From: Rubrobacter taiwanensis
Lineage (GTDB): Bacteria; Actinomycetota; Rubrobacteria; Rubrobacterales; Rubrobacteraceae
Assembly: GCF_004337705.1 (NCBI RefSeq)
Contig: NZ_SKBU01000025.1
Coordinates: 1 to 41,586, forward strand
DNA: 41,586 bases
Direction: 5' to 3'
Position numbers and translations under genes: made by a program. The notes under the pieces were generated by a model that was given only the letters and a program-made list of their open reading frames with translations, did no database searches and was not told the DNA's origin. Shown here in pieces: positions 1-41,586 of the stretch (positions are counted from its first letter, which is position 1; each line of letters begins with the position of its first letter).

Positions 1-97
1 TGAAGACCGTTCCCGCCACAACGAAGGCCAGGATGACCGCCCCGCTGATCAAAAACACCGGCGGGTTGGTGTGCCGCCTGAGATGATCTCCGAGCAT
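1..97 (-). CDS. BCCT-family transporter, N-terminal fragment
   Basis: Only the first 32 codons are inside the window; the gene runs off the left edge. The translation begins MLGDHLRRHTNPPVFLISG and continues into a hydrophobic first membrane segment (AVILAFVVAG). A short basic start, then T-N/D-P-P-V-F and a first helix, is typical of betaine/carnitine/choline transporters (BCCT family), which import compatible solutes with Na+ or H+. The ATG at 97 has a purine-rich stretch (GAAAGGATCC) upstream and a good sigma-A promoter at 146-174. The family call rests on about 30 residues, so it is moderate. It is divergent from the esterase gene at 314. Confidence 0.55.
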   Translation of the reverse strand, partial: MLGDHLRRHTNPPVFLISGAVILAFVVAGTVF

Positions 98-145
98 GGA
101 AAGAGGATCCTTTCTCGGGTCGCCGTCTTCCCGGAAGATCCTATC

Positions 146-174
146 ACCCTATTGCACCCTCCCCGGCGTTTCAA
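146..174 (-). promoter_or_regulatory. Sigma-A type promoter for the BCCT gene
   Basis: Read on the minus strand, TTGAAA (174-169) is followed by a 17-bp spacer and TAGGGT (151-146). The predicted start is near 139, giving an untranslated leader of about 42 nt before the ATG at 97. It is a useful local example of a housekeeping promoter to compare with the boxed promoters further right, which share the TANNNT -10 but lack a TTG-type -35. Confidence 0.55.
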
Positions 175-313
175 GCCTCGGGTGGAGGTTTGCGCTCGCA
201 GGGAGGCGTGGTTGGTACACTGAGGGGGTAAATCCCGTGCAGAGAGGTCCGGGTTAGCGGGTCGCGCCATGTTCTGGCCTTCCGCAGAGCCGGGCGGCCG
301 GAGAGGAGGGATC

Positions 314-949
314 TTGACTGAGAGGCTGGACTTCGAGCACCGCTTCCTGCCGGGCGAGAGCGGGGCGACGCTCCTGCTGCTTCACGGCACGGGGGGCAAC
401 GAGGACGATCTGATCCCGCTCGGCCGCGAGATCGGGCCCGGAGCGGCCCTCCTGAGCCCGCGTGGGAAGGTGCTGGAGAACGGGATGCCCCGGTACTTCC
501 GGCGGCTGGCCGAGGGCGTCTTCGACATGGAAGATCTGGTGTTCCGCACGCACGAGCTCGCGGACTTCGTGCGGTCCGCTGCCGCCGAGTACGGATTCGA
601 TCCGGAGAGGCTGTACGCCGTCGGGTATTCCAACGGAGCGAACATAGCGGCGAGTCTGTTGCTGCTGCATCCCGGGCTCCTGCGCGGTGCGGTCCTCTTC
701 CGGGCGATGGTGCCGCTGGAGCCCGAAGCGGCACCCGATCTCCGGGGTACCGCCATCTTCATGTCCTCCGGCCGCCGTGACCCCCTCGTGCCTCCGGCCA
801 GCGCCGAGCAGCTGGCAAACATCTTGCGCCGGGCCGGAGCCGAGGTCGTTCTGAACTGGCACGACGGCGGACACGGGCTGGAGATCTCCGAGATCGGGGC
901 CGCCCGCAAGTGGCTCTCCGCAAGGATCGGTGGGGACGGGGAGGGATAG
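314..949 (+). CDS. Alpha/beta hydrolase (phospholipase/carboxylesterase family)
   Basis: A predicted 211-residue cytoplasmic serine hydrolase of the small carboxylesterase/phospholipase family (MhqD/YpfH-like). Visible motifs: an N-terminal strand and oxyanion-hole region LLLHGTGGNEDD, the nucleophile elbow G-Y-S-N-G around residue 115, a catalytic Asp in GRRDPLVP, and a catalytic His in DGGHGLE near the C-terminus. The triad is therefore complete. The first possible start is the ATG at 269, but TTG at 314 is preferred because GGAGGG lies just upstream and the protein then begins MTERLDFEHRF, directly at the fold. The family acts on short esters and in some members on quinone adducts; the substrate cannot be read from sequence. 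No signal peptide. Confidence 0.8.
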   Translation: MTERLDFEHRFLPGESGATLLLLHGTGGNEDDLIPLGREIGPGAALLSPRGKVLENGMPRYFRRLAEGVFDMEDLVFRTHELADFVRSAAAEYGFDPERLYAVGYSNGANIAASLLLLHPGLLRGAVLFRAMVPLEPEAAPDLRGTAIFMSSGRRDPLVPPASAEQLANILRRAGAEVVLNWHDGGHGLEISEIGAARKWLSARIGGDGEG

Positions 950-1006
950 ACGACCGACGCGCCCGCTCGAGAACGTAGACCCTGGCAAACGGGAGGCCGG
1001 TAGGGT

Positions 1007-1322
1007 ATGAGGCTGGGAATCTTCCTGCCCTCCGGCGGGGCGTGGCTGGATCGGGGTCGGACTGGACCCGGAGGGGATCGCCGGGGTGCGCGGGCGGCTG
1101 GAGCGCTTGGGTGAAGAGCTGGGCCGGGACGCCGGGGAGCTGGAGATCGGCACCATCCACCGCTTCAGGCCGGGAGATTCGGCGGAGGCCATGGTCGGGG
1201 CCGCCCGCTGCTTCGCGGAGGCAGGGGTGGATCTGCTGATGCTCTCCGCGGCCCCGGTGAACCGGGAGGTGCTGGCCTGGATCTCGGAAGAAGTCGCTCC
1301 GGCTCTTGGAGGCGGTCCGTAA
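1007..1322 (+). pseudogene. Decayed luciferase-like (LLM class) monooxygenase
   Basis: ATG at 1007 starts MRLGIFLPSGG, the typical first strand of F420- or FMN-dependent luciferase-like monooxygenases. After about 17 codons similarity is lost in that frame and reading ends at a TGA 36 codons in. From about 1052 a different frame reads VGLDPEGIAGVRGRL and then GEELGRDAGELEIGT, continuing with AMVGAARCFAEAGVDLLML and ending at 1322; this resembles the C-terminal part of the same family. Normal members are about 280-330 residues; here roughly 130 remain, in two frames. An internal deletion plus a frameshift is the simplest explanation. Family identity is an inference from the start and the end only. 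Confidence 0.5.
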
Positions 1323-1536
1323 CCGCCGGGGAACCCGGTTCGGAGAGGTGGCGCGGCGGTTTGCCGGCGAGGCCGTGCTGCGGGTTGGGAAGCGGCCCAC
1401 CCCACCCGTCCGCGACCGCTCTGAAACCGGCGGCCTGGCCGTTCTTCCGGGACGAAAACCGGTCGAATATCCGATGGCAGGGGCGGCGCGCGGGAGTAAA
1501 TTCTCTGCAATATCGGAACGGCAAGAGGAGCAGGCT
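1323..1536. other. Non-coding stretch after the pseudogene
   Basis: Between the decayed monooxygenase and the protease start I see no coding pattern in either strand. An open frame extends back to 1306 from the protease gene, but its translation is Arg/Gly/Pro-rich and looks like read-through of GC-rich DNA. The promoter of the protease operon is probably here; no confident -35/-10 pair was found. Confidence 0.4.
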
Positions 1537-2415
1537 GTGGAGAGCAGAGAGCTGATGGGCCTCTCGGAGGCTCTGGCCGCGGCGGTAGAGAGCGCGGCCG
1601 CGAAGGTAGTGATGGTGGACAGCCGGCGCCGGCGGGCGGCGAGCGGGATCGTCTACGGCGAGGATCTGGTCCTCGTGGCGGACCACGCGCTGGAGCGCGA
1701 GGAGGACATCACGCTCGGGACGCCGGACGGCCGGAAGCTCCCGGCGGAGGTCGTCGGCCGGAACCCTGCGGCGGACCTCGCCCTGCTGAGGGCCGGGGAG
1801 CTCGGGCTGGAGGCGGCCCGGCCCTCGGAGGAGCCCGCCCGGATCGGGCAGCTCGCGCTGGCGATCGGCCGGCCGGCTTCCGACGGGGTGCGGGCGCGGC
1901 TCGGGATCATCAGCGCGACCGGCGAGTCGTTGCGGACCGGCCGGGGTCGGCGGCTGGAGCGGTATCTGGGGGCGGACACGGCTCCCTTCCCGGGGCTCTC
2001 CGGCGGCCCGCTGGTGGACGCTTCGGGCGCGGTGCTCGGCGTCGTCGTGGCCGGGTTCCGGGGCGTCTCGATCGCCGTCCCGGCCGGCGTGGCCTGGCGC
2101 GTGGCCTCCGGGCTGGCGGCGGGCGAGGGGGCGGCCGGGCGCGGGTACCTCGGCATCTTGAGCCAGCCGGTGTATCTGCCGGAGCTCCGGCAGCGCGGCG
2201 GGTTGCTCGTCGTGGGGGTAGAGGAAGGCAGTCCCGCCGCCCGGAGCGGGCTGGTGGTCGGGGACATCCTGCTCACCTTCGACGGCAGCCCGCTGCGCGA
2301 CACCGACGACCTCCAGGGCCTGATGTTCGGCCGGGCCGGGAGCGAGGCCTCCGTCGAGCTCTTGCGCGGGGGCGAGCGGCAGACGGTGCGGGTGGCGATC
2401 GGCGAACGCGGCTAG
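1537..2415 (+). CDS. Trypsin-like S1C serine protease with PDZ domain
   Basis: A 292-residue HtrA/DegP-like protease without a signal peptide or membrane anchor, so probably cytoplasmic. The trypsin fold spans about residues 20-200, with His near residue 50 (LVADHAL), Asp in NPAADLALL and the nucleophile Ser in FPGLSGGPLV. The last replaces the usual GNSGGP with GLSGGP but keeps the Ser and the glycines. A PDZ domain follows from about residue 205 (RGYLGI to SPAARSGLVVGDILLTFDG). Start GTG 1537 is chosen because AAGAGGAG lies 6 nt upstream. It is the first gene of a tight operon with a LuxR regulator (2 nt gap) and a second S1C protease. Substrate unknown. Confidence 0.8.
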   Translation: MESRELMGLSEALAAAVESAAAKVVMVDSRRRRAASGIVYGEDLVLVADHALEREEDITLGTPDGRKLPAEVVGRNPAADLALLRAGELGLEAARPSEEPARIGQLALAIGRPASDGVRARLGIISATGESLRTGRGRRLERYLGADTAPFPGLSGGPLVDASGAVLGVVVAGFRGVSIAVPAGVAWRVASGLAAGEGAAGRGYLGILSQPVYLPELRQRGGLLVVGVEEGSPAARSGLVVGDILLTFDGSPLRDTDDLQGLMFGRAGSEASVELLRGGERQTVRVAIGERG

Positions 2416-2417
2416 CT

Positions 2418-3017
2418 TTGGAAGCCCCCGCTCCGACGCGCGTGTTCATAGTGGCGCGGACCCCCGCGCTGGGCGCCGGGCTGCGCGCGATGCTGGCGGG
2501 AGGAGAGATCCGGGTGGTCGGCGAGTCGGCGGAGTTGGCCGGACTGCCGGAGGCGGATGTGGTGCTGCTGGCCGGAGAGCTGCCGGAGGAGCCGGAGATA
2601 CCGGAGGAGGTCGCTCCGGCGCTCCTCTCCGACGACGGATCGGCGGCAGCGGTGCTGCAGGAGCTGTCCTCCGGCGGCTGGGCCCTCGTCTCCCCGGACG
2701 CTCCCGCGGAGGAGCTGCGGGCGGCGGTGGCCGCGGCGGCGCGGGGGCTGGTGGCGGTCTCGCGGGAGCTGGCCGGTGTGGTTGCAGATTCCCGGTCGGT
2801 AGCGGCCGAGGAGCTGGACGAGCCGCTGACCGCCCGGGAGCTGGAGGTGCTGGACCTGTTGAGCCGGGGGCTCTCCAACCGGGCCATAGCGGAGGAGCTG
2901 CACCTGAGCGAGCACACGGTGAAGTTTCACGTGTCCTCTATCTACGCCAAGCTGGGAGCCCGGAGCCGCACCGAGGCCGTGAGCCGGGGCGCGCGCTACG
3001 GGCTGGTCTCGCTGTAG
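2418..3017 (+). CDS. NarL/LuxR-family regulator with degenerate receiver
   Basis: A 199-residue regulator. The C-terminus is a clear LuxR helix-turn-helix: LTARELEVLDLLSRGLSNRA, then IAEELHLSEHTVKFHVSSIYAKL. The N-terminus follows the receiver fold (RVFIVARTPALGAGL... as strand 1 and helix 1), but the phosphoacceptor position reads DVVLLAGELP where canonical receivers have VVLLDxxMP. The Asp is therefore replaced by Ala and the acidic pocket is missing, so activation by phosphorylation is unlikely. Start TTG 2418 lies 2 nt after the upstream protease stop, suggesting translational coupling; no strong ribosome site is seen. It is sandwiched between two S1C proteases, which suggests a common stress or quality-control role (inference). 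Confidence 0.8.
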   Translation: MEAPAPTRVFIVARTPALGAGLRAMLAGGEIRVVGESAELAGLPEADVVLLAGELPEEPEIPEEVAPALLSDDGSAAAVLQELSSGGWALVSPDAPAEELRAAVAAAARGLVAVSRELAGVVADSRSVAAEELDEPLTARELEVLDLLSRGLSNRAIAEELHLSEHTVKFHVSSIYAKLGARSRTEAVSRGARYGLVSL

Positions 3018-3044
3018 GTCTGGGTGATTGGTAAGAGGTGGAAG

Positions 3045-4043
3045 ATGAACGGTGTCGAGACTGAGAGATCTTCGCTCTCCGGTGGTAAAAAGGTGATCAT
3101 GGAAGTGTTCGAAAACCTGTCTGCCAGCTCCCGGCTTCCGGAGGAGCCGCTGGACGCCTACTCGCGGGTCATCTCCGGGGTGGCCGGGAAGCTCGGTCCG
3201 GCCGTAGTGGCCGTGAGCGGCCGGAGGCGGCGGGCCGGCGGGAGCGGGGTCATTATCGGATCCGACGGCACGGTCGTAACCAACAGCCACGTGGTCCGGG
3301 GCCTGCGCCAGCGGGGTGGCGGGAGCCTGGAGGTTGCGCTCTCTGACGGCCGGAGCGCGAGCGCCGAGGTGCTGGGCGACGATCCGCCGAGCGATCTGGC
3401 CGTGGTGCGCTTTGAGGCGGAGGGCGAGGTGCCGGTCGCGCCGCTCGGGGAGGCGTCCGGGCTCAAGGTCGGGCAGCTCGTGGTCGCCATCGGGGCGCCG
3501 CTGGGCTTCCAGCAGAGCGTCACCGCGGGCGTGGTGAGCGCGCTGGGGCGGTCCCTGAGAGGGCCGCGGGGCGGCCGGACCATAGAGAACGTCATCCAGA
3601 CGGACGCTGCCATCAACCCCGGCAACTCCGGCGGGCCGCTGGCCGATGCCACCGGCCGGGTCGTCGGCATCAACACGGCCATGATCGGCGGGGCGCAGGG
3701 GATCGGGTTCGCGGTCCCGGTCTCGGCGGCGTTCCGGCGCGTGATCTTCTCCCTCGTCACCGAGGGGCGCGTCCGGCGGGCATACCTGGGCGTGATGGTG
3801 CAGACCCGGCCCGGCGGCGGCGCGGGGGTCGAGAACGTTGCTCCGAACGGCCCGGCGGACGTAGCCGGGGTGAGGCCCGGAGACGTGATAGTTGGCTTCA
3901 ATGGCAAAGAGGTGCGCAGCTCCGACGATCTGCTCAGCCTGCTGGACGCCGCCGCCGTCGGGCGCGACGCCGGGCTGCGCGTGCTGCGCGGCGGCCGCGA
4001 GCTCACCCTGAGCGTGCGCCCGCAGGAGCTGCCCCAGGAGTGA
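3045..4043 (+). CDS. HtrA-like S1C serine protease with PDZ domain
   Basis: A 332-residue trypsin-like protease. The catalytic triad is visible as His in VTNSHVVRG, Asp in PPSDLAVVRF and Ser in INPGNSGGPL. A PDZ domain fills the C-terminus (AYLGVMVQ to VRPGDVIVGFNGKEV). Unlike membrane-anchored or periplasmic HtrA, no hydrophobic segment precedes the protease domain, so a cytoplasmic location is likely. Start ATG 3045 is preferred because AAGAGGTGG precedes it at normal spacing; ATG 3099, also behind a purine stretch, is a possible alternative. Third gene of the protease/LuxR/protease operon. It shares the SGRRRRAxGSG region with the first protease (SRRRRAASG), so the two are probably paralogues. 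Confidence 0.85.
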   Translation: MNGVETERSSLSGGKKVIMEVFENLSASSRLPEEPLDAYSRVISGVAGKLGPAVVAVSGRRRRAGGSGVIIGSDGTVVTNSHVVRGLRQRGGGSLEVALSDGRSASAEVLGDDPPSDLAVVRFEAEGEVPVAPLGEASGLKVGQLVVAIGAPLGFQQSVTAGVVSALGRSLRGPRGGRTIENVIQTDAAINPGNSGGPLADATGRVVGINTAMIGGAQGIGFAVPVSAAFRRVIFSLVTEGRVRRAYLGVMVQTRPGGGAGVENVAPNGPADVAGVRPGDVIVGFNGKEVRSSDDLLSLLDAAAVGRDAGLRVLRGGRELTLSVRPQELPQE

Positions 4044-4170
4044 GCGAACACCGTCTCGGAGATGACGCCCGGGCTGGGGATGCTGCGGGTCTGCACCTCG
4101 CATCTGGGGGGTCCGGCCGGCACCTGCCCGGGACGGCGCCGGGGCGAGCGTGGAGGAGCAGCGGGTCCTT
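4044..4170. other. Intergenic stretch between convergent genes
   Basis: 127 bp between the protease stop and the selD stop. No convincing gene or strong terminator hairpin was recognised. Confidence 0.3.
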
Positions 4171-5196
4171 CTAGGGGATAACCCGGATGCCGGGCTCGGC
4201 GGTCACCCAGCCGATGACCGCGGCGAGCTCGCCCCGGCTCTCCAGCGCCCGGACGAGGGCGTTACGCCTCTCTTCCGGGACCGAGATCAGGAGCCCCCCG
4301 CTCGTCTGCGGGTCGTAGAGCGGCAGCAGCTCCTCCGGGCTCACCCCGTCCGCCAGGACGTAGTCGTTCAGGTACTCCCGGTTGCTCTTCAGCCCGCCGG
4401 GGTAGCAGCCTCCGGCGGCCAGCTCGTCTGCCCGCTCCCAGACCGGGACGCTGCCGCGCCGGACGGCGGCCCCGGCCCCGCTAGCCCGCAGCATCTCCGC
4501 GAGGTGGCCCAGAAGGCCGTAGCCCGTCACGTCGGTCGCCGCCGAGACCCCGGTCTCCGACATGGCCTCCGCCGACCGCCGGTTCAGATGCGCCGCCGCC
4601 TCTACAGCCTCCTCTATCTCCGCCCCGGAGAGCAGGTCGCGCTTGAGGGCGGTGGTGAGGATCCCGAGCCCGAGCGGCTTGGTGAGCACCAGCGCGTCTC
4701 CCGCCCGCGCTCCGGCGTTGCGCACGAGCCTGCCCTCCTCGACCCAGCCGGTGACCGAGAGGCCGTACTTGGGCTCCTCGTCCTGCACGGAGTGGCCGCC
4801 GAGCAGCTTCGCTCCTGCCTCCTCTATCTTGGAGCGCCCGCCGGCCAGGATCTCGCGCAGGATCCCGAGGTCCAGCGAGCACGGGAAAGCTACCAGGTTC
4901 ATCGCCGTCAGCGGCTTACCCGCCATCGCGTAGATGTCTGAGAGGGCGTTGGCGGCTGCGATCTGGCCGAACCGGTATGGGTCGTCCACGATGGGGGTGA
5001 AGAAGTCCACCGACTGCAGCATCAGACCGCCGCCGAACGGGAGGTACCCGGCATCGTCCCGGGTCTCTATCCCGCCGGCGAGGCCCTCCGCCGCGAGCCC
5101 CTCAAGTACCTGCTCCAGGTCCCCCGGAGCGAACTTGGACGCTCAACCCGCCTTCGTGGAGTATTTCGTGAGCCGGATGCGTGCCCGCTCGTCCAT
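4171..5196 (-). CDS. selD: Selenophosphate synthetase with in-frame UGA (Sec)
   Basis: Makes selenophosphate from selenide and ATP, the selenium donor for selenocysteine and selenouridine. From the ATG at 5196 the frame reads MDERARIRLTKYSTKAG, a TGA codon at 5145-5143, then ASKFAPGDLEQVL and the rest of SelD without interruption. In SelD proteins the residue after TxxxxAG is the active-site Cys or Sec (E. coli AGCGCK), so the TGA sits at the catalytic position and most likely encodes Sec: residue 18 of 341. Other family marks: DDAG, SVDFFTPIVDDPYRFG, AGGRSKIEEAG, DVTGYGLLGHL, DPQTSGGLL. An annotation that starts after the TGA (ATG 5022) loses the active site. A TATACT -10 ends 6 nt before the ATG, so the message is probably leaderless. 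Confidence 0.85.
5103..5137 (-). promoter_or_regulatory. Candidate bacterial SECIS hairpin in selD
   Basis: Just after the TGA, the RNA can fold as CAAGU pairing with ACUUG (5 bp), a small internal loop, then GCUCC pairing with GGAGC (5 bp) around a 9-nt loop rich in G. The upper stem begins about 12 nt after the UGA, close to the distance known for bacterial SECIS elements read by SelB. Folding was done by eye only. Confidence 0.5.
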
Positions 5197-5201
5197 AACC
5201 C

Positions 5202-5230
5202 GAGTATACTCCAGGCCGCCGGGAGGTGAA
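5202..5230 (-). promoter_or_regulatory. Promoter for leaderless selD
   Basis: On the minus strand TTCACC, 16 bp, TATACT, 6 nt, then the ATG of selD. The distance places transcription start at or next to the A of the ATG, so the message would lack a leader. No good ribosome site lies upstream of this ATG, in agreement. Confidence 0.45.
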
Positions 5231-5261
5231 CGCGAAGACGGACTCCCGGGCCGCCTCCCCC

Positions 5262-5267
5262 TATAAT
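5262..5267 (+). promoter_or_regulatory. -10 element for the ubiA-like gene
   Basis: A perfect TATAAT, 37 nt before the GTG start at 5305. No convincing -35 (TTGACA-like) is seen 16-18 bp upstream. Confidence 0.4.
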
Positions 5268-5304
5268 CCGGGTTGCCGTCCGTAACCCGAGAGGAGAACG
5301 AGAA

Positions 5305-6306
5305 GTGAACTTCGCGATGTGGGCGCAGGCGCTGCGGACCATCCCGCGCGTGAGCAAGGCCGAGTGGGACCGGCTGGACGTGATCTCCCGCTGGCTGATC
5401 GCGAGCCGCTCCGCGGTGCTGGTTATGACCTTCATCTCGGCGGCCATCGCGGGCATTCTGGCCTTCGCCGCCGGGCTGTTCGACCTCCGGCTGTGGCTGC
5501 TGGTGACGTTGGGGCTCGTCATGGCCCACGCCACCAACAACCTCCTGAACGACGTGACCGACTCGCTCCGGGGCGTGGACCGGGGCAACTACTTCCGTTC
5601 CCGGTACGGCCCGCAGCCCATAGAGCACGGTCTGCTGACGATGCGCGAGATGCTCGTCTACGCTGCTATCACCGGTCTCGCAGCGCTGGCGGCCGGGATC
5701 TATCTCGTCTGGGCGACCGGCTGGCCGACGCTGCTGCTTCTGGCTCTGGGCGCGTTCTTCGTGCTCTTCTACACCTTCCCGCTCGAGTACGTCGGCCTCG
5801 GCGAGCCGGCGGTGCTCGTGGTCTGGGGCCCGCTCATGGTCGGGGGCGGCTACTACGTGATCGCCGGCGCATGGAGCTGGAACGTGGTCCTGGCCAGTCT
5901 GCCGTATGCGCTCGGGGTGACGACCGTGATCTTCGGCAAGCACATAGACAAGATCCCCGCCGACCGGGAGAAGGGCATCTACACCCTCCCCGTCCTGCTC
6001 GGTGAGCGCCTCTCGCGCGGCGCGGCGATCTCGATGATGGCGCTCCAGTACGCATTCGTCCTCTACCTCGTCCTGACCGGCTTCTTCACGCCGGTGATGC
6101 TCCTGGTGCTGCTCGCCCTGCCCATGTTCCGCGACGTGCTCAAGGTCTACCTGAAGCCCAGGCCGGAGGAGGTCCCGCAAGATCCCCGGCTCGCCGCGCT
6201 CTGGCCGCTGTGGTTCGTGAACTTCGCCTTCGTGCACAACCGCCGCTTCGGGGTCCTCTTCCTCTGCGGCCTCATCCTCGAAGCGCTGCTGCGCGGTGTC
6301 CTCTGA
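5305..6306 (+). CDS. UbiA-family membrane prenyltransferase
   Basis: A 333-residue integral membrane protein with about eight or nine hydrophobic helices. The first Asp-rich motif of the UbiA family is NNLLNDVTD (about residue 80) and the second is HIDKIPADREKGIYTLPVLLGE (about residue 215), which bind the Mg-diphosphate of the prenyl donor. It is probably the MenA or related type, adding a polyprenyl chain to an aromatic acceptor in quinone synthesis, but the acceptor cannot be fixed from sequence. GTG 5305 has GAGGAG 8 nt upstream. Its stop overlaps the ATG of the next gene (TGATG), so the two are translationally coupled. Confidence 0.75.
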   Translation: MNFAMWAQALRTIPRVSKAEWDRLDVISRWLIASRSAVLVMTFISAAIAGILAFAAGLFDLRLWLLVTLGLVMAHATNNLLNDVTDSLRGVDRGNYFRSRYGPQPIEHGLLTMREMLVYAAITGLAALAAGIYLVWATGWPTLLLLALGAFFVLFYTFPLEYVGLGEPAVLVVWGPLMVGGGYYVIAGAWSWNVVLASLPYALGVTTVIFGKHIDKIPADREKGIYTLPVLLGERLSRGAAISMMALQYAFVLYLVLTGFFTPVMLLVLLALPMFRDVLKVYLKPRPEEVPQDPRLAALWPLWFVNFAFVHNRRFGVLFLCGLILEALLRGVL

Positions 6307-7187
6307 TGCGCGTCGGCTTCATCGGGCTCGGGATCATGGGCGCTCCCATGGCGAGGAACCTCGCAGAGGCCGGCTACCGGCTCACCGTGCACAACCGCTC
6401 GCCCCGCAAGGCCGAGAAGCTCGCCGGAGAGACCGGGGCCGCGATAGCTTCGAGCCCCGCAGAGACCGCCGGGCGCTGCGACGCCATCATCACCATGCTC
6501 CCCGGCCCGCCGGAGGTGGAGGCGGTGGCGACCGAGGCGATGGAGAACGCCCGCCCCGGCACCCTCCTTATAGACATGAGCACCAGCTCTCCCGAACTGG
6601 CCCGAAAGCTGTGGGAAGCGGGCCGCGAGCGGGGAGTGGGTCTGCTGGACGCTCCGGTGAGTGGTGGAGACGTGGGGGCCGTAGAGGGGAGGCTCTCCAT
6701 CATGGTCGGCGGGGAAGAGGAGGATTTCCGGCGCGCCCGGCCGCTCTTCGAGGTACTGGGGGAGACGATCGTGCACGCCGGACCGGCGGGAGCCGGACAG
6801 ATTACGAAGGCCGCAAACCAGGTGGTGGTCGCGCTGGTGATCCAGGCCGTCTCCGAGGCGCTGGTGCTCGGCACGAGGGGTGGCGTCGGGCCGGAGAAGA
6901 TCTTCGAGGTGCTGGAAGGAGGGCTTGCCTCGAACAAGGTCCTGGAGGTCAAGCGCGAGAAGCTCCTCGGCCGCTCCTTCGAGCCCGGCGGCAAGGTGGA
7001 GTTCCACCGCAAGGATCTCGGGATCGCTCTGGAGGCTGCGCGGGAGCACGGGGCCGTGCTGCCGGGTGCGGCGCTCGTGCAGCAGCTGTTCTGTGCGCTG
7101 GCGGCGAAGGGGCGTGCGGGATGGGATCACTCGGCGCTGCTGACCCTGCTTGAGGATCTCTCGGAGCGCGGGAACGAGAGACCCTAG
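6306..7187 (+). CDS. Beta-hydroxyacid dehydrogenase (3-HIBADH/GarR family)
   Basis: A 293-residue NAD(P)-dependent dehydrogenase. Motifs in order: the Rossmann fingerprint VGFIGLGIMGAPMARNL at the N-terminus, the substrate-binding DAPVSGGDVGA (about residue 120), and GAGQITKAANQ (about residue 170) with the catalytic Lys. Family members oxidise 3-hydroxyisobutyrate or reduce tartronate semialdehyde; the substrate is uncertain. ATG 6306 shares its A with the upstream TGA stop, which fixes the start. At the 3' end its TAG and the TAG of the convergent PAS-GGDEF gene share the four bases CTAG, leaving no space for a terminator between them. Confidence 0.8.
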   Translation: MRVGFIGLGIMGAPMARNLAEAGYRLTVHNRSPRKAEKLAGETGAAIASSPAETAGRCDAIITMLPGPPEVEAVATEAMENARPGTLLIDMSTSSPELARKLWEAGRERGVGLLDAPVSGGDVGAVEGRLSIMVGGEEEDFRRARPLFEVLGETIVHAGPAGAGQITKAANQVVVALVIQAVSEALVLGTRGGVGPEKIFEVLEGGLASNKVLEVKREKLLGRSFEPGGKVEFHRKDLGIALEAAREHGAVLPGAALVQQLFCALAAKGRAGWDHSALLTLLEDLSERGNERP

Positions 7188-8254
7188 AGGGGATCCGATC
7201 TTGCTGTGGCCTTCCGGCCCGGAGGGTTGGGGCCGGTGTCCTGCGGACACCCCGTGCGGGCCGCGCCGGGGTCGCCCTCGTATACTCTGTAGCCGGCCTT
7301 CCCGGCCGCCTTGGCCCGGTACATCGCCGCGTCGGCGGCGCGCATCAGATCCCCGGGCCGGTGCCGGCCCGGCTCGCCCGCGGCCACTCCCACGCTGGCT
7401 GTCAGATGTAGCGTGCGCTCTCCGAGCGTGATCGGAGAGCGGAATGCTTCCAGAACCCGTTCTGCCACCCTGACGGCCCCTTCCGGGGCTGCGACGTCCT
7501 CGATGAGGATGGTGAACTCGTCGCCGCCGAGCCGGGCGATCGTGTTCATGGTTCTCATGCGGCCCCGCAGGCGGCGGGCCGCCGTGACGAGGACCTGATC
7601 TCCGACCGCGTGCCCCAAGGTGTCGTTGATGGCCTTGAAGTCGTCCAGGTCGATGAAGAGCACCGCTACAAGCCGCGCTCCCCGGCGGGTGCGAGACAGA
7701 GCTTGCCCGAGACGTTCCATGAACAGCGTCCGGTTGGCGAGGCCCGTGAGGGGATCGTGGGAGGCCTGGCGGGCGAGGTCTTCCTCGAACGACCGCCGGC
7801 CGGTTACGTCCCGGAGGTAGTAAGCTCTGCTGCCGCCCGGCAGGGGCGCGGCGACGGCCTCGAAGTAGCGGAATGAACCGTCGGCGTGTCGTATCGGGAG
7901 TACCCGTGAGGACGTGCCGGGAGCGCCCGGCGGCGTGGTGTAACTCTCCCGCTCCACGCGCTCGAAGAATCCGGTCCCGGTGAGGTCTCCGGGCCCGTAG
8001 CCCAGCGTTCTCTCGACGGCCGGACTGACGTAGTGCACGGTGGAATCGGGGTTCAGGACGATCAGTATATCCGGCGAGCTCTCCACCAGAGCCCGGCAGA
8101 GGGCGGCCGTATCCCGCTGGACGGTTAGCCGGGCCAGGTGCCTCAGCGCCGGAGCGAGGAGCGCGGGGCCCAGGAGCAGCAGGGCGCGCAGCCTGCGGGA
8201 GCCCGCGAGCCGCGCAAGACCGCTGCCCGGAGGGCTCACCGCGGCCCTCAGCAA
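7184..8254 (-). CDS. PAS-GGDEF diguanylate cyclase
   Basis: A 356-residue predicted diguanylate cyclase making c-di-GMP from two GTP. A possible short hydrophobic segment near residues 22-40 (LRALLLLGPALLAPALRHL) precedes a PAS domain (about 55-160, ALVESSPDILIVLNPDSTVHYVS) and a GGDEF domain (about 170-330) with an intact RLGGDEF active loop. The allosteric inhibitory site, normally RxxD five residues before GGDEF, reads RTMN, so product inhibition may be lost. TTG 8254 overlaps the stop of the upstream glycosylphosphotransferase by 7 nt; no independent promoter is seen, so it should be co-transcribed from the boxed promoter at 9798-9844. c-di-GMP is a common switch for exopolysaccharide production. 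Confidence 0.8.
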   Translation of the reverse strand: MLRAAVSPPGSGLARLAGSRRLRALLLLGPALLAPALRHLARLTVQRDTAALCRALVESSPDILIVLNPDSTVHYVSPAVERTLGYGPGDLTGTGFFERVERESYTTPPGAPGTSSRVLPIRHADGSFRYFEAVAAPLPGGSRAYYLRDVTGRRSFEEDLARQASHDPLTGLANRTLFMERLGQALSRTRRGARLVAVLFIDLDDFKAINDTLGHAVGDQVLVTAARRLRGRMRTMNTIARLGGDEFTILIEDVAAPEGAVRVAERVLEAFRSPITLGERTLHLTASVGVAAGEPGRHRPGDLMRAADAAMYRAKAAGKAGYRVYEGDPGAARTGCPQDTGPNPPGRKATARSDPL

Positions 8255-9750
8255 GCCCCCCGGCCGGAGAGCAGGACCCGGCCGGTGCGGGCCAGGAGCA
8301 CCAGGTCCAGCCAGATGGACCAGTTGCGCACGTAATAGGCGTCTATATCTACCCGCTCGCTGAAGGAGGTGTCGCTGCGGCCGCCTACCTGCCAGGGGCC
8401 GGTCATCCCTGGGTAGACCCGCAATATCTCGCTCTGCATAACACCGATGTCCTCCGACTCCCGGGGCAGGTAGGGGCGGGGACCGACCAAGCTCATCTCC
8501 CCGCGCAGTACGTTCCAGATCTGCGGGAGCTCGTCCAGGCTGGTGGCGCGCAGGAAGCGGCCGATGCGGGTTACCCGGGGGTCGTTGCGCAGCTTGTGGT
8601 ATTTCGAGTACTCAGCCCTCCGCTCCGGGTCCGATTCGAGAATCCTCTGGAGTGCCGCCTCTGCGTCGGGCACCATGGTGCGGAACTTGACGCATGAGAA
8701 GAGCTTGCCGTTCCGACCGATGCGCTCGGCGCTGTAGAAGACCGGCCGCCCCGACTCCAGCCACACGAGCAGGGCCAGAACCAGTATGAGCGGGAGGACC
8801 AGGATGCCCCCGAATAAGGTGGCTGCCAGGTCCATCGCCCGCTTTACGCGCAGGACCGAGGGGTTCAGGAGGTTGTGCCGGATCTCCACCCCGAAGATCC
8901 CGGCGAAGTTGCGGGCCACCACCACCGAGTTGGTGATCCCCTCCAAATTGGGGATTACCGTAACGTGCCGGAAGCCGCGGCTCGCCCAGCCGACCAGCCT
9001 GGCCAGAGACCGGCGGCGGGTATGGGGCATGGCGAGGATGACCGTGTCCACTCCCCGGTGCCGGACCAGGAGCATGGCTTCATCCAGGCTCTTCTCGTCG
9101 GGTATCTCCTCGTACCTGTTGCCCCTTGCCGGAGAGCTCTCGAAGACGGCGACCGGTCTGTACCCCAGCGTCCATTCGCCGGTCAGTAAGGCCGCCACCC
9201 GCCCCCCGAACTCTCCGGAACCGAAGATCACGACCGGCTTGCCCCACAGTCCGGACTTCATAAGCAGCCATTTGACGAGGCAACGGGTCGGAGGCGCTAG
9301 AATCAGGAGGCCCAAGAACCCCAGGAAGAGCGACAGACGGGAGATCAGGTACCCCACCTGCGCGACGATGGCGAAGACCGCGGTCGTAGCCAGGGTCGCC
9401 AGCAGGGCGTAGGTCTGGCGGCGCAGCTCTTCTACCTGGTCCAGGCCGTAGCCCGGGTAGAGGCCCATCAGCGCCCGGATCGCGACCCAGGCCGCAATAC
9501 CGGGCACTATACCGGCGATCGTGGCTTCCGAGAGCTGCCCGCGGCCCCAGATGCCCTGTAGCGCGAATGCCGCCTCACAGACGAGGAGCGCAAGCAAGAC
9601 GTCTGAAGAGATCAGCAAGAAACTCACCAGCCGCTGCCTCCAGACTTCCACCCGGCGTCCGGAGAATGGTGTTACCGGGTAGAAACTGGTTCCCGGGAGG
9701 CTGCCGGCGGCGTGTTCGGTTCTGGTACTGGCGATGCTCCGAAGACCCAT
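8248..9750 (-). CDS. Priming polyprenyl glycosylphosphotransferase
   Basis: A 500-residue membrane enzyme of the WbaP/exopolysaccharide glycosylphosphotransferase type. It transfers a sugar phosphate from a nucleotide sugar to undecaprenyl phosphate, the first step of repeat-unit assembly. Four or five N-terminal helices are followed by a Rossmann-like domain (VVIFGSGEFGGRVAALL), then a further membrane segment and the catalytic sugar transferase domain: KRAMDLAATLFGG, CVKFRTMVPDAE, RATSLDELPQIWNVLRGEMS, LVGPRPYLPRE, YPGMTGPWQVGGRS. Start ATG 9750 is chosen because GCAGGG lies 6 nt upstream and the protein then begins MGLRSIAS. Transcribed from boxed promoter 1 and coupled to the GGDEF gene. 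Sugar specificity unknown. Confidence 0.9.
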   Translation of the reverse strand: MGLRSIASTRTEHAAGSLPGTSFYPVTPFSGRRVEVWRQRLVSFLLISSDVLLALLVCEAAFALQGIWGRGQLSEATIAGIVPGIAAWVAIRALMGLYPGYGLDQVEELRRQTYALLATLATTAVFAIVAQVGYLISRLSLFLGFLGLLILAPPTRCLVKWLLMKSGLWGKPVVIFGSGEFGGRVAALLTGEWTLGYRPVAVFESSPARGNRYEEIPDEKSLDEAMLLVRHRGVDTVILAMPHTRRRSLARLVGWASRGFRHVTVIPNLEGITNSVVVARNFAGIFGVEIRHNLLNPSVLRVKRAMDLAATLFGGILVLPLILVLALLVWLESGRPVFYSAERIGRNGKLFSCVKFRTMVPDAEAALQRILESDPERRAEYSKYHKLRNDPRVTRIGRFLRATSLDELPQIWNVLRGEMSLVGPRPYLPRESEDIGVMQSEILRVYPGMTGPWQVGGRSDTSFSERVDIDAYYVRNWSIWLDLVLLARTGRVLLSGRGAC

Positions 9751-9797
9751 TCTATCCCTGCCCGCCTCGCGAACTCTCTTTTGCCTCTGTATGAGGA

Positions 9798-9844
9798 AGC
9801 TTAGAGATGCCAGCGGCCGCGCACATCGGCTAGGTGGCACATTT
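9798..9844 (-). promoter_or_regulatory. Boxed promoter 1 (glycosylphosphotransferase operon)
   Basis: Minus-strand box at 9844-9822 (AAATGTGCC-ACCT-AGC-CGATGTG), 18 bp, then TAAGCT at 9803-9798. Predicted start about 9791, 40 nt before ATG 9750. One of nine matching elements. Confidence 0.7.
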
Positions 9845-9853
9845 AACGCGGGG

Positions 9854-11431
9854 TTAACGGAACTGCCCGCTCCATCTACGTGCTCCGTGCCGTTCGGGAG
9901 CGGCTGGTATTCCCTTTTCGGCTACCAGCGCGTCCTTTTCGTCTCGTGTGAGGTAGCGCCCGTTCTCTTCTCCCGGAGTGGCATTGAAGTCCGCCAGTCT
10001 GCTGTAGGCGGTCTTTGCCCACTCGTAACGAGTCGCATCCCCTTCGGGGGTGGGATACCAGTAGGCGTTGTTCTCGCCCCGGTTGTCGTTTGCCGGGTCG
10101 AACATTTGGGTGGACCACCCTTGAAGCCAGGCCAGGGCGAAGTGTTCGACCGGATCCTCCGGGTAGTCTTCGGCCAGGATGACGTTGTCGTGGACGTGGA
10201 TGCCGTGGACGCTGTCCCAGTAGGTTCCTTCACGGTCTATGCCGATCACCGAGATGCCGCCGGCGTTCCAGGCCATTACGTTGCCGTGGATCTCCGTGTT
10301 CCTCGAGTTTCCCAGGGATATGGCGGCGCCGAGCCCCCGTTCGGGAGTCCCCCACCCGTTCTCCCACAGCACGTTGTCAAAAATCTTGCCGTACTCAGAT
10401 ATCTCGTAATGGATGCCGCGGCGGGAGTTGTGGTGAATGCGGTTGTTGGAGATGGTGTTATTGGAGCTGTCTATGTCAAACCAGATAGCGTTGCCCCGGT
10501 TCGCGTAGAACTCGTTGGAGTCTACCCGCACTCCTTCGGCGTGGGAGGTCTTCAGCCCACCGGCCTCCCACCGCCAGTTAAAATCTTCCGTGTTGTTGTG
10601 GTGGATCCTGTTGCCCCGAACTATTTGCCCGCACCCCGTGCTCTTGATGCCGAGTTGTCCACCCCGGTAGATCTCGTTGTTCAGTATCCTGAGCCCCGGG
10701 GCGTTGCTGAGGCTGATCACGCCCCCATGCGCGTCCGAGAGCCGGTTGTTCTGCACAGTCCAGTTGGCATACCCGCCATCCAGCCGCTTCATGCGGTTCA
10801 TGATGGCTCCGCTCCTGCCCTCGTTGGCCGCGTGCCGCATCGTAAATCCGGTGATGGTTACGCCCTCCGCCGCGCCCAGAACCCAATGCCGGCGCACGGT
10901 GACTTCTACGAGATGCCCACCTGGGTCCTGGCCGAGAACGACCCTCCGGTCGTCATCCACGGCGAACTCTTCGGGTCCTGGGTTATGCGCTACCTGGAGC
11001 AGCGGCTCGCCATCGAAGAATACCTGTTCCGGCCACAGGCAGCGGTCGGTGCCCGGCATACACTCAACGGCCGTCTGCGGAAACTCGGGAAGCCTCTCTT
11101 CGCTTCGCCAGAGATTGCTGCGTTCTTCCCAATCGATCCACACTTCGGAACCTCGTATCTCGGAGCCCGGCCGGCCCCGGAGCGTAAGCGGCTTATCGAT
11201 AACTACCTGCTCGCGGTAGATGCAGGGTTTGGCCTGCACGGTGTCTCCCGGCGCAGCAGCATCTATTCTGGCCTGCAGAGATTCGGTGCAGGTTTCTCCC
11301 GCGGAAGTTTGCCCGGATAAAGAGATCCTCTTGGAGGGTTTCTCTTCAGGTGTTGGGGAGCCTTCCTGGCAGCCCGCTGCCAGAAGGGAGCAGACGACCG
11401 AAATGCTCAGGAATCTCTGAAGAAACTTCAT
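9854..11431 (-). CDS. Exported right-handed beta-helix lipoprotein
   Basis: A 525-residue predicted surface lipoprotein. The N-terminus MKFLQRFLSISVVCSLLAAG followed by Cys is a signal peptide with lipobox LAAGC. The mature protein starts with an adhesin-like strand region (IDAAAPGDTVQAKPCIYREQ, a common entry to polysaccharide-lyase/epimerase beta-helices) and continues as parallel beta-helix rungs with Asn ladders (NNRLSDAHGG, NNEIYRGG, SNEFYANRGN, NNRIHHNSRRGIHYEI). Such proteins are often polysaccharide lyases, epimerases or hydrolases; no catalytic residue can be assigned. ATG 11431 has AGGTGG upstream; GTG 11443 is a poorer alternative. It shares GIHYEIS and following residues with the beta-helix protein at 29574. 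No box is seen directly upstream. Confidence 0.75.
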   Translation of the reverse strand: MKFLQRFLSISVVCSLLAAGCQEGSPTPEEKPSKRISLSGQTSAGETCTESLQARIDAAAPGDTVQAKPCIYREQVVIDKPLTLRGRPGSEIRGSEVWIDWEERSNLWRSEERLPEFPQTAVECMPGTDRCLWPEQVFFDGEPLLQVAHNPGPEEFAVDDDRRVVLGQDPGGHLVEVTVRRHWVLGAAEGVTITGFTMRHAANEGRSGAIMNRMKRLDGGYANWTVQNNRLSDAHGGVISLSNAPGLRILNNEIYRGGQLGIKSTGCGQIVRGNRIHHNNTEDFNWRWEAGGLKTSHAEGVRVDSNEFYANRGNAIWFDIDSSNNTISNNRIHHNSRRGIHYEISEYGKIFDNVLWENGWGTPERGLGAAISLGNSRNTEIHGNVMAWNAGGISVIGIDREGTYWDSVHGIHVHDNVILAEDYPEDPVEHFALAWLQGWSTQMFDPANDNRGENNAYWYPTPEGDATRYEWAKTAYSRLADFNATPGEENGRYLTRDEKDALVAEKGIPAAPERHGARRWSGQFR

Positions 11432-11497
11432 CGGGATGGCCACCTGCTTGGCCGGTCGGCCGTCTTCTCCGGTGCCCGCTCCGGAGACTGGAAATTA

Positions 11498-11530
11498 CTG
11501 TGGCGGCGTATCAAAAGTGCGCCGCCACAG
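11498..11530 (-). terminator. Hairpin terminator after the beta-propeller gene
   Basis: A perfect 11-bp inverted repeat CTGTGGCGGCG / CGCCGCCACAG with an 11-nt loop lies 14 bp past the stop of the propeller gene. On the minus strand it is followed by TAATTT, only a weak T tract. Some read-through into the beta-helix gene is plausible since no other promoter was recognised for it. Confidence 0.65.
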
Positions 11531-11544
11531 TAGCCCGCCAAGCC

Positions 11545-13767
11545 CTAGCGCAGGACGAAGAAGGCGTCCACATCTACCCGGGTGCCGCCGGAGGCTGACC
11601 TCTTGGTGCCTAAAACCCGGATCTCCAGGGTGTGAACACCCGGTTCGACCGCCGCTGTGAAGACTGCCATCTGGGGTCTGGTGTCGGAGTTTCTGTACAG
11701 ATCGACGGTGCCTACCCTCACACCGTCGATGTATACCTCGGCCCGGCCACGATCCGGTCCCTTGGGCGCGATCCAGGCCACCTCGCTGCCCGTGAAGGTG
11801 AAGGCGGCGCGCTCTCCTGCTGCACCTTCAGCATATCTGAGCGTGCCACCGTAGGCGGTGCTCAAGCTCTGCTGGGTCCAGGTGCCGGCGTAAGCGATGG
11901 CAGGGCTAGTCTCCTGATGCCCATCGACGGTAAAGCGGGGGCCGGCGACCCACTCGCTCTGGTTGCCCGCCGCATCGGTGGCCCTCACCCGGAACTGGTA
12001 GTCGTTGCCGGGGGAGAGCCGAAGTCTCTTGCTGGTTGCCGTGGAAGACGAAAGTCTTACGTTGGTATAGGCTCCGCCGTTGATGCTGCGCTGCAGCTCG
12101 TAGCCGGATATTCCGCTGTCGTCGTCGGTGCCTGCCCAGGTTATGTCCACGGGGATACCGGAAGTTGCCAGCTGGGAGTTCGGCACGAAACTTCCTTCGG
12201 GTAGCTGGTCGATGGTAGGTGCCGCGGTATCGGTCCACGGAGTGGTCGTAAAGGACCACGTCGTATCCGCAGCCAGCGAGTTGCCCGCGATGTCCTTGAC
12301 GCCGGTCGTAAGCCTGGCCGTATAGGTCCTGCCCGCCTCGAGATTCGAGTTCGGGGTCAGGGTAGCCCTGTTGGCGGTCGGATCGTAGCTGACGGTAGAA
12401 GCGATCGGGGCTGAGTCACCCTCCCGCGTGAGGATAAAGGTGTTTTCGTTGAGGGTGTCTGCGTCTAGCGCCTCCGTGAAGTCGGCTTCTACTCTGGTGT
12501 CGAGCCGCACATTCTGCTCTCCGGCGACGGGGGATGTGCTGTCGACCCGGGGGGGCGTGGAGTCGATGTCCTCTACGGTGATGTTGCGGTCGGAGAACTG
12601 GACGAACCCGGCCTGCGGCTGTCCGTTTACCGTGCGGAAGTTGGTCCCCGCGTAGATTCTCGTGAACGAGCTGTCCGGCTTCAGCGTCCAGACGCCGGTG
12701 GCGTAGGCGTCCGTGAGTGTACCCCCGCCCCCGCTGGGGGCCCAGTTCTGGTTCAACGCCCCCGTCGAGGCGTCGGCGGCGGCGAAGAAGCGGCGGGGCT
12801 GACCGGCCAGATTGATGTAGTGCCCGCCGATGTAGGTTATGCCGTCCAGGACGGTGATGGCCTGGGCGTCGCCGTCGCCCCTGAGCCTCCAGACACGGTT
12901 GCCGGTCGTAGTGTCGTAGGCCCGCGCTTCCCCTCCGGGCCCGCCCTCGGCGGTGCAGACGCGCGAAGTCGTCACCCAGAGCTCCATAACACGGCCGTTT
13001 GTGTTGACGGCGGTGCGCCAGGGGTCCACGGCGCCGGTGAGAGGGTTCAACGCCGCGAGCCGGCTCCTCGTCTGCCCGGAGATGGAGGTGAAGGTGCCTC
13101 CCACGTAGAGACGACTCCCGTCCGGAGAGAACTGCATGGTCCACACCTGGTTGTTGGCGGCAGGTCTCCAGTCGGGGTCCAGCTCACCCGTGGTACCGTC
13201 GAGCAGCGCCAGCCGCAGGCGCTCTTGTCCTTGAACTCGCTGGAAGTTGCCCCCGATGTAGACGCCGTTGCCCGAAACGGCGATGGCACGTACGGTGGAA
13301 CCGGTTCCCGACCGCCACTGCGTGTGAACCGCTCCGGTGAGCGGGTCGAGGGCGGCCAGGCGGTTGCGGGTGATCCCTCCGATCTCGGTGAAGTCCCCTC
13401 CGGCGTAGATGCGGCTGCCGTCCGGAGAGGCGGCCAGAGCCGCAACCCGCCTGTTCGCTCCGGGGTTCCAGGAGGTAAGGGCGCCGGTCGTGCGGTCTAT
13501 GGCGGCGAGGTTGTTGCGGGGGACGCCGTCTACGGCTGTGAATTCGCCGCCTATGTAGATGCGGTTCCCGAGCGGCAGCACGGCCCAGACTATGCCGTTG
13601 GTCTGGGGCGTCTTGTCCGGCACGTCGCTCACCTGAGCCGCGGCCGGAGATGCCAGAGCAAGGAGTGCTGCCGCTGCTATTGCCAGAAACGCCGTAATCC
13701 GCAGGAAGGTGGTGAGGTTGTGCTCCAGAGTGTGGCGGAGTATCCGCGCCTTATAAATTCCGCTCAT
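11545..13767 (-). CDS. Secreted beta-propeller protein with Ig-like and Fn3 domains
   Basis: A 740-residue exported protein of unknown function. A signal peptide (about residues 22-45, FLAIAAAALLALASPAAA) leads into a propeller of about 50-residue repeats with the recurring pattern YIGGxFTxVxGxxRxxLAAxDxxTGAL (about 60-390). Then comes a bacterial Ig-like domain (TPPRVDSTSPVAG to TTWSFTT), a fibronectin-III-like domain (DDSGISGYELQRS to RVRATDAAGNQSEW) and a C-terminal jelly-roll-like module (GTWTQQSL to VDVDAFFVLR) resembling carbohydrate-binding modules. No catalytic site or surface anchor is seen. ATG 13767 has GAAAGG upstream. It forms its own unit between boxed promoter 2 and the terminator at 11498. 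A role in binding the exopolysaccharide is an inference. Confidence 0.75.
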   Translation of the reverse strand: MSGIYKARILRHTLEHNLTTFLRITAFLAIAAAALLALASPAAAQVSDVPDKTPQTNGIVWAVLPLGNRIYIGGEFTAVDGVPRNNLAAIDRTTGALTSWNPGANRRVAALAASPDGSRIYAGGDFTEIGGITRNRLAALDPLTGAVHTQWRSGTGSTVRAIAVSGNGVYIGGNFQRVQGQERLRLALLDGTTGELDPDWRPAANNQVWTMQFSPDGSRLYVGGTFTSISGQTRSRLAALNPLTGAVDPWRTAVNTNGRVMELWVTTSRVCTAEGGPGGEARAYDTTTGNRVWRLRGDGDAQAITVLDGITYIGGHYINLAGQPRRFFAAADASTGALNQNWAPSGGGGTLTDAYATGVWTLKPDSSFTRIYAGTNFRTVNGQPQAGFVQFSDRNITVEDIDSTPPRVDSTSPVAGEQNVRLDTRVEADFTEALDADTLNENTFILTREGDSAPIASTVSYDPTANRATLTPNSNLEAGRTYTARLTTGVKDIAGNSLAADTTWSFTTTPWTDTAAPTIDQLPEGSFVPNSQLATSGIPVDITWAGTDDDSGISGYELQRSINGGAYTNVRLSSSTATSKRLRLSPGNDYQFRVRATDAAGNQSEWVAGPRFTVDGHQETSPAIAYAGTWTQQSLSTAYGGTLRYAEGAAGERAAFTFTGSEVAWIAPKGPDRGRAEVYIDGVRVGTVDLYRNSDTRPQMAVFTAAVEPGVHTLEIRVLGTKRSASGGTRVDVDAFFVLR

Positions 13768-13794
13768 CGAAAACCTTTCGGTAGCTTCAGGGAG

Positions 13795-13841
13795 ACCTTA
13801 GCCTCCGGAAGATCTCGGTGCATGGGCCGGATGGCACATGT
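13795..13841 (-). promoter_or_regulatory. Boxed promoter 2 (beta-propeller gene)
   Basis: Box at 13841-13819 (ACATGTGCC-ATCC-GGC-CCATGCA), 18 bp, TAAGGT at 13800-13795. Predicted start about 13788, about 20 nt before ATG 13767. Confidence 0.7.
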
Positions 13842-13851
13842 TAGCCGGCCG

Positions 13852-14814
13852 TCACCGCAGCCAGGCCGAGAGATCTCGCCTCAGGAGTTCTTGAAGGTTC
13901 AGAATGTCTTCGCGGAAATACACATCTATCACCCGGCGGCGCATCTCCGGCGCGAGGCCGGGCCTGGTGAGGTTCCGGTTGTGAAGCGCGCTGCCGAGGC
14001 GCAGCAGCTGCTGATACCAGGTCCGGGAGAGATGCCGTTCGACGACGGGCCGCAGCCGCCTCAACTCTTGAAGGAGCAGGTGCAGGCTCCTGCTCTTTGG
14101 CACCCCGGATGCGTTGTACCTCACGGTTGCTTCCGGAACGAACGTGTCATCTACGCCCAGGAATCGAAAGGTGTCCTGCAGCACGCCGGAAGGATCGGAG
14201 TTGAGCTCTTCGTAGAGGTACACCCGGATCTGGTCCCGCTCGAACAGGTCGAAGTACCTTTTCAGCTGAGCGTGGTAGAGTCCTATCTGCACGTAGTGGA
14301 AGTCCGGCCACCAGTTCTCGCGGATACGCTCCCCTTCCGCTTCGAGCGCCCGCGAGAAGTCGGGGATCGGCTCGCGGCCGTCCCGGATCATCTGCCTGTA
14401 GTGCGAGTAGGCTCTGTCGGCCGGGTTGCGGAGTATGGCGATAAGCTTCATGTCCGGCGCATACTCCTTTATGCGCCGGGCGGCCCGCGCCTGGTAGAGG
14501 TAGGAGTGAGAAGCTTCCCCGACGGCCGTTTCGTTCGTGGCTCCCCCGAACAGCGCGTGGTAGGCTCCGGTGTCGGTGATGGCGTAGGGGACGGCCGGTT
14601 TTCTGGGACCCGGCCCGCGGAAGCCCGGCTCTTCAACCTCGAAGGCGAAGAACCGCGTGTGCTTCCTGGGACTCATGTAGATTTCCGGGTGCTGGTTCAG
14701 GTAGTGGTAGAGCGAGGTCGTTCCGCACTTCGCTGCGCCTATGACGAGGAAGTTGGGTGTCTTTACCGGGGTGCCGACGGTCGCGGCCCGTCTGTCGCTC
14801 GTGCTATGGCTCAT
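13852..14814 (-). CDS. PAPS-dependent sulfotransferase
   Basis: A 320-residue cytoplasmic sulfotransferase of the carbohydrate (heparan/NodH-like) group. The 5'-phosphosulfate loop is [18 protein letters not shown] (about residues 22-39) with the key Lys, and the 3'-phosphate motif is [12 protein letters not shown] (about residue 130). It transfers sulfate from PAPS to a hydroxyl, here presumably on a polysaccharide precursor. ATG 14814 overlaps the stop of the GDP-fucose synthase gene by 4 nt, so it is the last gene of a five-gene operon driven by boxed promoter 3. It is clearly a paralogue of the sulfotransferase at 16892 (shared TTSLYHYL and IYMSP). Confidence 0.85.
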
Positions 14815-15845
14815 TTCCTGTTCCTTCTATTGGTCGGGTTTATCCTGAGGCTAGCGTCCGGGATGCTCCTGCGCATCCGCCGGGTGGCCTGGTTCGTCCG
14901 GAGCGGCGGGGAGCCCGCCGGTTTCGTCTCGAGGAACCAGGCGTAGGTACGCTCCAGGCCTTCCCTCAGGGGGATGCTCGCCTCCCATCCCAGGCTGCGG
15001 AGCTTGCTCACGTCCAGCAGCTTGCGCGGGGTCCCGTCGGGTCTGGTGGTATCGTAGGCGATCTCGCCTTCGTAACCGACCACCTCACAGACCAGCTCCG
15101 CGAGCTCCCGGATGCTTATGTCTTTGCCGACCCCGACGTTCACGGGCTCGTTGCCGGAGTAGACCTCCATCAGGTAGACGCAGGCGTCTGCCAGGTCGTC
15201 AACGTGCAGGAACTCCCGGCGAGGAGTGCCGGTCCCCCAGACGGTTACGCTCGGTGCATCCCGCACCTTTGCCTCGTGGAACTTTCGGATCAGGGCCGGC
15301 AGCACGTGGCTGGTCTCAAGGTCGAAGTCGTCCCCCGGGCCGTAGAGGTTGGTCGGCATGGCGCTTATGAAGTCCGCGCCGTGCTGCCGGCGGTAGGCCT
15401 GGCAGAGCTTGATCCCGGCTATCTTGGCCACGGCGTATGGTTCGTTCGTGGGTTCCAGGGGGCCGGTGAGGAGGTATTCTTCCTTTATGGGCTGGGGTGC
15501 GAACTTGGGGTAGATGCAGGAGCTGCCCAGGAACAGGAGCTTCCTCGCGCCGTGCCGGTATGCGGCTTCTATCGTGTTGAGCTCTATGGCCAGGTTGTCC
15601 CGCAGGAAATCCGCCGGATAGGTGCTGTTGGCCAGAATGCCTCCGACTCTGGCCGCCGCGAGAAAGACGTACTCGGGTCTCTCCGACGCGAAGAACCCGT
15701 CCACCTCCCGGGCGTCCGTGAGGTCGAGTTCATCCCGGCTACGGGTCACAAGGTTCTCGTAACCTGCCGCGCGCAGCCGCCGCAAGATCGCCGAGCCGAC
15801 GAGGCCCCGGTGTCCGGCGACGTAGATCCTGCTCCCCCGGTTCAC
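14811..15845 (-). CDS. fcl: GDP-L-fucose synthase
   Basis: Converts GDP-4-keto-6-deoxy-mannose to GDP-L-fucose (epimerase/reductase, SDR family). Start GTG 15845 overlaps the upstream GMD stop (GTGA) and gives [20 protein letters not shown] with the NAD(P) glycine motif. The catalytic triad region includes [11 protein letters not shown] and [12 protein letters not shown] (YxxxK), and the substrate region [12 protein letters not shown]. At 344 residues it is slightly longer than usual because of a basic tail after ERTYAWFLE. An upstream open frame reaching 16178 is not real; it overlaps GMD. Together with gmd it implies a fucose-containing (or related deoxyhexose) glycan. Confidence 0.9.
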
Positions 15846-16891
15846 AGCGCCGCCGCACCTCTGAACGCGACTATGTGTCCGGCCTCGGTCAGGGTCTTCT
15901 CCTGGCGCGCCAGCTCGAGGTCGCACTCCACCATCCTCCTGACCAGCTCGTCGATGTCTACCCGCGGCTCCCAGCCCAGCTTCTCTCTGGCCTTGAGGGA
16001 GTCGCCCTGCAGCGCCTCGACCTCCGTGGGGCGGAAGTAGCGGGGGTCTATCTCGACGTGCCGTTCCCATTCGAGGTCCAGGTAAGAGAAGACCTTCTCC
16101 GCGAACTCCCGGACGGTGTAGCTCTTGCCCGTGGCTATGACGAAGTCTTCCGGCTCGTCTCTCTGAAGCATCAGCCACATGGCCTCGACGTAGTCTTCGG
16201 CGTGTCCCCAGTCGCGCCGGGCATCGAGGTTGCCGAGGTAGAGCTTCTCCTGGAGGCCTAGCTTTATGCGGGTCGCTGCGCGGGTGATCTTGCGCGTGAC
16301 GAACGTTTCGCCGCGCCTCTCGGACTCGTGGTTGAAGAGTATCCCGTTGGCGGCGAAAAGGCCGTAGGCTTCCCGGTAGTTCACGGTTGCCCAGTAGGCA
16401 TATACCTTGGCTGCGGCATAGGGGCTCCTCGGGTAGAAGGGTGTTGATTCCGACTGGGGAGGCGGGGCGGCTCCGAACATCTCCGAGGTTCCGGCCTGGT
16501 AGAACTTTATGGTCTGGCCCGAGGCCTCTTGCGTGTCCCGGATAGCCTCAAGGAGCCTGAGCGTTCCCAGGGCGTCGGCGTCGGCCGTGTACTCGGGCTG
16601 CTCGAAGGAGACCTTCACGTGCGACTGGGCGCCCAGGTTATATACCTCTTCGGGCATTACCCGCTGCAGAACCCGCCGGAGACCCGCGCCGTCGGCGAGA
16701 TCTCCGTAGTGAAGGAACATGCGAGCCTCGGGGTCGTGGGGGTCCCGGTAGAGGTGGTCTATCCTGTCTGTGTTGAACACCGAGGCCCGGCGGACTATGC
16801 CATGCACCTCATAGCCCTTGCTCAGAAGCAGCTCCGCCAGATAAGAGCCGTCCTGGCCTGTTATGCCCGTGATGAGCGCTCTCTTGGTCAT
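15842..16891 (-). CDS. gmd: GDP-mannose 4,6-dehydratase
   Basis: A 349-residue SDR enzyme producing GDP-4-keto-6-deoxy-D-mannose from GDP-mannose. Motifs: [19 protein letters not shown] at the N-terminus, [43 protein letters not shown], and the catalytic [12 protein letters not shown] (YxxxK). Length and order match the family. ATG 16891 is next to the stop of the second sulfotransferase at 16892. Third gene of the operon from boxed promoter 3, followed directly by fcl, the classical GDP-fucose pair. Confidence 0.93.
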
Positions 16892-17869
16892 TCAAACTCC
16901 CTTGTAGGCGGCTTGATGCGCGGTATCCGGCCGGGACTCGTCCTCCAGCCAGACCGAGAGATCTCGTCCTATGAGGTTTTGAAGCCTCAGGATCTCCTCC
17001 CGGTACCCCTCAAGCAGTTCGCTGCGGATCGCCGGATCGAGGCGCGGCGGCCGGGCGAGGAGCCGGCTCTGGATGCGCTGGCGCATCCTGGAGGCGAGGG
17101 GATAGACTCTGGAGTTCGCCGTGAAGTTCTCCAGGAAGGTTGAGGCCATCCTGTCCATCGCTCTGATCGCGGCGCGGGAGACCCTGCCACCGGGCAGGGC
17201 GGACGGATTGTGCTTTAGAGAGGTATCCGGCACGAACGAGTCGCCCACCCCGAGAAAGCGGAGTACGCTCCGGGTTACGCCGACGGGGTCGCTTCTCAGC
17301 TCCTCGTAGAGCCAGACGCCCACCCTCTCCCGGCCGAATAGCTCGTAATAGCGTTCGAGCTGGGCGTGGTAGAACCCCCGGCTGCGGTAGTGGAAGACGT
17401 AGTGCCAGTCGTTCCGTATCCGCTCCTCCTCTTCCCGGAGCGCCCGGGCGAAGTCGGTGAGCGGCTCTCCTCCGTACCGGACGGCGTTCAGGAAGGCCGA
17501 GTAGGCCCTGTCGGCCGGATTGCGCAAAAGAGCTACTATCTTCGCCTCCGGCACGTACCTCTTTATGCGCCGGGCGGTTCCGGGGACGTAGATGTACAGG
17601 GGAGATGCCTCGCCTATGGCCGCCTCGCCGGTGGCTCCCCGAAAGAGAGCCCGGTACTCATCGAGGTTGGAGAATCTCGGAGCTCTGCGGTGATGCGGGT
17701 CGCCGAACTCCCCGGGGATGACCTCGCCGCCGGGGGTAATCTCGTAATTGAAGAAGCCCGGCTCTTTGACGGGGCTCATGTAGATGTCCGGGTGCTGCGC
17801 CAGATAGTGATAGAGGGAGGTAGTCCCGGCCTTCTGCGCCCCGATTATGAAGAAGTTGGGCAGCGTCAT
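16892..17869 (-). CDS. PAPS-dependent sulfotransferase
   Basis: A 325-residue sulfotransferase. The PAPS loop is [19 protein letters not shown] at the N-terminus and the 3'-phosphate motif is [13 protein letters not shown] (about residue 115). It is paralogous to the enzyme at 13852. ATG 17869 overlaps the WecG-like stop (ATGA); a longer open frame to 18586 is a shadow of that gene. Second gene of the promoter-3 operon, preceding gmd and fcl, so its acceptor may be a fucosylated repeat unit (inference). Confidence 0.87.
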   Translation of the reverse strand: MTLPNFFIIGAQKAGTTSLYHYLAQHPDIYMSPVKEPGFFNYEITPGGEVIPGEFGDPHHRRAPRFSNLDEYRALFRGATGEAAIGEASPLYIYVPGTARRIKRYVPEAKIVALLRNPADRAYSAFLNAVRYGGEPLTDFARALREEEERIRNDWHYVFHYRSRGFYHAQLERYYELFGRERVGVWLYEELRSDPVGVTRSVLRFLGVGDSFVPDTSLKHNPSALPGGRVSRAAIRAMDRMASTFLENFTANSRVYPLASRMRQRIQSRLLARPPRLDPAIRSELLEGYREEILRLQNLIGRDLSVWLEDESRPDTAHQAAYKGV

Positions 17870-18741
17870 CGGGCCGCTCCGTTCGGACACCCGGTCTGTG
17901 GCGGATGAGCAACCGGGTGTCGCAGGCCCAGCAACTGGAGCAGGAACAGGGCTACGAACCTTGGGTTGTGTTTGGCATAGCGCTTCCACAGCCGCCGGGG
18001 GTCCATCGCCAGCCTGAACGCCCACTCCAGACCCGCCCGCTGCATCCAGCGCGGCGCCTGGCGCACCCGGCCCGTGTGAAAGTCGAAGGCCGCTCCGACC
18101 CCGAGCATGACCGCGGGGATGCGTCCCTTGTGGGCGGCCATCCACCGCTCCTGCTTGGGGCATCCTATGCCCACGAACAGGATGCGCGCTCCCGAGGCCG
18201 CGATCTCCCGGGTCACCGCTTCGTCTTCTCCGGGAGTCAGCGGCCGGAACGGCGGCGCGATCCGGCAGGCCACCCGGAGGCGAGGGTAGCGCGACCGCAG
18301 CTTGCGGTCGAAGGTGTCCAGCAGCTCCGGTGTTCCGCCGTACAGGCCGATCGGCACGCGCTCGCGCTCTGCCCGCTCTATTACGCAGGTGATCAGGTCG
18401 GCCCCCCGCACCTGGGTTGCGTCGCCCACCCCCAGGCTCCGCAGCGCCCAGACCAGGGGCTGCCCGTCCGGGGTGACCAGATCCGCGCCGTTTACCGTCT
18501 TCCGGAACTCCGCGCAGTCGAACGTCTCCATGCACATGTGCACGGTCGAGACGCACACGTAAGCGGACCTTCCCTCCTTCGCCCACCTTACCACCCGGCG
18601 GGAGGCATCCTCGTAAGAGGTGGCATCCACGCGCATCCCGAGCACGCTTCGCGAAGCTAAGGCCTCGCTCTCGCCTTTAGAACCCGCCGGGGTGCGTTCG
18701 GCAAGATCACCCTTCCCGTTTTCCAGTATCCGTTCCGCCAT
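17866..18741 (-). CDS. WecG/TagA/CpsF-family glycosyltransferase
   Basis: A 291-residue cytoplasmic glycosyltransferase (GT26). Characteristic motifs are VCVSTVHMCMETF, the donor-binding NGADLVTPDGQPLVWALR, LYGGTPELLDTF, and ILFVGIGCPKQERWMAAHKG followed by MLGVGAAFDFHTGRVRQAPRWMQRAGLEW. Family members add ManNAcA, ManNAc or glucose to the lipid-linked first sugar. It is the first gene of the operon from boxed promoter 3. ATG 18741 follows a leader of about 40 nt. The donor sugar cannot be assigned. Confidence 0.88.
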   Translation of the reverse strand: MAERILENGKGDLAERTPAGSKGESEALASRSVLGMRVDATSYEDASRRVVRWAKEGRSAYVCVSTVHMCMETFDCAEFRKTVNGADLVTPDGQPLVWALRSLGVGDATQVRGADLITCVIERAERERVPIGLYGGTPELLDTFDRKLRSRYPRLRVACRIAPPFRPLTPGEDEAVTREIAASGARILFVGIGCPKQERWMAAHKGRIPAVMLGVGAAFDFHTGRVRQAPRWMQRAGLEWAFRLAMDPRRLWKRYAKHNPRFVALFLLQLLGLRHPVAHPPQTGCPNGAAR

Positions 18742-18787
18742 AGACTGCTCCCAGCAAGCCCGGGGATAACATCACGCTCTCAGTCGG

Positions 18788-18834
18788 ATGTTAGAAAGGC
18801 GGCGGGAAGGACACATCGGCCAACCGGCACATTT
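18788..18834 (-). promoter_or_regulatory. Boxed promoter 3 (WecG-sulfotransferase-GMD-Fcl operon)
   Basis: Box at 18834-18812 (AAATGTGCC-GGTT-GGC-CGATGTG), 18 bp, TAACAT at 18793-18788. The box touches the last base of the upstream glycosyltransferase stop codon. Predicted start about 18781. Confidence 0.72.
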
Positions 18835-20027
18835 CAGGTTCGCGCTTCTGCCTGGCCGGCGGCCGCCTGGTAGATCTCCAGCAGCATCTCGTAGTTACGC
18901 TCTGCGGTGTAGTTGGCTTCGAACTCGGCCCTGGCCTCCCGGCGCATCCGGGCCAGTTCCTCCGGACGCTTCGAGATGCGCTCTATCTGAACGGCCAGGT
19001 CTTCCGGGTCGCCGGGCCTGAAGCGGAGGCCGGTTCGGCCGTGGTCGATCAGCGAGGACATGCTGCCCAGGTCGCTGGCGACAACCGGGAGCCCGACGGC
19101 GTAAGCCTCCGCGATTACCATGGGGAACCCCTCGTACCACACCGAGGGGAAGATCAGGGCCCGGGCCTCTTTCATCAGATCGAGCACCCGGTCTTTGGGC
19201 TGCCTGCCCAGCCACGCTACCTCCCGAAACCGTCCGGCGACTTCCGCTACACGGGCTGCCAGCGGCCCGTCTCCTACGATCTTGAGGGGCACCCTCGTCC
19301 GGAGCCGCTCCCAGGCCGCGAGCATCGTCTCCACGCCCTTCTCCCGCGAGAGGCGGCCGACGAAGAGGGCGTACCCACCTCTCCCGTCTCCCGTTCCGGG
19401 GTCGGGTTCGATGAAGTTGGGCTTGGTCGCGATCTTCTCCGCCGGCAGCCCTCCCTGGACGAACTTCTGCCGGGCGAACCCGGTAAGGGCAACGTACATA
19501 TCTACCGCCCGGGACCACGTGCCTGCGGCGCGGTGGGAGGCCAGCATTGCGGCGACCGCTGCGCTCGACGCCCTGCTCTCCCGGTAGCAGGCATGCGCTA
19601 CCCCCGGCCAGGTAGCCTTGCGGCCCAGGCAGTCCTCACACACTCTTCCCTCGCGAAAGAAGAGGGCGTTGGTGCAGAGCAGGCGGTAATTGTGCAGGGT
19701 CTGGACGACCGGCACCCCCTCCGCCCGCGCGGCGTAGTAAGCCGCGGGAGAGATGAGCGGGAAGGTGTTGTGGAAGTGGGCCACCTGGGGCCGTTCGCGG
19801 CGGATCAAAGCCCGCAGCTCCCGGTAGACCGCTCCGTTCCAGATCGTAGTCCGGAGCAGGCCGGCCCGGCTCATCTTAGCTGCCCGGTCGTTGTGCATGA
19901 CGTATCGCGACACGCGGTGGCCGCGCGCCTCCAGAAGCTCGCCCTCAGCGGCGAATACCTGGTCCTCGCCGCCGGGCTGCCGGTAATGGTTGTGCAAGAA
20001 GAGCACCGGCGTACTCCGGCTTGACAA
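18834..20027 (-). CDS. GT4-family glycosyltransferase
   Basis: A 397-residue retaining GT-B glycosyltransferase. The N-terminal domain begins VLFLHNHYRQPGGEDQVFAAE, and the C-terminal donor domain has ALFVGRLSREKGVETMLAAW, KIVGDGPL, and the EX7E motif region FPSVWYEGFPMVIAEAYAVGLPVVASD. The start is a TTG at 20027 with a strong GAGGAGG a few bases upstream. That ribosome site lies inside the preceding Wzy-like gene, whose coding region overlaps this one by 83 nt. Adds a sugar from a nucleotide donor to the growing repeat unit; donor unknown. Confidence 0.88.
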   Translation of the reverse strand: MSSRSTPVLFLHNHYRQPGGEDQVFAAEGELLEARGHRVSRYVMHNDRAAKMSRAGLLRTTIWNGAVYRELRALIRRERPQVAHFHNTFPLISPAAYYAARAEGVPVVQTLHNYRLLCTNALFFREGRVCEDCLGRKATWPGVAHACYRESRASSAAVAAMLASHRAAGTWSRAVDMYVALTGFARQKFVQGGLPAEKIATKPNFIEPDPGTGDGRGGYALFVGRLSREKGVETMLAAWERLRTRVPLKIVGDGPLAARVAEVAGRFREVAWLGRQPKDRVLDLMKEARALIFPSVWYEGFPMVIAEAYAVGLPVVASDLGSMSSLIDHGRTGLRFRPGDPEDLAVQIERISKRPEELARMRREARAEFEANYTAERNYEMLLEIYQAAAGQAEART

Positions 20028-21408
20028 TTTGCCTCCTCATAACGCCGATAAAGACAAGGACTACACCGAAGAAGACAACGTACCAGGACCATGCGAACGT
20101 GGACACGGAGAACACGGAGCGCACGCTCAGCACGGCCATCACGCCCAGGCACTCGAACCAGAGCAGGCGGTTGGTCGGGGTCCTCATGGCATGTGAACGG
20201 AGCTTAAACAGCCAGAACCACGTTACGGCCAGAGCTGTGGAGAAGAGAGTGAGGCCTACCAGCCCCGTGTCCAGCAGGATCTCTATCCAGAGGCTGTGCA
20301 CGGTGGAGACGCTGTCTCCCAAGGCCGAAGCTAGAACGTACCTCCCTCCTGCATAAGCTCCATATCCCTCCAGCAGCCTCTCCTGCACGGCCTGAAGGCT
20401 CACCTCCCAGTACGTGGCTCTCCCCGTGAGGTTGGTGATGCTTTCGTCGCTCTGTCCCCTTCTCATGAACTCGTACGCCAGCTCACTGTACTGCGTGGCC
20501 ATGACCGCGCCCAGCAGGGCGCCCGCCGCGGCCAGAAGCGCGAACCGGCGGCTCACGATGAGAACGGCCATGACGCCCACTGCGAAGGCCAGTATCGGCG
20601 AGCGGCTCTGGGTGATCACCATCGTGATCAGGGACAGGACGAAGATCGGTACGTAGAGCAGCCTGGAGCCCGACCCGAGCAGGAGCCTCGCAAACGCCAC
20701 GACTCCCATGAGGGCCCCGAGCTGACCCACTCCGTTCGCCGATATCCCCGGGAGGACGCCCTGGATCGAGAAGCCCAGGATTCCCGTCGTGCTCCTGTAG
20801 TCTCGCATGATTGCGTACTCGGGCCAGAGGAGGATGCCCAGATAGACGCTGGCTGTCAGCAAGAACAAGAGGAGCCAGTTGAAGTCGAAGAGTTTCTTCA
20901 ATGCCATTGAGCGTTTGTGCGGGTCTTCCAGCGACAGGTTTATCAGCGACGCTGCCAGAGCGATGAGCACCAGCATCGCGCCGTATTCGACCGATTTGTA
21001 GAGCGTGCCGGCGGGCGATACCGACCATAAGGTCGTGGCCGTTGCCCAGAGAGAGAAGAGGAAGAACACCCCCAGTGCGCCCGCCCCCAGCTCCGAGGAC
21101 AGGGCGAACCTGTATCTGGAGCTGAGAGCCAGGATCAGGAATACGCCGAGAGCCAGGAAGGCCAGGCGCACCAGGTTATCCGTTCCCATCTGGTCCACCG
21201 AATAGCGCGGAACCCGGGAGATACTCCACACCGAGGCGGCCACCAGCAGGCAGGCCCACGCCACGTACAGCCAACGGAAGGACGCGATCCCGAACGGCGG
21301 GCGGGTGGCCCTCCACACGACCAGGAAGATGCCGGGCAGCCCGAAGAGCAGGACCATCGACACCAGCAGAGCCAGGGTCACGATGTCGTCGGTCAGGTTC
21401 GAGAGCAA
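19945..21408 (-). CDS. O-antigen ligase/polymerase-like membrane protein
   Basis: A 487-residue polytopic protein with about 12 membrane helices and a large loop (EFMRRGQSDESITNLTGRATYWEVSLQAVQERLLEGYGAYAGG) that carries the RxxYW and G-G features common in WaaL/Wzy proteins. It would polymerise or ligate lipid-linked glycans at the outer face of the membrane. TTG 21408 has AAGGA 8 nt upstream; transcription is from boxed promoter 4. Its 3' end overlaps the GT4 gene by 83 nt in another frame; the last 28 residues are basic and low in complexity, which suggests a 3' extension into the neighbour. Confidence 0.8.
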   Translation of the reverse strand: MLSNLTDDIVTLALLVSMVLLFGLPGIFLVVWRATRPPFGIASFRWLYVAWACLLVAASVWSISRVPRYSVDQMGTDNLVRLAFLALGVFLILALSSRYRFALSSELGAGALGVFFLFSLWATATTLWSVSPAGTLYKSVEYGAMLVLIALAASLINLSLEDPHKRSMALKKLFDFNWLLLFLLTASVYLGILLWPEYAIMRDYRSTTGILGFSIQGVLPGISANGVGQLGALMGVVAFARLLLGSGSRLLYVPIFVLSLITMVITQSRSPILAFAVGVMAVLIVSRRFALLAAAGALLGAVMATQYSELAYEFMRRGQSDESITNLTGRATYWEVSLQAVQERLLEGYGAYAGGRYVLASALGDSVSTVHSLWIEILLDTGLVGLTLFSTALAVTWFWLFKLRSHAMRTPTNRLLWFECLGVMAVLSVRSVFSVSTFAWSWYVVFFGVVLVFIGVMRRQIVKPEYAGALLAQPLPAARRRGPGIRR

Positions 21409-21457
21409 TGTTTGTGTCCTTCCGGTACGCCGGCTTCCGCGTTGTTTCTACGGAGTG

Positions 21458-21504
21458 ATCTTAGGAAGCGGGAGCACCCGGCACATCGGCCAGGCAGCCT
21501 ATTT
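21458..21504 (-). promoter_or_regulatory. Boxed promoter 4 (Wzy-like/GT4 operon)
   Basis: Box at 21504-21482 (AAATAGGCT-GCCT-GGC-CGATGTG), 18 bp, TAAGAT at 21463-21458. Predicted start about 21451, leader about 43 nt. Confidence 0.72.
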
Positions 21505-21523
21505 TCAGGTCCAGAACCGACCT

Positions 21524-22552
21524 CTAACCCCTCCAGACAGACCGCCGCCAGGCTTGCAGCCTGGTGTCGGGAGCGTGTCCGTCCTCTGCGGATTTCAGGT
21601 AGGCGTCATAAGCCGCGAGGCGGGTCAGGGCCAGGGCCTCTGATCTGCTCAGCGCGAGATCCGGCTGCCCGGAGAGGTGCTCTACCGCGTAGCGCGCCGC
21701 ATCCAGAGGGGCCCGGCGGTAGATGAGAGCCGAGGTCTGGAGGATGTAGAAGGCCAGATCCAGGTATGGGAACCCCTCCAGCGCGCCATACTCCCAGTCG
21801 ATCGCCCGCAGCGCGCCGCCGGTGCCCCTGAGCAGGTTCCACGGGGCGAAGTCACCGTGCTGGATGACGACCGGCCACTCCCTTTCGGCCAGGGTTCGGA
21901 GCCAGGGCTCCGGTTCGGTCGGCCCGGACCCGCGCATGCGACATACCCACGGGTGTTCGTCCAGAGGCATGGGAGGGGAGAGGACGAGCGAGTCCAGCAG
22001 GCGGGTCGAGCCTTCCGGCGGGGGCAGAGCGGCGGGCAGGGCTCTGCCCCCCACGGCGCTTTGCAGCAGGGCCAGACCATCTCCCAGCGGACCGAGCTTC
22101 ACCGGTTCCGGCCCGATATCCCCGGGAAGGTTGGATAGCACGCGCCATTCCTGCCTCAACCGCCTGCGAGCGGCCTCCGTCCCGGCGTACTTCAGGTAGC
22201 CCAGCACCCGGCCTTTTCCGTCACGCAATTGCGCTGTGATCTTCTGAGCCGGACCGGGCGTACCCATCAGAACGACCACGGAGGCCGGTCGGGGCAGCGT
22301 TCCCCGGACGAACTCTCCCAGCGGCCAGCCGCTCGCAGCGGCCGTGCGCACCTCTTTTAACCTCGCGGCAGCCCCGAGCCGGAGCAGGAGCCGGTAGAGC
22401 CGGGCCTCCGGCCGGGAGGCAGGGTAGAGCGAGCTCTGTTCCCAGCGCTGGAGGGGGCGCTGCGCGGGCAGATACAGCCGCGGGTTTCTCCAGTCGGGCA
22501 GCGCCAGCACCGGCGTCCCGGGCGGGAAGAAGGAGGACCAATCCATGCTCAC
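21524..22552 (-). CDS. Aminoglycoside/choline-kinase-like phosphotransferase
   Basis: A 342-residue protein whose C-terminal half is an APH/choline-kinase fold: VVIQHGDFAPWNLL (catalytic loop HGDxxxxN) followed by LRAIDWEYGALEGFPYLDLAF (DxE metal site). The N-terminal half has a WDxx-like entry and a Lys in LGYLKYAG that could be the ATP-binding Lys. In a polysaccharide cluster it may phosphorylate a sugar, an alcohol or a lipid intermediate, but the substrate is not identifiable. GTG 22552 overlaps the Wzx stop (GTGA). Last gene of the promoter-5 operon; the next promoter (4) starts 20 bp after its stop. Confidence 0.65.
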   Translation of the reverse strand: MSMDWSSFFPPGTPVLALPDWRNPRLYLPAQRPLQRWEQSSLYPASRPEARLYRLLLRLGAAARLKEVRTAAASGWPLGEFVRGTLPRPASVVVLMGTPGPAQKITAQLRDGKGRVLGYLKYAGTEAARRRLRQEWRVLSNLPGDIGPEPVKLGPLGDGLALLQSAVGGRALPAALPPPEGSTRLLDSLVLSPPMPLDEHPWVCRMRGSGPTEPEPWLRTLAEREWPVVIQHGDFAPWNLLRGTGGALRAIDWEYGALEGFPYLDLAFYILQTSALIYRRAPLDAARYAVEHLSGQPDLALSRSEALALTRLAAYDAYLKSAEDGHAPDTRLQAWRRSVWRG

Positions 22553-23784
22553 CGGCCCGGCTCCGGCGAGACGCTCAGCTTCCGGGAGGACCGCAGCCGC
22601 CGGTAGAAGACGGCCACCAGCACGGCCGTGAGAATCTGGGATGCCAGGAGCCCTATCGCCGCACCGGCGACGCCCCAGAGGAAGATTAGGCCCGTCCCCA
22701 GGGTTGCCGCCGCTATCGCGGGGATCGCGTAGGAGAGAAGCAGCCAGTCGGGGCGTTCCAGAGCCCTGACGGAGTAGCCTACGACCAGCTTTACCCCGGC
22801 GAACACTACGGAGAGTCCCAGCAGCCAGAGCAGGCCGGCATACTCCGTGTACCGCCCTGCGTACAGCCAGGTGACCAGCGGTTCGTGGAAGGCTCCCAGC
22901 AGCAGCCAGTAAGACGACAGCCCGAGCGTGTAGAGAATCAGGGCCGAGCGTACCCGGGAGCCGAACGCGTCGTGACCCCTGTCTCTGGCCCGGACGAGGG
23001 CCGGCAGGAGAAGGTTCGAGAGAGCCCAGCCGAACTGCAGCACGGGCCGGATCAGGTTCATCAGCGCCCTGAAGGAGGCGCCGGCCGCAAGCCCGCCATA
23101 GAGGGGAAGGACTACGTAAAATATGTTCTGGGGAACCCAGTTGAGGGCATTATTCGGCACCGACCACCTGCCGTAGCTCCAGTGCTCCCGAAGGGAGCTG
23201 CGGAGCAGATCGCCGCCCCGCAGGGGCGGGAGCTTCACGCGCAGGCGCACAGCGAGCCAGATGCTGACCGCCAGGCTGCTGATCCCCATCACGCCGAGGG
23301 CGGAGACCGCCGAGAGCCAGCCGCTCCGGTACAGAGCGTAGGCGCCCGCGAGCATCAGCGCCATGTACCAGGCGCTGCCCGAGGCCGCTAGATGCGGTTC
23401 GAAGCGCGCGTAGCACGCCCGGCGCATGAGCCAGAGGAGGAGGATGAAGGGCTCGGTGAGCGCCAGAGCCAGCAGGGTTGCGGAGAGCACCGTCGAGCCC
23501 CACAGCGCAAAGCCCAGCCCGGCCAGCAGCAGGGCGATGCTCCCCAGAGCGACAAGGGCGAAGTGGCCGTAGACCAGAGCCCCTAGGTACTCCGGCAGGC
23601 GCTCCTTGTACTTCCCCGGACCGAAGACCAGCATCGGTTCCAGAAGAGTCGCCTGGTGTACGCATCCGACGAACAGGAAGATGGCGAAGGCCAAACCGAA
23701 CGCGCCGTACTCGTAAGGCGTGAGCCAGCGGGCCAGGAGAATGTTCACGGCGAAGTTGGAGGCGGCGAAGAACCCCTGGTCCAT
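22549..23784 (-). CDS. Wzx-like polysaccharide flippase
   Basis: A multi-helix (about 12 TM) protein of the MATE/MOP polysaccharide exporter superfamily: MDQGFFAASNFAVNILLARWL then PYEYGAFGLAFA at the N-terminus, as in Wzx proteins, which flip lipid-linked repeat units. The ATG at 23784 is the first standard start, but the conserved N-terminus usually has a basic helix before this (here KRRWLKKGLWAG in frame). An upstream ATT at 23823 is preceded by GGTGAAG and would include it; the frame stays open to the upstream stop at 23880. The coordinates given use the ATG as the conservative choice. Confidence 0.82.
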   Translation of the reverse strand: MDQGFFAASNFAVNILLARWLTPYEYGAFGLAFAIFLFVGCVHQATLLEPMLVFGPGKYKERLPEYLGALVYGHFALVALGSIALLLAGLGFALWGSTVLSATLLALALTEPFILLLWLMRRACYARFEPHLAASGSAWYMALMLAGAYALYRSGWLSAVSALGVMGISSLAVSIWLAVRLRVKLPPLRGGDLLRSSLREHWSYGRWSVPNNALNWVPQNIFYVVLPLYGGLAAGASFRALMNLIRPVLQFGWALSNLLLPALVRARDRGHDAFGSRVRSALILYTLGLSSYWLLLGAFHEPLVTWLYAGRYTEYAGLLWLLGLSVVFAGVKLVVGYSVRALERPDWLLLSYAIPAIAAATLGTGLIFLWGVAGAAIGLLASQILTAVLVAVFYRRLRSSRKLSVSPEPGR

Positions 23785-23877
23785 CCCGGCCCAGAGCCCT
23801 TTTTTCAGCCAGCGTCTTTTAATGGCTTCACCGCTTTCCGGTTGTGGTGAGAGAGTCTCTGTAATTCTTCGGGAGCG

Positions 23878-24876
23878 TCATCGCCGCAACAGGTCGCGTT
23901 GCGGCCGGAGCGAGTAACCGTAATGGATCAGACCGGGCCAGGTGAGAGAGGTGACCATAGCCTGTTTGGCAGCCTTCATATCCCGCTTCCAGCCGTCGTC
24001 GCGTTTAATGGTTACGGTGCCGCTCAGAAAGCGGTCGGGGTTCCCGGAGAAGATGTGGGACGTCTCCAGCGACGCCCTCCGTTCGTCTTCGAAGAAGAGC
24101 TCTGCGGTCCCTTCGCCCGCAAAACGCAGGATGTCCCTCAAGGAGCTCTGCGGAGCCTCGACGAAGTCCTCGTAGCGCAGCAGCATGTAGCGTTTCCGGC
24201 GGCGCTTCCAGACGCTTTCTATGGCCAGGTTCCACTCGCTCCACACCAGCGAGCTCTCAACGGAGCCGTGGGGGGTCATGAAGCCGTCACTACCTTCTCC
24301 GCGGTGCTTCCGCCGGGTCTCCCAAGAGTAAGCTACCGCGCGGGGATCTCTCACGAGGTGGAGGACGTAGAGCTCGATGCCCGGCGTGTGCTGGAGCAGG
24401 TAGGCGTACGAAGGGAACTTCGAGGTATCGACGATCACCCGGCTTCCGGTCACCTCCTGCACGCTCCTGTACAGCCTCCCCAAGGTCTTCAGGTACTCTC
24501 CCAGGCGGGCTAACCTGGCTTGAAGCGGTCTCTGGCCGGGCCAGAGAACCAGGTGCCGGGTGCGGAGTCCGCGCTCGGCGGTTGCGGCGAGCCTCTCTGC
24601 GTCGACGTTGCCGGTGCTCCCGAAGGTTCGGGCCAGGATCTCCTGCCACACGGGACAGCCGCTAAAAAGCGCACCGCAACTGCAGAGCCGGTCCTCGATA
24701 ACGCCTCTTTCCCAGATGTACCGCAGCTCGCCGACCGGGGAGAAGCCTTCAACCTGTCCCAGGATCCTGCCCAGAATAGTGCTGCCGCTCCTGCCCCACC
24801 CGGCGATATACAGAACTTTGACCCTGTGGCTATCGTGAACGCAAGGGCTTAACTCCTCAAGAGTCCTCTCTCCCAT
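23878..24876 (-). CDS. Sulfotransferase family protein
   Basis: A 332-residue protein with a PAPS loop VLYIAGWGRSGSTILGRIL (about residues 20-38) and a 3'-phosphate motif LHLVRDPRAVAYSW (about residue 175), plus an inserted Cys-rich turn CSCGALFSGCPVW (about residue 65) common in this subgroup. It is more diverged from the two other sulfotransferases in the locus than they are from each other. ATG 24876 has GAGGGG upstream. It lies between the BY-kinase and Wzx genes in the promoter-5 operon. Confidence 0.82.
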   Translation of the reverse strand: MGERTLEELSPCVHDSHRVKVLYIAGWGRSGSTILGRILGQVEGFSPVGELRYIWERGVIEDRLCSCGALFSGCPVWQEILARTFGSTGNVDAERLAATAERGLRTRHLVLWPGQRPLQARLARLGEYLKTLGRLYRSVQEVTGSRVIVDTSKFPSYAYLLQHTPGIELYVLHLVRDPRAVAYSWETRRKHRGEGSDGFMTPHGSVESSLVWSEWNLAIESVWKRRRKRYMLLRYEDFVEAPQSSLRDILRFAGEGTAELFFEDERRASLETSHIFSGNPDRFLSGTVTIKRDDGWKRDMKAAKQAMVTSLTWPGLIHYGYSLRPQRDLLRR

Positions 24877-24913
24877 GTCCCCTCTACCTTCTGATTTACC
24901 CGCACAGGGGGCC

Positions 24914-25624
24914 TTAATACAGGTTATCCCCGCTGTCCTTGACGTTGTTCATAACCGTGCCGAGGATGACGGCTCCGACCGCCTTCAGGCTGCGCACGGT
25001 ACGCCGCAGGTCGCCTTTGCGGGTCTTCTGAGCGTCCAGAACCAGCAGCACGCCGTCTCCCTGCGAGGCTAGGACGATGGAGTCCGAGACCAGCCGCACC
25101 GGCGGCGAGTCGATCAGCACATAGTCGAACTCTTCCTGAGCGCCGGCCAGAAAGTCTGCCAGCCGCTGAGATCCCAGAAGCTCTGCCGGGTTCGGTGGCC
25201 TGGTGCCGGCGCTCAGTACCTTCAAGCCCGGTAGCGGTTCCTGGCAGACTTCGTGCAGACTGCTTTCGCCGGCCAGGAGGCTCACTATCCCTTTCTTGCC
25301 GCTCAGCCCGAAGATCTTGTGCATCACGGGCCGGCGCAGGTCGCAGTCTATGATGAGGGTTCTCTTGCCCGCCTGGGCCAGCGCCACGCCGAGGTTGGCG
25401 CAGGTCGTGCTCTTGCCCTCTGCCGAGCCGGGGCTGGTAACCACGACCACCCTCGGGGGACTGTCCACGAAGGTGTAGAGGAGGTTGGTGCGCACGGTGC
25501 GGTAGGCCTCCGATGCGGCGCCGTCGGGCTCGAAGACGGTTACCAGCTCTCCCGAGAGGTTTTCGAGATTCGTTCCCTCTCCCTTGTCCTGCATTTCGGT
25601 CTGAGGGTGCGCCACTTCAGCCAT
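24914..25624 (-). CDS. CpsD/CapB-type BY-kinase (tyrosine kinase)
   Basis: A 236-residue cytoplasmic bacterial tyrosine kinase, the ATPase partner of the Wzz-like gene just upstream. Walker A is TSPGSAEGKSTTCANL (about residue 63), Walker A' is LIIDCDLRRPVMHKIF, and Walker B is FDYVLIDSPPV. The C-terminus ends in NLY, a single terminal Tyr instead of the usual Tyr cluster, so autophosphorylation may be limited. ATG 25624 overlaps the Wzz stop by 8 nt. Kinase and co-polymerase as separate proteins is the Gram-positive arrangement. It would control chain length and export. Confidence 0.88.
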   Translation of the reverse strand: MAEVAHPQTEMQDKGEGTNLENLSGELVTVFEPDGAASEAYRTVRTNLLYTFVDSPPRVVVVTSPGSAEGKSTTCANLGVALAQAGKRTLIIDCDLRRPVMHKIFGLSGKKGIVSLLAGESSLHEVCQEPLPGLKVLSAGTRPPNPAELLGSQRLADFLAGAQEEFDYVLIDSPPVRLVSDSIVLASQGDGVLLVLDAQKTRKGDLRRTVRSLKAVGAVILGTVMNNVKDSGDNLY

Positions 25625-26432
25625 CCTTCCTCTTCCTTCTTCCCCTGGGGATCTTGAACGGTGGTATAGCGCCGAAAACGGCGACTCCGGAGACCTGCTC
25701 CACCTCTTCCCGCGACTTCCAGTCGTCGTCCAGGTAGTCCAGCAGGAATGCCAGACCCACGCCGAGCATCAGGCCCATTGCCAGCCCAAGAAGAACATTG
25801 CGCGGTATGTTGGGGCTTATTGGCGAGTACGGCATAACCGCCCGCTCCCAGACCGTGGCGACCACCGGGTAGATGCCCGGGCTCAGCTCGGAGGAGATCT
25901 GCTCCGAGAACACCTCGCCGTAAGCGTTGGCTATCCGCTGAGCTCGCTCGGGATCGGAGTCCCGGTAAGAGAGGAGGATGAACTGGGTGCCTTCGACGGG
26001 TTGTACGCTCAGGCCGGCCTGAACGGCCTCGGGAGGCCACGGCAAATTCAGCTCCCGGACTACGCCTTCCGCCACGGGGCGGGTGTTAATCGCCTCCGCC
26101 ATGGTCGCCGTAAACTCCTGGACGCCCTGCACTCCGTCTCTGAGGTTGCTGGGCGCGGCGGCACCGTCGCTTGCCGGTCCCTGCTCGATTAGCAGCTTTA
26201 TAGAAGCTTCGTATACCGGTGTTTGGGTGTAACTGAAGGCGGCGGCGAGCCCGGCCACCAAGAGGGGGACCAGCACGATGATCCAGAACCGGCGCCGGAT
26301 TATCTGTACGGGATCGTAGCCTTGGTAGAAAGCGGGCTGCTCACCGTAAGGCTCCTCGGGCAGCTCGTAGGGGACCGCTCGGGGATCAAACCGGGCATCG
26401 AGCCTTCTGCCATTAAGTCTCAGGTTGCTCAC
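25617..26432 (-). CDS. Wzz-type chain length determinant (polysaccharide co-polymerase)
   Basis: A 271-residue membrane protein: a cytoplasmic N-terminal segment, TM1 about residues 48-68 (FWIIVLVPLLVAGLAAAFSY), an extracellular domain, a Pro-rich stretch AVMPYSPISPN before TM2 (about 215-235, VLLGLAMGLMLGVGLAFLL) and a basic tail GRRKRK. This is the Wzz fold that pairs with CpsD. First gene of the five-gene operon from boxed promoter 5; the leader is long, about 110 nt, and contains a 6-bp hairpin ACGGCG/CGCCGT near the start codon that might affect translation. Confidence 0.87.
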   Translation of the reverse strand: MSNLRLNGRRLDARFDPRAVPYELPEEPYGEQPAFYQGYDPVQIIRRRFWIIVLVPLLVAGLAAAFSYTQTPVYEASIKLLIEQGPASDGAAAPSNLRDGVQGVQEFTATMAEAINTRPVAEGVVRELNLPWPPEAVQAGLSVQPVEGTQFILLSYRDSDPERAQRIANAYGEVFSEQISSELSPGIYPVVATVWERAVMPYSPISPNIPRNVLLGLAMGLMLGVGLAFLLDYLDDDWKSREEVEQVSGVAVFGAIPPFKIPRGRRKRKDG

Positions 26433-26548
26433 ATCAAAACCTCTCGTCCTAACGGCGAGATCCGCTCCGCCGTGAGAATCCGCCTCGTTTCTCGGACCTG
26501 TTTGAAAATGCTCTCGTTCGGACCGCGCCTCTGTTTGTGTCTTCCGGG

Positions 26549-26595
26549 ATGGTAGGCGGAGGGTAATCCGGGTGCATCAGCCACCCGGCATATTT
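26549..26595 (-). promoter_or_regulatory. Boxed promoter 5 (Wzz-kinase-sulfotransferase-Wzx operon)
   Basis: Box at 26595-26573 (AAATATGCC-GGGT-GGC-TGATGCA), 18 bp, TACCAT at 26554-26549. The box overlaps the 3' end of the upstream TPR polymerase gene. Predicted start about 26542. Confidence 0.72.
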
Positions 26596-28574
26596 TCGGC
26601 CGCTCCGGTGATCCCGTCCAGCTGCTTGACCGCGCCTTGGAGGTAGGCCACCCTCTGCGGGAGCTCTCTATCGAGCGGGTTGAGGGCCGCCGCCTGCCGG
26701 TAGTAGCGCAGGGCTAGTTCCGGATCTCCCCGCCGCTCGTAGAACGCGGCCAGCAGCATGCGCGGCTCGTAGTGCTCGGGGTTCAGCCGGATCGCCCGCA
26801 TGTAGGCGCTCTCCGCGCGCTTCCAGTCCCCGCTCTCCATAGCCAGCTCGGCCTCCCGCTGAGCCAGCCGGGGATCGAAGGGGTTGAACTCCTGAGCCCG
26901 CTCTGCGAAGGCCAGCGCCGCCTCCGGATCTGTTGTCGTATAGCTCTGCATAAGATAGCGGTCGGCCGCGTAGAGCGGTACTGTGGCTGTCAGCGCCAGC
27001 GCCGCCACGGCGAGACCCCCGGCGCACAGCGGCCACCGGAAGGACTCCGGTGAGATCCTGTGCCTGCGCCAGGTCGAGGCCAGCAGGGCCAGGTAGACGA
27101 AGGCGGGCAGTGTCACGGCCGGCATCTGCCAGAACCACTCCGCGCCGGAATGGACGAACCAGTAGGCTACCGCGGCGGCCAGCGCGCCCACTTGAGCCTT
27201 GCCTTCGGTCTGGAGGCTCCTGAACCTGTCCCGGAAACCCGCACTCAGACAGACCGCCAGAAACCCGAAGAAGAGCGCTCCCCCGATAATGCCGCGCTCG
27301 CTCAGTATCTCGAGCTGCAGCATGTGCGGCTGGCGGACGGTCCCGGTGGGCCGCTCGCGCAACTGGTAGTACTTCGCCTCGTAGTTGTGCGTGCCCGTTC
27401 CCGCCACGGGATGCGCGGCGAAGTTCTGCCAGGCCACCTGCCAGAGCACGTAGCGGCCCGTGCCGGAGGCGCTCAGGTAGCGGCTCTGTTCCTGCCCGGA
27501 GGTGCCGCCGGCCTTGAAGTCTTCCCACTTCTGCTGGGCGAAGGTCTCCAGCCCGCCGGTGCGCTCGTTCAAGGTAGCGGTGCCGGCGGCCAGGATGACC
27601 AGCACACCGGCGAGTGCAAGGGTCCCGACGGCGCGTGCGAGGATCTTCGGCGGCTGCCACTGCTGGTCTATAAGCCCCCAGGCCAACCCGTAAATCCCCG
27701 CTCCCAATGCGCCGAGCCACACGGCCGGCAGGGCCAGATCCAGGGCCGCCTCCGGGTTCCCTTCGTTGAGGAACTCCAGGTAGACCGCATTGAGGTGGGG
27801 GAAGGCGGCGACCAGCGCGAGGGCTACCGGCGTCAGAGCCATCATTCCCCGGAGCCGCTGGCCGGAGAGCAGGAAGAACACCGGCAGCGAGACGGCAAGC
27901 GCCACCATCGCTCCCCGCGACTGGGTCAGGACGGCGAGGTTGGCGCTCAGAACGGCTCCCGCGAGCACCGCGGCCCGGAGAACCGGGTTGAGCCTGCGCG
28001 AGCCGCCCAGGTAGATGGCGACCCAGAAGGAGACCAGCAGAAAGGCGGCCTCCCCATTGTAGTAGCCGACGGTCCCTACAAGCCGGTTGTCCTCGAACAG
28101 GTGCTCGATCTGCGGGCCGAGGTTCTGCAAGGTCAACGCCGCTATTCCTGCGGGCCCCAGTGCCGAGGCGGCCAGCGCCCACCGGCGCGAAGCTCCCAGC
28201 GCCACCAGCGCCACCGCCGACCAGAAAACGAGCAGGTAGAGGAGCGTCTGTCCTGCTCCGAGCCACGCATCTCCCCGGTTCGGAGACCACAGTATGGAGG
28301 CGAAGGTCCACGCTGTGTACGCGGCGAGCAGGCCGAGGGCGAGCATACTCCAGCCGAGCCTGGCGCTCACGAAGAAGCCCACGACCGACACGAACGATAC
28401 GAGGACGGCCAGTATGAGAGCAGCCGGCGCCCACTCGCCCGTGAAGTAGCCGCCGTTCGCACTGCCCATCCAGGTGGCGAGAAGTACGACGCAGATCAGG
28501 GCCAGAGTGGGGAAGAACCTCTCGCCGTCACCCGAGAGCCATTTCGTGGAGCGCTTCGACAGGTATTCTCCCAA
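26577..28574 (-). CDS. O-antigen ligase/Wzy-like protein with C-terminal TPRs
   Basis: A 665-residue protein with about 12 N-terminal membrane helices and a ligase-type periplasmic loop (SASGTGRYVLWQVAWQNFAAHPVAGTGTHNYEAKYYQ), which has the RxxxW and HN features of Wzy_C proteins. After a final helix (about residue 530) it carries tetratricopeptide repeats, for example AERAQEFNPFDPRLAQREAE, RAIRLNPEHYEPRMLLAAF and YYRQAAALNPLDRELPQRV. The TTG at 28574 is supported by GGGAGG 6 nt upstream. It follows the LPXTG gene by 35 bp and is probably co-transcribed with it from boxed promoter 6. A second polymerase or ligase in one locus implies two polymers, or one polymerase and one ligase. Confidence 0.82.
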   Translation of the reverse strand: MGEYLSKRSTKWLSGDGERFFPTLALICVVLLATWMGSANGGYFTGEWAPAALILAVLVSFVSVVGFFVSARLGWSMLALGLLAAYTAWTFASILWSPNRGDAWLGAGQTLLYLLVFWSAVALVALGASRRWALAASALGPAGIAALTLQNLGPQIEHLFEDNRLVGTVGYYNGEAAFLLVSFWVAIYLGGSRRLNPVLRAAVLAGAVLSANLAVLTQSRGAMVALAVSLPVFFLLSGQRLRGMMALTPVALALVAAFPHLNAVYLEFLNEGNPEAALDLALPAVWLGALGAGIYGLAWGLIDQQWQPPKILARAVGTLALAGVLVILAAGTATLNERTGGLETFAQQKWEDFKAGGTSGQEQSRYLSASGTGRYVLWQVAWQNFAAHPVAGTGTHNYEAKYYQLRERPTGTVRQPHMLQLEILSERGIIGGALFFGFLAVCLSAGFRDRFRSLQTEGKAQVGALAAAVAYWFVHSGAEWFWQMPAVTLPAFVYLALLASTWRRHRISPESFRWPLCAGGLAVAALALTATVPLYAADRYLMQSYTTTDPEAALAFAERAQEFNPFDPRLAQREAELAMESGDWKRAESAYMRAIRLNPEHYEPRMLLAAFYERRGDPELALRYYRQAAALNPLDRELPQRVAYLQGAVKQLDGITGAAENMPGG

Positions 28575-28609
28575 GGGTGCCTCCCGCTACCGATACTACA
28601 ACGGCCGGA

Positions 28610-29263
28610 CTACCGTGTTCGGTCCTGCCGGCCGGCGCGCCGGCGCAGAGCTGCGATCCCGGCCCCGGCCAGAACGAGCGCCCCCAGATACAGGAGGGTT
28701 ACTACGCCGCCCGTGTCGGGCAGGATGCCGGGCGTCACGCCGCTGCCGGTCTCCGGCCGGCCGGAGATACCCGTAGTGGCTACTATCGACTCGCACACTT
28801 CGTTGCTCAGAACCTCATCACCGCCGATCACGTTCATCGGGGCTCCGGTCAGGAGTATCTGTATGGTGCCGCCTTCGCCCTCGGTGATCCGGGCGTTCTC
28901 CCCGTCGATCATCGTGCCCTGGGTCCCATCGGCGTCCTCTAGAACCACCGAAGCGCCGGAAGCGATGGAGAAAGTCCCGGGAAACACAAGCGTGTCGCCC
29001 GCCTTGAGATCGTTGCCGCCACTCTCTATCTCTATGCACGGCAGCCCGGCTGCGGGACCTGAAGGGGCCGCGATCTCGGGGTACTGGAACTCGGCGGAAG
29101 TGGTGCCGGGAGCCTGAGCTCCGGCAGCGGCGGCAAGAATGAGCCCGAACGCGCTCGTGAAGAGGATTCCGATGACCATCAGGATACCGGGCCTTGAAAA
29201 ACCGCTCTGTCTCATCCCTGCCTCTGCTGCGGATGCTGCTCTCGCGGGATCGTCATTGCTCAT
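28610..29263 (-). CDS. LPXTG sortase-anchored surface protein
   Basis: A 217-residue exported protein. An N-terminal hydrophobic signal segment (about 26-48, ILMVIGILFTSAFGLILAAAAGAQA) precedes a soluble domain of about 120 residues with a beta-rich look (GDTLVFPGTFSIASGASVVL). The C-terminus has the complete sorting signal: LPDTG, a hydrophobic helix (VVTLLYLGALVLAGAGIAAL) and a basic tail RRRAGRQDRTR. It would be cut between Thr and Gly and linked to peptidoglycan by a sortase, which is not in this window. ATG 29263 has GAGAGGA upstream. Function of the soluble domain is unknown. First gene of the promoter-6 unit. Confidence 0.8.
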   Translation of the reverse strand: MSNDDPARAASAAEAGMRQSGFSRPGILMVIGILFTSAFGLILAAAAGAQAPGTTSAEFQYPEIAAPSGPAAGLPCIEIESGGNDLKAGDTLVFPGTFSIASGASVVLEDADGTQGTMIDGENARITEGEGGTIQILLTGAPMNVIGGDEVLSNEVCESIVATTGISGRPETGSGVTPGILPDTGGVVTLLYLGALVLAGAGIAALRRRAGRQDRTR

Positions 29264-29303
29264 ATGTGGTTTTCCTCTCCAAAGTATGGGTTTGATACTT
29301 CCG

Positions 29304-29350
29304 ATGGTATGGTCGAGTGGGTGCCCGTACATCTGTCACATGGCATATTT
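29304..29350 (-). promoter_or_regulatory. Boxed promoter 6 (LPXTG protein/TPR polymerase)
   Basis: Box at 29350-29328 (AAATATGCC-ATGT-GAC-AGATGTA), 18 bp, TACCAT at 29309-29304. Predicted start about 29297, leader about 34 nt. Confidence 0.7.
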
Positions 29351-29573
29351 ATCGTTCCGGCTATGCCCGGAGCCCGAACCAACGGGCTGAGATCGGAGCT
29401 CCTTGAAGCCCGCCCGCTGCGCAAGTTCGGCCGGGCGTCGTTCCTTCATTCGCCACCCCGCTAAAGTTTTCCACTTCTGGGGCCCGATAATCCCTCTGAC
29501 ATGAGAAGACCGGCCTGCCGCGAAGCGCGCGGGAGGGGGGCATGGGAGTCGATCTGGCCACCGAAAGGAAACG
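29351..29573. other. Divergent intergenic region, plus-strand side
   Basis: Together with boxed promoter 6 this fills the gap between the divergent LPXTG and beta-helix genes. A GATAAT at 29486-29491 could be the -10 of the plus-strand beta-helix gene, with a leader of about 75 nt. No clear copy of the box and no coding pattern were seen. Confidence 0.35.
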
Positions 29574-30614
29574 ATGACGATGAGACGTCCGCTTACCCGT
29601 TCGTCGGGCGGGTTTGTCAGCGTGCTGGTTGCGGTGGTGGCTGTCTGTGTGGCTGCATTCTCTTCCGGGGATGCCGGTGCGAGGGAAAAGGCCAATGCTG
29701 CCGGGTGCGTGGGCAGGGATGTGTATCCGGGGCAGGATTTGGCGGCTATAGCCGCATCTATGCCTGCCGGGACGACCTACTGCATCCACGATGGACGCTA
29801 CGATATCGTAGAGCCGATAAAGGCGAAGTCCGGGGACACCTTCTGGGGCGTCTACTCCGACTCGACGCGTCCTATCATCAGGACCGACAGCGCCGAATAC
29901 ATCATCTACACTCGGGGAGCGAACGGCGTTACCGTGAGGAACCTTACGGTCAAGGGCGCGGTTGGGGGGCACTACTGCAAGCCCGATTGCGGCCGCGGCA
30001 TCGGCGGCGGCGGCAGAGACCTGCACATCATAAACGTGCGGGCCACGGGGAACGCCAACCAGGGCGTCGGCGGCGCGGGGCCGGGTCTGGTAATCCGGAA
30101 CTCCCGGCTGGACCACAACGGCTCTCCGCCCTTCACACGAGTTGAAGGTGGTGCGGTGAGCGCGGCCGGTGTGAAGTCGGTCAACTCGTTCAAGGTCATA
30201 AACAGCCGGATAGACAACAACCTGTGGGTCGGAGTGTGGTGCGATATCGAGTGCGGCGACGGCGGAGCCAGCGGCACCGCGCAGTTCGTGGTCCGGGGCT
30301 CTACCATAACCGATAACGGCAAGGCGGGCATCCACTACGAGATCTCCAGCGGTCCCGCGATAGTCGTAAACAACACTATCCAACGCAACGGCTGGTGGGA
30401 GAGGGCGAACAGGCACACCGGGCTCCTGGTGGTCGCTTCCGAGAATCTCCTCGCTCGCAACAACAGGTTCGGCGGTAACGTGAAGTACGGGTTCGAGGCG
30501 GTCTCGGACCACCGGGGCGAGCTTAAGAACATAACCTTCCGCGACAACTTTTTAAACGGCGACGCTCTAAAAGGCTGCCGGGCCCCGGTGGTCCGGTGCC
30601 GGGCGAACGGGTGA
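29574..30614 (+). CDS. Exported right-handed beta-helix protein
   Basis: A 346-residue secreted protein. Signal peptide about residues 12-36 (GGFVSVLVAVVAVCVAAFSSGDAGA) with no lipobox Cys. The mature part has the entry YPGQDLAAIAASMPAGTTYCIHDGRY and parallel beta-helix rungs (VRNLTVKGAVGG, IRNSRLDHNGS, VINSRIDNN, VRGSTITDNGKAGIHYEIS, VNNTIQRNGWW). The GIHYEIS rung and its NGW follow-up also occur in the lipoprotein at 9854, so the two are related. ATG 29574 has AAAGGAAACG directly upstream. It is one of only two plus-strand genes between 9 and 41 kb. A polysaccharide-degrading or -modifying role is plausible but no active site is recognised. Confidence 0.75.
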   Translation: MTMRRPLTRSSGGFVSVLVAVVAVCVAAFSSGDAGAREKANAAGCVGRDVYPGQDLAAIAASMPAGTTYCIHDGRYDIVEPIKAKSGDTFWGVYSDSTRPIIRTDSAEYIIYTRGANGVTVRNLTVKGAVGGHYCKPDCGRGIGGGGRDLHIINVRATGNANQGVGGAGPGLVIRNSRLDHNGSPPFTRVEGGAVSAAGVKSVNSFKVINSRIDNNLWVGVWCDIECGDGGASGTAQFVVRGSTITDNGKAGIHYEISSGPAIVVNNTIQRNGWWERANRHTGLLVVASENLLARNNRFGGNVKYGFEAVSDHRGELKNITFRDNFLNGDALKGCRAPVVRCRANG

Positions 30615-30620
30615 GCTCGA

Positions 30621-30642
30621 AGAGACCCGGAGGGGTGTCTCT
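30621..30642. terminator. Hairpin between convergent genes
   Basis: AGAGACCC and GGTGTCTCT arms around a short loop, between the beta-helix stop (30614) and the ABC transporter stop (30642). It could terminate both converging transcripts. No long T tract on either side. Confidence 0.4.
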
Positions 30643-32555
30643 CACTCGCTTAAGAGGTTTGCCTCCGGTGCCGGTCGGGGATCATGAGAAGGACGCCTGC
30701 CGTTGTCCGCTTCTCCGTAGCCCTGTGCCTGCGAGAGGGTTTTGAACCGGCCGTTCATCCGGCTAACGAGGGCTTCCCAGTCGCCGGACTCGACCAGGCG
30801 GCCGTGTTCCAGCACGTGGATGACGTCCGCGCTCTGGATGGTGGAGAGCCGGTGGGTTATTACCAGGATGGTCATACGCCCGCGGAGCTCTTCTATGGCC
30901 CTCTGGATGCGCCGCTCGTTCTCCGAATCAAGGGCGCTCGTGGCTTCGTCCAGGATCAGCAGGGAGGGTCGGCGCAGGAGGGCCCGCGCCAGCGCCAGGC
31001 GCTGCTTCTCGCCGCCGGAGAGCCGCACGCCGCGGTCTCCGAGCACCGTCTCTATTCCGTGGGGAAGCCTGGAAACGAAGTCCGTGGCGGCGGCCATCTT
31101 AAGCGCCCGCTCCATCTCCTCGTCGCTCGCTGCGGGAGATGCCCACAGGAGGTTGGCCCGGATGGTGTCATTAAAGAGGAAGGTGTCCTGCGTCACGTAG
31201 CCGATCCGGTCCCGCCAGGAGTCCATGTATTCGGGCGTCAGCGGTCTTTCGTCTACCAGCACCCTGCCGCCGGTAGGCTTGATCAGGCCCATGACCAAAT
31301 CCGCGACCGTACTCTTGCCCGCGCCCGAGGAGCCGACGATGGCCGTGGTCTTTCCGGCCTCGATCTCCAGGCTCAGATCGTGGATCGCAGGGGCCTTCTC
31401 TTCCGCTCCGTAGGAGAACGAGACCTCTTCGAGGCGCACATGCCGGTGCAGCTCAATCTCCCTGCCCGGCCGGCCGCCTTTCTTCTCGCTCGCCGCTTCG
31501 CAGCGCTCCAGCAGGCTCAGCACCCCGGCGAACGCCGGCATCGCGTTCGCGAACGCCTGGCAGTTGTTCTGGAGACTGCTGAAGAGCGGCATCATCCGGT
31601 TGAAGAGGAAGAGCAGCAGGATAATGCCGGCCGAAGCCATGTTCAGGACCTCGATCGAGACGTACAGGATGGCGCACAGGATCGCCACCGAGCCCGTGCT
31701 GAACCAGAACGCCGTCCCGGCGTAGACGCGCGTCGTCCTAACGAACATCTGCGCTACCCTGTCGGTGAAGTCTGAGAAGATGCGCGTGGTGCGGTCCTCC
31801 GCGCCGTAGCTCTTCGTGGTCTTCATGCCGCCGAGGTGCTCTATGGCCGCCGAGTAGAGGCCGTTGGTCGCGAGCGAGGTCTCCTGGCCGGTCCAGCGCG
31901 CCGCCCGCGTCCTCTTCCCGAGCGCCAGCAGCAGAGCCGCGCCGGAGAGGAAGACGACGGCGGTCATCGTTGCCGAGAGCTTCAGCGCGAGCGCTACGTA
32001 GACGGAGAGCAGGACGGCGTTGGTGACCAGGCTCAGAAGGACGCTTGCAGCGCCGCCGACTCGATTGAGCTCGGTGGTGAGCGCGTGGGTCAGGTCGGAG
32101 GACCGGATCTTCGAGAACACGAGCCACTCGGTCCCGGCCACCGCCCGGTAGAACCGCCGCCGCAGGGTGGCTACGAACTCCTGTTCGAGCCGGAGGTTGA
32201 AGATCGTCTGCCACCAGGTTATTGCCGAAAGCAGGGTAGCCAGGACCACGAAGGCTCCGAGTACGGCGGACAAGGTCGGCCGCAGGCCCACGGCCGCGAA
32301 TGCGGATGAGACAAGCCCGGAGAGCCACCCTACAGAGCCCTGCTGGACGTCCAGGCCTATGATCTGCATCAGCGGCACCAGCAACAGCAGTTGTGCACCC
32401 TGCGTCAGGCTCCGGAAGAGCGTCAGCACCAGGGCTACCGCAGATCTCCACGACGTGATGGAGACCATGGTTGCTATAAACGTCCGGGCCGTTCCGTCGT
32501 TTATAGGGGCGAGAGCCGCAGCCAGCCTCTTCCGGATATCTCTACCCGTGTCCAT
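30642..32555 (-). CDS. ABC exporter (fused TMD-NBD) of the RiPP cluster
   Basis: A 637-residue half-transporter: six membrane helices in the first ~330 residues, then a nucleotide-binding domain with Walker A VGSSGAGKST, Q-loop GYVTQDTFLF, signature RLSGGEKQRLALARALL, Walker B LLILDEATSALD and H-loop ITHRLST. It matches the D protein of lasso peptide clusters, which exports and gives immunity to the product. ATG 32555 overlaps the kinase stop by 14 nt; the order precursor-kinase-transporter downstream of boxed promoter 7 suggests one operon. There is no N-terminal C39 peptidase, which agrees with a separate B2 protease. Confidence 0.9.
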   Translation of the reverse strand: MDTGRDIRKRLAAALAPINDGTARTFIATMVSITSWRSAVALVLTLFRSLTQGAQLLLLVPLMQIIGLDVQQGSVGWLSGLVSSAFAAVGLRPTLSAVLGAFVVLATLLSAITWWQTIFNLRLEQEFVATLRRRFYRAVAGTEWLVFSKIRSSDLTHALTTELNRVGGAASVLLSLVTNAVLLSVYVALALKLSATMTAVVFLSGAALLLALGKRTRAARWTGQETSLATNGLYSAAIEHLGGMKTTKSYGAEDRTTRIFSDFTDRVAQMFVRTTRVYAGTAFWFSTGSVAILCAILYVSIEVLNMASAGIILLLFLFNRMMPLFSSLQNNCQAFANAMPAFAGVLSLLERCEAASEKKGGRPGREIELHRHVRLEEVSFSYGAEEKAPAIHDLSLEIEAGKTTAIVGSSGAGKSTVADLVMGLIKPTGGRVLVDERPLTPEYMDSWRDRIGYVTQDTFLFNDTIRANLLWASPAASDEEMERALKMAAATDFVSRLPHGIETVLGDRGVRLSGGEKQRLALARALLRRPSLLILDEATSALDSENERRIQRAIEELRGRMTILVITHRLSTIQSADVIHVLEHGRLVESGDWEALVSRMNGRFKTLSQAQGYGEADNGRRPSHDPRPAPEANLLSE

Positions 32556-33468
32556 CGGCGCAGTCCTCCTCTACCAGCCGCACCACCTCAGACAGGGTTG
32601 CGAAGGAATGAGGCCTCCGCAGCCTGCACACGCTCGCGCCGTTGACTACGCCCGCGCACTTGAGGAAGTGCCGGGGACTGTTCACCATCTGCAGCAGACG
32701 CCGGCCGTAGGTGTAGCGTACCAGCTCCACGAGGGCCTCCTGCGGCCGGAGATGCTCTATCTCCGGGTGCTCGCCTCTGCAGAGCACGTACACCCGCCGC
32801 AGCGGCCGGGGGACCGGCGAGAACTCGCGCAGAGCCTGCCGGCCCCGTTTGTCCGAGAGAGAGTCTAGCCGGGGCAGCCGGGCGAGGTCGTCGCCCAGCG
32901 AGACGGCCGCTCCCGGCCACAGCCTGAGTTGCGGGTAGGCGGGGAATACCGTGGGACGGCCCGCACCGTCGAGATCGAGGGCCGTTACGTCGTCCGCCAC
33001 CAGCGGATACCCCCGGCTGTACATGGCCGCCGCCATGGTGGATTTCCCCTCGCCCTTCTCTCCCACGAAGGCCGCAACACCGCCGGGGAGGGCCACCGCG
33101 CTGGCGTGCAGCGGCAGCCGGCCTCGCTGGTAGAGTAGCGCCCCCAGGGCCGGGCCGAGGATGACGGTGCGGAGTACCCTCTCGTCCGCGCCCGGGACCG
33201 GGTCTGCGACGATCTCTCTCCCGCCCCGGATCAGGAACCTGCCTGCCGGTCCGAAGGAGAGGTACGCTTCCTCTGCCGTGGCGTATACGCAGCCCGGCCC
33301 GGACTCCGCCTCCGGCGGCAGCTCGACTCTGCCCGAATGGATCTCCACGTCCGCCTCTCCCTCCGCGGACGCGAGCTCCGGCAGAGGAATGGCAGACCTG
33401 ATGACCAGACCGTAAGCGAGGCAGTTAGAAGCGGCTCTCCCGACCCGGAGAGCCGCTTCCTGCCGCAA
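32542..33468 (-). CDS. HPr-kinase-like peptide kinase of the RiPP cluster
   Basis: A 308-residue protein with an HprK/P-type C-terminal kinase fold: LPLHASAVALPGGVAAF, the P-loop GEKGEGKSTMAAAM (about residue 140) and VADDVTALD. Homologues in paeninodin-type lasso clusters phosphorylate the C-terminal Ser of the precursor (established for that family). Here the precursor gene immediately upstream ends in Ser, so the same modification is a reasonable inference. TTG 33468 is the first usable start, 31 bp after the precursor stop, and has no clear ribosome site, so translation may depend on coupling. Confidence 0.78.
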   Translation of the reverse strand: MRQEAALRVGRAASNCLAYGLVIRSAIPLPELASAEGEADVEIHSGRVELPPEAESGPGCVYATAEEAYLSFGPAGRFLIRGGREIVADPVPGADERVLRTVILGPALGALLYQRGRLPLHASAVALPGGVAAFVGEKGEGKSTMAAAMYSRGYPLVADDVTALDLDGAGRPTVFPAYPQLRLWPGAAVSLGDDLARLPRLDSLSDKRGRQALREFSPVPRPLRRVYVLCRGEHPEIEHLRPQEALVELVRYTYGRRLLQMVNSPRHFLKCAGVVNGASVCRLRRPHSFATLSEVVRLVEEDCADGHG

Positions 33469-33499
33469 GTAGCTGACAGTGTCTATCTGACTGCCTTAC

Positions 33500-33703
33500 C
33501 TACGAGATGGCGCCGTCCGGCGGGCTCATGAGGTTACAGAAGTCCGGTCCCGAAACGAGCTTCGACGAGCCCGGGGGAGGACACTGTACGGGCGGGTTTC
33601 CTACCCCATTAAAGCCACCTGGCGGGCCGCCCTGGCCTTGCAGCGTTATTGCTTCCACGGAGCCGTGCACCTTGAGCTCTGGCGACGAGTAGGCCTTCTT
33701 CAC
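33500..33703 (-). CDS. Lasso-type RiPP precursor peptide
   Basis: A 67-residue peptide read from GTG 33703 with an ideal ribosome site (AAAGGAGGTGA). The leader KKAYSSPELKVHGSVEAIT fits the lasso leader pattern YxxPxLxxxGxxxxxT, with Thr20 as the expected -2 residue. The remaining ~46 residues are rich in Gly and Pro (GQGGPPGGFNGVGNPP), contain Cys41 and Cys56, and end GAIS. The only acidic residues after the leader are Asp54 and Asp63; none is 7-9 residues after the predicted cleavage site, so a standard N-terminal lasso ring cannot form there. Either cleavage is elsewhere or the product is a different structure. First gene of the promoter-7 operon. Confidence 0.82.
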   Translation of the reverse strand: MKKAYSSPELKVHGSVEAITLQGQGGPPGGFNGVGNPPVQCPPPGSSKLVSGPDFCNLMSPPDGAIS

Positions 33704-33749
33704 TGTGACTCACCTCCTTTGGTTACGCGTGCTTGTTCAGCTACACCCC

Positions 33750-33775
33750 TGGCGAGAGCGACGCAACCCGCCAGC
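33750..33775 (-). promoter_or_regulatory. Small hairpin in the precursor leader RNA
   Basis: CTGGCG and CGCCAG arms (6 bp, 14-nt loop) lie in the ~80-nt untranslated leader between boxed promoter 7 and the precursor gene. It might affect RNA stability; no riboswitch class is recognised. Confidence 0.25.
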
Positions 33776-33790
33776 TCTGACTCATCGTGA

Positions 33791-33837
33791 AGCCTATCAG
33801 CGCGGTGTGGGGGAGTATTGTGCCGGATGGCATATTT
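33791..33837 (-). promoter_or_regulatory. Boxed promoter 7 (RiPP precursor operon)
   Basis: Box at 33837-33815 (AAATATGCC-ATCC-GGC-ACAATAC), 18 bp, TAGGCT at 33796-33791. The 3' third of the box is the most diverged of the nine copies. Predicted start about 33784. Confidence 0.65.
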
Positions 33838-33855
33838 GTGCGGAGGTCCGGAGGT

Positions 33856-35778
33856 TTAAGGGCTCAGGTTCGTCCGGCGCAGCCACAGAGCCAGCACCAC
33901 CGCTATGTAGACGGCGGTGGTGTCATCTAGCGTGCTGTAGGCCAAAAACCGGTAGTACGTCCGGCGCAGGGCGGCCATGTTCACGTACGGCTTGAGGACC
34001 TGGGGATCTTTAAAGATCACCTCCTCCAGGGCCGGGCGGTGATACAGGAGCATGGTCCGGGCGAAGGGCTGGCTGAGGTTGCCCTTGTCCATTCTCCAGC
34101 GCACCTCTTCGGGTAGGATGCCGGCCATTGCGTGGCGCAGTATCGCTCGCGTCCACCCCTGTTTGAGCTTCTGCCCGGGGGGCAGGGCCAGGCAGAACTC
34201 CATCAACCGCCGGTCGAAGAAGGGGTAGCGCGGCTCGACGGCGAACGCCGCACCGATCCTGTCGAGCAGCTCGATCGTGTACGGGTACACGCCCGTATTC
34301 AGCCCCTGCCACTGAGCCTGCCGCGACAAACGCGCCGGTTCGTACAGGACCGTTTCTTCTCTCAATCCTTGCAGGCGGTCCTCCAGACCCACCTCCCGGG
34401 CGAATCCGGGGTTTATTATCTTGCCCAACGCTGGGCCGGATTGTCCCCGGAAGCGCAGAGCTTCCCAGGCACGGCGCAGAGGCCCGGGGGCCGAGTACTT
34501 CAGCTCTGCGAGCCAGGGGTTGATCACCCGCGTGCGGAGGACCCGGCGGCGGCTCCGGCCGAAGCGCTTTGATACCGCGTTGATCTCCGAGGCGAGCTTA
34601 ATCCACCGCCGGTCGCGCGCGAGCTCGTACAGGTGGAGCAGGCCGTGGCCCACCACAGCGTCGCCGTCCAGGCCGTCCAAGAGCACGCGGACCCCGTTCT
34701 GCCGGGCGGCGCCGTACAGGCCGTAGGCGTCGTGGAGCGTGTTGCAGAAAGGCTCGTCCTCGTGCCACAGTATGCGGTCTATATCTCCCAGGGGCCGGAT
34801 AAGGTCGGCCCGCACCTCGTGCGGCTCGGTCCCGCCTCCGGCGAGGACTGCTCTCCTGTAGAAGCTCTCGTCAGCCCCTGGCAGGTAGTTGTAGCCGTCA
34901 AATAAGGCCGAGAACGTGTGCAGCCTCTCACCGCTTCCGGCAAGGAGCTCTCGGGCCACGCAGACGATGGAAGACGAGTCCAGACCGCCGCTGAGCAGGG
35001 AGCCCGCCGGGAAGGCGCTGCGCAGGCGGCAGCGAACGGCTTCGGTGAAGTGCTCCCGGAAGGCTTCTGCGTACTCCTCATCCGAGCTGTAGCGCAGCTC
35101 GCGGTAAGGGTCCAGAGCCCAGTAGCGGCGTGTCGAGGCTCCTCTGCGGTCCACGGTCATGCTGTGTCCCGGCGGCAGCCGCAGGATGTCCTTGTAGAAG
35201 GTGATGGTCTTGTCTTCGACGACCGGCACCAGGTTCTCCGCCACCCTCACCTCGTTGAGCCGCTTCGGCACCTCCGGCAGGCAGAGGAGGGATTTTATCT
35301 CCGATCCGAAAACGAAGGCGCGGCCGGAGCCGTAATAGTAGTAGAAGGGCTTGACCCCTATGTGGTCTCTGGCGCAGAAGAGTTTCTGCTCGCTCCGGTC
35401 CCAGATGGCGAAGGCGAAGTCTCCCACAAGCTTCTCCGGACAACGCTCGCCCCACTTCTCGTAAGCCGCGAGGATAAGCTCGCTGTCGCTTACCTCCTTG
35501 CGGTCGGCGAGCCCCAGCTGCACTATGAGCTCTTCCCGGTTGTCGATCCTGGCGTCGGCTGTGAGCATGAGCTTCCCGCTCCTGTGCACCAGGGGGAGCT
35601 TCTCGTTCAGTGATTCCGGTGTCGTGAAGAGCATGCGGTGTCCCAGACCGGCACCGCCCTCGCTCCACGCTCCGGTCCCGTCGGGACCCCGGTGGACGAC
35701 CCTGTCCAACATCCGCTTCAGCGCCCGGTGCTCTGCGGGGCGGCCGTCGAAATAGACGAGGCCGGCTATGGCGCTTAT
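33856..35778 (-). CDS. Asparagine-synthetase-like macrolactam cyclase (lasso C protein)
   Basis: A 640-residue homologue of asparagine synthetase B, the ATP-dependent cyclase of lasso pathways. The glutaminase-like N-terminus reads SAIAGLVYFDGRP then MLDRVVHRGPDGTGAW; the Cys nucleophile of true glutaminases is replaced by Ser. The synthetase domain has the PPi loop SLLSGGLDSSSIVCVA (about residue 255) and the DGDAVVGHG region. No ATG, GTG or TTG exists upstream of the ATG at 35712, which lies inside the conserved domain. An ATA codon at 35778 follows AAGGAG at 7 nt and exactly restores the family N-terminus, so initiation at ATA is likely. It lies upstream of the precursor on the same strand. 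Confidence 0.87.
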   Translation of the reverse strand: MSAIAGLVYFDGRPAEHRALKRMLDRVVHRGPDGTGAWSEGGAGLGHRMLFTTPESLNEKLPLVHRSGKLMLTADARIDNREELIVQLGLADRKEVSDSELILAAYEKWGERCPEKLVGDFAFAIWDRSEQKLFCARDHIGVKPFYYYYGSGRAFVFGSEIKSLLCLPEVPKRLNEVRVAENLVPVVEDKTITFYKDILRLPPGHSMTVDRRGASTRRYWALDPYRELRYSSDEEYAEAFREHFTEAVRCRLRSAFPAGSLLSGGLDSSSIVCVARELLAGSGERLHTFSALFDGYNYLPGADESFYRRAVLAGGGTEPHEVRADLIRPLGDIDRILWHEDEPFCNTLHDAYGLYGAARQNGVRVLLDGLDGDAVVGHGLLHLYELARDRRWIKLASEINAVSKRFGRSRRRVLRTRVINPWLAELKYSAPGPLRRAWEALRFRGQSGPALGKIINPGFAREVGLEDRLQGLREETVLYEPARLSRQAQWQGLNTGVYPYTIELLDRIGAAFAVEPRYPFFDRRLMEFCLALPPGQKLKQGWTRAILRHAMAGILPEEVRWRMDKGNLSQPFARTMLLYHRPALEEVIFKDPQVLKPYVNMAALRRTYYRFLAYSTLDDTTAVYIAVVLALWLRRTNLSP

Positions 35779-36079
35779 CGTTCCGCTCCTTCCAGGTTCG
35801 CCGGCGTGGAATCGCTTTACAACTCTACCACACCGGTGGATGCGGCAGTTGCTGGCTTATGCAACGACCGCTGCCGGAGCCCTCGATGCCGTCCGGATGC
35901 CCCACAGCCGGCGCGGGAGCGCAAGATGCCGGCCCGCCGGGCTCAGGGTTGCGATATATTTCCGGTGTGTGCCATTTCGCCGATCTTCAGAGGTTACCGC
36001 GATATCCGGCCGGCGGCTGGACACGCCGGAGCCTGCAGGCCGGATCTTCCAGCAGTCTATTACTCTAGAGGAGCAAGAT
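35779..36079. other. Divergent intergenic region in the RiPP cluster
   Basis: About 300 bp between the cyclase (minus) and the methyltransferase (plus). An open frame on the plus strand runs through it (from 35768) but is not protein-like. A partial copy of the box (GTGCC-ATTT-CGC-CGATCTT, plus strand, 35965-35987) lies about 90 bp before the methyltransferase, without a -10 at the standard distance. Confidence 0.35.
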
Positions 36080-36901
36080 GTGCCGTCCATAGTCCGTATC
36101 TACCTGCTCGCCTTCCAGGCATTCTCTCTCGTACATAGCGCGCTCGACAAGGCGCTCACGGCGGCGAGGGTGTGCTTTGTGGGCTTCTGGCTGGGCGTGC
36201 TTACAAGAGAAGATATTCACGCCATCGACGAGGCGTACTACACCAAGAGCAAAGAGGGTATACCCGGCGAGCCCAACTTTCACAGCAAAGAGTACAACCG
36301 GCGGGGGCTGTGGGAGTTTGAGAAGCGGGCGTTAGCCGATCATTTCTCGGGCTGCAGGCGGTTGCTCGTGCTCGCTGCGGGCGGGGGAAGAGAGATCCTG
36401 GCGCTGCAGAAACGGGGCTTCCGGGTGGACGGCTTCGAGAGCCATCCAGATCTGGTGGCCGCAGCAAACGAACTGCTGAGGGAGGAAGGAGAGCCGGCCA
36501 CCGTGCGCTTGCTCCCCCGCGACACCGCTCCGGACACCGGGGACACTTACGACGGGATCATCATCGGCTGGGGAGCCTATATGCTGGTGCAGGGGAGGAG
36601 GCACCGGATCGCTCTGCTCCGGCGGTTGAGAGCCCAGATCCGGCCGGGCGGACCCGTCCTAATCTCCTTCTTCGCGCGTCCGGGCGAGAAGTCCCGAGTC
36701 TACGAGCTGTGCGCGTTTACGGCCAACGTGTTCCGGCGCGCACTCCGGCGGGAGCCCGTCGAGGTCGGTGACTGGCTGGTCCCAAACTACGTCCACTACC
36801 TCACGCGCGACGAAGTCGCCTCCGAGCTCTCCGAAGGCGGGTTTGATCTCGTTCATTACGACACCGCCGGCTACGGGAACGCCGTCGGAGTGGCGGTGTA
36901 G
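36080..36901 (+). CDS. SAM-dependent methyltransferase in the RiPP cluster
   Basis: A 273-residue class I methyltransferase. After a hydrophobic N-terminal helix (SIVRIYLLAFQAFSLV), motif I is RRLLVLAAGGGREILAL (about residue 95), followed by the acidic loop DGFESHPD, motif II-like YDGIIIGWGAYMLV and motif III-like IRPGGPVLISFF. The GTG start at 36080 is chosen for its GAGGAG ribosome site; the open frame extends to 35768 without protein-like content. Some lasso clusters encode methyltransferases acting on the peptide C-terminus or side chains; whether this one does is an inference. It is the only plus-strand gene of the cluster. Confidence 0.75.
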   Translation: MPSIVRIYLLAFQAFSLVHSALDKALTAARVCFVGFWLGVLTREDIHAIDEAYYTKSKEGIPGEPNFHSKEYNRRGLWEFEKRALADHFSGCRRLLVLAAGGGREILALQKRGFRVDGFESHPDLVAAANELLREEGEPATVRLLPRDTAPDTGDTYDGIIIGWGAYMLVQGRRHRIALLRRLRAQIRPGGPVLISFFARPGEKSRVYELCAFTANVFRRALRREPVEVGDWLVPNYVHYLTRDEVASELSEGGFDLVHYDTAGYGNAVGVAV

Positions 36902-37040
36902 CAACGCGGAGGGTTTGAAGGAGAAAGGCCCGCCGGCACAAAAACGTGTTCCGTTGTAGACGCCGGCGGCCCGTACTGTAGCCTGATGCTGCGGTTCGGG
37001 TTTTGTGAGCCAGAGGAACCGCCAGGCGCTCGCTGTCCTG
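36902..37040. other. Intergenic region with a hairpin
   Basis: GCCGGC-centred arms at 36927-36937 and 36962-36972 (8 bp, one mismatch, then 2 bp; loop about 24 nt) follow the methyltransferase stop and could end its transcript. A minus-strand open frame from GTG 37057 runs antisense into the methyltransferase gene and does not resemble a known protein. Confidence 0.3.
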
Positions 37041-37103
37041 TTACGAGTGTCTATCACCCCCTTTCCCGTACAGTTCGGACCGCTCGCAGCGGTGGTTGCC
37101 CAT
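37041..37103 (-). CDS. Possible leaderless 20-codon ORF
   Basis: ATG 37103 lies 7 nt after the TAGGGT of boxed promoter 8, so transcription would start on the A of the ATG. The 20-codon frame (MGNHRCERSELYGK... ending HS) stops at a TAA. Inside it lies AAAGGGGGTGAT, nearly the complete anti-SD complement, but no normal start codon follows at the right distance. It may be a small peptide, a leader, or chance. Confidence 0.3.
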   Translation of the reverse strand: MGNHRCERSELYGKGGDRHS

Positions 37104-37110
37104 GATAGTT

Positions 37111-37157
37111 ACCCTAGTATCTTGCCGGAGGCCATACATCTGCCACCCGGCCTATTT
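37111..37157 (-). promoter_or_regulatory. Boxed promoter 8 (no recognised gene downstream)
   Basis: Box at 37157-37135 (AAATAGGCC-GGGT-GGC-AGATGTA), 18 bp, TAGGGT at 37116-37111. The box overlaps the 3' end of the exported propeller gene. Downstream on the minus strand is a ~200-bp gap and then the methyltransferase in the opposite direction. Confidence 0.65.
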
Positions 37158-38498
37158 GCCGTTTGCGCTCGCGTCTGGCACCGGCTTCAGATCCATGAAG
37201 TTGTGGAAGTAGTAGCCGCTGACGTTATCGGAGGCCGCCACCATAAGTCCCGTCGTGCCGCTGAGGTTCTGTTTGGTGGAGGTGGCGTCGTTGACGTTCG
37301 GGTCGGTGGATCTCCGGATGAAGGGGGTCCCCGGCCCCTCTTCGAAGGAGATGCCGTCCATGCTCGTGACTTTGTAAAAGATTTTTCCGCCGTGCTTGCC
37401 ATTGGTCACCCTCGGGGCGGTGGCGAATACGTAGAGGGAGTGGTGCTCCTCGTCGAGGAGCACGATGGGGCGCGTATGGTCGTCGCTTACCCGGCCGAAG
37501 GTGTGGCCGGTCCAGTCGCCGCCCGGGTCCCGTACCAGCAGCAGGGTCTCCGGCGCGTCGGGTGCGCGGTCCACACGGTCGCGCCGGGTCTTGACGGCGG
37601 CATAGACCCGGCCGTCGGAGTCGGCTTTGAGGTTGATGTGGTCGTTGGCCATGCCCGGACCTTGCAGGGCGGTGCTCGCCTCCCAGGCGTCTTCGGGCTC
37701 TCCATCCTTGTGGATAGCGAAGTAGAAGGCGTCGTCTAGCTGGTTGCTCCACATCACCCCGATCCGGCCGTCGAAGGCAATTATCGCCGAGATATCCTCG
37801 GGGTCGGCGGTGGAGCCCTCCACCGGCAAGACGAACGGTTTAGCCCAACTCAGGTCGCTGTTCAGAGTGTGGGTGACGTAGACCTCACCATGCCGGGTGT
37901 AGGTAGCCCATACTTTTCCGGTTGTGTCTTTGGCGAGCACTATCGCTTCCATGCCGCCGCCGGTTATGGTTACCGGAAAGCCTGCATCGAGCGAGTAGCT
38001 CCTGGATGACCGATCGTAACTGTAGCGCGAGAATTCCGCGCTTCCATAGCCGGCATCGACGTCCGGCGTGGCGCTGACCACGTAGAGATACACACCATCC
38101 CAGAGCGTGTCCGCCATAGACCGGTTGCGTCTGTCTACTACCGTTCCCGTGTCTCTCCAGGTCCGGGTATACTTGTTGTAGCGGTAGATGCGGTACTCCT
38201 CGGCGGCGCGGTTGAACAGGACGCTCCACCAGACTCCATCGTTGAACCAGAGCTTGCTCTGGGGCTTGGCGCCGGTCGGGCCGTAGCCGGCCGGGGTCAC
38301 GCCGTCGGCGCTGAAAGAGAAGTCCCGATACCCCACGTCATCGTCGGTAGAGGTGGCAGAAGCGCTTTCGGAGCCGGCTTCACCGGACCGGTCGGCCCTC
38401 TGCCACATGAGAGCGGCTGCCGTGCCCACTCCCAGCGCCACGATAACCGCCAGTGCCAGACCAACGCAGGGTAGCGGCAGTCTGTACCTGCGAGACAT
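37152..38498 (-). CDS. Exported beta-propeller-like protein in the RiPP operon
   Basis: A 448-residue protein with a single N-terminal hydrophobic segment (about 8-31, LPCVGLALAVIVALGVGTAAALMW), a Ser/Thr/Asp-rich linker and a large extracellular domain with repeated aromatic and Asp-rich blades (KLWFNDGVWWSVLF, SRYSYDRSSRSYSL, KVWATYTRHGEVYVTHT, IGVMWSNQLDDAFYFAIHKDG, LLVRDPGGDWTGHTFG). It resembles sialidase-like or six-bladed propellers, but no Asp-box catalytic set is evident. ATG 38498 has AAGGAG 4 nt upstream; the earlier start at 38516 is less likely. It follows the B2 gene by 8 bp, so it belongs to the NTase-B1-B2 operon from boxed promoter 9. Function unknown. Confidence 0.65.
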   Translation of the reverse strand: MSRRYRLPLPCVGLALAVIVALGVGTAAALMWQRADRSGEAGSESASATSTDDDVGYRDFSFSADGVTPAGYGPTGAKPQSKLWFNDGVWWSVLFNRAAEEYRIYRYNKYTRTWRDTGTVVDRRNRSMADTLWDGVYLYVVSATPDVDAGYGSAEFSRYSYDRSSRSYSLDAGFPVTITGGGMEAIVLAKDTTGKVWATYTRHGEVYVTHTLNSDLSWAKPFVLPVEGSTADPEDISAIIAFDGRIGVMWSNQLDDAFYFAIHKDGEPEDAWEASTALQGPGMANDHINLKADSDGRVYAAVKTRRDRVDRAPDAPETLLLVRDPGGDWTGHTFGRVSDDHTRPIVLLDEEHHSLYVFATAPRVTNGKHGGKIFYKVTSMDGISFEEGPGTPFIRRSTDPNVNDATSTKQNLSGTTGLMVAASDNVSGYYFHNFMDLKPVPDASANGK

Positions 38499-38506
38499 AT
38501 TGCTCC

Positions 38507-38971
38507 TTACCGGCAACCCAAGCTATTTCCCCTTTCCAGGGTTGCCAGCGGCGTGTAGCGTTCGAGCTCGAAGCCGCCGATTACCACGCTCCCCTCGCTC
38601 TCCACCCAGGCATGGGCCTCCAGCCGGCCTCCCTCGCCCCTGACGACCCCGATGTGCAGCAAGGCCGGATAGCCTCGCCGGGCGAGCAGAACCTGCGTCG
38701 CCAGAGCCTGTGTGAGGCAGGTATTTGCCGGAGATATGTAGCGGCCGGCCGTCTCTACCGCCCACACGACGCTCTCTCTGGAGAGCCGGTCGTCCCGCTT
38801 CCGGAAGGGTGTCTCCGCCAGCCGGGCCAGCCAGTCCCGCAGGGTCTGGAACGGCAGCAGCCAGAGCCCGAGCCTGGTAGCCGTGAGCAGGAGCGCGGCC
38901 TTGAGGAGGAGCCGCCGTTCGGCGGCCGGGCGGCGCAGTAACCTGCGCAGGCGTTTAGTTGCGGATCTCAA
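38507..38971 (-). CDS. Lasso B2 transglutaminase-like leader peptidase
   Basis: A 154-residue protein of the lasso maturation peptidase family (B2). The Cys is in ANTCLTQALATQVLLARRGYPALLHIGV and the His in EAHAWVESEGSVVIGG, the typical Cys-His pair of this transglutaminase-like fold, which removes the leader before cyclisation. A basic N-terminal helix precedes. ATG 38971 overlaps the B1 stop by 17 nt. Its presence with B1 and the cyclase is the strongest evidence that the cluster is lasso-type. Confidence 0.87.
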   Translation of the reverse strand: MRSATKRLRRLLRRPAAERRLLLKAALLLTATRLGLWLLPFQTLRDWLARLAETPFRKRDDRLSRESVVWAVETAGRYISPANTCLTQALATQVLLARRGYPALLHIGVVRGEGGRLEAHAWVESEGSVVIGGFELERYTPLATLERGNSLGCR

Positions 38972-39242
38972 CGAGTCCCTCGTCGGACATCCGCCGGAAC
39001 AGCGCGAGCAAGTCTCGTTCGCAGCGGCCGGGTTCGACCTCGTACTCTTCCAGCAGAGCGTCCCGGATCTCGCACACCCTTCTCGGCTGCTGGATCAACT
39101 CCCACACCCGGGCCCCGATCCCCTCCAGACCGTAGTACGTGCCGGCCTTAAGGTCGAGGATGGCCACCTCTCCGCCGATGTCGCTGGAGACCTGCCCTTC
39201 ACCGGCTACCACGGTCGAGCGCAAAGATAACGTGCCGGTCAT
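38955..39242 (-). CDS. PqqD-like RiPP recognition protein (lasso B1)
   Basis: A 95-residue RiPP recognition element of the PqqD family (GGEVAILDLKAGTYYGLEGIGARVWELI is the signature strand-helix region, then CEIRDALLEEYEVEP and a C-terminal helix). B1 proteins bind the precursor leader and deliver it to B2. ATG 39242 overlaps the nucleotidyltransferase stop by 4 nt. Separate B1 and B2 genes are usual in Gram-positive lasso clusters. Confidence 0.87.
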   Translation of the reverse strand: MTGTLSLRSTVVAGEGQVSSDIGGEVAILDLKAGTYYGLEGIGARVWELIQQPRRVCEIRDALLEEYEVEPGRCERDLLALFRRMSDEGLVEIRN

Positions 39243-40540
39243 CGTGTACTCCCTCCCGCTCGCAGTCGAGCTTCACCATTGCTGACGGTCTTCTTTCTCA
39301 GAGTATCGGTTGCTCTCACCGGCGGGAGACGAGCCGCTAGCTCCCGTAAGAGCCTCCCGCCGAGCCGGAGCGGCCGGATAAGGCGGTAGAGGGGGAAGAG
39401 CGCGCCCGGCAGCGGCATGGCCTGCCGGTCCGGCAAGGCCGGGGTCATTGCCCGGTGGATACAGTACCGGAATCTATCCCGCGGGCGTTCCTGCAGCCGG
39501 AACTGGAAGCGCCAGTAGGGCAGCTGCTCGACTATCCCTTCCCGGTCTGCGAGGCTCCCGGAGAATAGTTGCTCGCTCACCTCCGCGGCGAGCTCCTCTA
39601 CAACCGGGTCGGATCTCACTTCGCGCATTATGTCTTCGGGGAGTTCGGTATCCAGCAGATCGTTGACCAGCGCGAGGCCGAGGAAGAGCATCCGATTGCT
39701 GCGCAATTCGCCGGCGCGTCGCACGATCCGGTCCCAGTCTACACTTCCGGAGGCGCGGACCAGCTCGCCGACGTCGCAGATCCACTTCAGCCGCTCCCAG
39801 CGGTGCAGGGAACCGTGGACACAGAGCGTCAGGATCAAGTCCTCCCGCGGGAAGGCCGGAATCGAGCTGCCACCGAGCGGCACTCTTTCGGCGTGCTCCA
39901 GAAGATACTCCGGTGTAAGCGGGAAAGAGGTGTGCCTGGAGGTGATCTTCCAGTGCAGTTCTACGGCGCTCCCGTCGTCCCGCCTGAAGAGGTACTGGCG
40001 CGCGTACGGAAGGAAAGCAGCTTCCCGGCCGGGGGAGAGGCCGTGTTGTGCCCGGTAACCTAAAGAGGCCAGTGCCTCTCCGGCTTCCAGGACGTCCCGC
40101 TCGCGCACCAGGACGTCCAGGTCCCCGAACTGACGGAGCGCGAGGTTCCCGTAGGCGGTGGCCGCCAGTACCGGGCCTTTGTAGGGGATTGCGGGGATGC
40201 CGCGAGCTTCCAGTTCCCGCAAGAGCTTGAGCAGCTCTCCGGTCAGGTAGAGGTTTCGCAGGTGGGTGGCGTTGAAGTGACTCCGGAGCCGGCCCAGAAC
40301 CTCGTCCGGTACGGCCTCCGGGCGGTCTCCGTTCAGATGCCAGTGCAGGAGCGGGACCATCCCGTGCCGGTTCGCCAGGCGCAGCAGGTATTCCCAGTCG
40401 ATGTCTGCCCGGAGCAGGGCGGCGATGCGTCCGGCCGTTCCGGGATCTTTGGCGGTCCTGGCGCAGCAGAGCAGGAGCCCGGTTTCGTTCCGTCCGGCCG
40501 GTGTGGAGAGGCCGTTGAGCTTCGCTTCTGTACGGATCAT
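39239..40540 (-). CDS. Nucleotidyltransferase-fold protein of the RiPP cluster
   Basis: A 433-residue protein of the uncharacterised nucleotidyltransferase group often found in lasso clusters (NTP_transf_5 type). The core is IPAIPYKGPVLAATAYGNLALRQFGDLDVLV (about residues 115-145), with GDLDVLV giving the DxD metal site. Members near HprK-like kinases are thought to act on the phosphorylated peptide; the exact reaction here is unknown. ATG 40540 lies 9 nt after the -10 of boxed promoter 9, so the mRNA leader is only a few bases. First gene of the operon that continues with B1, B2 and the exported propeller protein. Confidence 0.78.
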   Translation of the reverse strand: MIRTEAKLNGLSTPAGRNETGLLLCCARTAKDPGTAGRIAALLRADIDWEYLLRLANRHGMVPLLHWHLNGDRPEAVPDEVLGRLRSHFNATHLRNLYLTGELLKLLRELEARGIPAIPYKGPVLAATAYGNLALRQFGDLDVLVRERDVLEAGEALASLGYRAQHGLSPGREAAFLPYARQYLFRRDDGSAVELHWKITSRHTSFPLTPEYLLEHAERVPLGGSSIPAFPREDLILTLCVHGSLHRWERLKWICDVGELVRASGSVDWDRIVRRAGELRSNRMLFLGLALVNDLLDTELPEDIMREVRSDPVVEELAAEVSEQLFSGSLADREGIVEQLPYWRFQFRLQERPRDRFRYCIHRAMTPALPDRQAMPLPGALFPLYRLIRPLRLGGRLLRELAARLPPVRATDTLRKKTVSNGEARLRAGGSTR

Positions 40541-40549
40541 TCTCTACCC

Positions 40550-40596
40550 AGTATCCTTAAGCGCCTGGTGCAGCACATCCGCCACCCGGCCTATTC
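40550..40596 (-). promoter_or_regulatory. Boxed promoter 9 (RiPP NTase-B1-B2 operon)
   Basis: Box at 40596-40574 (GAATAGGCC-GGGT-GGC-GGATGTG), 18 bp, GATACT at 40555-40550. Predicted start within a few bases of ATG 40540. The -10 is the only one of the nine not starting TA. Confidence 0.68.
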
Positions 40597-40604
40597 TGCC
40601 CATC

Positions 40605-41405
40605 CTAGCCTATTAACAACCGGGAGCCGACGAAGACCAGCATGGCGGCGAGCGCTATCTTGAGCGGTCGGCCCGGCAGCACGTAGCTCAGCTTGCTCCC
40701 GATGAGGACTCCCGGAACGCCGCCCATCAGCAGCGTCGCGGCGAGGCCGAAGTCCACGTTGCCGTGGGTCATGTGCGCGATGCCGGTCACCAGCGAGAGG
40801 ACCGTGGCGTGGGCTATGTCGGTTCCCACGACCACCCCCGGGCTTATAGGGTAGAGCAGGAGCAGTATGACGGCCATCACGCTCCCGCTGCCTATGGAGG
40901 TGAGACCCACCAGGTACCCCCCGAAGGCCCCGAAGACGATGGTAAACAGCCGCCGGCGGCGGCTCATGGCGGTCTTGCCGTCCCAACCCGTCTGCTTGCT
41001 ACCCACCCATCTCTCCGGCATGAAGATGCGGAAGATAAGCGAAGCTCCGACCAGGACGAGGGTCGCGGCGATCACGGTGATCATGATGGATCGCACCGCT
41101 TCCGGGTTGAAAGCACCCTTGATCCACTCCAGGGTCTGCACCCCGAAGAGGCTGGCCGGGATGCTCCCGAGAGCCAAAAAACCCGCCACCTCCAGATTCA
41201 CCGAACTCTGCCGGTAGTGCTGGAACGAGCCGGTCAGCTTCGTGACCGTGGCGTAGACCATGTCCGTCCCTATGGCGGTCGGGGCGGGCACCCCGGCCCC
41301 GAGCATCAGAAAAGGAGTCATGAGCGAGCCGCCGCCTACCCCGGTGAGGCCGACCAGGAATCCGGTCAGCAGCCCGAAGAGCGGGGGCAGGATCTCCGGC
41401 GTCAT
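40605..41405 (-). CDS. TauE/SafE-family membrane transporter
   Basis: A 266-residue permease with about eight membrane helices in two homologous halves, each opening with the family glycine motif: [19 protein letters not shown] at the N-terminus and [19 protein letters not shown] in the middle. TauE/SafE proteins export sulfite, sulfoacetate or related organosulfur anions. ATG 41405 overlaps the cysC stop (ATGA), so the two form an operon and sulfite or sulfate transport is the likely role. Located just outside the boxed region. Confidence 0.85.
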
Positions 41406-41586
41406 CTTCGCGCGTGCCTCTTTGCCGGCTTGAGATACCCGAGCTCCTCCAGCTTCTCGATCACCCGCCGGGCGGAACCGGCCGGCTCTTCCTCATCCGT
41501 CCTTATGTGCAGCTCCGGAGCAACCGGCGGCTCGTAGGGGTCGCTGACCCCAGTGAACTGCTGTATCTCCCCAGAGAACGCCTTCT
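41402..41586 (-). CDS. cysC: Adenylylsulfate kinase, C-terminal fragment
   Basis: The last 60 codons of a gene entering from the right edge. The translation reads [20 protein letters not shown], then [20 protein letters not shown] and [11 protein letters not shown]. [16 protein letters not shown] and a C-terminal helix ending LxxxGYL are the hallmarks of APS kinase (CysC), which makes PAPS from APS and ATP. It could also be the kinase half of a fused ATP-sulfurylase/APS kinase. Its PAPS would be the sulfate donor for the three sulfotransferases in the window. Confidence 0.8.

Follow-up and report, generated by a model that had tools for sequence, protein, structure and literature searches.

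The window analysed here, 41,586 nucleotides of contig NZ_SKBU01000025.1 from Rubrobacter taiwanensis, carries within 10 kb the genes for a precursor peptide, B1, B2, C, D, an HprK-like kinase and a nucleotidyltransferase (NTase), just as listed in the first-pass annotation of this DNA. All seven lie on the reverse strand. The NTase (39239–40540; NTP_transf_5, PF14907, 225 bits, E = 1e-66) is a homologue of the nucleotidyltransferases from paeninodin/pseudomycoidin-type clusters and adjoins the HprK and ABC exporter genes in relatives. It is accompanied by B1, a PqqD-like RiPP recognition element (38955–39242; PF05402 PqqD, 62 bits; NF033536, 73.9 bits), and by B2, a transglutaminase-like lasso leader peptidase (38507–38971; lasso_biosyn_B2 NF033537, 105.5 bits, cut-off 33) whose conserved Cys and His are kept in the alignment. 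The second group comprises C, an asparagine-synthetase-like lasso macrolactam cyclase (33856–35778; NF033535, 761 bits, cut-off 525), the precursor (33500–33703; NF033528, 33.2 bits, cut-off 33), the HprK-like peptide kinase (32542–33468, true start uncertain) and D, an MsbA/HepA-like ABC exporter (30642–32555; PF00005/PF00664). The kinase has a sub-threshold Pfam score and keeps a Walker A motif (GEKGEGKST) and a DD motif (VADDV); it is 47–53% identical to its counterparts in the relatives described below, and the identity of D in these relatives is 56–58%. Directly 3' of the precursor, a 13-bp RNA hairpin (33427–33462, reverse strand; fold z −5.8) may serve as an attenuator or stabiliser. 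Rfam and tRNA searches gave no matches, and neither the precursor nor the Wzy gene matched any relative on plasmids.

The first-pass annotation had also counted a methyltransferase and an exported propeller in the cluster. Both genes exist; neither belongs to the conserved peptide gene set. The SAM-dependent methyltransferase-like gene (36080–36901, forward strand) runs opposite to the rest of the cluster and matches PF13649 weakly (23 bits, below cut-off); it was rejected as a conserved tailoring gene because it is absent from the clusters of the relatives. The propeller protein (37152–38516, reverse strand) is predicted to be membrane-anchored, with one membrane helix followed by an all-beta domain (AF2 pLDDT 83.5), and its best PDB matches are propeller glycoside hydrolases and lyases. 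Its homologues are found in other exopolysaccharide loci, several of them ∼4–21 kb from a Wzy homologue, and are unlinked to RiPP genes, so that the protein was rejected as a part of the peptide pathway. The tailoring set, described earlier as richer than in simple lasso clusters, is not unusual: the propeller belongs to polysaccharide loci, and cyanobacterial, paeninodin-like and Bsf clusters normally have a kinase plus an NTase (PMC8498205; PMC10368454).

Among 39 genomes of the class Rubrobacteria, the cluster was found in the window genome and in three others, which belong to two genera. In all four, it adjoins a Wzy–Wzz–tyrosine-kinase exopolysaccharide locus that also encodes an LPXTG protein; the order precursor–HprK–(NTase)–D, then Wzy–Wzz–tyrosine kinase, is kept. 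The suggested adjacency to exopolysaccharide genes is thus preserved in two further genera. In the window, this module consists, on the reverse strand, of a small LPXTG-anchored surface protein (28610–29263; TIGR01167 above cut-off in the window and in L056; LPDTG or LPSTG in the relatives), a Wzy/O-antigen ligase with TPR (26577–28574; PF04932), which is also the neighbour in the relatives, a Wzz chain-length protein (25617–26432; PF02706) and a CpsD-like tyrosine kinase (24914–25624; PF13614). Fetched Wzy loci without peptide genes have a different gene order and lack both HprK and NTase.

The peptide and polysaccharide genes also have a palindrome in common, ATNNGCC-N4-GGCNNAT. The window has it before about nine of its gene starts. 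Copies lie upstream of NTase–B1–B2–propeller (40577–40594), the precursor (33818–33835), the LPXTG gene (29331–29348), Wzz (26576–26593), a second Wzy gene at 19945–21408 (21485–21502), a sulfotransferase gene at 16892–18586 (18815–18832) and a gene at 11545–13767 (13822–13839), and one lies at the start of a sugar-phosphate transferase ORF at 8248–9840 (9825–9842). A further copy (37138–37155) overlaps the end of the propeller gene. Of the boxed promoter previously proposed for two operons, the repeat at 37138 and 40577 is real, but it does not head two operons, as the copy at 37138 lies behind the propeller gene. In the four genomes, 5 of 10, 5 of 7, 2 of 3 and 2 of 3 exact matches fall inside these loci, compared with 2, 0, 0 and 0 for a reversed-pattern control. 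With up to one mismatch allowed, each locus has 5–11 matches versus about 0.5–1.3 in shuffled sequences, and five of the six fetched Wzy loci without peptide genes have none or one. The box upstream of the precursor is conserved in the relatives.

The three relatives carry B1, B2, the precursor, HprK, NTase and the ABC exporter without a cyclase gene: none was found at the locus, nor elsewhere in these genomes above the NF033535 cut-off. A contig break does not account for the absence, because one of the loci sits within a 4.4-Mb contig. The precursor is present in exactly those four genomes that hold B2. Homologous clusters without a precursor had been named in advance as evidence against a lasso-type cluster; the relatives keep the precursor and are missing the cyclase instead. 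The four clusters group together in gene trees (0.99 for the concatenate, 0.975 for D and 0.94 for HprK), which conflict on the branching inside the group, so that one loss, two losses and one gain of C fit these trees alike.

The window precursor consists of the leader MKKAYSSPELKVHGSVEAITL and the core QGQGGPPGGFNGVGNPPVQCPPPGSSKLVSGPDFCNLMSPPDGAIS. Its leader is that of a lasso peptide (Y5..P8.L10, T20-L21, with YxxPxL at −17 and Thr at −2, both registers agreeing) and follows the pattern YxxPxLxV(H/Y)GxVExITL. The core has two Cys and a C-terminal Ser, and no acidic residue at positions 7–9, or at 10, where a lasso ring acceptor is expected; read from T(−2), its first Asp or Glu is at position 33. 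By comparison, 34 lasso-leader precursors were recovered from clusters of other phyla that contain a cyclase, and every one has Asp or Glu at core positions 7–10. The cores of the relatives all have an acidic residue at position 20, with an additional one at position 5 in genome G020 and at position 10 in G001, where its sister G022 has Asn. The C-terminal Ser fits a paeninodin-type kinase target in the window; the cores of the relatives end in Pro, and such a target is therefore not general. The window core aligns poorly with those of the relatives (35–46%), which suggests that the products of the two may differ.

The cyclase itself is intact and keeps 101 of 103 invariant residues, indicating that C is, or recently was, under selection. 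Its nearest homologues are in Nitrospira and cyanobacteria. Its start codon is ATA (35776–35778), behind AAGGAG, and not the TTG at 35712. That leaves two readings of the gene: a relic with weak expression, or the source of an unusual macrocycle. On the latter view, the window might still yield a genuine, though unusual, lasso or another macrolactam; C would act on an Asp far along the core (33 or 42) or on some unlisted acceptor, and the change to a linear product would be confined to the relatives. In favour of this, C is intact and adjoins the precursor in the order C–A–HprK, as in cyanobacteria, and the cluster HMMs score above their cut-offs. Nevertheless, we consider it unlikely: the core has no acidic residue at 7–10, published lasso rings have 7–9 residues (PMC8498205), the start codon of C is ATA, and no second precursor with a lasso leader or a proper ring acceptor was found in the window genome. 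The finding of a core without a ring acceptor, combined with relatives that keep the peptide without the cyclase, argues that the product is probably linear and not a lasso antibiotic. The machinery is of the lasso type, as the first-pass annotation stated, but its product probably is not.

Could the cluster instead be a decaying antibiotic locus, its cyclase lost or failing, its precursor drifting and the rest functionless leftovers? The ATA start, the HprK N-terminus of G020, which is split across two frames, and the patchy distribution (4 of 39 genomes) would fit such a history. However, between the two distinct types of relatives the core is 76% identical, as against 57% for the leader and 36–56% for the remaining proteins of the cluster, so that no other protein segment there is as well conserved; dN/dS between relatives is about 0.1–0.3. 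With the motifs of the other enzymes also retained in alignments and the box before the precursor conserved, decay seems very unlikely.

The closest known system is the linear polyphosphorylated peptides (LPPs) of Bacillota (Popov et al. 2026, PMC13381572), to which they are stated to be restricted and whose clusters are embedded in capsule or exopolysaccharide loci, with synchronous expression reported (PMC13381572). A B1-type RRE, an HprK-like kinase, an NTP transferase and an MsbA-like exporter in a polysaccharide locus are common to the LPP clusters, the window and the relatives. LPP clusters have no macrolactam cyclase, which holds for the three relatives but not for the window. The leader peptidase of LPPs is a SipW-like signal peptidase, which was not found among the cluster ORFs of the window or the relatives, both of which have the lasso B2 instead; and the LPP leader YxxPxVLxHQxIxFETxxS (PMC13381572) differs from the lasso leader with GSVExIT seen here. 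Cyanobacterial lasso clusters of the NF033528/NF033535 type have the same gene set (order B1–B2–C–A–HprK–D–NTase), a very similar leader and cyclases mostly 43–52% identical to that of the window, but their cores have Asp or Glu at 7–10 and their exporter is another ABC type. A cyclase-free version was not seen among the cyanobacterial clusters fetched, a set that was fetched with the cyclase. The proposed paeninodin-type comparison did not yield a close match. Paeninodin and pseudomycoidin clusters resemble the window in the HprK kinase, NTase and MsbA-like exporter, and a terminal Ser is the paeninodin kinase target; yet they have a ring acceptor, the paeninodin leader has WxxP (PMC13381572) rather than YxxP, and the nearest homologues of the window cyclase lie elsewhere. 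The Bsf lasso cluster of Bradymonas (PMC10368454) likewise unites A, B1, B2, C, D, kinase and nucleotidyltransferase and has YxxPxL at −17 to −12, but has Gly1/Asp8 in its core and Ile(−2) in place of Thr. An HPr-rel-A system (TIGR04352/TIGR04353) was rejected, as the kinase and PqqD scores fall far short of the curated cut-offs: 27–37 bits against a cut-off of 200, and 24.6 bits against 35 in a relative. It is also improbable that the NTase and exporter, perhaps with the kinase, serve the polysaccharide itself, leaving the peptide as a regulator or primer: D scores best with HepA, of a polysaccharide-linked ABC exporter family, and the NTase and D of the relatives stand between the peptide and Wzy genes, but the kinase–NTase–ABC trio also accompanies lasso or LPP precursors in Bacillota, Bradymonas and cyanobacteria (PMC13381572; PMC10368454) and its first two members are missing from the fetched Wzy loci without the peptide.

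With moderate confidence, we favour a RiPP pathway of lasso origin that has been drawn into an exopolysaccharide locus and that probably makes something other than a lasso. This product is best read as a linear surface peptide that is probably both phosphorylated and glycosylated and shares its regulation with the exopolysaccharide; there is precedent for the kinase, the NTase and a linear product (PMC13381572; PMC8498205). A putative locus-specific regulator, for which a LuxR-type response regulator (L056 11128–11826; L079 1261–2010) is a candidate, would act at the palindrome to turn on the precursor and polysaccharide genes. B1 would bind the YxxPxL leader, the HprK-like kinase would phosphorylate a core Ser (C-terminal in the window, internal in the relatives), the NTase might decorate the phosphate, and B2 would cleave after T(−2)-X(−1). 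D would then export a proline/glycine-rich peptide, its two Cys possibly disulfide-linked, that may serve in the envelope or matrix. The earlier hint that the peptide is part of envelope biology gains support from the synteny in four genomes and the common palindrome.

A more far-reaching version, nearly as easy to believe as to doubt, is that the lasso was abandoned a second time, independently and outside Bacillota, by loss of the cyclase with B1 and B2 kept. The conserved linear, kinase- and NTase-modified peptide would be a dedicated component of the exopolysaccharide matrix under the operator of the polysaccharide genes, and the window genome, with its ATA-start cyclase and a core without an acceptor, an intermediate.

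One consequence concerns genome mining: hits to the leader, to B1 or B2, and even to C, can lead to the label 'lasso peptide' for a product that is unable to close the ring, as NF033528 places even the precursor of the cyclase-free G020 above its cut-off. The other concerns the role of the peptides and any action in biofilms, which the LPP study left open (PMC13381572). Here, in unrelated bacteria, an LPP-like enzyme logic lies inside an exopolysaccharide regulon whose genes have an operator-like site in common, and the peptide core is strongly conserved; the idea of a peptide matrix component can thus be tested directly.

All genes of the first-pass annotation were found where it had placed them in the window (66% G+C). 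On the minus strand, the nucleotidyltransferase (NTase, 39239–40540), the PqqD-like protein B1 (38955–39242), the leader peptidase B2 (38507–38971) and the ABC exporter D (30642–32555) score over curated Pfam or NCBIfam cut-offs, with B1 falling under those of the lasso-specific PqqD models, and the macrolactam cyclase C (33856–35778) reaches 761 bits against a cut-off of 525 for the lasso cyclase model. The precursor (33500–33703), the propeller gene (37152–38516) and the HprK-like kinase (32542–33468) lie on the same strand; the profile scores of the kinase and of a methyltransferase-like gene on the plus strand (36080–36901) are sub-threshold. The conserved Met position of C is an ATA codon (35776–35778) preceded by AAGGAG, and no ATG, GTG or TTG was found in frame just upstream of it.

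The lasso-type product proposed for this cluster was not borne out by the precursor. Two features agree on its cleavage register, YxxPxL at –17 to –12, the position given for BsfA of the Bradymonas lasso cluster (PMC10368454), and Thr at –2. In this register the first acidic residue of the core is at position 33. A canonical lasso ring has 7–9 residues (PMC8498205) and therefore cannot form from this core; a linear product is the most probable outcome, and the two Cys of the core may be joined by a disulfide. A set of 34 precursors with lasso leaders, taken from clusters of other phyla that are linked to a cyclase, has Asp or Glu at core positions 7–10 without exception; the set was retrieved via the cyclase and so reflects features of cyclase substrates rather than the frequency of cyclase-free clusters. 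With the ring acceptor absent, the product should not be classified as a lasso peptide, and the YxxP leader rejects identity with paeninodin.

The nearest cyclases to C come from a Nitrospira MAG (56% identity, partial) and from cyanobacteria (mostly 43–52%). The cyanobacterial clusters have the same gene set in the order B1-B2-C-precursor-HprK-D-NTase, whereas in the window NTase stands at the front, the propeller and methyltransferase genes separate B2 from C, and D is MsbA/HepA-like, unlike the cyanobacterial exporter. Two cyanobacterial loci (L023 and L025) encode lasso-type precursors in which core position 8 holds a normal acceptor, followed by a long (about 45–60 aa) core rich in Asn/Asp/Ser. 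Further HprK-linked lasso-like loci in other genomes of the phylum (L075, 12041–12262; L077, 10287–10517) carry different small peptide ORFs, WLRPELVVLVSGVEATPTGTGGG... and YAAPTITEWGTVVDVTAGMGNTSSSDD....

Among 39 genomes of the class (13 genera, one family), B2 is found in four, and the precursor in exactly the same four. The three relatives (G001 and G022, which share a genus, and G020 from a second genus) carry B1-B2-precursor-HprK-NTase-D; no cyclase scored over the model cut-off at the cluster or elsewhere in these genomes, and no methyltransferase was found in their clusters. A very stable 13-bp hairpin (33427–33462, minus strand; z –5.8 for the stretch) lies between precursor and HprK in the window, in a part that is translated if HprK starts at TTG; the relatives have hairpins at the equivalent site, which are not significant in G001/G022. 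HprK of G001/G022 (L056, around 9180) seems to start at ATT, preceded by AGGAGG, and the N-terminus of the G020 kinase (L057, 9400–9560, minus strand) is in two reading frames, a frameshift or sequencing error.

In all four genomes D is adjacent to a Wzy-TPR gene, followed by Wzz and a tyrosine kinase and, in the relatives, by a flippase-like gene resembling that of the window. In the window and in G001/G022, D and Wzy flank the gene for a small LPXTG-anchored protein; in G020 this gene lies on the far side of B1. B1 is preceded in the relatives by genes for a histidine kinase and a LuxR-type response regulator and by a receiver-like gene, a set that occupies a separate contig (L079) in the window genome. 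Two small genes of unknown family (143–156 and 72–84 aa) behind the LuxR-type regulator (L056, 10284–11027; L079, 504–1150) are kept beside these regulators of the exopolysaccharide/peptide locus. Gene order mostly differs in six Wzy loci without peptide genes (five from relatives and a second locus of the window genome). Descent from one inherited locus may account for part of the common synteny. The propeller, modelled as one membrane helix and an all-beta propeller, best matches propeller glycoside hydrolases and lyases in the PDB (TM about 0.5); it has homologues in relatives without the peptide, several about 4–21 kb from a Wzy homologue, and is best regarded as belonging to the polysaccharide locus. 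Three sulfotransferase genes (13852–14814, 16892–18586 and 23878–24876) suggest a sulfated polymer. The exopolysaccharide locus has at its far end a PAS-GGDEF diguanylate cyclase gene (7184–8254), a possible c-di-GMP input; a TauE/SafE-family exporter gene is located at 40605–41405.

What had been noted as a boxed promoter is a real repeat, in the form of an interrupted palindrome, ATNNGCC-N4-GGCNNAT. Exact copies number 10 in the window genome (five of them in the window and a further one on L079, at the receiver-like gene), seven in G020 (five in or near the peptide locus) and three each in G001 and G022 (two each in the locus), against two, zero, zero and zero for the reversed control pattern. 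Allowing one mismatch, the window has 11 (shuffle mean 1.3) and the relatives' loci 5–6 (shuffles 0.5–0.7); of the six Wzy loci that lack the peptide genes, L131 has five and each of the others 0–1. These counts are of a fixed pattern, itself also read from the same loci, and are to be preferred to counts with a PWM, which are circular because it was trained on these loci. A copy of the box precedes Wzz in all four genomes; each also has one ahead of the precursor, carrying a single mismatch in G001/G022. A candidate for the protein that binds the box is the LuxR-type response regulator.

The Ser that HprK-like kinases phosphorylate is the C-terminal one in paeninodin and Ser3 in Bsf and in the linear polyphosphorylated peptides (LPPs) of Bacillota, and the pseudomycoidin NTase places a hexose on the phosphate (PMC8498205, PMC10368454, PMC13381572). 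By analogy with these families, we infer that in the window cluster B1 would present the leader, B2 would remove it, the kinase would phosphorylate Ser, NTase would decorate the phosphate with hexose, as for pseudomycoidin, and D would export the peptide. Among known systems the LPP family, which is cyclase-free and located in capsule loci (PMC13381572), comes closest. However, LPPs use a signal peptidase and have a leader motif of their own; these two defining features were looked for here and were absent, so that the window system is probably LPP-like in its working but not a member of that family.

RiPP antibiotics usually have a conserved leader and a variable core. The relatives' cores share the pattern ..PPFG..GPPGCNPSDGCVAPGLGSQ(I/V)GN..NNPQ.RP, and G001 and G020 are 76% identical in the core and 57% in the leader, compared with 41% in B1, 36% in B2, 52% in HprK, 40% in NTase and 56% in D; the three relatives amount to two independent comparisons, since G001 and G022 are near-identical at the locus. 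The window core is 35–46% identical to theirs and has in common with them a Pro/Gly-rich build and two Cys. With the core more conserved than the leader, the reverse of the usual antibiotic pattern, the core of the relatives looks, from these alignments, like a component under constraint.
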